Assembly (NCBI GenBank): GCA_017522795.1
Contig: JAFWXZ010000040.1
Coordinates: forward strand, 1-36,376
Direction: 5' to 3'
Source: Clostridia bacterium
GTDB lineage: Bacteria; Bacillota; Clostridia; Oscillospirales; CAG-272
DNA length: 36,376 bases
A program made the position numbers and the translations under genes. The notes beneath the pieces were generated by a model, which saw nothing but the letters and a program-made list of their open reading frames with translations, made no database searches and was not told the origin of the DNA. How positions within the stretch are numbered: the stretch's first letter is position 1; each line of letters opens with the position of its first letter. Shown piece by piece: positions 1 through 36,376 of this stretch.

Positions 1-51
1 ACAGACCTAAAGACAATAGAAATTTGATGATTTTTGCGGAATTTGAGTGAA

Positions 52-168
52 GCAAAGTGTGGACTTTGCAAGCGAGAATTTTGCGAAAAGCACCGATTTA
101 TATGGCTTTAGGCGTGTTCGATTTGGGTTGCTGTTGGCTAAAATTGGGCGATAGGTGCTTTTTGCAAA
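52..168 (+). promoter_or_regulatory. Structured leader upstream of luxS
   Basis: Two nested signals are visible. A perfect 7-bp hairpin (GCAAAGT, loop GTGG, ACTTTGC) lies at 52-69. A 15-bp inverted repeat pairs 80-94 (TTTGCGAAAAGCACC) with 154-168 (GGTGCTTTTTGCAAA), allowing one G-U pair, across a 59-nt loop. The right arm ends four bases before the AAAAGG ribosome site (173-178) of luxS. This could be a 5' leader controlling luxS or a dispersed repeat. It does not match a SAM or SAH riboswitch that I recognise. Confidence 0.4.
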
Positions 169-186
169 TTTGAAAAGGTAAATTAT

Positions 187-660
187 ATGGAAAAAATCAA
201 CAAGATCGCCTCCTTCACCGTGGATCACGACCTGCTCACCGAGGGCATCTACGTGTCCCGCATTGACGGCGATATCACCACCTACGATCTTCGCACCCGT
301 ATTCCCAACGCAGGCGACTATATGGACAACCTGACTATGCACTCGGTGGAGCATATGTTTGCCACCTACGTCAGAGCGAGCAAAATTGCCGACCGTGTTA
401 TTTACTTCGGTCCTATGGGTTGCCAGACGGGATTTTATCTTCTCGTCCGTAATGCCGACAACGGCGAGGTGCTTTCTGTGGTAAAGGACGTGCTTCGCAG
501 GATCGTAAACCACTCGGGCGAGATGTTCGGCGCGGTGCGACGCGAGTGCGGAAATTATAAGAACCTTGACCTCTCCTGCGCAAAGCGCGAGTGCGAGAGA
601 TACCTCGCTATCCTCGAGGGCAAGGAGAACGACTTTATATATAAAGGAAGCAAAATATGA
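187..660 (+). CDS. luxS: S-ribosylhomocysteine lyase LuxS
   Basis: LuxS cleaves S-ribosylhomocysteine to homocysteine and 4,5-dihydroxy-2,3-pentanedione, the AI-2 precursor, in the cytoplasm. At 157 residues it is of normal family length. The zinc site is complete: H52, E55 and H56 in the HSVEH motif and C121 in the ECGN motif. The catalytic cysteine C79 lies in GCQTGFY. The start is supported by AAAAGG eight bases upstream. Its stop overlaps the mtnN start as ATGA, so the two activated-methyl-cycle enzymes are translationally coupled: MtnN makes the substrate of LuxS. Whether AI-2 is used as a signal here cannot be judged, since no receptor or transporter is in the window. Confidence 0.97.
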   Translation: MEKINKIASFTVDHDLLTEGIYVSRIDGDITTYDLRTRIPNAGDYMDNLTMHSVEHMFATYVRASKIADRVIYFGPMGCQTGFYLLVRNADNGEVLSVVKDVLRRIVNHSGEMFGAVRRECGNYKNLDLSCAKRECERYLAILEGKENDFIYKGSKI

Positions 661-1352
661 AAATAGATATTGGAATTATCGGTGCGATGCAGCCCGAGGT
701 GGAGGCGATAATTGCCGCCCTCGCCGACCGCCAGAGTGAAATCGTCAGCGGCATCACCTTCCATACGGGTGTTATCGCAGGCAAGCTGGTTGCCGTTGCC
801 AAGTGCGGTATCGGCAAGGTCTTTGCCGCCCTCTGCGCCCAGACTATGATCTTGAAATATTCTCCCGACCTGCTTGTGAACACGGGCGTGGGCGGTGCTA
901 TCGGCGGCGGACTTCGCTGCGGTGATGTGGTAATTGCCGACCGCCTTTGCCAGCACGATATGGACACCTCTGCTATCGGCGATCCCAAGGGACTTGTGTC
1001 GGGCATCAATATGATCTACTTTGAGGCGGACAGCCGCGCGCGCGAGCTTCTGCTCCGCGAGGGTATCTCCCTCGGACTTTCGGTAAAGAGCGGAACCGTC
1101 GCCACAGGCGACAGGTTTATTGCCGACGCTAACGATAAGCAGAGAATTGCCACCGACTTCTCGGCAACCGTCTGCGAGATGGAGGGCTGCGCTATCGCCC
1201 AGACCGCCTTTGTGAACGGAACGCCCTTTGCGGTCGTCCGCGCCATCTCCGACTCTGCCGACGGCGAGGCAACTATGGACTATCCCACCTTCCTCTCTCT
1301 CGCCGCCGCCAATTCTACAAAGCTGACCTTGGCGCTGATAAAAGCCCTTTAA
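657..1352 (+). CDS. mtnN: 5'-methylthioadenosine/S-adenosylhomocysteine nucleosidase
   Basis: The enzyme hydrolyses the glycosidic bond of SAH and 5'-methylthioadenosine, releasing adenine and S-ribosylhomocysteine or methylthioribose. The 231-residue protein fits the family. Visible landmarks are the N-terminal IGAMQPE segment with E14, the glycine-rich NTGVGGAI stretch near 75-82, the EMEG ribose-binding motif (174-177) and the SDSAD motif with catalytic D199. It overlaps luxS by four bases (ATGA), and the luxS 3' end supplies AAGGAAG as ribosome site. A terminator follows 30 bases after the stop, so luxS-mtnN appears to be a two-gene transcription unit. Confidence 0.95.
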   Translation: MKIDIGIIGAMQPEVEAIIAALADRQSEIVSGITFHTGVIAGKLVAVAKCGIGKVFAALCAQTMILKYSPDLLVNTGVGGAIGGGLRCGDVVIADRLCQHDMDTSAIGDPKGLVSGINMIYFEADSRARELLLREGISLGLSVKSGTVATGDRFIADANDKQRIATDFSATVCEMEGCAIAQTAFVNGTPFAVVRAISDSADGEATMDYPTFLSLAAANSTKLTLALIKAL

Positions 1353-1382
1353 TAAGCCCACATAAAAGAAAAAATATAAGTG

Positions 1383-1413
1383 AAAAAAGCAGCCTTATCA
1401 GGTTGCTTTTTTT
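1383..1413 (+). terminator. Intrinsic terminator after luxS-mtnN
   Basis: The stem AGCAGCC (1388-1394) pairs with GGTTGCT (1401-1407) with one G-U pair around a TTATCA loop. It is flanked by an A-run and followed by seven T residues (1407-1413). Confidence 0.9.
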
Positions 1414-1513
1414 GATGTAAAACGGAAACCGCGCCAAGTATGCGTGGTTCAAAAGAGGCTCTGCCGATGAACAGAAAGTAAATAAAAAGCAAGGTCAGAA
1501 TATTTTTGTGTCA

Positions 1514-1741
1514 AAGGCTCCCTTGTGTAAAGGTAGCGAAGCGGCGTTTTGGTAGTGAATTGCGTTAATAACGCAAGAGCCAAAACGTGACCGAGCCGCA
1601 GCGAGAGCTGTCGAGCGAATGCGAGACTGAGGGATTGTAAAATGCTACGGAAATAACAAAAAAGGGAAAGGGGGAGTGAGCAAGCAATCCCACCGTCATT
1701 TTCTTGCGAAAAAGCCACCTCCCTTTACACAAGGGAGGCTT
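1514..1741. repeat. MITE-like element with 20-bp terminal inverted repeats
   Basis: The left arm 1514-1533 (AAGGCTCCCTTGTGTAAAGG) and the right arm 1722-1741 are inverted copies matching 19 of 20 positions. The interior has a hairpin (TTGCGTT, AAT, AACGCAA, about 1560-1576). It also has the core AACGTGACCGAGCC followed by CAGCGAGA (1584-1606), which recurs in inverse orientation at 32397-32419. No protein is encoded. The arrangement suggests a non-autonomous mobile or palindromic intergenic repeat; no transposase is present in the window. Confidence 0.7.
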
Positions 1742-1936
1742 ATGGTGAAACACGTTTTCGGTTAGCAAGTGGCAATTGTATGTCTGGCAGGCTTAGTCAA
1801 AACGCACCCCGATGTCACCGATAGCTGTTAGGGCTATGCCCGAAAATGAAATATCTCCTTTTTTACGAGGAGATCTTTATTGATAAATATAGGCAAAAAC
1901 TATAACAAAACAAACATTCATCATCAAAAATGCATA
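1742..1936. other. Intergenic stretch without a gene
   Basis: I see no coding sequence here. Two short hairpins stand out: ATAGC/GCTAT near 1822-1838, and ATCTCCT/AGGAGAT near 1853-1875. The latter masks an AGGAG on one strand, but no plausible start codon follows it closely. Confidence 0.4.
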
Positions 1937-1967
1937 TAAAAAGCGGACTTTTCAGTCCGCTTTTTTT
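1937..1967. terminator. Bidirectional intrinsic terminator
   Basis: The stem GCGGACT (1943-1949) pairs with AGTCCGC (1954-1960). It has an A-run on the left and seven T on the right, so it can end transcripts on either strand. It most likely serves the two small membrane-protein genes read on the minus strand. Confidence 0.85.
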
Positions 1968-2046
1968 GTATTTAAACAGAGTCATCACATCCGCACAGCA
2001 CCGCTGGATGAGATAAAATTCCAAGGTGAATCAGGTACAGTCGCTT

Positions 2047-2358
2047 TTATTTAAAGACCGCCTTTAATACGTTCTCTAACATCTCCTTATCAAACCAGGT
2101 CATATATTCGGGGAAGAATGCTGCAACGACCTGTTGACCTATAAGGGAAGCAACACCAAGAATTCCCCATCTGACCATCTCCTCTGTTGTGGATGAAACC
2201 AAAAATCCCCAGCCAACAGCTACTATGCAAAGTCCGTTGAAAATCGCAAAGGGAAGGGCTTCAGGCGACAGAATATTTTGTGTAAATGCAAGAACAAAGT
2301 AGACAAATGCGATGATAAGTAGGGGTATTCCTATAGCAAATCTGAAAAAGTTTTTCAT
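2047..2358 (-). CDS. Small three-helix membrane protein, unknown
   Basis: I do not recognise this 103-residue protein. It has three likely membrane segments (about 5-26, 36-54 and 64-82), a short acidic linker (SSTTEEM) between the second and third, and an amphipathic tail ending in KAVFK. The start is supported by AGGAG seven bases upstream. It follows another small membrane-protein gene by 47 bp on the same strand, and both appear to be driven by the promoter at 2785-2813 with the terminator at 1937-1967. The pair sits in an AT-rich stretch that looks accessory. Confidence 0.65.
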   Translation of the reverse strand: MKNFFRFAIGIPLLIIAFVYFVLAFTQNILSPEALPFAIFNGLCIVAVGWGFLVSSTTEEMVRWGILGVASLIGQQVVAAFFPEYMTWFDKEMLENVLKAVFK

Positions 2359-2405
2359 TTCAATCTCCTAATAATCTGTAAAAGTCGGTTTTTGGTCGTA
2401 AAATG

Positions 2406-2705
2406 CTATTTATTTGCCTTAAATTTCTTTGAGAGCGCATGGCAAAATACTATTATCAGCAGTAAAGCTAAAAGACAAAATATAATATTTGCAGTAGATT
2501 CCATACTGAGGCCTAATATATCGTAAAGTAATACGGCAATACCAAGGAAAATCAGATAGAAAATATCTTCGGGGAATGCCGCGATGTAAAGTCCGCCAAG
2601 CGTCAGTATAAGTCCGATCGTCGTTTCCTCCATAAAAAGAAAATATCCGCCGACAAGAGCGGCAATAATACCCAACACAGACGATATTCTAAGAAAAACC
2701 TTCAT
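2406..2705 (-). CDS. Small four-helix membrane protein, unknown
   Basis: This is an unrecognised 99-residue hydrophobic protein with about four membrane segments (7-25, 28-44, 48-66 and 71-90) and a basic C-terminus (SKKFKANK). A GAGG ribosome site lies nine bases before the ATG. It is the first gene of a two-gene unit. Its promoter carries two copies of a 19-bp palindrome, one across the -35 box and one downstream of the -10 box, so expression is probably repressed in the ground state. It shares no clear similarity with the next gene beyond size and hydrophobicity. Confidence 0.65.
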   Translation of the reverse strand: MKVFLRISSVLGIIAALVGGYFLFMEETTIGLILTLGGLYIAAFPEDIFYLIFLGIAVLLYDILGLSMESTANIIFCLLALLLIIVFCHALSKKFKANK

Positions 2706-2750
2706 AAAAACATCCTCTTTTTTTATAAGTTTGATTGCTTTTTATTGATT

Positions 2751-2818
2751 TTGTCCTATCATAAGACAAAAACTTGGTGAAATTAGTATATCATATAATT
2801 TGTCCTATGTCAAGACAT
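2751..2818 (-). promoter_or_regulatory. Promoter with paired 19-bp operators
   Basis: On the minus strand TTGACA (2808-2813) and TATACT (2785-2790) are separated by 17 bp. Operator-like palindromes TTGTCCTAT-N-ATAAGACAA (2751-2769) and TTGTCCTATGTCAAGACAT (2800-2818) share 15 of 19 positions; one covers the -35 box and the other lies just after the expected start site. This is the layout of a repressed promoter. The repressor is unknown; the XRE gene at 3184 is the nearest candidate. Confidence 0.7.
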
Positions 2819-2837
2819 TTTTAGACAAATAATGTAG

Positions 2838-2860
2838 TAAACACCGAAAGGGTGTTTTTT
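2838..2860 (+). terminator. Terminator-like hairpin
   Basis: AACACC (2840-2845) pairs with GGTGTT (2851-2856), followed by T residues to 2860. No plus-strand gene ends here, so it may end an upstream antisense or leader transcript, or insulate the XRE region. Confidence 0.55.
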
Positions 2861-2936
2861 ATAAAGTCGGTCGGTTGCTTTTTGCGACTCGATTTGATAT
2901 GCCTTATCAATAGTAGGGGTGATATCGTACAATTTT

Positions 2937-3125
2937 GTGTGGATCCGTGGCAAAAGGGTACATATTTGTGGCGATAGAATACACTTTAGTGGGAAAAAAT
3001 CGCGTTTTTATGGCGATAGATTACACCTCCGTGGGCGATTGGTGTGTTTACGTGGAAAAAGGGGATACTTTCGCGGCAAAAAACATAATTTTGTGGGAAA
3101 TATATTGCTTTATATGGGATTGGCG
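2937..3125 (+). repeat. Nine-unit degenerate 21-bp tandem repeat
   Basis: Nine contiguous 21-bp units run without an indel. Units such as GTACATATTTGTGGCGATAGA and ATACACTTTAGTGGGAAAAAA share bases 13-14 (GG) in every copy. Read in the frame of an open stretch from 2919 (GTG) to 3200, each unit gives a heptapeptide of pattern x-h-f-x-G-[K/D]-[R/K], for example VHICGDR, IHFSGKK and GYFRGKK. The GTG at 2919 has no well-spaced ribosome site, and the frame runs into the XRE gene. Whether it is translated or is a DNA/RNA repeat is open. Confidence 0.6.
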
Positions 3126-3183
3126 GTAATTTGCTTCAAAACCAAGGAAAATGACCGATCTGATGAAATGATTGGAGAACAAT

Positions 3184-3441
3184 ATGGCACGCATAATTGA
3201 CAGTGAAAACACGAATATAGTGGGAAAAAATATCAGAGCGCTTCGCAGAAAGAGAAAAATGACACAGCAGGCGCTGTCGAACAAGCTGGAGCTGCTCGGT
3301 GTCTATGTGTGTCGCGGCTCGGTTTCGCGAATTGAGTACGGAGTGCGCACGGTCACCGATATTGAGCTGCTTGCGATCGCCCACGTACTCGAGGTTTCTG
3401 TGAATGATCTTTTCGCAGGAAATGAAAATTATTTTGATTAA
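3184..3441 (+). CDS. Small XRE-family helix-turn-helix regulator
   Basis: This 85-residue protein is almost entirely a Cro/C1-type DNA-binding domain. It has IRALRRKRKMTQQAL at the first helices, a recognition region with RGSVSRIEYG, and the closing pattern IELLAIAHVLEVSVNDLF that is usual for XRE proteins. I chose the ATG at 3184 because GGAG lies six bases upstream; an in-frame TTG twelve bases earlier has no such site. It has no effector domain, so it probably acts as a dimeric repressor. It may control itself or the neighbouring promoter at 2785-2813; this is inferred from proximity only. A strong terminator follows. Confidence 0.88.
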   Translation: MARIIDSENTNIVGKNIRALRRKRKMTQQALSNKLELLGVYVCRGSVSRIEYGVRTVTDIELLAIAHVLEVSVNDLFAGNENYFD

Positions 3442-3467
3442 TGAAGCGAACAGTATATAACGATTTT

Positions 3468-3494
3468 AAAAAGGATGCCTAAGCATCCTTTTTT
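3468..3494 (+). terminator. Intrinsic terminator after the XRE gene
   Basis: GGATGC (3473-3478), loop CTAA and GCATCC (3483-3488) are flanked by five A and followed by six T. Confidence 0.9.
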
Positions 3495-3630
3495 AATTTT
3501 CTGAAGTAGGGTTATAAACCTGTAAAAAGAGAGAAATTTGATAGATGTATTAAAGTAGAAAATATCAAAAAATTGATCGAGAAATAATGATGATATGACA
3601 GAACACAACATAAAAAACTAACCTATAAAA

Positions 3631-3887
3631 ATGGATAAATTAACGAAAAAACAGTGGGGTGTGAAACTTAAAAAAGCAGCTATAAAATCACTCAAAATGA
3701 CGGACGAAATAAGCAAAAAAAACACACGGCTATTCCACTAATTTACCGTCAAAACGGAAAGCCTGTTGTGCCGAAAAACAGGTCGTTTTGGGGTGCTTAT
3801 TTTAATAAAAAAACGGGTAGTAAGACAGTAAAAAGAGTTGTAATTTCAGAGGATATTTTTTCTCTGATCGAGAAACAAATTCGGTAG
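3631..3887 (+). pseudogene. Short gene split by a frame change at an A8 run
   Basis: An open frame from ATG 3631 encodes a Lys-rich N-terminus (MDKLTKKQWGVKLKKAAIKS...) and stops at 3739-3741. The -1 frame, entered at the eight-A run 3715-3722, continues as protein-like sequence (AIPLIYRQNGKPVVPK, WGAYFNKKTGSKTVKRVVI, EDIFSLIEKQIR) to a TAG at 3885-3887. The join gives about 85 residues. The run contains A-AAA-AAC, a known -1 slippery heptamer, so this may be a decayed gene, a sequencing indel or programmed frameshifting. There is no clear ribosome site before 3631. The family is not recognised. Confidence 0.45.
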
Positions 3888-4728
3888 ACCGATTGAACTG
3901 AAAAAGCCATTAAAATCATCTTAAAATCGCCCGAAAACAGGGCAAAAAAGGCTGAAAAATGGCATAAAAAAGGCTGAAAATCGCCCCCAAATAGCCGATT
4001 TTGCCCTAAAAAACGGGGATTTTTGCTAATTTTGCGTAAACTATTGTTTACGTAATCCTAAAAATGAGATTTTTTCAAAAAATCAAGAAAAAAACGAAAA
4101 TTTTGAGTGAAATTAAGCAAAAATCGGCTGAAATTTCAAAAAAATCGAGAAAATTTCAGAAAAATTCAAATTTGAAAAGGATTTTGAGCCAATTTTTTGA
4201 TTTCAAAACAACTTTTTTACAAAAAAATAAGCCTTTTTCAAACTTTTAAAAGGGAGATTTTAGCCGCAAATTTGCTCCATTTTTAAAAATTACTACTTTT
4301 TTTCTTAGTGTTCTGACGTTGACAAGTGGCGCTTTGCCGCAGGGAAGGGCGCTTCCGAGGTTGGTTCCGTTTGCTATTTTGGGCTGCTTTTTCTGTTGGA
4401 GCAGATGCCCTTTTTTAGTCTTTTTCGACCTGAATAAAACCTGCTTTTTTTACCGCCATAATCAGTTCAAATCCCGTTTTGTTTTAGCGTGTTTTTCAAC
4501 TTGTTTTTTTATGTTTTTCACCCTTGTTTTTTGCCTGAATTTTGGACTTGCTTTGCCACGGCTTCTCCCCGTTATTTTCTTTTGCGTCTCTCGCGGGTTT
4601 TACTGTTTTTTTCTCTTTCTTGGATCTCTGGTTTTCTGACCGCTTGCCATCTGATTATACATCAAATTTTTGCTATTTTCCTGTTCCTTACTTTGACGAA
4701 TGCTTTTGTATTCCGGCTCAAAATCTCA
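3888..4728. other. AT-rich intergenic region with simple repeats, no supported gene
   Basis: The left part is A-rich and includes the 15-mer AAAAAAGGCTGAAAA twice (3944-3958 and 3966-3980, 22-nt spacing) and a 7-bp inverted repeat CGTAAAC/GTTTACG (4035-4052). From about 4285 the strand bias flips to T-rich. Open frames there translate to Phe/Cys-rich strings on the plus strand, or to broken Lys-rich pieces on the minus strand (for example TGFELIMAVKKAGFIQVEKD near 4430-4490). These pieces suggest decayed minus-strand coding sequence, but no intact frame has a start and ribosome site. Confidence 0.4.
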
Positions 4729-4759
4729 CAAAAAAAGAGGCGGTTTTCTCCGCCTCTTT
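4729..4759 (-). terminator. Terminator of the MFS gene
   Basis: The 10-bp perfect stem AAAGAGGCGG (4734-4743) / CCGCCTCTTT (4750-4759) is preceded by a run of A, which is a U tract when read on the minus strand. Confidence 0.88.
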
Positions 4760-4828
4760 GAAAGCTTTTTTTAGTCTTTTCTATTTGTTTTTCAAGTAGA
4801 TTTCAGCTCGGTATTATTCTAATGTATT

Positions 4829-6073
4829 CTAATGCGATAGCACGAATTCCTTTACTCTCTTATGCAGGCACATCCAGATCATAGGCGCAAAGCAGATCAC
4901 CGCGCCCACCGAGAAGATGATATAAAGAGGGAACATGTCGCCGAGCAGTCCATATATCACTGCCGACAGCGCCGAGCCGCCTACCGATGCCGCCTGGAAA
5001 AAGCCGAGAATTCCGCTTCGGTTTTCCTCGGGCAGAGCAAGCATCAGCGATGCGTTGAACACAGTATTGCCCGCGGTGTTCAGTAAGGATGAAAGGAACG
5101 CTAGCACGCAGGTGAGAATGAAATTTTCGGAAATATACGCCGCTACAAGCGTTATCTCGGATAGAATAAAGCCGCCTGCCATAATGAAATATCTTGCCCT
5201 CGGGCTGAATTTTATCGCTCCCAGTAGCAAAACGCAGATAAGCGACCCTGCGGTCTGTATCGACATCAGATAGCCGTACATATCAACGGTAAATTCCTTC
5301 TCCATACAGAATGGAAGCATCAGCGTAAAGGGACCCGCCGCAAGAAGATTAATTATCAGCGCGCAGGGTACGAAGATTTTAAGACAGGGATCGGAGAATA
5401 TGCTTAAAATCGCATTTTTCATATCATGGAGAGTGCCCTTGACGGTGATCTTTGTACCCTGGCGGACGGTTTTCGGCACGCTTATCAGCATTTCGCTGAA
5501 TGCCGAGTACAGATTGCTGATGCCGTTTATTATCACGATAAGCGGCACGCCGAGGAGGGCTACCATCACTCCGCTAAGCGAATTGCCCACAAGGTTTATC
5601 ATCGAGCTGCCGCCCGAGACCAGAGATTGACCGCGAACCATATCGTCGCGGGGAATAATATCCAGCATTACTGTATTGAGCGCAGGAGAGTAGAACACAC
5701 CGCAAAACGCCGCAAGGAATGCCGCTACCAGCACTATAGGCACGCTGAGCCTTTCCACATAGGCGAGAACACCCACCGTCAGCATAATAACACCCTGAAA
5801 AAGATCTATCAGCACCAGCACCCACTTGCGATTCAGCTTATCCACGATGCTGCCGCTGAAGGGGGAGAGAAACATCGTGACGAACAGGGATATAGACGTC
5901 ATCACACCCATAAGGCTGTTGGAGCCTGTGGTCTGATATACCCAGAAGCCGATGGCAACGCTATACATAAGGTCGCCGATAAGGCTTACGCCGCCACCCT
6001 GCAGAAGTATAACGAAGTCCTTGTTCAGTAGTTTCTTTTTTTTATTGACCGTTGTTTGCTCAGTCATAAGCAT
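4829..6073 (-). CDS. MFS drug/macrolide-type efflux transporter
   Basis: This 414-residue polytopic protein has about twelve membrane segments and belongs to the major facilitator superfamily, in the MFS_3-like group that includes macrolide exporters. The N-terminal region contains LLQGGGVSLIGDLMYSVAI, and a signature-like loop SGSIVDKLNRKWVL (about 74-87) lies between helices 2 and 3. The ATG at 6073 follows GAGGAG by five bases; a second ATG two codons later is also possible. The gene is monocistronic, with its own promoter (6103-6132) and terminator. The substrate cannot be read from sequence. Confidence 0.85.
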   Translation of the reverse strand: MLMTEQTTVNKKKKLLNKDFVILLQGGGVSLIGDLMYSVAIGFWVYQTTGSNSLMGVMTSISLFVTMFLSPFSGSIVDKLNRKWVLVLIDLFQGVIMLTVGVLAYVERLSVPIVLVAAFLAAFCGVFYSPALNTVMLDIIPRDDMVRGQSLVSGGSSMINLVGNSLSGVMVALLGVPLIVIINGISNLYSAFSEMLISVPKTVRQGTKITVKGTLHDMKNAILSIFSDPCLKIFVPCALIINLLAAGPFTLMLPFCMEKEFTVDMYGYLMSIQTAGSLICVLLLGAIKFSPRARYFIMAGGFILSEITLVAAYISENFILTCVLAFLSSLLNTAGNTVFNASLMLALPEENRSGILGFFQAASVGGSALSAVIYGLLGDMFPLYIIFSVGAVICFAPMIWMCLHKRVKEFVLSH

Positions 6074-6102
6074 AAAAGCTCCTCTTTATGATTTATGATC
6101 TA

Positions 6103-6132
6103 ATTATATCATATCCTTCTGCCCTATGTCAA
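6103..6132 (-). promoter_or_regulatory. Promoter of the MFS gene
   Basis: TTGACA (6127-6132) and TATAAT (6103-6108) are spaced 18 bp apart on the minus strand. The sequence across the -35 box (6119-6137) matches the operator at 2800-2818 in 14 of 19 positions. Confidence 0.85.
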
Positions 6133-6161
6133 CATATTTTAGCTTTCAAATAGGAAAAATG

Positions 6162-6178
6162 TGCAACTGTCGGTTGCA
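6162..6178. terminator. Hairpin between helicase and MFS genes
   Basis: TGCAAC (6162-6167) and GTTGCA (6173-6178) form a stem. Both sides carry short T runs in the outgoing direction, so it may end the helicase transcript before the MFS promoter. Confidence 0.45.
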
Positions 6179-6219
6179 AATTTTTGTTTTTTGTGTATTT
6201 ATTTGTTTATTTTCCCTCT

Positions 6220-6438
6220 TCCGACCAGAACCGATCCAGCTCCTCGCGCAGAGCTCTTGCCGTGCCGATGAACTTGACTCCTTCCCATCAGCCTTCCCCA
6301 GCGAAGCGTGTTGGGGAAGGGGGACCGCCTTGGGCGGTGGATGAGGTTGCTCTGGGAACTATTTATTATCTCCATCCGACCAGAACCGATCCAGCTCCTC
6401 GCGCAGAGCTCTTGCCGTGCCGATGAACTTGACTCCTT
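6220..6438. repeat. 64-bp direct repeat flanking an inserted palindromic element
   Basis: Positions 6220-6283 and 6375-6438 are identical over 64 bp and encode the helicase C-terminus (…GTARALREELDRFWS…). Between them lie 91 bp that contain an interspersed repeat (6288-6346) with CCTTCCCC/GGGGAAGG and ACCGCC/GGCGGT hairpins and GGATGAGG at the edge. A member of the same family lies at 33955-34004. The distal copy would give the ending FWSEEGK, and the present gene ends FWSDGDNK. Confidence 0.85.
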
Positions 6439-8755
6439 TCCAGAGCTTCGGCAGGCTCTTTCGGTAGAGGGGATCGTCAAAGCGGTCGTCTATCAGCACG
6501 ATAACGCCGCGGTCGTCCTCTCGCCTGATCACTCTGCCCGCCGCCTGAAAGACTCTGTTCATTCCCGGGTAAATGTAGGCGTACTGCTTGCCCTCCTCGT
6601 ACTTGTCCTGGTAGTAGGCGGCGATCGCCTCTCGCTCGTAGGAGAGGGCAGGCATACCGATGCCCACGATAACCGCGCCGATCAGCTCCTCACCCGCCAG
6701 GTCAATGCCCTCGGAGTAGATTCCGCCCATCACGCAGAATGCTATCAGATAATTGCCGTCCTCTTTTTTGAACTCCTCGAGGAACTGCGCCTTTTCCTCT
6801 CTCGTCATATCGGGACGCTGGGAGATCACGCGGATCTTGGGATACTTCGCGCGAAAGACCTTACACAGCGCCTCGGAGTAGGCGAAGGAGGGGGAGAATA
6901 CCATATAGTTGCCTCGCCTTGCCGAAACGGTGGCAGCCACAGCCTGACAGACCGCCATAAGCGTGTCCTCGCGCTCGGAGTATCGGGTGCTAATCCTGTC
7001 CATAATGCAGACCGAAAGCTGTGAGGGATCAAAGGGCGAGTTTACCTCAAGGATGTCATCCGACCTGTCACCGCCGAGAATAGAGCGGTAGTAAGGCAGG
7101 GGAGACAGGGTTGCCGAGAAGAGCAGCGCGCCGTGTCCCTTGTTAAGTCCAGCTCGGATCGCGGGAGAGGTGTCAAGGCAGAAGATCTTTGCCCGAATTT
7201 CGCCACCGTCGTAGAACAGAAACAGCTTGTATGCCGAGTCAAAGCGGGAGAGCCCGTCGGCAAATTTCTTCATTTTATAATAGAACGCGCGCAGGTAGGA
7301 AAGCCTCTGCTCGCTCTCGTCGTCGCTTGCCCGCTGATTTATGAAGATCTCATCCTCTAAAACCCGCATCAGCTCGTCAAAGAGGGTGAAAAGCCTGGTC
7401 GGTATCTCAGAGAGGGTTGCCGCGCCGATCATTTTGCCACTCTTGTCTGCCCGAAGCTCGTCCTTGAGATAGGGCATAAGTGTGTCGGACATCACCGCGG
7501 CGGCGGTAGAGCAAAGCTTTTTCGTCGCGGAGAGCGCACCGAGTAGCTCCTCCTCGGCAGGCGCGTAAAGCTCTGAGAGAGAGATCTCTGCCGAGTACAT
7601 CTCACGGGCGCGCTCGCTAAGATTGTGTGCCTCGTCGATAAGAAAGGCGTATTTGCCCCCCTTGGTAAAGAAGCGCTTGATATAGACCACGGGGTCAAAC
7701 AGGTAATTGAAGTCGCAGATCACCACGTCGCAAAGCTCGGCGTAGGTGAGCGACAGCTCGTAGGGGCAGACGGTGTACTCGTTGGCAACAGCCCGCAGCT
7801 CCGCCATACCAACCACGGTTTTGTTAAGATTTGAGAGTGCCAGCGCCGCCTCGGCAATTCTGTTGCAGGCAGAGCGAGGGCACATTTTCTTTGATTTTTT
7901 ACAGATGCTGCGCTCGAGGCAGATCTTCTCCTTTGCGGTAAGGATCACCGCGCGGATGATCGCGCCACCCTTTGCCATAAGCTCAAGGCAGTCGCGCGCC
8001 GCCTCTGCCGTGGTGGTCTTTGGGGTAAGGTAGAACACCTTTTCCACCCGTCCGTCACCGAGAGCGCGGAGAGCGGGGTAGAGGGCAGAAACCGTCTTTC
8101 CCGTGCCTGTGGGCGCCGTGGCGTAAAGACAGCCGCCGCGGGAGAGGGTGCGGTAGGCGGATCTTACAAACTCGCTCTGCCCCTCGCGCACCTTGCCGTA
8201 GGGGAACTTCATAATCTTCATTGAGGGCAGTCGCTCGGTCACCCTCTGTATCTCGGGAGAGGCGAATATCCTAACCGCCACAAGACACTTGTTAAAGAAG
8301 CTCTCAAGCTTTCTTTTGCTGACCACCTCGGTCTTTTCGGCAAGCTCGCCGCTTGCCTCGCAGAGATATATAAAGCGGATGCTTACGGGATCAAAGCCCC
8401 TCTCTCGCGCCAGCATATAGGCGGCAATATAGCCCTCACCGCGAATCTCGGCGATCTCGCTTTTCTTCGGACGTCGGGGATTTGACTCAACGCCCCTTGC
8501 AATAGTGATCTCGCCGCCCGAGATGCCGTCGATAGTAGCCGAAAGCTCAAAGCTGTACTGTCCGTCAATAAATCGGTAGCAAAGCCGCTCCTCCGTCATC
8601 TCGCCAATAAGACCGAGCAGGCGGCGACGGCTTACCGCGCTGATATTCGGCTCGTCCTCGTCGTAGGAGACGGAGGGAGAGATGCCCCGCCTTGCAATGC
8701 TGACAAACTCGCCGAGAGTTATTCTGATCAGTTGATTATCCGCGTCGTATCTCAT
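6359..8755 (-). CDS. DinG/XPD-type superfamily 2 DNA helicase
   Basis: This 798-residue protein has an N-terminal region of about 180 residues that resembles a PD-(D/E)XK-type fold but shows no clear catalytic E-x-K. The helicase core follows. Walker A APTGTGKT is at 214-221, with a cysteine cluster C279, C285, C292, C297 and C330 typical of an XPD-like iron-sulphur domain. DEAH is at 374-377, a motif SATLSPLPYY is present, and a motif VI-like QAAGRVIRREDDRG lies near the end. It is expected to unwind DNA 5'-3' in repair. I start at 8755 because AAAGGAGG lies six bases upstream; the open frame extends further into the promoter. The 3' end has been rewritten by a repeat insertion. Confidence 0.88.
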   Translation of the reverse strand: MRYDADNQLIRITLGEFVSIARRGISPSVSYDEDEPNISAVSRRRLLGLIGEMTEERLCYRFIDGQYSFELSATIDGISGGEITIARGVESNPRRPKKSEIAEIRGEGYIAAYMLARERGFDPVSIRFIYLCEASGELAEKTEVVSKRKLESFFNKCLVAVRIFASPEIQRVTERLPSMKIMKFPYGKVREGQSEFVRSAYRTLSRGGCLYATAPTGTGKTVSALYPALRALGDGRVEKVFYLTPKTTTAEAARDCLELMAKGGAIIRAVILTAKEKICLERSICKKSKKMCPRSACNRIAEAALALSNLNKTVVGMAELRAVANEYTVCPYELSLTYAELCDVVICDFNYLFDPVVYIKRFFTKGGKYAFLIDEAHNLSERAREMYSAEISLSELYAPAEEELLGALSATKKLCSTAAAVMSDTLMPYLKDELRADKSGKMIGAATLSEIPTRLFTLFDELMRVLEDEIFINQRASDDESEQRLSYLRAFYYKMKKFADGLSRFDSAYKLFLFYDGGEIRAKIFCLDTSPAIRAGLNKGHGALLFSATLSPLPYYRSILGGDRSDDILEVNSPFDPSQLSVCIMDRISTRYSEREDTLMAVCQAVAATVSARRGNYMVFSPSFAYSEALCKVFRAKYPKIRVISQRPDMTREEKAQFLEEFKKEDGNYLIAFCVMGGIYSEGIDLAGEELIGAVIVGIGMPALSYEREAIAAYYQDKYEEGKQYAYIYPGMNRVFQAAGRVIRREDDRGVIVLIDDRFDDPLYRKSLPKLWKGVKFIGTARALREELDRFWSDGDNK

Positions 8756-8783
8756 ATGCCGCCTCCTTTCGTTTGATATAAAT

Positions 8784-8812
8784 ATTTTATCATATAATGG
8801 ACGTAAAGTCAA
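8784..8812 (-). promoter_or_regulatory. Promoter of the helicase gene
   Basis: TTGACT (8807-8812) and TAAAAT (8784-8789) are spaced 17 bp apart on the minus strand, right beside the terminator of the phage cassette. Confidence 0.8.
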
Positions 8813-8814
8813 GC

Positions 8815-8842
8815 AAAAAGAGGTGAGCAGAAGCCCACCTCT
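8815..8842 (-). terminator. Terminator of the phage cassette
   Basis: Read on the minus strand, AGAGGTG (8836-8842) pairs with CACCTCT (8819-8825) and is followed by five T. It closes the unit that begins near 15345. Confidence 0.82.
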
Positions 8843-8865
8843 CGTATAGCTTTAAGCCGATTGGC

Positions 8866-9060
8866 TTATTTTATTTCGGGCAACCCTGCCACGCTGGTCA
8901 GTAGTGACAGTATGACAGCCATCAGAGCCGCAGATACTACCGCCAGCCAATTTACCTCGCCCAGCATTACTGCCGTTCCAATGCCCGCTATGGCGGTCTG
9001 CGCTAAGGTTTTCACCGCCCGAACGCCTGCTGCCCGAAGCCATTTTTTGAAGCTTTCCAT
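8866..9060 (-). CDS. Phage holin, r1t-like
   Basis: This 64-residue protein has an N-terminal basic amphipathic stretch (SFKKWLRAAGVRAVKTLAQT) and two membrane segments (about 19-36 and 40-58), closing with LTSVAGLPEIK. This is the pattern of the r1t-type holins of Gram-positive phages, which open the membrane for endolysin. The ATG at 9060 has GGAGG five bases upstream; a GTG two codons earlier is not needed. It is the last gene of the cassette. No endolysin gene follows, which is unusual because holin and lysin are normally adjacent. Confidence 0.82.
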   Translation of the reverse strand: MESFKKWLRAAGVRAVKTLAQTAIAGIGTAVMLGEVNWLAVVSAALMAVILSLLTSVAGLPEIK

Positions 9061-9117
9061 ATTCACCTCCGTTTTTTTGAGAGGGACGGCTCCCTTTATC
9101 GGAACGCCGCCCCAAAT

Positions 9118-9411
9118 TTAAAGTCCGATCCTGGCGAGAATAAAGCCTATGGCAGCCGCCACAAGCAGAGTGATTATCTGGGTTATCAGCATCTCCCAAC
9201 GCTGCGCGGGCTTGCCTGTCAGCGACTTTACGTCGCCCTTGATCTCCTTTACGTCCGCTTCAACCTGTCTTTCGCGGACTGCAAGCACCTTTACCGTGCC
9301 TACAAGCTCGTCAAGGTTGTCCTGCCGCCTTTCCACCTCGTCTATGCGGTGTGAGTTGCTCTTGGCTCGCTCCTCCACCTCGGTAAGCCTTCTCTCGTGA
9401 TCAAGATCCAT
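9118..9411 (-). CDS. XhlA-like coiled-coil membrane protein
   Basis: This 97-residue protein has a long charged coiled coil (residues 1-65, with heptads such as LTEVEERAKSNSHRIDEVERR) and one C-terminal membrane helix (about 75-95). This resembles haemolysin XhlA of PBSX-type prophages, which acts with a holin in lysis. I choose the ATG at 9411 because AAGGAGG lies six bases upstream; the upstream TTG lacks one. The gene lies between the connector gene and the holin gene, consistent with a lysis accessory. It could also anchor particles to the membrane; that is speculation. Confidence 0.75.
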   Translation of the reverse strand: MDLDHERRLTEVEERAKSNSHRIDEVERRQDNLDELVGTVKVLAVRERQVEADVKEIKGDVKSLTGKPAQRWEMLITQIITLLVAAAIGFILARIGL

Positions 9412-9422
9412 AAGCTGCCTCC

Positions 9423-10265
9423 TTACGCCCAACCGTTCAGGTTCTCGTAGGCGGTGTCAATGACGGGGTAGCTGCCTCGCTCCAGCTTTTCGATAAGGCT
9501 GTCGTAGTGTGATTTGTAGTATTTTGCCAATGCCTCGTCGCCGTCAAGCAGCAGGTAGGACGCCACAAGCAGAGGAAAGAGATGCGTATACTCGTCGGGC
9601 ACGTCAAGCTTCTCGCCCAAGGCTCCGGTGGCAAGAGTAGGCAGACGGCGGTAGGTTATCACTATCTCGCCGTTGTACTCGGAGGTAAGCTCCGCAAGTC
9701 CGTCCCGCAGAGTACAGCCCTCGATCCTCTTACCCGAGCCGTCCTTGGCAGGGGAGAGGAAGGACATAAAGTCACCGTATAGCTCACGCACGCTGTAGGT
9801 AGTAGCTCCGCCCGGCTCGGGAATATCCTCGGGATTGTCCGAGAACATCTCCTCGTACACCGAAAAATCGTATATGCTAAAGGTGTACGTGCCGAAGAAG
9901 CGAAGGCTTGTGCCCACGGCGGCTATCGCCTTGAAGGTCTTTGTCTCGTTGCCCGTAGATATGTTGGTAAGCGTAGAATGACCGCCGGATATAGTCAGCA
10001 GCTGACAGCTGCCGTGGATCCTGAAGCTGTAGCAGTTTCCGCTTATCTCGATCTGAAAGGGACTGCCGTTTACACAGTTTATCTGTCTGTGATAGACGAT
10101 AGGCTTAACGCCCCTTGCAATCATTCTAACCGTCTTTGGGATAACTCTGTCGCTGTACAGCTCCATAAGGGCAAGGTTGGTGGAGCTTAACAGCGGGAGG
10201 CTTGCCGTATCAAGCTCGATAGAGCCAAGCAGGCTTACCTGCTTTATTAATTCTTCATAGGTCAT
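9423..10265 (-). CDS. Head-tail connector/adaptor-like protein with beta-rich insert
   Basis: This 280-residue protein is in the connector position downstream of the capsid gene. The N-terminus (MTYEELIKQVSLLGSIELDT) and C-terminus (DVPDEYTHLFPLLVASYLLL, ALAKYYKSHYDSLIEKL) look like the helical ends of phage adaptor proteins that bind the portal. Between about residues 50 and 140 lies a beta-rich part with QIEISGNCYSFRIHGSC and SLRFFGTYTFSIYDFSVYEE, similar in feel to carbohydrate-binding or fibre-like domains. The start follows GGGGAG by seven bases. The assignment rests mainly on position and end patterns; it could be a decorated neck or receptor-binding part. Confidence 0.6.
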   Translation of the reverse strand: MTYEELIKQVSLLGSIELDTASLPLLSSTNLALMELYSDRVIPKTVRMIARGVKPIVYHRQINCVNGSPFQIEISGNCYSFRIHGSCQLLTISGGHSTLTNISTGNETKTFKAIAAVGTSLRFFGTYTFSIYDFSVYEEMFSDNPEDIPEPGGATTYSVRELYGDFMSFLSPAKDGSGKRIEGCTLRDGLAELTSEYNGEIVITYRRLPTLATGALGEKLDVPDEYTHLFPLLVASYLLLDGDEALAKYYKSHYDSLIEKLERGSYPVIDTAYENLNGWA

Positions 10266-10292
10266 TTTGATCTCCCCGCCCCTTCTTCGCTA

Positions 10293-11360
10293 TTAGATCT
10301 GAATGTTCGCCGCCTTGGTGATCTCGGTGGCAGAGTCAACCGCAAGACAGATGTGCTTGTAGGTGCCAAAGCCTACGCCGAAGCGGCATCTGCCGTTCCA
10401 GATGTAGTTGCCGGTGTGGTTGTCCACCCAGTTGGTGACGGTGAGGGGAACGCGGTTGAAGAACATATTACCGCAGAGGTTCTTGTTCGCCTCGCTGGAC
10501 ATTACCATAAGGCGCATATCATCGGGCTGCCAGGAGGGAAGCACGATCACGTTCCAGTTGCCGTAGTGAAGGTTGATATCGTTGTAGCCGTTGCCGAGCG
10601 CGCCGTCAGAGCCGCACACCTTCTTTACTATTGCCTCGAGCTTGGGGTTGTTGCCGGGAATAATAACGGTGTCTGCGGTGTAGCCCAGCGGCTCGCCTCT
10701 CTCGTCTACCATGTTGCGTATCTTGCCTGCAAGGGCGTAGAGCGCCGCCTCAAAGGTCTCGGTGGTATACTCTCTTTCGCTGCCCGAGCCCTTGCCGAAG
10801 ATATCGCCCCAGAAGTAGTTGTCCTGAGTACCCTCCGCGGCTCCGTAGATGCCCCATACGTGACCCTTGGAGAAGAGGGGAAGACCCTCGGAGGTGGTGA
10901 GGTCGAGATTTGCGCCTGCATAGGTGGCGTTGGCTGTGGTCGCGCTGATAAGCGCCTTTTCACAGATCTTGTTGATGGTCTTGTAGTAGGCGCGGACAAA
11001 GTTCTCGGCTCTGTGCTTCGCATCTGCCGCCACACCGTAAAGGGCATCCTCCATCATCTCTGCGGTGATGGTAAATTCCTTGGTGAACTGAATATGCTCA
11101 ATGAACTTCTGGTAGGTGTTGACGATAGAGTCGGTTGCCGCGGTGTCACCCTCCTCGGTAGCTTGGAAAACGTCAAACTCGTTTCCGCCTACGATGGTCT
11201 CACCGAAACGATTGCTCTTTTCAACGTTGAAGAGCGCGTCGCAGATGCCACCCTTTTTGGTAAGCAGGTCGCTCTCGTGCTCTATTATCATTTTGATAGG
11301 GTTTTCAAGTCTGCCTATCGCGGCGTCGTTGTAGCCGCTGTTTTTAGAATAAACTATCAT
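10293..11360 (-). CDS. Phage major capsid protein (HK97-like)
   Basis: This 355-residue protein has the expected length, place and features of an HK97-fold capsid protein. It has an N-terminal arm, an E-loop-like region (FDVFQATEEGDTAATDS), a long helix rich in EMMEDALYG and RAENFVRAYYKTINKI, and a C-terminal part (IIPGNNPKLEAIVKKV, WNGRCRFGVGFGTYKHI). The start has AAGGAG eight bases upstream. The frame is intact with no internal stop. No protease gene is adjacent and no long cleavable delta domain is evident, so maturation may not need processing. Confidence 0.85.
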   Translation of the reverse strand: MIVYSKNSGYNDAAIGRLENPIKMIIEHESDLLTKKGGICDALFNVEKSNRFGETIVGGNEFDVFQATEEGDTAATDSIVNTYQKFIEHIQFTKEFTITAEMMEDALYGVAADAKHRAENFVRAYYKTINKICEKALISATTANATYAGANLDLTTSEGLPLFSKGHVWGIYGAAEGTQDNYFWGDIFGKGSGSEREYTTETFEAALYALAGKIRNMVDERGEPLGYTADTVIIPGNNPKLEAIVKKVCGSDGALGNGYNDINLHYGNWNVIVLPSWQPDDMRLMVMSSEANKNLCGNMFFNRVPLTVTNWVDNHTGNYIWNGRCRFGVGFGTYKHICLAVDSATEITKAANIQI

Positions 11361-11386
11361 TTTTTATCTCCTTGTTATTTAAAAAA

Positions 11387-11773
11387 TTATTTTGTCACTC
11401 TTTTGTAGAGTCTTTGGATCTCGGCGTCGCTGAGTCCGCCGAAAAGCTCACGCAGCTCGGTCATCTCGCTCTTGCTGAGCGCGCCGCGGGGTACTCTTGC
11501 TGCCCTCGGTACGCTGGATGTCAGATGTGAAAGACTCGCGTTTTTGTCTGTGTCAACCTCTGTCAGCGCAGTAGAATCGTCGCTCTGCTCCTCCGTCACC
11601 TCGCCTGTCGGGCATTCGTTCTGTACTGCTTCATAATTCTGAACTCTGCACTCTTCACTCTGCACTTTACTTTCCTCCCTTGGCTCTGAGGTCTCCGCCA
11701 ACGGTCTTTTTGCCGCAAGGCTCTTTAGTGCTTTTATTGGGTGCAGTAATCTTTTTAGTACTGAGGTCTGCAT
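11387..11773 (-). CDS. Small scaffold-position protein carrying a repeat insertion
   Basis: This open frame of 128 residues lies between portal and capsid, where scaffold genes usually sit. The C-terminal third (LSKSEMTELRELFGGLSDAEIQRLYKRVTK) is helical and scaffold-like. The middle (SKVQSEECRVQNYEAVQNEC) is a translation of the interspersed GTGCAGAGT-type repeat seen between host genes. The ATG at 11773 has no ribosome site. A different-frame ATG at 11798 has one and opens a 43-codon frame that stops at the repeat. The gene may therefore have lost or shifted its original 5' part. Confidence 0.5.
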   Translation of the reverse strand: MQTSVLKRLLHPIKALKSLAAKRPLAETSEPREESKVQSEECRVQNYEAVQNECPTGEVTEEQSDDSTALTEVDTDKNASLSHLTSSVPRAARVPRGALSKSEMTELRELFGGLSDAEIQRLYKRVTK

Positions 11774-11798
11774 ATACGCTTTTTTTCTTTTTCTTCAT
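11667..11798 (-). CDS. Short alternative-frame ORF after the portal gene
   Basis: Forty-three codons start at an ATG with AAAGGA about eight bases upstream and begin MKKKKKSVYADLSTKKI. The frame overlaps the 128-residue frame by 107 bases and ends with TAA at the edge of the inserted repeat. It could be the original start of the scaffold-position gene, now in another frame, or a small basic phage protein. Only one of the two frames is likely to be the true N-terminus. Confidence 0.35.
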   Translation of the reverse strand: MKKKKKSVYADLSTKKITAPNKSTKEPCGKKTVGGDLRAKGGK

Positions 11799-11820
11799 TT
11801 TTTGTTCCTTTCTTTTTTCT

Positions 11821-13584
11821 TTATGACTCCGCGCCGCCTGTGACGGTGGGGGTAATATCTGCCGCAGGAGGTTCTTCTACGTTGACTAATCCTGCTGCGC
11901 CGCGGTTGATTATGTCCTGGAAATACTCCACGTTTTCTCTCGCGTAGGGGAAGCGCGCCTTGTCCTGCAGCTGCCAGTAGCGCATAAGGGTATAGGGGCT
12001 CTCCCTGTCGCCGAGAGTTCCGCGCTCAAGGTTGGTAAGGTTTATCTCCCACAGCGTCTCGCTCTGATACTGATCGTCGGCGTTTACGTCAACGGTGAAG
12101 AGGTAGGAGTCGTCGTAGTAGTAATTTCCCCGTCTGTCGCACTCGATAAAATCGTAGCGGTTGAACTCGGTGAAGTGCATTCTGCCGAAGGTGTCGCGGT
12201 AGGCAAATCTTCTCGGCTCGTCGGCGAAGGCAAGATAGTGCTTGAATATCAGCTCGTATATCTTGCAGTAGGCAAGGTGCTTCATACGCTTCTTGGTCTC
12301 AAGGCGGCTGGAGGCGCGTGAGATCTTCAGCTGTCTTGCATAGCCCGACTCGCTTGTGGCGGCGTCAAGTCCCTGCAGCGCGTCGGAAATACCCAGCACG
12401 CGCTTTGCCTGATCGTAGAGGCGGTCTGCCTCCTCCACGTCCTGTTTTATGTCGGGGGTGGTGTCGATAGTGCCGTAGCTTGCCATAGACTCGCCCGGGC
12501 GTGTCTTTATCACCTGTCCGAATACGGTGTTGTTAAGCGATACCGCCGTGCCCTCGGGCATTACGGGGGTCACTCCTGCGCGGAGCAGCTTCTGAAGTAT
12601 TCTTGACTCCACCTTGTTTATCGCCTGCTGCTGTGGGCGTATCCTCTCGCAGTCCGATCCGCCGAGAAGAAGTCCGTCACCGATGGTGTTCTTCCTTACG
12701 ACTATGGGGAAGTCACGGGGAACGTAGTAGGGTATAGTAGCCTCGCTACCGTCAGGCAATCTGACCTTCTCGCTATTCCCGTCAATATAGTAGGGATCGG
12801 GCAGGGCGCAATCACAGCTCTGAAGCTGACGTCCGCACTCGCGGCAGACGGCGGTCTTTCGCTTGTAGTAGCCCTCGATATCCGAGAGGACAAGCTCGCC
12901 CGAAAAGACGAATTTACCCACCTGACCCTGCCCGTCTCTGTAAAACGCCAGGATGACAGCCACCGCGTCGCCCATAGGATCGTCAAGGTCGGCAAGGTAT
13001 TCGCACTCGGCAAGGGCAAGCTCCTCCTCTGCCACCCCGTATTTGCTCATAAGCTCGGCGCGGGTGGTGGTGAAGTGAAGGAAGCAGTATTCCATATCCT
13101 CCACCGACTCTATGGAAGGCTGGGGAATGAAGTCCATAGGAGAGAGCAGATGCACTCTCACGCCGCCCTCGCCTGCGTTGTCGGTCTGGTTGCTGTCCCA
13201 CTCAACGTAGAACACGCTGCCGCCGTAAATATAGGTGTATCGCTCGTCGCGGTCGTTCAGCTCCTCGAAGGGAAGCCTGGATCTGACAGCCGAGGAGAGC
13301 CTCTCGATAGCCCTTGCGTTCTGTTCTCTCTCGGCGCTGTAGCAGCTGGTGTCCACCTTAGGCACGGGAATATCGGCGTTTATCTCGCTCTCGATAAGCT
13401 CGTAGGTGATGTTTCTCACCACGCCTGCCCGCTCGGGTGAGCCGTCGATCGAATCGCTGCCGAGATACTGCTCCATATGCTGAGATAACCTCTCTCGGTT
13501 TCCCTCGGCGGCGAGGACGGCGGAGGAGTAAAGCTCCTTTAACCTCTCAAATCTGGCCTTGGTTTCTTTAGTTAATTCTTTCAA
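11821..13584 (-). CDS. Phage portal protein
   Basis: This 587-residue portal protein forms the ring through which DNA is packaged, and it lies directly after terL as usual. Its N-terminus is helical and charged. A central stretch RPQQQAINKVESRILQKLL and the region RVLGISDALQG...SESGYARQLKISRAS are typical of portals. An unusual feature is a four-cysteine knuckle (C247, C250, C257 and C259: CRECGRQLQSCDC) that looks like a small zinc ribbon. The start codon is TTG, overlapping the terL stop as TTGA, with GGAG seven bases upstream, so translation is coupled. The frame is intact. Confidence 0.85.
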   Translation of the reverse strand: MKELTKETKARFERLKELYSSAVLAAEGNRERLSQHMEQYLGSDSIDGSPERAGVVRNITYELIESEINADIPVPKVDTSCYSAEREQNARAIERLSSAVRSRLPFEELNDRDERYTYIYGGSVFYVEWDSNQTDNAGEGGVRVHLLSPMDFIPQPSIESVEDMEYCFLHFTTTRAELMSKYGVAEEELALAECEYLADLDDPMGDAVAVILAFYRDGQGQVGKFVFSGELVLSDIEGYYKRKTAVCRECGRQLQSCDCALPDPYYIDGNSEKVRLPDGSEATIPYYVPRDFPIVVRKNTIGDGLLLGGSDCERIRPQQQAINKVESRILQKLLRAGVTPVMPEGTAVSLNNTVFGQVIKTRPGESMASYGTIDTTPDIKQDVEEADRLYDQAKRVLGISDALQGLDAATSESGYARQLKISRASSRLETKKRMKHLAYCKIYELIFKHYLAFADEPRRFAYRDTFGRMHFTEFNRYDFIECDRRGNYYYDDSYLFTVDVNADDQYQSETLWEINLTNLERGTLGDRESPYTLMRYWQLQDKARFPYARENVEYFQDIINRGAAGLVNVEEPPAADITPTVTGGAES

Positions 13585-14942
13585 TTTGGTTCTCCATATT
13601 TATTTTTCAGGTATTTTTTTCCCGAGTCGTCTGCCGCAAGGTAGTCCTCCCACATATCCTTTGTCCACCTGCACCTGACTGCTCCCTTTTCCTCGGCGGG
13701 ACGGCTGTAATAGATGGCAAAGCCACGCAGCGCGTCGGGCGCGTGGGTTATATCGTGGGGCTCGGTGGAGCAGTCGGTTGGGCGGATCTTATCAACCGTC
13801 AGGGCGGGCAGGCACTTGATAAGCTCGGTGCAGGATGAGAATATCCGCAGCCTCTGCCGCCCCTCGCCGCCTATGAGCAGCTCCTTTATGGCAAGCCAGC
13901 CGCACTCGCGGTCGTTTGAGGTCTTGGTGAAGCTTACGCCATACTCCGAGAACAGCACCGCCTTGCTCTTTCCCGTCTCCTGACTTCTGTTCCACAGATC
14001 GGGAGGGGCGAGGGTGGCGTAGATGTCCTCCGTGGGCGGTGTTCTCTCGCAAATCCCTACGGCAGCCTGGCTGATTGTAAGGTTTGATTTACAAAATTCA
14101 CGGTAAACGTAGCAAACACCGTCGGGGGACACCGCTATCCACAGACAAGCGAGACGGTCAAGACCGTAGTCCACGGTTCTGTATTTTCGCCAGCTCCGCG
14201 GTATTTCAAAGGGAGATACTACGTGCTTTTTTTGGTCAAATTCGTCAAAGTATTGCCCCTCAAAGATGTTCCAATCGCCGTAAAGCAGAGCCTTTTTTTC
14301 TCTCTCGGGCAGGGCGAGCAGCCTGTCGCGGTAGTGGGGATCACCCTCGGCTAAAAATCTGTTGTCGTCAAGCAGGGCGGGGATAAATATCCTTGTCATC
14401 CCGTCCCCGCCGTCAAAGCTTTCGCCCTGGGGAGAGGGATCTACGAACCTCGCCTTTACCCAGCTGTGTCCCACACCGCCCGGGTTGGTGGAGGACTTTA
14501 TCTGCTTTGGTATATTGCCCGTGCCTCTGACTCGGGATATAAGGTAGAGGTATTGGCTCTCGGTAAAGTGGGTAAGCTCGTCGAAGCGGATAACGTCGTA
14601 TTCTGCGCTCTGATATTGATATACGTCGGCCTCGGCGGCGCAGTAGCCGAAGTCGATTATCGATCCGTTCTTGAACCTACCCGTATGGCTTGAGGAATTG
14701 AAGGTATAGATCTCCCTCGGATATAGCGCCAGGGTGGTGCGGATAAGCGATTTGTCAAGCTCGGAGAAGGTGCGCCTCAGTATCAGCTGCTTTGAGGCGG
14801 GGTACCTCAGGGCAAAAAGCAGTGCGTCCACCGCCTGTCCGTAGGATTTTCCACCACCCGCCGCGCCGCCGAACAGCACCTCGCTTTCGGTCGCGTCAAT
14901 AAACGCCTTTTGCTTTTTCGTCACGGTAAGGTCTATATTCAT
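13581..14942 (-). CDS. Phage terminase large subunit
   Basis: This 453-residue packaging motor has both functional halves. The ATPase has Walker A GGAAGGGKS at 25-33, Walker B DVIRFDE at 116-122 and a coupling-type SSTNPGG near 150-156. The RNase H-like nuclease has RTVDYGLD (D258) and the closing THAPDALRG aspartate. It would cut and pump DNA into procapsids. The ATG overlaps the terS stop as ATGA, and the 3' end overlaps the portal start. All catalytic residues that can be checked by eye are present, which argues against simple decay. Confidence 0.92.
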   Translation of the reverse strand: MNIDLTVTKKQKAFIDATESEVLFGGAAGGGKSYGQAVDALLFALRYPASKQLILRRTFSELDKSLIRTTLALYPREIYTFNSSSHTGRFKNGSIIDFGYCAAEADVYQYQSAEYDVIRFDELTHFTESQYLYLISRVRGTGNIPKQIKSSTNPGGVGHSWVKARFVDPSPQGESFDGGDGMTRIFIPALLDDNRFLAEGDPHYRDRLLALPEREKKALLYGDWNIFEGQYFDEFDQKKHVVSPFEIPRSWRKYRTVDYGLDRLACLWIAVSPDGVCYVYREFCKSNLTISQAAVGICERTPPTEDIYATLAPPDLWNRSQETGKSKAVLFSEYGVSFTKTSNDRECGWLAIKELLIGGEGRQRLRIFSSCTELIKCLPALTVDKIRPTDCSTEPHDITHAPDALRGFAIYYSRPAEEKGAVRCRWTKDMWEDYLAADDSGKKYLKNKYGEPN

Positions 14943-15277
14943 TCCTTGACCTCCAGTCTGAAGGTAAGGTCGTTTATATCCTCCCTTGCATCCTGCTCAT
15001 CAGAGAGTGTGAGCAGGAATTTGGTGAAGCTGCCGTCAAATCGCTTGGTAAGCGCGCCGTCTATGAGAATATCTCTCCTTATCGCTTCGCATTCGCGGTA
15101 GGCTCGGTCGAACTCTCTGCGCCCCCTGAATCTCTCCAGGTCGGCAAGAGTAAGCCCCGCGCCCCTTGCAAATTTCACGAAGCTTGGCACACCCGCCTCG
15201 GCATACTCGGTAAAGTAGCGGTATAGCCGTCTTGGTAGATCCGAGGTGTATTTCACTCGACTTTTCTTTTCCTTCAT
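14939..15277 (-). CDS. Terminase small subunit-like protein
   Basis: This 112-residue protein is in the small-terminase position, immediately before and overlapping terL. It is helical and charged. The segment VPSFVKFARGAGLTLADLERFRG (about 30-52) resembles a helix-turn-helix, and the segment RRDILIDGALTKRFDGSFTKFLL (about 69-91) resembles the oligomerisation part of small terminases that load the large subunit. AAAGGA lies eight bases before the ATG. It is the first gene of the cassette, behind the promoter at 15352-15380. Confidence 0.75.
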   Translation of the reverse strand: MKEKKSRVKYTSDLPRRLYRYFTEYAEAGVPSFVKFARGAGLTLADLERFRGRREFDRAYRECEAIRRDILIDGALTKRFDGSFTKFLLTLSDEQDAREDINDLTFRLEVKE

Positions 15278-15313
15278 TCGTCAGTCCTTTGCTTGTGTTT
15301 TCGTCGGATTTCG

Positions 15314-15412
15314 GTCCGGCTTCCGGACGCCCACCTCCATCTGACAAGTCGATTATACAACATTTTTTCGATCTTGTAAGTATACCACCCTCCCAAAGTT
15401 TGGGGGGTATAC
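15314..15412 (-). promoter_or_regulatory. Promoter, operator-like palindrome and leader hairpin of the phage cassette
   Basis: On the minus strand TATAAT (15352-15357) is preceded by CTTACA or TTACAA (15374-15380) at 16-17 bp. Directly upstream is an inverted repeat with arms GTATACC (15380-15386) and GGTATAC (15406-15412). Downstream, in the leader, is a hairpin GTCCGG-CTT-CCGGAC (15314-15328). The cassette therefore appears to have its own regulated start. Confidence 0.55.
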
Positions 15413-15485
15413 ACCCCTCGAAATTTGTGTAGTTTGCACAAAAAAACACCCCTTTCAACCGATCTCGGCGAAAAAGATGTCACTA

Positions 15486-15551
15486 ATTGACATTTGTCAA
15501 TAAACTTTTTTTAGTAGCTTTCTTGACAGCAATGTCTGCATATGATATTAT
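15486..15551 (+). promoter_or_regulatory. Promoter and palindrome for the paired membrane proteins
   Basis: TTGACA (15523-15528) and TATTAT (15546-15551) are 17 bp apart. A perfect 16-bp inverted repeat ATTGACA-TT-TGTCAAT lies at 15486-15501, 21 bp upstream of the -35 box, and could bind a regulator. Confidence 0.75.
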
Positions 15552-15574
15552 TAAAGCAAAAAGGAGAAAACACT

Positions 15575-15976
15575 ATGAAACGCGGAACACCTTCACTTGT
15601 GGTTTATATCCTCTACACCCTGCTTGGCGCGGGAACGGTCATCTACAACCTTATAGCCGCAGAGAAGCATAATGCCAACGGCGGCGGCTGGGAAGGAATA
15701 GGAATTGCACTGCTTATGGTGCTTGGAATAATTCTCGGCGCGGCAGGCCTCGTTGGCGTGATCTTAAAGCTCATTCATATGGGCACGGGCTGGGGCTTCT
15801 TCGGATTCCTTTGTATCCTTCTTGATATCGGCTTTATTTTCGCCTTTATCAGCATAGCTCTCCCTGGCGGAAACAATATTTCTATCGCAACCCTTGAGGA
15901 TTTTCTTCCGTCCATACCCTTTATTGCCGCCTCGGTCCTCTCCCTTATCTCAAACGCGGTATCTCTTAAAAAATAA
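15575..15976 (+). CDS. Four-helix membrane protein, paralogue A
   Basis: This unrecognised 133-residue protein has four membrane segments (about 7-27, 41-66, 71-95 and 108-128). I start at 15575, where AAGGAG is eight bases upstream; an earlier ATG lies inside the -10 box. It shares with the next gene a motif K-L-[IV]-H-x2-[ST]-G-W-x3-G-[FL]-L-C-[IV]-L (here KLIHMGTGWGFFGFLCIL) and a common ending SL.xNA[VI]S. The two genes therefore arose by duplication. They are separated by 12 bp and share the promoter at 15523-15551. Confidence 0.7.
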   Translation: MKRGTPSLVVYILYTLLGAGTVIYNLIAAEKHNANGGGWEGIGIALLMVLGIILGAAGLVGVILKLIHMGTGWGFFGFLCILLDIGFIFAFISIALPGGNNISIATLEDFLPSIPFIAASVLSLISNAVSLKK

Positions 15977-15988
15977 AGAGGAAAAAGT

Positions 15989-16384
15989 ATGAGAAAATTC
16001 GGTATAATCTCGTTATTGAACTATCTTTTGTATCTGGTCGGCGGAATTGTGATTACCCAGGCGCTGTCGGGCTTTACGGATGAGCAGGTCTATGATAACA
16101 TCGCCGCAGGTATTTTTTCGATGTTAGCTATCTTTTTGATCCTATTCGGCATTGTCGCCACGGCTTTAAAGCTCGTTCATCTGTGCAGCGGATGGACTAT
16201 CGTCGGATTGCTTTGCGTTCTGATCGATATTTTCGCGCTTGTAATATGGATCAATATCGAGTTTTTCTTCGCCGATTCCGCCCTCTCCGCAGGAGTGGAG
16301 ATCGGAAAGATCATCACCCTCTTTATTCCCGCGGTGGCATCCTTTATATCGCTTGCTTGCAACGCCATCTCTATAAGAAGATAA
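15989..16384 (+). CDS. Four-helix membrane protein, paralogue B
   Basis: This 131-residue paralogue of the preceding gene has the same four-helix layout and the shared motif KLVHLCSGWTIVGLLCVL near residues 61-78. Its loop after the first helix is acidic (GFTDEQVYDN), unlike the glycine-rich loop of its partner, so the pair may form a heteromer; this is inference. GAGG lies seven to ten bases before the ATG. A strong bidirectional terminator follows. The function is unknown. Confidence 0.7.
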   Translation: MRKFGIISLLNYLLYLVGGIVITQALSGFTDEQVYDNIAAGIFSMLAIFLILFGIVATALKLVHLCSGWTIVGLLCVLIDIFALVIWINIEFFFADSALSAGVEIGKIITLFIPAVASFISLACNAISIRR

Positions 16385-16410
16385 CTTTTTATAATAGCCA
16401 AAGGGCGCAA

Positions 16411-16440
16411 AAAAATCGGCAACGAAAGTTGCCGATTTTT
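16411..16440. terminator. Bidirectional terminator between the membrane pair and udk
   Basis: A 13-bp perfect stem (AAAAATCGGCAAC / GTTGCCGATTTTT) with a GAAA loop serves both converging units. Confidence 0.93.
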
Positions 16441-16443
16441 ATT

Positions 16444-17058
16444 TTATTTCAAATGTTTTTCAATCTGATCCACGATCATCTGGCAGGCAACCGCGTTCTC
16501 GCCGCCGACGGGGACGATAATGTCGGCGTATCTTTTACTCGGCTCTACGAATGCCTCGTGCATAGGCTTTACCGTGCTGAGATACTGCCCGATAACAGAA
16601 TCAAGGCTTCTGCCTCTCTCCTTAACGTCACGGAGAATACGGCGTAGAATACGCACGTCGGCGTCGGTGTCAACGTATATCTTCATATCAAGCCTGTCCC
16701 TAAGCTCCGGATTTTCAAGGATAAGAATACCCTCAAGCACCACAACCTTGTTGGCCTTTACCTCTCTCACCTCTGCGGCTCGCGTGTGGCGGGAGTAATC
16801 GTAGGTGGGCGAGAGAATATCCCGTCCCGCCTTCAGCTCGTCAATATGGTAGATAAGCAGATTTGTGTCAAAGGCGTGGGGATGGTCGTAGTTCGTCTTT
16901 ACGCGCTCCTCCATAGGAATATCGTCCTGACACTTGTAGTAGTCGTCGTGACGAAGCACGCTGATGCGGTTAGCGAAATGCTCTAAAATATTAGCCGCCA
17001 GAGTGGTCTTGCCGCTGCCTGAGCCGCCGGCAATTCCTATTATGAGCACGTCTTTCAT
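16444..17058 (-). CDS. udk: Uridine/cytidine kinase
   Basis: The enzyme phosphorylates uridine and cytidine to UMP and CMP. This 204-residue protein has the P-loop GGSGSGKT (about 11-18) and the family motifs HDDYYK (near 39-44), YDHPHAFD (near 58-65), PTYDYSRHTR and VVLEGIL. GAGGG lies about seven bases upstream of the ATG. It is the last gene of the nucleoside-salvage operon, 18 bp after udp, and a terminator follows within four bases of its stop. With Udp next to it, the cell can either degrade uridine or phosphorylate it. Confidence 0.94.
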   Translation of the reverse strand: MKDVLIIGIAGGSGSGKTTLAANILEHFANRISVLRHDDYYKCQDDIPMEERVKTNYDHPHAFDTNLLIYHIDELKAGRDILSPTYDYSRHTRAAEVREVKANKVVVLEGILILENPELRDRLDMKIYVDTDADVRILRRILRDVKERGRSLDSVIGQYLSTVKPMHEAFVEPSKRYADIIVPVGGENAVACQMIVDQIEKHLK

Positions 17059-17076
17059 ATCTAATCCCTCTTTTTC

Positions 17077-17847
17077 TTACTTTTTCTCTAAATCCTTTGC
17101 AATCAGGCGCTTCATCGCCTCGATGCCTACCTTGATCGCTCCCGAGGTGTCCTCGATCATAGGCATATTCATACCCGCCTTCTCTATCTCCTGGTTCCAG
17201 ATAACGTGGAAGCAGCTGCCACAGCGAACCTTAAGAGCCGATGCCACAACGAACAGGGCGGCAGACTCCATCTCGCTCGCCTTTACGCCAAGGCGCTTCC
17301 AGCTCTCCCATTTATTAAGCAGCTCGTAGTATACGGGCGACTTCTCGGGCGAGTGCTGACCGTAGAAAGAGTCCTTGCACTGTACGACACCCGTGTGGGT
17401 GCGGTAGCCAAGCTCCTCGCTGGCGGATTTCAGCGCGGCCGCAACGTCAAAGTCGGGAACGGCAGGGAACTCGATGGGCGCATATTCCATAGACGTATGC
17501 TCAAAGCGGATAGCACCCGTGGCAACCACCACGTCACCCGGCTGTACCTCGAGGTCAATGCCGCCGCAGGTACCGATACGGATAAAGGTGTCCGCACCGA
17601 TGGCAGAGAGCTCCTCCATAGCGATAGAGGCGGAGGGGCCGCCAATACCCGTAGAGCAGACCGAGACCTTCTGTCCCAGCAGTGTGCCTGTGTAAATGTT
17701 GTATTCTCTGTTCATTCCGATATGAACGGGATTATCAAAATGCTTTGCAATTTCCTCGCATCTTCCGGGGTCCCCGGGGAGAAATACGTAGCGACCTACG
17801 TCCCCCTCGTTGCATCTGATGTGAAACTGTGTTCCTATATCCTGCAT
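17077..17847 (-). CDS. udp: Uridine phosphorylase-like nucleoside phosphorylase
   Basis: This is a member of the PNP/UDP phosphorylase family (256 residues from the chosen ATG). It converts uridine and phosphate to uracil and ribose 1-phosphate. Motifs include [16 protein letters not shown] near 21-36, [24 protein letters not shown] and the ribose-binding [10 protein letters not shown]. The segment [14 protein letters not shown] fits uridine rather than purine phosphorylases. I chose the ATG at 17847, which has AAAAGGA eight bases upstream; a TTG eleven codons earlier overlaps cdd and lacks one. It follows cdd by 13 bp in the operon. Confidence 0.88.
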
Positions 17848-17860
17848 ATTATTTTCCTTT

Positions 17861-18274
17861 TTACAAATTATTCTTGTCAAAGCCCGAGGGAAGTATCTCC
17901 GAGAGCTTTTTTACCGTCCATCTTTCGCCATTACCCCAGATAACGAGGAAATCTGCCGAGCAGAACTCTGCCATCACCTGTCTGCATACGCCGCAGGGAG
18001 GGAAGTCGGCCTTGGAGGGCTTGCCCGCCTCACCGCCTGCAATAGCGATGGCGAGGAACTCTCGCTCCCCCTCGGACACTGCCTTGAATATGGCTGTCCT
18101 CTCGGCGCAGATGGTGGGGGTGTAGGACGCGTTTTCAATATTCGTGCCGCGGTAGACCTTGCCCGACCTTGTCAGAAGAGCCGCGCCTACCGAAATGTGT
18201 GAATAGGGCGAATAGGACGAGCCTCTCGCCTCCTCTGCCATATTAAGCAGAGCGGCAATGTTTACTTGACTCAT
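17861..18274 (-). CDS. cdd: Cytidine deaminase
   Basis: The enzyme deaminates cytidine and deoxycytidine to uridine and deoxyuridine, feeding the adjacent udp and udk products. The 137-residue length fits the tetrameric Gram-positive form. The zinc site has C56-A-E58 (CAERTA) and P93-C94-G-V-C97-R-Q, with E58 as the proton shuttle. Its ATG overlaps the deoB stop by four bases, so the two are coupled. The C-terminus (PSGFDKNNL) carries no extra domain. Confidence 0.95.
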
Positions 18275-19440
18275 ACTACTTCTCCTTTGAGAGAGGGCGC
18301 GTCACCTGCGCTGAAGTCGACACCGAGCAGCTCTGCCGCCGTGTTGCCAATAGTAGCAAAGCCGAGTCTTGTGCCAAGGTTCACCTTTTTGATATTCTCG
18401 CCAATGATAATAAGCGGAACCTGCTCTCTTGTGTGGTCGGTGCTCACGTCACCCGGGTCACAGCCGTGGTCGGCGGTGATCATCAGCACGTCGCCCTCAG
18501 CCATACCCTTAATAAACTCGGGCAGCCAAGCGTCAAAGGCGGTAAGCGCCGCCGCATAGCCGTCAATATCCTGTCTGTGACCGTAGAGCATATCGAAGTC
18601 TACAAGGTTTGCAAAGCACAGACCGTTAAAGTCGGTTTTCTGTACCTCAAGCAGCGTCTGCATACCCTCTTTGTTGTTGTGGGTGGGCAGGCTTTCCTTT
18701 ATCCCCGCGCCCGAGAAGATGTCGTATATCTTTCCGATAGAAATTACGTCAAGTCCGCTCTCACCGATAGCGTCCATAGCGGTTTTCGCAGGGGGTGTCA
18801 GCGAGTAATCGTGGCGGTTCTCGGTGCGCTTGTACGCGCCCTCACTGCCGATAAAGGGGCGGGCGATAACTCGTCCCACCGCGTGCTCACCCTGTAATAT
18901 CTCGCGGGCAATGCGGCAGTATTCGTAAAGCTGCTCTACGGGAACGTGGTCCTCGTGGGCCGCGATCTGAAAAACGCTGTCAGCCGAGGTGTAGACGATA
19001 AGGTCGCCCGTGTCACAGTGCGCCTTTCCGTAGTCGCGGATAACGTCGGTGCCGGAGTAGGGCAGATTGCAGAGCACGCCTCTGCCTGTGCGGCGGCTGA
19101 ACTCGTCAAGCACCTCAGCGGGAAAGCCCTCAGGGTAGGTGGGCATAGGCTTTTCGGACACAATACCCATCATCTCCCAGTGTCCCGTGGTGGTGTCCTT
19201 GCCGCGACTAAGCTCGCGCAGTCTTGCAACCGCAGCCCCCGGGGTGTCGGTGGTGGGCAGATAGTCCACGCCGTCAATGTTGCCAAGTCCCAGCGAAAGC
19301 AGGGTAGGGATATTAAATTTATTCGAAGCGGAAATACGCTTCATTGTGTTCGCTCCGTAGTCGCCGAAATCAGCCGCATCAGGCGCGTATCCGATTCCAA
19401 CCGAGTCAAGAACGATTATGAAAACTCTTTTTATATCCAT
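18271..19440 (-). CDS. deoB: Phosphopentomutase
   Basis: The enzyme interconverts ribose 1-phosphate with ribose 5-phosphate, and the deoxyribose pair likewise, linking the phosphorylases to DeoC and central metabolism. The 389-residue alkaline-phosphatase-fold protein is of standard length. Metal-site motifs include VLDSVGIGYAPDA near the start and MITADHGCDP near residues 325-335. The phospho-accepting threonine lies in KDTTTGHWE (81-89). It is coupled to cdd by an ATGA overlap. Upstream, a heptamer repeat array separates it from deoD. Confidence 0.96.
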   Translation of the reverse strand: MDIKRVFIIVLDSVGIGYAPDAADFGDYGANTMKRISASNKFNIPTLLSLGLGNIDGVDYLPTTDTPGAAVARLRELSRGKDTTTGHWEMMGIVSEKPMPTYPEGFPAEVLDEFSRRTGRGVLCNLPYSGTDVIRDYGKAHCDTGDLIVYTSADSVFQIAAHEDHVPVEQLYEYCRIAREILQGEHAVGRVIARPFIGSEGAYKRTENRHDYSLTPPAKTAMDAIGESGLDVISIGKIYDIFSGAGIKESLPTHNNKEGMQTLLEVQKTDFNGLCFANLVDFDMLYGHRQDIDGYAAALTAFDAWLPEFIKGMAEGDVLMITADHGCDPGDVSTDHTREQVPLIIIGENIKKVNLGTRLGFATIGNTAAELLGVDFSAGDAPSLKGEVV

Positions 19441-19461
19441 TTCGTTATTCCTTGTTAGTTA

Positions 19462-19503
19462 GAATTCTGCATTCTGAATTCTGCATTTTGCATTTTGCAT
19501 TTA
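19462..19503. repeat. Heptamer repeat array between deoD and deoB
   Basis: Six 7-bp units (GAATTCT, GCATTCT, GAATTCT, GCATTTT, GCATTTT, GCATTTA) end exactly at the deoD stop codon. Confidence 0.85.
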
Positions 19504-20229
19504 TTAAAGTCTGATAGCGGTATTAAGCGCGATCTCCATCATCTCGGTAAAGGAATTCTGTCTTGCATCAGCGTCAAGAGCCTCGCCTGTGATGATATGG
19601 TCGGAAACGGTGCAGATAGCAAGCGCACGCTTGCCAAGGTATGCCGCGTTCATATAGAGCGCAGCCGCCTCCATCTCAACGCCGAGAACACCGAGGCGTG
19701 CCCACTTCATAGTAGCCTCCGCGTCCGCGTTGTAGAAGGTGTCGGAGGAGAGGAGATTACCTACGCAGTATCTCGCGCCCAGCTTCTCAGCCTCCTCGAT
19801 AGCGATCTTCATCATATCGTAGCTTGCGATAGGAGCGAAAGCGCCCTGGAGATTGTACTGAACGGCATAGTTGGAGTTGGTGCATGCGCCCATACCGAAG
19901 ATGATGTCGCGCACCTTTACCTTCTCGCTCATAGCGCCTGCCGAGCCGATACGCATAATGTTCTCTACGCCGAAGTTATTAAACAGCTCGTAGGAATAAA
20001 TACCGATAGAGGGCATACCCATACCGCTCGCCATAACCGAAACGCGCTCGCCCTTCCAGAGACCTGTGTAGCCGTGAATACCGCGCACGTTGTTTACAAG
20101 CTTCGCGTCAGTAAGGAATGTCTCTGCGATAAACTTCGCTCTGAGGGGATCACCGGGCATAAGCACGGTCTTTGCAAAATCGTCGGGTGTAGCCTTTATA
20201 TGAGGTGTGTGAAATCTTGTGTTATCCAT
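19504..20229 (-). CDS. deoD: Purine nucleoside phosphorylase, DeoD type
   Basis: The enzyme splits purine (deoxy)nucleosides with phosphate into base and (deoxy)ribose 1-phosphate. This 241-residue, DeoD-like (hexameric) protein starts MDNTRFHTPHI. It has the phosphate-binding VLMPGDPLRAKFIAE, the SGMGMPSIGIYSYELF segment, the ribose-site GVEMEAAALY and the catalytic aspartate in VSDHIITGE. The ATG at 20229 is preceded by AAAAGGAG eight bases upstream. The gene is bounded on both sides by heptamer repeat arrays, unlike its operon neighbours. Confidence 0.95.
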   Translation of the reverse strand: MDNTRFHTPHIKATPDDFAKTVLMPGDPLRAKFIAETFLTDAKLVNNVRGIHGYTGLWKGERVSVMASGMGMPSIGIYSYELFNNFGVENIMRIGSAGAMSEKVKVRDIIFGMGACTNSNYAVQYNLQGAFAPIASYDMMKIAIEEAEKLGARYCVGNLLSSDTFYNADAEATMKWARLGVLGVEMEAAALYMNAAYLGKRALAICTVSDHIITGEALDADARQNSFTEMMEIALNTAIRL

Positions 20230-20245
20230 TTTGTTTTCTCCTTTT

Positions 20246-20279
20246 AATTCTGCATTCTGCATTCTGCATTTTGCATTTA
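20246..20279. repeat. Heptamer repeat array between deoC and deoD
   Basis: AATTCT followed by GCATTCT, GCATTCT, GCATTTT and GCATTTA ends exactly at the deoC stop codon (20280). Confidence 0.85.
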
Positions 20280-20948
20280 TTAATATCCCGAAATATTACT
20301 CTCCGCCTTCGCGATCTTAACGATACGGCTGGTACCAAGTCTGTCTGCGCCAAGGTTGATGAAGTCCTCGGCATCGGCAAGCGATGCGATACCGCCTGCA
20401 GCCTTGATTCTCTTGCCATTCGTTATATGATGGGCGAACAGCTCTACGTCAGCCTTCGTCGCGCCCGCTGTAGAGAAGCCTGTGCTTGTCTTGATAAAGT
20501 CGGCGTTGGATGCGGACACTATCTCGCACATCTTAACCTTTTCCGCGTCGGTAAGCAGACAGGTTTCAATAATAACCTTGAGAATTCTGCCATCGCAGGC
20601 AGCCTTGATAGCGTTGATCTCCTCAAGGATAAGGTCATATCTCTTGTCCTTCAGGTCGCCTATATTGATTACCATATCGATCTCGTCAGCGCCGTTTGCC
20701 ACGGCGTCAGCAGTCTCAAAAACCTTGACCGCGGTGGTGGAATATCCGTTGGGGAAGCCGATGACCGTGCAGATGGCAAGTCTGTCGCCTACGTACTCCT
20801 TTGCCCGCTTTACGAAGGAGGCGGGAATACAAACCGACGCGCAGCCGAACCTGATGCCGTCGTCACAGATAGCCTTGATCTCATCCCAGGTAGAGCCCTG
20901 CAGGAGCAGCGTGTGGTCGCACTTTGCAAGAATGTTTTTAAGTTCCAT
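20280..20948 (-). CDS. deoC: Deoxyribose-phosphate aldolase
   Basis: The enzyme cleaves 2-deoxyribose 5-phosphate to glyceraldehyde 3-phosphate and acetaldehyde, the final step of deoxynucleoside breakdown. This 222-residue TIM-barrel protein has the Schiff-base lysine K153 in [10 protein letters not shown], the proton-relay D91 in [10 protein letters not shown], and K182 in KAAGGI. AAAGGAAC lies eight to ten bases before the ATG. It is second in the operon, 27 bp after tdk. Confidence 0.96.
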
Positions 20949-20975
20949 TTTTATATGTTCCTTTCGCCTTAATAA

Positions 20976-21557
20976 TCAGTTGTTTTTCTCTGCCGCAATT
21001 CTCTTTTTCCAGCAGCGGTGGCACATTGCGATATAGCTGTCGTTGCCTCCCAGCATAAGCTGCTCGCCCTCGGTGACCACCTTTCCGTCGCTCAGACGGG
21101 CGTTTACGGTAGCCTTTCTGCCGCACTCGCATATGGTCTTGATCTCGGCAATAGAGTCGGCAACCTCAAACAGCCTTGCCGAGCCCTCGAAGCAGTGGGT
21201 AAGGAAGTCGGTACGCAGACCGAAGCAGAGCACGGGAAGATCGCACTCGTCAACGATACGTCTGCAGCCGTCTATCTGCTCTCTTGTGAGGAACTGGCAC
21301 TCGTCGCAGATTATGGCGTCCACGTCTCTCGCCTCGCGGCAGAACACCTCAAAGAGATCCTCGTCCTTTGCGATAGGGCGGCAGCTATGGGACAGACCGA
21401 TACGCGATTTTATAACGTCGTCGCCGTCACGGGTGTCGGTGGCAGGCTTGATGAGCCAAACCCTCATGCCCCTTTCCTCATAGTTAAACTTTGTGATCAG
21501 CGCGCTTGCCGTCTTGGACGAGCCCATAGCGCCGTATTTGAAATACAATTTCGCCAT
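20976..21557 (-). CDS. tdk: Thymidine kinase
   Basis: The enzyme phosphorylates thymidine and deoxyuridine with ATP. This 193-residue type II thymidine kinase has the P-loop GAMGSSKT (9-16), the DECQF Walker B-type motif, a lasso-like C-terminal region, and two zinc-binding cysteine pairs (CECGRK and CHRCWKK). I start at 21557, the MAKLYFKYG methionine, with GGAGG eleven bases upstream; the open frame continues upstream but has no site. It leads the salvage operon from the promoter at 21592-21620. Confidence 0.94.
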   Translation of the reverse strand: MAKLYFKYGAMGSSKTASALITKFNYEERGMRVWLIKPATDTRDGDDVIKSRIGLSHSCRPIAKDEDLFEVFCREARDVDAIICDECQFLTREQIDGCRRIVDECDLPVLCFGLRTDFLTHCFEGSARLFEVADSIAEIKTICECGRKATVNARLSDGKVVTEGEQLMLGGNDSYIAMCHRCWKKRIAAEKNN

Positions 21558-21591
21558 TGTATAATAAACCTCCGATACTTTGTCATATATC

Positions 21592-21620
21592 ATTATAGCA
21601 TATCAAAATACAAAAGTAAA
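21592..21620 (-). promoter_or_regulatory. Promoter of the nucleoside-salvage operon
   Basis: On the minus strand TTTACT (21615-21620) and TATAAT (21592-21597) are 17 bp apart, 35 bp before the tdk start codon. No obvious DeoR or CytR-like operator was recognised. Confidence 0.75.
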
Positions 21621-21666
21621 GAAATTTTTTAAATATATGCCATTTTGCCCGAAGGGCATTTTTGTA

Positions 21667-21771
21667 TGAATGAATGATTGATTGATAGATAGAAAACTGT
21701 TGGTAGTATAATACTTACCTTTACTTATCTTTACTTACCTTATCTTTACTTACCTTTACTTATCTTACCTT
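21667..21771. repeat. Two short tandem-repeat tracts
   Basis: A tetranucleotide tract (TGAA, TGAA, TGAT, TGAT, TGAT, AGAT; 21667-21693) is followed 20 bp later by a ten-base tract of ACTTACCTTT/ACTTATCTTT units with deletions (21713-21771). These lie in the 620-bp gap between tdk and topB, which otherwise shows no gene. Such tracts are prone to length change. Confidence 0.8.
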
Positions 21772-22069
21772 GGGTGTCAAAAAAAGCCCGAAACCCCTTG
21801 AAAATACTGACTTTCGTGTGTAGCAAGACTGTATCAAGAGCGTTTTAACAGGTGTTTAACAGCACTCGCCGCGTGTCTTGGAACAGTCCTTTAGTGAGCG
21901 TGGAAGTGTCCGCCGCGCTCTTAGCCCGTCGCCGCTTGCATTCACCGAAGAACAGCTTTCCACATTTTCAACATTTTTGCAATAAAGGCACCCCGAAAAA
22001 ATATTTTTCAAAAACCTATGGAAATTTGCTCTGAAGTGTGGTAGAATATTTTTATTGTATGCGTAATGG

Positions 22070-22156
22070 TCGATATTCGCCGAGGGCGATCGATATTTGG
22101 CTCACGCCAATCTATATGCTGCCATCGGCAGCTCGATATATTGCGCCGCGCGAAAT
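22070..22156 (+). promoter_or_regulatory. Array of four hairpins with TCGATAT spacers before topB
   Basis: The pattern is TCGATAT, stem TCGCC/GGCGA (22077-22089); TCGATAT, stem TTGGC/GCCAA (22097-22110); TCTATAT, stem GCTGCC/GGCAGC (22118-22132); TCGATAT, stem ATTgCGC/GCGaAAT (22140-22156). All four stems differ in sequence while the spacer is kept. The array ends seven bases before the AAAGGAG site of topB. Confidence 0.8.
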
Positions 22157-22177
22157 GTGATTGAAAGGAGAGAACAA

Positions 22178-24301
22178 ATGGTACTTATCATAGCCGAGAA
22201 GCCCAGCCTTGCGAGGAATATTATTGCAGGCGTTGGCGAGAAGATGACCAAAAAGGACGGCTATTATATAGGCGAAAAATATATTGTCTCCTGGGCGTTT
22301 GGCCACCTGTTCTCTCTTGCGGATATTGAGAGCTACACCGGTGAGACGGGCGGCAGATGGACGCTTGACAATCTCCCCTGCTTCCCCGAGCAGTTCAGGT
22401 TCGAGCTTCGTCGCGCTGACAACAAAAAGGGCGTTGACTCGGGTGTTAAAAAGCAGTTTGGCATAATACAGCAGCTTTGCAACCGCGCCGACGTTGACAC
22501 CATAGTAAACGCGGGAGACGCCGACCGAGAGGGAGAGATTATCGTCCGCCTCTGCGTGATGAACGCGCTGAAGAGCGAGAAGCGGCAGCTGAGACTATGG
22601 CTACCCGACCAGACTCCCGAGACGGTTGCCAAGGCGCTTTGCGAGATGAAGGACGAGTCGGAGTACGACAACCTTGCAGGCGAGGGCCTGGCGCGCACAT
22701 ATATTGACTGGCTCTACGGCGTTAATCTGACGAGATATGCCACCATCAAGACGGGAAAGCTGCTCCGCGTGGGCAGAGTTATCGCGCCCATAGTCCGCGC
22801 CATCTACGACAGGGATATGGAAATACGCAATTTTGTTCCCGAAAAATACTACGTGATCTCCTCGGCTGAAAAGACAAATGGCGAGAAAATTGAGCTTACA
22901 AGTAAGCTAAAGTTTACAAAAGACGAGATCTTTAAGGCTGAAGAGTCGGCAAAGCTATATAATGACACCGGCGCAGTTGTCACAGACGTAAGCAGTAAAA
23001 AGGAAAATATCTTCCCGGGAAAGCTCTATTCGCTTTCCACCCTGCAGAACGTCCTCGGTGAAAAATACAAGATGAGTATGACCGAGAGCCTTGCCATTAT
23101 ACAGAAGCTCTACGAGGAGGGCTACCTCACCTACCCGAGAACCAACTCCGAGTATCTTGCCACCGCCGAGAAGGATAAGATGAAGCAGATCATCGGCATC
23201 ATTGGCAAGCTGGGCTACCCCGTGAAGTTCAAGGACTCAAAGCACATCTTTGACGACTCCAAGATAGAGGCCCACTCCGCCCTTACCCCCACCTACAAGA
23301 TTCCCCCGAAGGAAAAGCTCTCGGAGAACGAGAGCAAGGTGTATTCCACCGTTTTCCGCCGCTTCGTTGCGGTTTTCTGTGCCGAGGAATGTCTGGCGCA
23401 GAAGTCCGAGATCAAGATAAAGGTGGGCGAGCTTGAGGAATTCTCTCTCAAGGGTACGGTCATTTTGGAGAAGGGCTGGACAAAGTATGACGATTATACG
23501 AAAAAGGATAAGATCCTGCCTCGCCTCTCGGTTGGCGACGCGGTAAACATCGACTTTAAGCCTGCCGAAAAGCAGACCACGCCCCCGAGGCACTACACCA
23601 TCACAACCCTGAATAATTATCTGAAAAATCCCTTCAAGGACGATAAGGCTAAGGCAAAGGAGCTTGAGGAATCGGGCGAGGTTGACGATGCAGAGGATTA
23701 TCGCGCTATCTTTGAGGGACTTGAGCTTGGCACCGAGGCAACTCGCTCGGGCATTATCGACAATGCGAAGAAGAGCGGATATATCGCCTTAAAGAAGGAC
23801 GTTTACACCATTCTCCCCGGTGGCGAGCATTTTATCGAGTCGCTTGGCAGACTGTCCATCAGTATGGATAAATATAAGACCAGCGAGCTTGGCAAGGCGC
23901 TGAAAAAGGTTTACCGCGGTGAGATGAGCGTCACCGACAGCGTTAATCTTGCCGAGAGCGAGATCGCGGCTGTGTTCGCCCGCGGTGCAGAGGGTGTCAG
24001 CGAGGTTCGCGGCGTTGATACGGGCAAGTACGGTGAGATCGTCGGCAGCTGTCCCGTCTGTAAGAAGAACGTGGTCCGCGGCAAGTTTAACTACGGCTGT
24101 ATGGGCTATGAGGACGGCTGTAAGTTCCGTGTCGGCATCAACATCTGCCGCCGCGATATTCCCATCGGCGAGGTTCGCCGTCTGCTGACCGAGGGAGCTA
24201 CCGATACCATCAAGGGCTTCATCTCCAAGAACGGCAGATACTTCGACGCCCGCCTGGTGATCAAGGATGGCAACGCGGTGTTTGATTTTACGAAGCAGTG
24301 A
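22178..24301 (+). CDS. topB: DNA topoisomerase III
   Basis: This type IA topoisomerase passes single strands and decatenates DNA. The 707-residue protein has the Toprim start LIIAEKPSLARNI (3-15) and the acidic motif GDADREGE near 110-117. The catalytic tyrosine lies in LTYPRTNSEYL near 325, and the C-terminal domain ends with a four-cysteine zinc ribbon (CPVCKKN, GCMGYEDGC). I start at 22178, with AAAGGAG seven bases upstream; the open frame extends upstream through the hairpin array, which is probably untranslated. It is a single-gene unit with a terminator 55 bp downstream. Chromosomal TopB and plasmid-borne relatives cannot be separated by eye. Confidence 0.94.
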   Translation: MVLIIAEKPSLARNIIAGVGEKMTKKDGYYIGEKYIVSWAFGHLFSLADIESYTGETGGRWTLDNLPCFPEQFRFELRRADNKKGVDSGVKKQFGIIQQLCNRADVDTIVNAGDADREGEIIVRLCVMNALKSEKRQLRLWLPDQTPETVAKALCEMKDESEYDNLAGEGLARTYIDWLYGVNLTRYATIKTGKLLRVGRVIAPIVRAIYDRDMEIRNFVPEKYYVISSAEKTNGEKIELTSKLKFTKDEIFKAEESAKLYNDTGAVVTDVSSKKENIFPGKLYSLSTLQNVLGEKYKMSMTESLAIIQKLYEEGYLTYPRTNSEYLATAEKDKMKQIIGIIGKLGYPVKFKDSKHIFDDSKIEAHSALTPTYKIPPKEKLSENESKVYSTVFRRFVAVFCAEECLAQKSEIKIKVGELEEFSLKGTVILEKGWTKYDDYTKKDKILPRLSVGDAVNIDFKPAEKQTTPPRHYTITTLNNYLKNPFKDDKAKAKELEESGEVDDAEDYRAIFEGLELGTEATRSGIIDNAKKSGYIALKKDVYTILPGGEHFIESLGRLSISMDKYKTSELGKALKKVYRGEMSVTDSVNLAESEIAAVFARGAEGVSEVRGVDTGKYGEIVGSCPVCKKNVVRGKFNYGCMGYEDGCKFRVGINICRRDIPIGEVRRLLTEGATDTIKGFISKNGRYFDARLVIKDGNAVFDFTKQ

Positions 24302-24354
24302 TGTCAGATTTTGTAAAACCGAAAAAGTCCGGAATTAAAAAAACTTTTTAAAAA

Positions 24355-24400
24355 CAAAAGAGAGTACGCCGTGGCTAAAGCCCTTTGTGCTCTCTTTTTT
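24355..24400. terminator. Terminator between topB and the DUF4830-like gene
   Basis: AAAAGAGAG (24356-24364) pairs with CTCTCTTTT (24390-24398), with an inner GGC/GCC stem. T residues on the right and A residues on the left make it usable from both sides. Confidence 0.75.
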
Positions 24401-24407
24401 GTTTAAT

Positions 24408-24896
24408 TTACTTCAGATTTCCTCGCTCTACCAGCGTCATCGGGATAACGAAGCCGCCTGCGTCGGCATTCGTCAGGTCGCAGGCAACGACCTTGCCTCG
24501 ATAGATAAAGAGGTTTGCGTACACCTCGCCCTCGCACTTGTAGTTGGTCACTCTGTAGGTGTAGCGCGTCACCTTTTTGTTGTGGTATTTTGACAGGTCG
24601 AGCCCCTGCTTTTTCTGCAGCTCGTTGTAGCCCGAGATAACGCGGTCAAAGCTTTCGGGCATACGGAATGCCGCCTCCTCTACGCTCCCCTCGTCCACCT
24701 GTATGCCGAAGCCTCGCATAAATTCAAGGCGGTCCTCGGCGCTTTTTATACCGCTGTAGTCTACCTCAACGGCGCCGCTCGCCGCCGAAACCACGCCGCC
24801 CTCACCCGACAGGGCAATCACAGTCACAAGCACCGCCACCAACAGAAAAAGCCCGACTATCCGCACCGTCGATGCCCGAACAGAATATATAAACAT
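24408..24896 (-). CDS. DUF4830-like membrane-anchored protein
   Basis: This 162-residue protein has an N-terminal signal anchor (about 11-31) and an extracytoplasmic domain. The pattern SAEDRLEFMRGFGIQV, then MPESFDRVISGYNELQKKQGLDL, then YRVTNYKCEGEVYANLFIYRGKVVACDL is what I know from the clostridial DUF4830 family. GGAGGG lies about seven bases before the ATG. A promoter (TTGTTC-17-TAATAT) can be read upstream on the minus strand within 24897-24960. It appears monocistronic. The biochemical role of the family is not established. Confidence 0.75.
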   Translation of the reverse strand: MFIYSVRASTVRIVGLFLLVAVLVTVIALSGEGGVVSAASGAVEVDYSGIKSAEDRLEFMRGFGIQVDEGSVEEAAFRMPESFDRVISGYNELQKKQGLDLSKYHNKKVTRYTYRVTNYKCEGEVYANLFIYRGKVVACDLTNADAGGFVIPMTLVERGNLK

Positions 24897-24960
24897 ATTT
24901 CTCCCTCCATTTATTGATGTAGTAGAGTATATTATTAGGCGAGGTAAAATAGAACAAAAG

Positions 24961-24985
24961 AAAAAGCGGTCGGTTGCCCGACCGC
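24961..24985 (-). terminator. Terminator of the 32-residue peptide gene
   Basis: The stem GCGGTCGG (24966-24973) / CCGACCGC (24978-24985) has five A at its left side, read as a U tract on the minus strand. Confidence 0.9.
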
Positions 24986-25001
24986 CTCAGCTATGCCTTT
25001 A

Positions 25002-25100
25002 TTAGTGGTTGCAGCAGCAACAGAAAACGATAACTATCGCAAGAATGATGATCCAGGTGCAGTTGTCGTCAAAGATGTGGCATAAGCAGTTGTTGTTCAT
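25002..25100 (-). CDS. 32-residue Cys-rich membrane peptide
   Basis: A very short gene with complete signals. GGAGG lies eight to nine bases before ATG (25098-25100), followed by 32 codons, TAA, and a strong terminator 16 bp later. The peptide has a polar N-terminus with Cys at 5, 7 and 14 (MNNNCLCHIFDDNC), one membrane helix (TWIIILAIVIVF) and a CCCCNH tail. Similar small proteins occur in Clostridia but I cannot name a function. The four-cysteine end could bind metal or be modified; this is inference. Confidence 0.75.
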   Translation of the reverse strand: MNNNCLCHIFDDNCTWIIILAIVIVFCCCCNH

Positions 25101-25225
25101 TATGTTTTCCTCCAAAGTCGGTTTTGAGCTTGTAGCCAACAACCAAAAAAATGCTTTCGGTTGCTTCAGGATAGGCTCAATACTATTCTATGACGGAGGG
25201 GAATTTTTGTTATTATTATCTGTGT

Positions 25226-25732
25226 CTACTCTACAAAGTGAACTCTCTTTTCATCAATGCCCGAGTGCGCCTCGGGGAACTCGTCGGGATAGCCGATCTT
25301 GATAAGAGAGAAGGGTATCTGCTTGTCGGAGAGTGAGAGAAGCGCGCTTATCTTTTGCATCATTCGCTTCTGCGGATGAACTCCGCACCAGCAGGAGCCA
25401 AGGCCGAGGGCGGTAGCCTCGATAAGAATATTCTCGCTTGCCGCGCCTGCGTCGTGGATCCAGTAGTCCGAGAGCTGAAGTGGCAGAGCCCGCGAGAGAT
25501 TTCCCACCACGAGAATGATAAGCGGAGCCTTCATTTTCGTAAATCTGCCGCAATCGGAAATTTCCTTCAGCTTTTCCTCTCCCGTGATAACGTAAAAGTC
25601 AACCGTCCTTCGATTGCAGGCGCTGGGCGCGGCGCATCCCGCCTCAAGAAGCCTGTCAATAAGCTCTCTCGGCACGGGCGTACTTTTAAATTTTCTGACA
25701 CTTCGTCTTTTTAAAACAATGCTTTCGTTCAT
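25226..25732 (-). CDS. Nitroreductase-family protein (second of two)
   Basis: This 168-residue FMN-dependent oxidoreductase has the family opening VLKRRSVRKFKSTPVP, the FMN-contact segment AAPSACNRRTVDFYV, and GLGSCWCGVHP near residue 115. Its ATG overlaps the stop of the upstream membrane-protein gene (ATGA), with GGGGAGG upstream. It is the last gene of a four-gene coupled unit whose first gene is another nitroreductase. The substrate is not inferable; such proteins reduce nitro groups, quinones or flavins. Confidence 0.88.
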   Translation of the reverse strand: MNESIVLKRRSVRKFKSTPVPRELIDRLLEAGCAAPSACNRRTVDFYVITGEEKLKEISDCGRFTKMKAPLIILVVGNLSRALPLQLSDYWIHDAGAASENILIEATALGLGSCWCGVHPQKRMMQKISALLSLSDKQIPFSLIKIGYPDEFPEAHSGIDEKRVHFVE

Positions 25733-26547
25733 TCCTTTTCCTCCCCTTGTCTGTTGGTGGAATTAACCGTTTCCTTGCCGTCTTGGGAGTTATCGTCCGT
25801 GCTTACGGCAGCCTCCTCGGGCAAAAGCTCGGAAAGCTCGCCACTCTCGTGTGCCGAGTCCACAAGCTTGAAGAAGCCGAATCCCGCCTGAAGCCCCAAG
25901 GTCAGCACAAGCATAACGCCGAGCAGATAGGCGGCAAGAGTCGCCTCAAAGCTGCCGAAAATGTCTATCATATAAATAGACGCCTGACCGTATGGGTCCA
26001 TGCCGAAGAAATCGCGGTGGAAAATAAAGTTCATAATAAGGCCGAAGCCGATGACCGAGTACATACAGATAATAGCCTTTTTCCAGTGGGCAAAGTCGCA
26101 CCTCACCTGCTTTGTCAGTATGAGATACGCGCCATACAGCGATGCCAGCAGGTGACACGCCGCCTCGGAGGAATAGAGCAGAGAAGCCTCAATCTTATAG
26201 CTGAAAATGTACGCGTGCTGCGGGCTGATAAGCAGGGCTACGAACATTCCCATCCATAGAAAAGCGATGGCACTGTTGCAATACTCACGCACCTTGTCGC
26301 TGAAAAGCAGCGTCAGCGGTATCAGCGTCATAATAAAGGGACTGATGTTGTCGAAGGTCATAAATCCCCAGTCAAGCGAGCCGCGCAGATACTCGGCGTA
26401 GGTCCACCAAAGGAAGAATATCACGTCCACGATGATAAAGAGAATATTGCCCACCTTGACGTTTATAATGTGTCTGTAAAAGGCAAGCAGAGCCAGGGTG
26501 ACAAAGTAGCAGATCACCATTACGGCGACCATTTGCATCATATTCAT
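25729..26547 (-). CDS. Polytopic membrane protein, possibly YwaF/TMEM164-like
   Basis: This 272-residue protein has about seven membrane segments in residues 5-225, then a polar acidic tail (GELSELLPEEAAVSTDDNS...) that is probably cytoplasmic. The FFGMDPYG turn before the last helices and the general seven-helix layout recall the YwaF (TIGR02206) family, but the diagnostic histidine motif is not clear, so this is a weak call. GGGGAG lies seven bases before the ATG, which overlaps the stop of the LRR gene. It is placed between a surface LRR protein and a nitroreductase in a coupled operon. Confidence 0.6.
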   Translation of the reverse strand: MNMMQMVAVMVICYFVTLALLAFYRHIINVKVGNILFIIVDVIFFLWWTYAEYLRGSLDWGFMTFDNISPFIMTLIPLTLLFSDKVREYCNSAIAFLWMGMFVALLISPQHAYIFSYKIEASLLYSSEAACHLLASLYGAYLILTKQVRCDFAHWKKAIICMYSVIGFGLIMNFIFHRDFFGMDPYGQASIYMIDIFGSFEATLAAYLLGVMLVLTLGLQAGFGFFKLVDSAHESGELSELLPEEAAVSTDDNSQDGKETVNSTNRQGEEKE

Positions 26548-27587
26548 AAAATATCTCCCCAGAAGCCGTCGCTCTCACCGTCCGCCTCCTCGTCCTCGAT
26601 CTTTGGCGGCTGGTAGTCGTATTCAAAAATTGCGTTGTCGTCGCACCATCCGGGGGTGAATCCGTCAGGTATATTTTCCTTTGAAATGTAAAGATTGATT
26701 AACATTTTCGGGGTATCAAAGGCGTTTGCGCCTATTTTTTTAACCGAGGCGGGCAGAATAATCTCGACAAGACTTTCGCATCCTGCGAAGGCGCCCTCGC
26801 CGATCTCCTCAAGTCCCTCGGCAAATTCCACGGTCGAAAGGGATACACAGCCCGAAAAGGCATCCTTTCCTATAAGCTTGGTGTTTTCCTTAAAGGTCAC
26901 CTTTTCAAGCGAGGTACAGCCTGAAAATGCGCCCTCCTCGATTTCAACCAGAGAGTCGGGCAGGATCACTTCCTTCAGGCTCGTACAGCCCGCAAAGGCG
27001 CCCTTTTCAATTCGCACAACGGTGGATGGAATATCGATAACCTCAAGCTTCGTGCAGTCGCGGAAGGCCTCCTCGCCAATGGAGAGTATGCCGTCGAGAA
27101 GATATACCGCGGTAATGCCTTCTCTGCCCGAAAAGGCTCTGTCCTTGATGCCAAGCACCTGTCTGCCCGAGTAGTAAGAGCCGATGTATACCTCGCCCTG
27201 AATCTCCTTAAAGGAGCCCGAGATAAGGCAGTAGTTGGTGTTCTCGGGAACGGAGTACTCTATACCCGGGCTGGTCTCATACTCCCATATCGCCTTTACG
27301 GTCACGTCGCCTGTCACCGACTTATACGAGCCCGACCAGCCCATAAGGTAGTGGCCGAACTTCGCCACGTTTGGCGGTATGGCGTTCTGTCCCTGAGTCA
27401 CTCGCTGCTCGGTGTCGCCGCTGATAAGTATGCCGCCGTTTAAGTCAAAGGTGACGGTGTGCGTTTGCTTTCCTGCAAGGAATATCAGTGCGATGATGCC
27501 TATAATAGCAATAAACTCAAGCGAGAGTATGATTATCAGCTTGGTCTTTTGCTTTAAATGCTTTATTTTCGGTAATTTGATCTCCAT
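26544..27587 (-). CDS. BspA-type leucine-rich repeat surface protein
   Basis: This 347-residue protein has a membrane anchor (about 15-37) and an extracytoplasmic part. The first outer domain (about 45-105: HTVTFDLNGGILISGD, then HYLMGWSGSYKSVTGDVTVKAIWE) is an InlB B-repeat-like unit. Residues about 125-320 are LRR_5/BspA repeats with the pattern I...AF.GC.SL..V..P.S...I. It has no LPxTG or other sorting motif; the N-terminal helix would hold it on the membrane. It starts three bases after the upstream nitroreductase gene and overlaps the next gene by four. Such proteins often mediate adhesion. Confidence 0.88.
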   Translation of the reverse strand: MEIKLPKIKHLKQKTKLIIILSLEFIAIIGIIALIFLAGKQTHTVTFDLNGGILISGDTEQRVTQGQNAIPPNVAKFGHYLMGWSGSYKSVTGDVTVKAIWEYETSPGIEYSVPENTNYCLISGSFKEIQGEVYIGSYYSGRQVLGIKDRAFSGREGITAVYLLDGILSIGEEAFRDCTKLEVIDIPSTVVRIEKGAFAGCTSLKEVILPDSLVEIEEGAFSGCTSLEKVTFKENTKLIGKDAFSGCVSLSTVEFAEGLEEIGEGAFAGCESLVEIILPASVKKIGANAFDTPKMLINLYISKENIPDGFTPGWCDDNAIFEYDYQPPKIEDEEADGESDGFWGDIL

Positions 27588-27590
27588 AAA

Positions 27591-28112
27591 TTAATCCACG
27601 TAAACTACGCGTCCCTCCCGTCTTTCCTTTTTCGCGGGCATATCTCCATCGGGATAGCCAACCACAAGATTTCCGATGCCCTCATACTCTCCCTCAAGGC
27701 CCAGCGACTTTATCCACTCTACCCACTCGGGCTGATACATGACCTCTTTCGCTCGGTGTATCCAGCAGGAGCCGAGCCCGAGCTCGTGAGCCGCCAGCAT
27801 CATATTTCCGAGGGTAAGTGATCCGTCGTATACGTAGGTGTGGGCGGTCTTTTCTGCCAGCACAACAAGAACGCAGGGAGCGTTATAGAAGGGATCTCCG
27901 CCGGCTCCCATAACGGCGGCGTTCGCCCGAGAGAGCCTGTCGCGGATATCCTTATTCGTCACAGCCACGATAACCGACGCCTGCATATTTCTGCCGCTCG
28001 CCGCCGAAAGACCTGCCTCTATGATCTTGTCAATATCCTCGTGGGAGGGAAGAGTGTCCTTGTATTTTTTAGTGCTTCGCCTGTCCAGCATTATTTCCAT
28101 ACAGCTTTTCAT
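27591..28112 (-). CDS. Nitroreductase-family protein (first of two)
   Basis: This 173-residue FMN-dependent protein has LDRRSTKKYKDTLPS at the N-terminus, LSAASGRNMQASVIVAV at the flavin site, and LGNMMLAAHELGLGSCWIHRAKEV near 100-122. It ends VGYPDGDMPAKKERREGRVVYVD. It resembles the nitroreductase at 25226 in length and motif order but is clearly diverged. AAAGGAG lies ten bases upstream of the ATG. It leads a four-gene unit from the promoter at 28139-28167. Confidence 0.9.
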   Translation of the reverse strand: MKSCMEIMLDRRSTKKYKDTLPSHEDIDKIIEAGLSAASGRNMQASVIVAVTNKDIRDRLSRANAAVMGAGGDPFYNAPCVLVVLAEKTAHTYVYDGSLTLGNMMLAAHELGLGSCWIHRAKEVMYQPEWVEWIKSLGLEGEYEGIGNLVVGYPDGDMPAKKERREGRVVYVD

Positions 28113-28138
28113 TTTACCGTAGCTCCTTTTTTCTTTTA

Positions 28139-28167
28139 ATTTTACTCTAAAACCGTCAATATGTAAA
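28139..28167 (-). promoter_or_regulatory. Promoter of the nitroreductase-LRR operon
   Basis: On the minus strand TTTACA (28162-28167) and TAAAAT (28139-28144) are 17 bp apart, about 27 bp before the start codon. Confidence 0.7.
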
Positions 28168-28195
28168 TGAGTATTTACAAAAATTCAAAATAAGT

Positions 28196-29197
28196 TTACT
28201 TTTCTGCCTTGTATTCGTCGATTACTCGGCGCATAAGCGCGGGATCGTCTGTCATAATACAGTCGCAGCCGAGGTCGATAAGATGCCTCATCTCCCACTC
28301 GTCGTTAATGGTCCAGTACTGCACCGCGATATTTCTTCTGTGGGCGCGGTTAATAATGCTTGCAAGGTCAAGCTTGACCGTTATACCGAGATCGTATTCC
28401 ATAGGTACCTGAAGGCAGGCAAAGCTTGAGCTGTCAAAGAGATTTACACCCGCAAAATGAGTGATGACGAACTGCGCCGCGCCTGCGGTGGATGCTCCGC
28501 GCATAAGATGGGGATAATTCTTTTCAAGCTCCTCCTCGATTTCGGGGTGGAAGGTGCCGATTACGATATTATCCTTGTATTCGTGATACTTGTCAAGCAC
28601 CTCGGCAAGCTTTCTTGTGGCCTCGTATCCAGCCTCGCCCTCGTTCTTTATCTCAACGATAAACAAAAGGTTGGGATGGCTTTCGTAGAACTCCTCGAAG
28701 AGCTGCTCCACCGTTGCGATCTGAAGTCCAAGCTCCTCGATATTCTCGGCGTCCTTATATATTCTTTCGCCCTTCTCGTTCTCAAAGTAGTAGCCGAAGT
28801 TGTATTGCTTTAGCTCATCAAGAGTCATATCCTTGATGTAATGCCTCTCGGACTTCGAGAGAGACTTCGCCTCATCCTTGCTTATATCGCCGTTGACATT
28901 GCAGGTGCGGTCGATATATCCGTCGTGGTTGTAGACAAGATAGCCGTCCTTCGTCAGCCAGAGGTCGCTCTCTATTATATCCACGCGGTAATCGCTTACC
29001 GCGCGTCTGAATGCAAGCATGGTATTCTCGGGATTGTTGTCGCCGCCGCCTCTGTGCGCCGCGATCATTGGAAGCTCGCCCTCGCCAACCATAAAGGGAT
29101 TACTTTCGGTCACCTTTTTAGGTGGAATAACGTTAATAACAGTGATAAACAAAGCAAGAATAAGTAAAACTGTCGCAAAAATCTTTAAAAATTTCAT
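28196..29197 (-). CDS. Membrane-anchored glycerophosphodiester phosphodiesterase
   Basis: The enzyme hydrolyses glycerophosphodiesters to glycerol 3-phosphate and an alcohol. This 333-residue protein has an N-terminal helix (4-24) that anchors it, then a GDPD TIM barrel outside. It has the signature H48-R49-G, E57-N-T, E76-x-D78 and H91-D92. The C-terminal strand order (IAVQYWTINDEWEMRHLIDLGCDCIMTDDP) matches the family. I start at 29197, one base after the APH stop; an in-frame TTG 51 bases earlier would put extra basic residues before the anchor. It forms an operon with the kinase gene. Confidence 0.92.
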   Translation of the reverse strand: MKFLKIFATVLLILALFITVINVIPPKKVTESNPFMVGEGELPMIAAHRGGGDNNPENTMLAFRRAVSDYRVDIIESDLWLTKDGYLVYNHDGYIDRTCNVNGDISKDEAKSLSKSERHYIKDMTLDELKQYNFGYYFENEKGERIYKDAENIEELGLQIATVEQLFEEFYESHPNLLFIVEIKNEGEAGYEATRKLAEVLDKYHEYKDNIVIGTFHPEIEEELEKNYPHLMRGASTAGAAQFVITHFAGVNLFDSSSFACLQVPMEYDLGITVKLDLASIINRAHRRNIAVQYWTINDEWEMRHLIDLGCDCIMTDDPALMRRVIDEYKAEK

Positions 29198-29198
29198 T

Positions 29199-30002
29199 TT
29201 ACCCAAATACCTCGGCGGCAGCCACCGCGCGAAGCTTTTCCTTTTCAATTTTGTCGCGTCCGTAGGCGTCGAGGAAACGCCCTCTGTATTTTTTCCATTC
29301 TCTCTCGCCGTGCATCATCAGGTTAAAGCCCATTGACCACTCGCCCCAGAACAGATCTATATGCCTGTCGCCAAGTCCCGCGTGGTCTACGTCGATAAAG
29401 CCCGTGAAGCGCCAGTCGTCAAGCATCATATTGGGCAGACAGTAGTCGCCGTGGATCAGTACCTCGTTTTTCAGCAGCGATTTGCCGCTCTCCAGAGCCG
29501 CAAACGCCTCCTCCCCCGACGAGTAGCCGAAGGAGTCGGGAAAATGCTCCTTGTTATAGCTGTCGGCGTGAAAGTTCGCCTCGGCAAGAGCGATATACTC
29601 GCTTATTCTATCCTTAACGGGACAGTCTGATGCATCAAGCTCGTGAAGCATTCGCAGTCTCTCTGCCACAAGGTCGCAGAGCCGCCCAGGCTCGTCAAGA
29701 TAGCGGGTAGCCGTGCAGTCCTCGCCTGCCACCGCCCTTGTTAAAAGTATATCGCTTTCGCCTGAAATATAGCTTAAAACCTGGGTGCCAAGCCCCTTTT
29801 TGCAGAAGTACTCGGTCATTGTCGCCTCTCTGCCGAGAGCGCCCGAGGGGGCAACCTTCAGATAGTAGCCACCCTCGCGGTCGATAAAATAAACCTTCGC
29901 CTCGGGCGAGCAGGAGCTGTCGTATATCCTCGCTTCCTCGCACAGCCTCCCGATATCCTCGGGCAAAATAATAGGTATTCTCTCAATCTCCGTTTTTTTC
30001 AT
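29199..30002 (-). CDS. Aminoglycoside phosphotransferase-family kinase, APH(3')-like
   Basis: This 267-residue protein kinase-like phosphotransferase has the ATP lysine in YYLKV (K49), the catalytic loop HGDYCLPN (H184-N191, base D186) and the metal aspartate D204 in GFIDVDHAGLGD. The HGDYCLPN motif and the ending of the lobe closely follow APH(3') enzymes of Gram-positive bacteria, so aminoglycoside phosphorylation is possible. The match FIDVDHAGLGDRHIDLFW departs from the usual FIDxGRxGxADxxQDI, so the substrate may differ. There is no ribosome site; the -10 box lies eight bases before the ATG, which suggests a leaderless transcript. Confidence 0.8.
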   Translation of the reverse strand: MKKTEIERIPIILPEDIGRLCEEARIYDSSCSPEAKVYFIDREGGYYLKVAPSGALGREATMTEYFCKKGLGTQVLSYISGESDILLTRAVAGEDCTATRYLDEPGRLCDLVAERLRMLHELDASDCPVKDRISEYIALAEANFHADSYNKEHFPDSFGYSSGEEAFAALESGKSLLKNEVLIHGDYCLPNMMLDDWRFTGFIDVDHAGLGDRHIDLFWGEWSMGFNLMMHGEREWKKYRGRFLDAYGRDKIEKEKLRAVAAAEVFG

Positions 30003-30010
30003 AATCGATT

Positions 30011-30041
30011 ATTATACATTTGAATTGTTGTAAAACATCAA
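30011..30041 (-). promoter_or_regulatory. Promoter implying a leaderless APH transcript
   Basis: TATAAT (30011-30016) is followed by only eight bases before the ATG. A TTGATG (30036-30041) is 19 bp upstream of it, at the edge of the repeat element. Transcription would start one to three bases before the start codon. Confidence 0.6.
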
Positions 30042-30180
30042 GCATTCTGCATTTTGCATTTTGCATTTTGCACCAACTCTTGAAACATAGTCGTATCGCT
30101 CGCCTCGATACACTCGGCTTCCCCTACTCCTTGTTTCTGCGCATTCGCTACGACAAAAACAGTTATCAACTGTTTTTGTC
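30042..30180. repeat. Interspersed hairpin element, copy 1
   Basis: Heptamers (GCATTCT, then three GCATTTT; 30042-30069) lead into the block CAACTCTTGAAACATAGTCG, then the hairpin GTATCG/CGATAC (30093-30111), then TTGTTTCTGCGCATTCGC. It ends with a 13-bp perfect hairpin GACAAAAACAGTT-ATC-AACTGTTTTTGTC (30152-30180). Other copies start at 32302 and 36169. Confidence 0.85.
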
Positions 30181-30206
30181 TGCTCACTGCACTCTGCACT
30201 CTGAAC

Positions 30207-31862
30207 TTATTTATTCAAAAGATAAACTCTCACCTCATAGGGCTTCATAGTCTCGCCGTTCTCCTTGTAGTTGGAGAGGAGCAGGGTAGCCTTTGAAGTG
30301 TCAAAGTCAGCGGGAGCCTTCATCTTCACTGCCTCGTCGGTGAAGGAGCAGACCACCAGCAGCTTCTGCCTCTTGTCCTCGCGGGTGTAGGTGTAAAGCT
30401 TGGACGAGCCCTTGAAATGCTCGGTGTAGTCGCCGTGCCTTACCGCCGAGAGAGTCTTACGCAGGGAGATCGCCTTGCGGTAGAAGTTGAGAACAGAGTC
30501 GGGATCGCCCTCCTGTTCGGCAACGTTGATCTCCTTGTAATTCTCGTTTACGTAGAACCAGGGCGTGCCTGTGGTAAAGCCCGCATTCTCCTCAGCCGAC
30601 CACTGCACAGGGGTTCTTGCCGAGTCGCGAGAGCCGTTCCATAGGGGTTTAAGGCGCTTTTCATCGGACTTGTTCGTACCAACGTTGTTGTACTGCCATC
30701 TTGTCTGCACGTCCTCGTACATAAGGGGGCTTTCGGGATACCAGTTTGTCATACCGATCTCCTGTCCCTGATATACGAAGGGCGTTCCGCTCTGGAACAT
30801 ATACATAGCGCAGAGCATCTTTGCGCTTGCCTTCTGATACTTCTCGCTACCGTAGCGGGATACCATTCTGGGATGGTCGTGGTTCTCAATATAGAGCATA
30901 TTCCAGCCCTTGCCCGCAAGACCGTCCTGCCAACGTGAGAAAGCTTTCTTCATCTTGCGAAGATTGAAGGGAGTGTGTCTGAAGTCGGTGAAGAAGCAGT
31001 CTGCCTCCTGTGTCTGGAACTGGATCATCATATCCAGCACCTGGGTGTCGTCCTCGGTGATGTATTCAAGAGCCTTCTTGGGCGTCACCATAGGCGCTTC
31101 TGCAAGCACCATTGCGTCGTAGTGATCGAAAACGTCGCGTCTAAATTCCTCAAGATACTCGTAGAGGTGAGGACCGTGGTTGAACATAAAGATACCCTTG
31201 GAGAAGGGCAGCAGACGGTCGTCGGGAAGTCCCTCGGGCTTTGAAATAAAGGTGATAACGTCCTCTCTGAAGCCGTCAACTCCACGGTCGAGCCAGAATT
31301 TAAGGATCTTCTTTACCTCCTCGCGAACGAGGGGATTGTCCATATTCAAGTCAGCCTGCTCGATGGCAAAGAGGTGCATGTAGTATTCCTGTCTTACCTC
31401 GTCCCATGCCCAAGCCTTGCCCTCAAAGAGCGAGTCCCAGTTGTTTGGCAGCTTGCCGTGCGCCTTTGCGGGGCGCCAGATGTAGTAGTCGGTGTAGGGC
31501 TCAATGCGCTCTCGGCTCTTCTTGAACCACTCGTGCTCGGTGGAGGTGTGGTTTACAACCAGGTCCATAATGACCTTCATTCCTCTCTCGTGGGCGCCGT
31601 CAAGCACCTTCGTGAAGGCATCCATACCGCCGAACTCGGCAGCGATGTCCATATAGTCGGAAATGTCGTATCCGCAGTCCACTCCGGGAGAGGGATAGAG
31701 GGGAGAGAACCAGATGCCGTCGCATCCCAGCGACTTTATGTAGTCCAGCTTTTCATACACGCCGTAAAGGTCGCCCATTCCGTCACCGTTTCCGTCCTTA
31801 AATGACCTCGGCCATATCTGGTAAAATACCATATCCTTGTACCAAGTAGTCTTTTTGCTCAT
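30207..31862 (-). CDS. GH13 alpha-glucosidase / oligo-1,6-glucosidase
   Basis: This 551-residue glycoside hydrolase of the GH13_31 type removes glucose from isomaltose-like or short alpha-glucans in the cytoplasm (no signal peptide). It has VFYQIWPRSFKDGNGDG at the N-terminus, the region I DLVVNHTS, the nucleophile D201 in GFREDV, the acid/base E255 in LAEAP and the transition-state D329 in ENHDHPR. The valine after the nucleophile is the residue linked with alpha-1,6 preference in this subfamily. AGGAG lies nine bases upstream of the ATG. No transporter or regulator is next to it. Confidence 0.93.
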   Translation of the reverse strand: MSKKTTWYKDMVFYQIWPRSFKDGNGDGMGDLYGVYEKLDYIKSLGCDGIWFSPLYPSPGVDCGYDISDYMDIAAEFGGMDAFTKVLDGAHERGMKVIMDLVVNHTSTEHEWFKKSRERIEPYTDYYIWRPAKAHGKLPNNWDSLFEGKAWAWDEVRQEYYMHLFAIEQADLNMDNPLVREEVKKILKFWLDRGVDGFREDVITFISKPEGLPDDRLLPFSKGIFMFNHGPHLYEYLEEFRRDVFDHYDAMVLAEAPMVTPKKALEYITEDDTQVLDMMIQFQTQEADCFFTDFRHTPFNLRKMKKAFSRWQDGLAGKGWNMLYIENHDHPRMVSRYGSEKYQKASAKMLCAMYMFQSGTPFVYQGQEIGMTNWYPESPLMYEDVQTRWQYNNVGTNKSDEKRLKPLWNGSRDSARTPVQWSAEENAGFTTGTPWFYVNENYKEINVAEQEGDPDSVLNFYRKAISLRKTLSAVRHGDYTEHFKGSSKLYTYTREDKRQKLLVVCSFTDEAVKMKAPADFDTSKATLLLSNYKENGETMKPYEVRVYLLNK

Positions 31863-31887
31863 AACTTTTTCTCCTGTATATAAATTA

Positions 31888-32277
31888 TTAATTAATTTTC
31901 AATTCAAACACCGCGCCGTCGGGTAGATTGGTGTACATAAACTTATCAGATTCATCGGCGAGAAATATAAGCTTTCCGCACGAGTATTCAAAAACATAGG
32001 TACAGGTAAGAGTACGGTTCAACCCGGGTATTTGTTCATCAACGAGAATAATTCTGTTTCCGTCAACGGTGTATTCGCCATAGCCTATATGACTGCTGAG
32101 CGGACCTTCATAATAACTGTACTTTCCATTATTCGATAGCTTTATGGTAAAGGTTCCCAGCGGAGAATTATCGCCGTTTTCTCTGATGTAGCTTCCGTAA
32201 ATCAAAGTACGGTCACAAGAAGCAAGGATAAGAAAAACCGACAGAATGACGATAAATAATGCAATTAATTTTTTCAT
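31888..32277 (-). CDS. Small putative lipoprotein
   Basis: This 129-residue protein has a signal peptide of about 20 residues and a lipobox-like LILASC with the cysteine at 21. The mature part is beta-rich (GTFTIKLSNNGKYSYYEG, GEYTVDGNRIILVDE), of a kind seen in many small clostridial surface lipoproteins; I cannot name a family. Its leader (TATACAGGAGAAAAAG, then ATG) is nearly the same as that of the glucosidase gene 26 bp downstream, so the two may be co-transcribed. A hairpin-rich repeat lies just upstream. Confidence 0.7.
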   Translation of the reverse strand: MKKLIALFIVILSVFLILASCDRTLIYGSYIRENGDNSPLGTFTIKLSNNGKYSYYEGPLSSHIGYGEYTVDGNRIILVDEQIPGLNRTLTCTYVFEYSCGKLIFLADESDKFMYTNLPDGAVFELKIN

Positions 32278-32301
32278 AGCTTTTTCTCCTGTATATTATT
32301 T

Positions 32302-32503
32302 TTAACTCTGAACTCTGCACCAACTCTTGAAACATAGTCGCACTACTCGCCTCGGTGCACTCGGCTCCTATTGCTTCTTGTTTCTGCGCATTCGCGTCTC
32401 GCTGTGGCTCGGTCACGTTCGGAGTCTAACAGTCCACTGGACTGTTATTCAACACCCTCACGCCGCTACGCTACGACAAAAACAGTTATCAACTGTTTTT
32501 GTC
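32302..32503. repeat. Interspersed hairpin element, copy 2 (longer)
   Basis: The shared block CAACTCTTGAAACATAGTCG is followed by GCACTA/CGGTGC (32340-32358), TTGTTTCTGCGCATTCGC, and an extra segment. That segment contains the core of the 1514-1741 element in inverse orientation (32397-32419) and a 9-bp palindrome AACAGTCCA-C-TGGACTGTT (32428-32446). The 13-bp hairpin GACAAAAACAGTT/AACTGTTTTTGTC (32475-32503) closes the copy. Confidence 0.85.
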
Positions 32504-32506
32504 TGC

Positions 32507-32953
32507 TCATTGAACTCTTCTATACATCCTGCACTCTCCGCCGCCGTCTTCTTCTACCATACAGTAGAATTTCCAGCCGTATCTCTCGTAGAAGTTGGTA
32601 TGGTCTGTGCAAAGATACAGGGTGTCAACACCCCTTGCCGCCATATCGGCGCAGGCGTTGTTAAGAAGCGCGCCTGCTATACCGCATTTTCTGCAGTCCT
32701 CCTCCACGAACAGCGCGCAGAGGTTGGGGGTAAGGTCGGGCCGCTTATGAAAGTCGTTTGCGATAATTCCGCATCCCCCGACTATCCGTCCGTCCGCCAT
32801 CGCCATATACCAACGGGGCAATCCCCCCGCAAGTCCCTCGTCCATACTCTCAAGGTAGGCCTCGACGGGCACGCCCCACTTGCCGTGGAACCACTCCGCC
32901 GCCGCCCCCTTCATCTCGGGACACTCGTTAAGCTCTATAATTCTGTAGGTCAT
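32507..32953 (-). CDS. GNAT-family N-acetyltransferase
   Basis: This 148-residue acetyltransferase has the GNAT core: beta strands [18 protein letters not shown], an acetyl-CoA loop variant [14 protein letters not shown] near 88-101, and the closing [20 protein letters not shown] take the ATG at 32953, which has GAGGAG six bases upstream and overlaps the stop of the HNH gene as ATGA. The open frame extends upstream inside that gene. The acceptor is unknown. Tight coupling to a nuclease-like gene is unusual, but GNATs are often placed at random. Confidence 0.85.
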
Positions 32954-33918
32954 TTCAAACTCCTCGTATTCGTTATTTGTTTTGTATACCTGCATTTTGG
33001 GTAATTGGAGCAACCGTAGAAATCACCGTATCTTCCACGTTTTTTTACTAAAGGAGCACCGCAATTTTCGCAAACGTCCTTAACGCCTTGCCATGCGGAC
33101 TTCGGATTGATTGCTCCGCGTTCAACGGTGTTGGATTTTGATGAATTACATCTGTGACACAACGTTTGCAGATTATCGTATGTTGATTTTCCGCCTTTTG
33201 AAACAGGAAAAATATGATCTATCTCAAGATCATTGGTTGCGCGTCCGCACTTTCTGCAGCGATAACCGTCGCGCTCGTAAATCGAGAAACGCATCTTGTT
33301 TGAAACTTTTCCTCGCTCAACGCGACAGATCGATTGCCAAATACTATCGTTGAGGTAAAAATCTCCTTGCTTTTGATTAAGCTTGGTGACGATATCCTTA
33401 ATAGCTACAGAATCAAATCTGTCAACTTTATACGTTATTCTATCTCCGTTGATCTTCGTTAAACATAAACAAACTTGAATGGTCAGAGCGGTTGTTGGTT
33501 TTTTAATTCTTGAATTAAATAACCTGTTTTCTATTTTGTTAAGCTTGTCTTGCTCTGTCGGGAATTGATCGGTATCATATCTGCCGAGAACACACTTGTT
33601 GATACTATCAACATAAGCTATATGCTTGCCTCGGTTTTCCGAAGCACTTTCTATAGCAGCTAATACCTCTTTCTTTTTAAAAACAAGCTGATATGTTAAG
33701 TAATCCTTGGGTGATATGGTGTCGTAAAATGCTTGGTTATCATAGGAGTATTCCATATCAAAATTTTCAATTTTAGCAAAAGAATACTTTTCGTTGATTT
33801 CTTGCAGTTCTCTTAAAGCCAAGCTGTGATCTGATACAAAGCTCGTATATTTTTGGTTGATGTAATACCAGATAAACCAAGCCACCAAGGCGAAAATTAT
33901 TAAAATAATAATAACCAT
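32950..33918 (-). CDS. Membrane-anchored HNH endonuclease with C4 zinc ribbon
   Basis: This 322-residue protein has three parts. Residues 2-20 are a membrane helix. Residues about 25-200 form a charged region I cannot place. Residues about 207-262 form an HNH domain with C221, C224, D234-H235, N249, C254 and C257. Residues about 280-312 form a topoisomerase-type zinc ribbon (C283, C286, C303 and C309). An HNH nuclease tied to the membrane with a DNA-binding ribbon suggests action on entering or membrane-near DNA, possibly defence; this is inference. The gene is more AT-rich than its neighbours, which hints at transfer. The ribosome site (AGGA) is weak. Confidence 0.85.
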
Positions 33919-33954
33919 AATTTTATCCTAAAATTATATTTTTTTACGAATAGA

Positions 33955-34004
33955 CCTCATCCGTCAGCTTCGCTGCCACCTTCCCCAACAGGGAAGGCTT
34001 TTTG
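33955..34004. repeat. Interspersed CCTCATCC...CCTTCCC element
   Basis: It starts CCTCATCC, passes AGCTTCGCT and ends with the hairpin CCTTCCC-CAACA-GGGAAGG and five T. The same family, inverted, is inserted in the helicase 3' end (6288-6346). Its hairpin with T run resembles a terminator on the plus strand. Confidence 0.75.
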
Positions 34005-34051
34005 TTCCGCATTTGTTATAGCCTACCGCTCTGGATGACAAATAATCGCGG

Positions 34052-36139
34052 TCAATTAATTTTGCATTCTGCACTTTTAATCACCCTATACTCTCCCGCC
34101 TTGCCGCTCTCGGACACGCCGATAACGTACTTTTCGGCGGTCAGCCGCTCAGGCAGGGGCTCATCCTTCAGCAGAGCGAAGGCTCTCGTTGCCTCCTCCT
34201 CGTTGCCGACAAACAGGCTGGTATGATAGGCAAATTCAAGGTCAAATTTATGTGGCATCACGCCGTACTGACCGATGAAGAAGTCAACCACCCACTGATG
34301 AAGCTCATGTAGCTGCTCGCTCTCGCGGTGTCTTATCCAGACCACGCCGCCCTCACGCTCAATGCACTCGGGCGTCAGCTCGAAGCTTGGTATTTCCGCA
34401 AACCTTTTTGACAGCCTCTCCACCGCCTGCGGCAGCTTTTTCGTCTTTATCTGACAGGATATCTTCAGCGAAATATGCATCGGCAGGCTGAGGGCGGGAT
34501 TTGCGGCAGCTATCCTCTCGCTGACCTCACGCGCCCGCTCTGTAAGTCCGTCCGCCTGACCGCTGACGTCAATAGCCGTCCAGATAAATATCTTTTTCGC
34601 CCGCTTGTCACTTACCTTTATTAAAAGGTAGCAGATCAGCGCGCCAATGGCATATCCGCATATATCTATCAGCACATCCAAAAGATTTGCTCCGCGTCCC
34701 TCCATAAACAGCTGGAAAAACTCGCTGGCAAATGCCCAGGGCAGACCGAGGGCAAGCATCAAAGCTATTCTGAGCAGTCGCTTTTTAATGAAAAGAAATC
34801 TGAAATAATTGTATCCCAGGATACCCAGCAGACCGAAGAGTCCGAGATGACCCAGCACCTTGGCAACAAACTTGGTCACACTCTCCATAACCACACGGTC
34901 CTCGGTGACGATTTTGGATATATCAACGGTATATTCCTGCTCCAAACGGTCATACCCGTCGTCAATTATCAGCTTTATGGTGGTTGTGCCCGTCTTTTTA
35001 CCCAACAAGGAAAAGCTGCGTCGGTATGGCGTCAGCTCCAGCATTTCCTGGTCGTATTCATATGTCACATCGGTAAAGCTGGCGGTATCGTCAAATAGGA
35101 ATGGAATATTCACCACCTTGTTGGTGTGGGCGGTAATCTCCTTTGAGTCGGCTATTACGGTGTCGTTGGGAATAGGCAGGAACAGCTTATTTCTTACCTT
35201 GACCGTCACCGTCTTGGAAAAGCCGTTCGGCAGGGTAAAGGTTATCTGATAGTCGCCCGTCTTGGTGAAATAATATCTGCCCGTTCTCGTCATTATCACT
35301 CGGTCGGGATCCGAGAAGCTGATATCCACCTTGGTCTGCACCGTCTTGCCGTCTTTATATAAGTAAGGTATAAATACATTGTTGCGTATGAGGATAAGCT
35401 CCTCGGCATCCTTCTCCAGTATCTTTACCTGGTCAAAGGAGTCCACCTGCACGTAGGGAATTATGGAAAAGCTCTCGCTCCTGGCGCTCTTGCCGTTCGG
35501 ATAGCTGACCTTGAAGTGGACGGTCTTGTCCGTCGGGGTCTCCTTTATGGCAACATAGCCGAGGCTCTCCTTGTCATAGCGGAAGTATTCCTCGTCATAC
35601 TCCACCACAAACTCCTCGCGCGTGGCATAGGTTCCGTCACGGGTGAGAACGTAAGGATACACCGTCATACCCACATAGACCTGACTCTTGTTCAGGTCAT
35701 AGCCCTTTATGTAGTGGTAGCATGAAAAGTCAGAGGGGTACTCCTTCTTTATATTAAAGCTGATCACCTTTCTGAAGTCCTTGTCCTGGGAGGAGGTTAT
35801 GATAACGTCAGCGGTGGTCTCGGGACCCTCAAACTTTACCGATGTGGTAATGGTGCCGTCGGTGGCAACCGATAGCACGGTTGTATTGGATGAGGCAAAG
35901 CGGAGTCCTCCCGCCTCGCTGAACTTGCCCACCGCCTTCGGGTTCAGCTTGTAGATCTTGCCCGCCGTCAACGGCTCCCCCGAGTCAAGGGTCGTCTTTA
36001 CATCGGTGATCTCGTAGTCAAGTATAACCTCGGTTATCACATCCCTGATCACCAGCGATATCTCCGACCCAAAGGTGATTACCAGCATCAGTAAAATGGC
36101 ATATGTTAAAAATAATACCAACGCCTTGCTTCTGTTCAT
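34052..36139 (-). CDS. VanZ-like protein with large extracytoplasmic insert and C-terminal 2H phosphoesterase
   Basis: This 695-residue protein has TM1 at about 6-24. An extracytoplasmic region (about 35-425) of beta-rich Ig/BIG-like units follows, with GKIYKLNPKAVGKFSEAGGL and ATDGTITTSVK. The rest of a VanZ domain is at about 426-508, including ASEFFQLFMEGRGANLLDVLIDICGYAIG in two parts (471-499). A cytoplasmic 2H phosphoesterase (LigT/2'-5' RNA ligase-like) domain occupies about 517-687 with both motifs, H555-I-S557 and H639-T-S641. AGGAG lies about six bases before the ATG. The last codons (SAECKIN) come from the heptamer repeat. The substrate is unknown. Confidence 0.8.
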   Translation of the reverse strand: MNRSKALVLFLTYAILLMLVITFGSEISLVIRDVITEVILDYEITDVKTTLDSGEPLTAGKIYKLNPKAVGKFSEAGGLRFASSNTTVLSVATDGTITTSVKFEGPETTADVIITSSQDKDFRKVISFNIKKEYPSDFSCYHYIKGYDLNKSQVYVGMTVYPYVLTRDGTYATREEFVVEYDEEYFRYDKESLGYVAIKETPTDKTVHFKVSYPNGKSARSESFSIIPYVQVDSFDQVKILEKDAEELILIRNNVFIPYLYKDGKTVQTKVDISFSDPDRVIMTRTGRYYFTKTGDYQITFTLPNGFSKTVTVKVRNKLFLPIPNDTVIADSKEITAHTNKVVNIPFLFDDTASFTDVTYEYDQEMLELTPYRRSFSLLGKKTGTTTIKLIIDDGYDRLEQEYTVDISKIVTEDRVVMESVTKFVAKVLGHLGLFGLLGILGYNYFRFLFIKKRLLRIALMLALGLPWAFASEFFQLFMEGRGANLLDVLIDICGYAIGALICYLLIKVSDKRAKKIFIWTAIDVSGQADGLTERAREVSERIAAANPALSLPMHISLKISCQIKTKKLPQAVERLSKRFAEIPSFELTPECIEREGGVVWIRHRESEQLHELHQWVVDFFIGQYGVMPHKFDLEFAYHTSLFVGNEEEATRAFALLKDEPLPERLTAEKYVIGVSESGKAGEYRVIKSAECKIN

Positions 36140-36168
36140 ATATACTCCTGTTAATTGTTTACTAATTA

Positions 36169-36376
36169 ATTCTGCATTCTGTATTTTGCACTAACTCTTG
36201 AAACATAGTCGTATCGCTCGCCTCGATACACTCGACTTGTGACATCCCGTCTGCTTTTGTGTCGCACAGCATCGTAAGGCAAGCCTTACTCGCTTTGCTC
36301 GCAACGCGAGACTTCACTTCAAGAAAAATCGTTATTAACTATTTTTCTTTCGTTCACCTTGTTTCTGCGCATTCGC
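36169..36376. repeat. Interspersed hairpin element, copy 3 (runs to the window edge)
   Basis: The order is heptamers, CTAACTCTTGAAACATAGTC, hairpin GTATCG/CGATAC (36211-36229), an inserted part with GTAAGG/CCTTAC, then a hairpin AAGAAAAATCGTT-ATT-AACTATTTTTCTT (36321-36349) and GTTTCTGCGCATTCGC at the edge. The last hairpin has different arm sequence from copies 1 and 2 but still pairs. Confidence 0.8.

Follow-up and report, generated by a model that had tools for sequence, protein, structure and literature searches.

The locus analysed here raises the question of whether a compact set of phage packaging, head and holin genes lacking a tail is a retained particle-forming system or the residue of a prophage. 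The source DNA (JAFWXZ010000040.1, positions 1–36,376, assembly GCA_017522795.1, Clostridia bacterium, CAG-272), hereafter the window of 36,376 nucleotides, comes from one MAG, 78% complete, and its host genus comprises uncultured gut Clostridia, mostly of ruminants. The first-pass annotation had described eight cassette genes and proposed that the cassette is kept as a system resembling a gene transfer agent (GTA), is a satellite relying on a helper, or results from a young prophage deletion. The features of the cassette and its flanks, all on the minus strand, were as follows:

16444–17058, minus: uridine kinase, flank; the nucleoside genes further upstream are common to the nearest relatives
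15375–15397, minus: conserved upstream element and -35, TTTGGGAGGGTGGTATACTTACA, with the pattern TTTGG-CTTAC-TANNNT
15352–15357, minus: -10 TATAAT, 17 nt from CTTACA, found by scan and conserved in relatives
14939–15277, minus: TerS, small terminase; weak match to PHROG 3064 (6e-5); family in 56 of 61 sequences
13581–14942, minus: TerL, large terminase; PHROG 979 (1e-50), Pfam Terminase_3 and Terminase_6N
11821–13584, minus: portal; PHROG 156 (6e-23), SU10_portal below cut-off
11667–11798, minus: 43-codon basic protein, family F3, in the same place in 47 of 61 sequences
11387–11773, minus: small protein of family F4 (present in 47 of 61 sequences), scaffold-like; C terminus conserved, start uncertain
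10293–11360, minus: major capsid protein, predicted HK97 fold by model; weak Pfam/PHROGs match (1e-4)
9423–10265, minus: putative head-tail connector, encoded in relatives between the capsid and nozzle genes; 45 of 61 sequences have the family
9118–9411, minus: XhlA-like membrane protein (ORF 9118–9432, ATG at 9411); PHROG 937 (3e-15)
8866–9060, minus: r1t-type holin (alternative GTG start at 9066); Pfam PF16945 (6e-13)
8818–8843, minus: terminator-like hairpin of 11 pairs, found by scan
6359–8812, minus: DinG/Rad3-type helicase, the shared downstream anchor; below curated cut-offs

All eight ORFs of the first-pass annotation were open and on the minus strand, with TerS/TerL and TerL/portal overlapping by 4 bases each as it had stated, and both TerL motifs, FGGAAGGGKS and VIRFDE, which we take to be catalytic, were intact when read in the sequence. 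The 43-codon F3 gene, a ninth member of the cassette, had been overlooked. By eye, TerS retained a helix-turn-helix-looking stretch, which we counted against a GTA-like reading. The claimed absence of tail, lysin, integrase and replication genes also held, since none of the eight ORFs matched such a family in Pfam or PHROGs. The F4 protein and the connector had no match in these libraries either, and their position suggests a scaffold-like and a connector function, respectively. The predicted identity of the capsid protein, weakly matched in the libraries, was backed by the HK97-fold model, with SU10 as the nearest fold (Foldseek), while nothing useful was matched in PDB when the capsid profile and the portal were searched by sequence. 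No tRNA genes were found in the window.

The capsid gene was present in 58 of the 70 genomes of the genus, including 19 of the 22 near-complete ones; that it was not found in the other three near-complete genomes counts against the domestication reading. TerL was matched in 58 genomes, and the gene families were clustered from 61 sequences, prophage-type copies included. The gene order was the same in the loci read, apart from one permuted copy, and in the relatives the genes after the connector coded for membrane proteins and a tail nozzle of the podovirus type. The nozzle model (pLDDT 88) matched podovirus nozzles (E 2e-18, TM 0.42), and in most relatives the protein carried a surface-type BspA leucine-rich insert. 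A locus was scored for the nozzle if its sequence continued for over 4 kb beyond the capsid gene, which gave 46 testable loci with the window included; 45 of them encoded a nozzle and the window alone did not. The window genome therefore reached its head-only state through loss, and this state is not the general design of the cluster. The tailless organization thus failed as a general form, since relatives with the same gene order carried the nozzle. Ten proteins scanned from the relatives' clusters matched no integrase, replication or endolysin family; that no endolysin was matched there or among the eight ORFs of the window counts against a GTA-like system. A temperate prophage within the genus (G011:C6) matched the cluster in the order of its structural genes, TerS through tm14, but differed by an integrase, an S24 repressor, a DNA methylase and a protein of 2,429 residues encoded between the F12-like gene and the scaffold.

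Comparison with rpoB pointed to mostly vertical descent. The TerL tree had 17 of 40 splits in common with rpoB, against at most 3 after shuffling, with r = 0.78. This comparison omitted the prophage-type copies, TerL proteins of up to 380 residues, and the genomes G043 and G049, in which the only TerL belongs to a different type. The capsid tree had 12 of 35 splits in common (shuffled maximum 2), albeit the capsid and rpoB distances were uncorrelated (r = -0.12). A branch with an SH-aLRT of 100 set the three prophage copies apart in the capsid tree and in the portal tree, but in the TerL tree they were not together on one side, which counts against domestication. The dN/dS test proposed by the first-pass annotation gave values far from 1: in the 11 pairs with unsaturated dS they did not exceed 0.57 and were mostly 0.03–0.35. 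For the genus, a decayed prophage was rejected on the basis of the rpoB congruence together with the low dN/dS.

The flanks indicated shared chromosomal sites. The DinG comparison covered 32 TerL places out of the 58 TerL-bearing genomes, reduced to 31 by G058, which had no DinG entry: DinG was located downstream on the same strand at a distance of 4.8–17.9 kb in 22 of these 31 genomes, the window's included, on another contig in eight, and approximately 79 kb away in G005. A full-length prophage at the same site, named in the first-pass annotation as evidence that would tell against retention, was not seen by gene families in any of the 18 loci with both capsid and DinG. Its suggested search for flanking att repeats, run over positions 4800–20400, revealed nothing att-like around the cassette; the direct repeats spanning it there were only short and weak (18–26 nt at 69–78%) and lay inside genes.

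The promoter CTTACA-17-TATAAT (15380–15352), previously described as private and accompanied by a palindrome, was conserved in relatives, but the palindrome was not: the 14-mer taken for it occurred in one of 50 TerS upstream regions and was rejected as a conserved element. The TTTGG-CTTAC-TANNNT pattern was present in 23 of 51 TerS upstream regions and in none of 50 Markov resamplings. The claimed terminator (8815–8842) was recovered by scan as the hairpin at 8843–8818. Promoter-like sites numbered 8 against 4.0 in shuffles, and terminator-like sites 10 against 7.6. With up to three mismatches, the promoter element had three sites in the window genome (reversed control 0), one before TerS and two before orphan DnaD-like genes, whose proteins were matched in PHROGs but in no Pfam family. 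The element had no exact match in viral contigs. Relatives of the DnaD-like genes were absent from the other genus loci examined; two were found elsewhere, the first on a viral contig and the second in L318 (another family), both without the promoter motif.

We consider it probable that the cassette is a vertically inherited, domesticated podovirus-type structural cluster of a GTA-like nature, with a nozzle-less copy in the window. An ancestor of the genus would have domesticated such a cluster, probably in a single event, and passed it on mainly by vertical descent, at chromosomal sites that the descendants share. In its full form the cluster encodes membrane proteins and a short tail nozzle besides the terminase, portal, scaffold-like protein, HK97 capsid and connector; it lacks three features of the prophage relative, namely the integrase, the repressor and the large internal protein. 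TerL would load the heads with host DNA, the nozzle would seal them, and the membrane proteins would assist release; packaging of host DNA, release and transfer are predictions, whereas gene content, conservation, descent, selection, the nozzle loss and the conserved promoter are observed. In the window species the nozzle and the genes beyond it are missing and a phage-type XhlA-holin pair occupies their place, and therefore the likely product would be nozzle-less heads, or a system losing its function. Retention in the style of a GTA, as proposed initially, is supported for the genus by the common gene order, vertical inheritance, purifying selection and shared sites, and among the testable loci its tailless form is limited to the window genome.

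In PMC9662315, GTAs are defined by structural proteins derived from caudoviricetes, packaging of mostly random host DNA, a cluster too large to be packaged whole, full endogenization, often at several loci, mostly vertical inheritance with co-diversification, and delivery of DNA to other cells. In the genus studied, the library matches and the capsid and nozzle models pointed to caudoviricete-derived structural proteins, the shared host flanks to endogenization, and the common TerL and capsid splits to mostly vertical inheritance, which the capsid distances failed to reflect. Delivery of DNA by the window copy is doubtful because the nozzle is absent. Endogenized, co-diversifying, phage-derived structural genes are likewise found in RcGTA-type and other classified GTAs (PMC9662315). 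The present genus differs in its podovirus-type nozzle and in that packaging and delivery are only predicted. RcGTA has a siphovirus-like form. SU10 and the T7/P22-type podoviruses are similar in nozzle fold and, for SU10, in the nearest capsid fold, but are free viruses with only about 6–14% identity among the matches listed. FpGTA I/II was present in all twelve Faecalibacterium genomes examined and was regarded by its authors as podovirus-like, its particles having no visible tail (Borodovich et al., 2026; PMC12946183). By gene content as described there, the cassette fits a kind close to FpGTA, sharing a compact cluster of TerS, TerL, portal, scaffold (here by position) and capsid without replication genes, and it differs in belonging to another genus, in having no endolysin found in its clusters, and in its nozzle and membrane genes, which most relatives carry in the same cluster and the window does not have. 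Among the listed open-licence PMC papers, an earlier description of the present cluster was not found, and the term FpGTA appeared in no second paper.

The strongest competing explanation, to which we assign somewhat less than an even chance, is that the GTA-like element works in the genus while the window species lost the tail side in a recent deletion and is now losing what is left, the XhlA and holin genes being remains of a different prophage that the deletion brought next to the cluster. Apart from the nozzle missing only there, this is favored by the already short nozzles of the three nearest relatives (437–572 residues vs. a median of 886) and by the XhlA having a 58% relative within another phage-like region of G001; an XhlA-like gene does not belong to the usual cluster and occurred in three of the 70 genus genomes, the window's included. 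Nonsynonymous changes were also in excess on the window lineage relative to its sister (Fisher p 0.018 and 0.001, tested with one sister and two outgroups), with no difference in the DinG control; such mildly relaxed selection allows for recent erosion or a changed role. Against decay stand the open head genes with dN/dS of 0.09–0.32 relative to three close relatives (unsaturated dS only), the persisting promoter and terminator, and the cluster of the distant relative G009, likewise ending in an XhlA-like gene. The young deletion of the first-pass annotation may apply to the tail side within an old domesticated cluster, but not as a private prophage remnant, given the genus-wide, rpoB-congruent distribution.

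Particles of the PBSX type kill or bind rather than transfer DNA. That the heads or nozzle-bearing particles of this genus serve such a use is unlikely: the surface-type insert in most nozzles would suit it, and the FpGTA authors leave this possibility open (PMC12946183), but the retention of the terminase genes under selection speaks for packaging of DNA. Improbable too is a nozzle-less GTA, in which the selected terminase, portal and capsid would fill tailless heads with the cell's own DNA, the XhlA-holin pair would replace the old release genes, and one promoter would couple the cassette to two orphan DnaD-like helicase loaders of phage type over-replicating host DNA for packaging, the heads protecting or donating it without injection. 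This is drawn by analogy with BaGTA, a GTA partnered by a phage-derived replication module with run-off replication (PMC6899734), while the DnaD-like genes here are tied to the cassette only by the shared promoter element.

We give little credence to an assembly chimera, in which the nozzle side would be present and the XhlA-holin join false. The locus was seen in a single MAG contig and no second assembly of the species was found, but the contig runs on into DinG, with homology to relatives resuming at approximately position 8823, so that two false joins would be needed. Elsewhere in the window genome, only 78% complete, the nozzle profile had 23 matches, all in the leucine-rich part (profile positions 179–348), and tm14 had none. 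Phage satellites carry an integrase and use the capsid genes of a helper. An ordinary prophage or a satellite mobilized by a helper, the latter suggested initially, is hardly credible despite the related temperate prophages within the genus, given that the locus had its own TerL, portal and capsid, no integrase or replication family match, no att-like repeats, rpoB congruence and flanks in common with relatives.

The domesticated, GTA-like cluster would represent a second genus-wide case after FpGTA. It spans 58 species, its phylogeny is congruent, the genus also harbours a related prophage, the promoter is conserved, and tail loss forms a graded series. Such a case would allow testing how a phage turns into a tool of its host and whether a tailless head stays useful. 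Cassettes of the same type turn up as viral contigs in IMG/VR, where they may be miscounted as viruses. A second case of this kind also suggests that particles of this sort may commonly mediate transfer among the Clostridia of the ruminant gut.

TerL relatives turned up in 107 of the 148 genomes searched and, within the genus, in 58 of 70 (the window's own included), two of these 58, G043 and G049, holding a distant TerL type only. By profile search the capsid gene was also present in 58/70 genus genomes, and in 19 of the 22 with completeness of at least 90% and contamination of at most 5%. Gene clustering, performed in a first round with the window plus 60 fetched genus loci, of which five are second elements, and in a second with 58 named loci plus 11 IMG/VR loci, produced a usual order of TerS, TerL, portal, family F12, a 45-residue protein, scaffold-like protein, family F11, capsid, connector and nozzle (a podovirus-type tail gene), followed by at least one further gene, then by family F10 and lastly by tmCC, tm13 and tm14, which encode membrane proteins. 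The order was not complete everywhere, individual loci being without some of the genes. The cluster of a single genome (G005:C14; loci L091, L146 and L341) was permuted, running from the 45-residue gene to tm14 and then through TerS, TerL and portal, an arrangement that might come from a circular stage or from a tandem duplication. The cassette was also carried by IMG/VR viral contigs (L031-L034, L197-L207), which may be pieces of host chromosome mistaken for viruses.

The same DinG/Rad3-type helicase gene followed the cassette downstream on the same strand in 22 of the 31 genomes compared, at a TerL-DinG distance of 4.8 to 17.9 kb, the shortest being that of the window. The upstream flanks were common to subclades: nucleoside genes in the window's group and an ABC-transporter group in another. 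The TerL tree of 43 species had 17 of 40 splits in common with the rpoB tree (shuffled mean 0.2, maximum 3), and the capsid tree 12 of 35 (shuffled maximum 2). Distances correlated with those of rpoB for TerL (r = 0.78), portal (0.70), nozzle (0.62) and connector (0.56), while those of the capsid showed no correlation (r = -0.12). Seven of the 12 genus genomes without a capsid match have rows in the rpoB tree. The cassette TerL was present in G017 and G068, whose missing capsid is probably due to incomplete genomes. The capsid-less G028, G067 and G049 formed one clade, with G023 and G043 placed apart, which fits losses, although the root is uncertain. Window positions 6220-6442 hold two copies, 99% identical and at 155 bp spacing, of a 68-bp piece from the 3' end of DinG, in agreement with the extra DinG fragment found separately.

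In addition to its cassette, genome G011 contained a separate prophage with a matching structural order as far as tm14, together with a 2,429-residue protein carrying the domains LPD38 and LPD3, a DNA methylase, an S24 repressor and, adjoining host-looking genes, a tyrosine integrase. Akin elements were present in G036 and G058, that of G058 being only partly called. In the capsid and portal trees the three prophage copies stood together beyond a branch with SH-aLRT of 100, and this one-sided grouping fits a single domestication. In the TerL tree they were not on one side, G036b having a very long branch and G011b pairing with G058b. Other genera of the order also had compact clusters, in which a related TerL occurred together with nozzle, connector or capsid genes matched by profile; the capsid profile matched 31 of the 394 order genomes, including five from this genus. 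The clusters from other families (L121-L138, L314-L333) had related terminase, portal, capsid or nozzle genes, and one of them, L127, had ten genes with host-looking genes on either side.

Of the 46 genus loci that extend over 4 kb beyond the capsid gene, 45 had a nozzle gene, the window being the sole exception; it was also the exception among the 18 loci with both capsid and DinG, 17 of which had tm14. Searches found neither gene elsewhere in its own, incomplete, genome. The nozzle modelled from the L154 gene (894 residues; 41 sequences; mean pLDDT 88) gave its best PDB matches with podovirus chains of the portal-tail or nozzle kind, from cyanophage A4 (E 2e-18, TM 0.42), LME-1, Carin 1, T7, SU10 and P22; this nozzle (L154:11914-14598) has a BspA-type leucine-rich insert at residues about 230-320. 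The nozzles of the window's three nearest relatives were 437, 561 and 572 residues long, all without the insert, and no F12 or F11 genes were called in the window or these relatives, indicating a stepwise reduction of the tail side in this group.

The connector-DinG interval of the window is occupied by an XhlA-like gene and an r1t-type holin gene, and homology with the relatives starts again at about 8823, immediately ahead of DinG. XhlA relatives were detected in only two other genus genomes: inside a phage-like region of G001 (58% identical) and last in the cluster of G009 (33% identical), after a small gene resembling a membrane protein. The holin had no clear match in either of these loci. 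Elsewhere in the window, an ORF in a low-GC stretch (32950-33918) was partly IscB-like (1e-13) and ended in a weak topoisomerase match, and another (29199-30002) was similar to APH(3') phosphotransferases, under curated cut-offs.

The dN/dS values of cluster genes in 11 pairs were mostly 0.03 to 0.35, the highest belonging to F10 (0.57 and 0.50), TerS (0.47) and the scaffold-like gene (0.42), with dS saturated or large in several pairs, which are weakly informative. For TerS, TerL, portal and capsid pooled, the window lineage had 179 synonymous and 87 nonsynonymous changes against 186 and 56 in the sister lineage, an excess of nonsynonymous change in the window (Fisher p 0.018 with outgroup G039 and 0.001 with G052), while in the DinG control the two lineages were alike. 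This amounts to a modest relaxation of selection on the window head genes rather than to neutrality, consistent either with a recent loss or with a change of role.

A pattern of TTTGG, CTTAC and TANNNT at near-fixed spacing was present upstream of 23 of 51 genus TerS genes and in 0 of 50 resampled sets. Across the genus loci, 923,703 bases in all, it occurred 24 times: 23 times at a called TerS gene and once (L073, position 2420) ahead of a TerS match. With up to three mismatches allowed, the reversed control had no site in the window's own genome and the 23-base element had three:

Cassette: exact
C24:4227-4249 (locus L343): exact
C15:4614-4636 (locus L345): one mismatch

The C24 and C15 sites each stand before a small orphan gene amid host-looking genes. 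The two products are 47% identical and match PHROG DnaD-like helicase loaders (6e-42 and 3e-32), with no Pfam family match. The promoter element shared by the three sites, in this one genome, suggests a three-part regulon that would link packaging to a phage-type replication factor.

FpGTA, the gene transfer agent (GTA) element of Faecalibacterium (PMC12946183), is described as a 10.5 kb operon of TerS, TerL, portal, scaffold and capsid genes, which yields heads of about 40 nm that contain about 9 kb of DNA and show no tail; fibre, holin and endolysin are encoded by a second operon. A compact cluster such as that of L127 resembles FpGTA I as published. Of the six features in the GTA definition of PMC9662315, the genus cluster has the three that sequence analysis can address, the other three being matters for experiment. 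GTA identity is least secure for the nozzle-less copy of the window. For the genus cluster, the best reading is that it works like a GTA, as a candidate known here from its genes rather than an established one.
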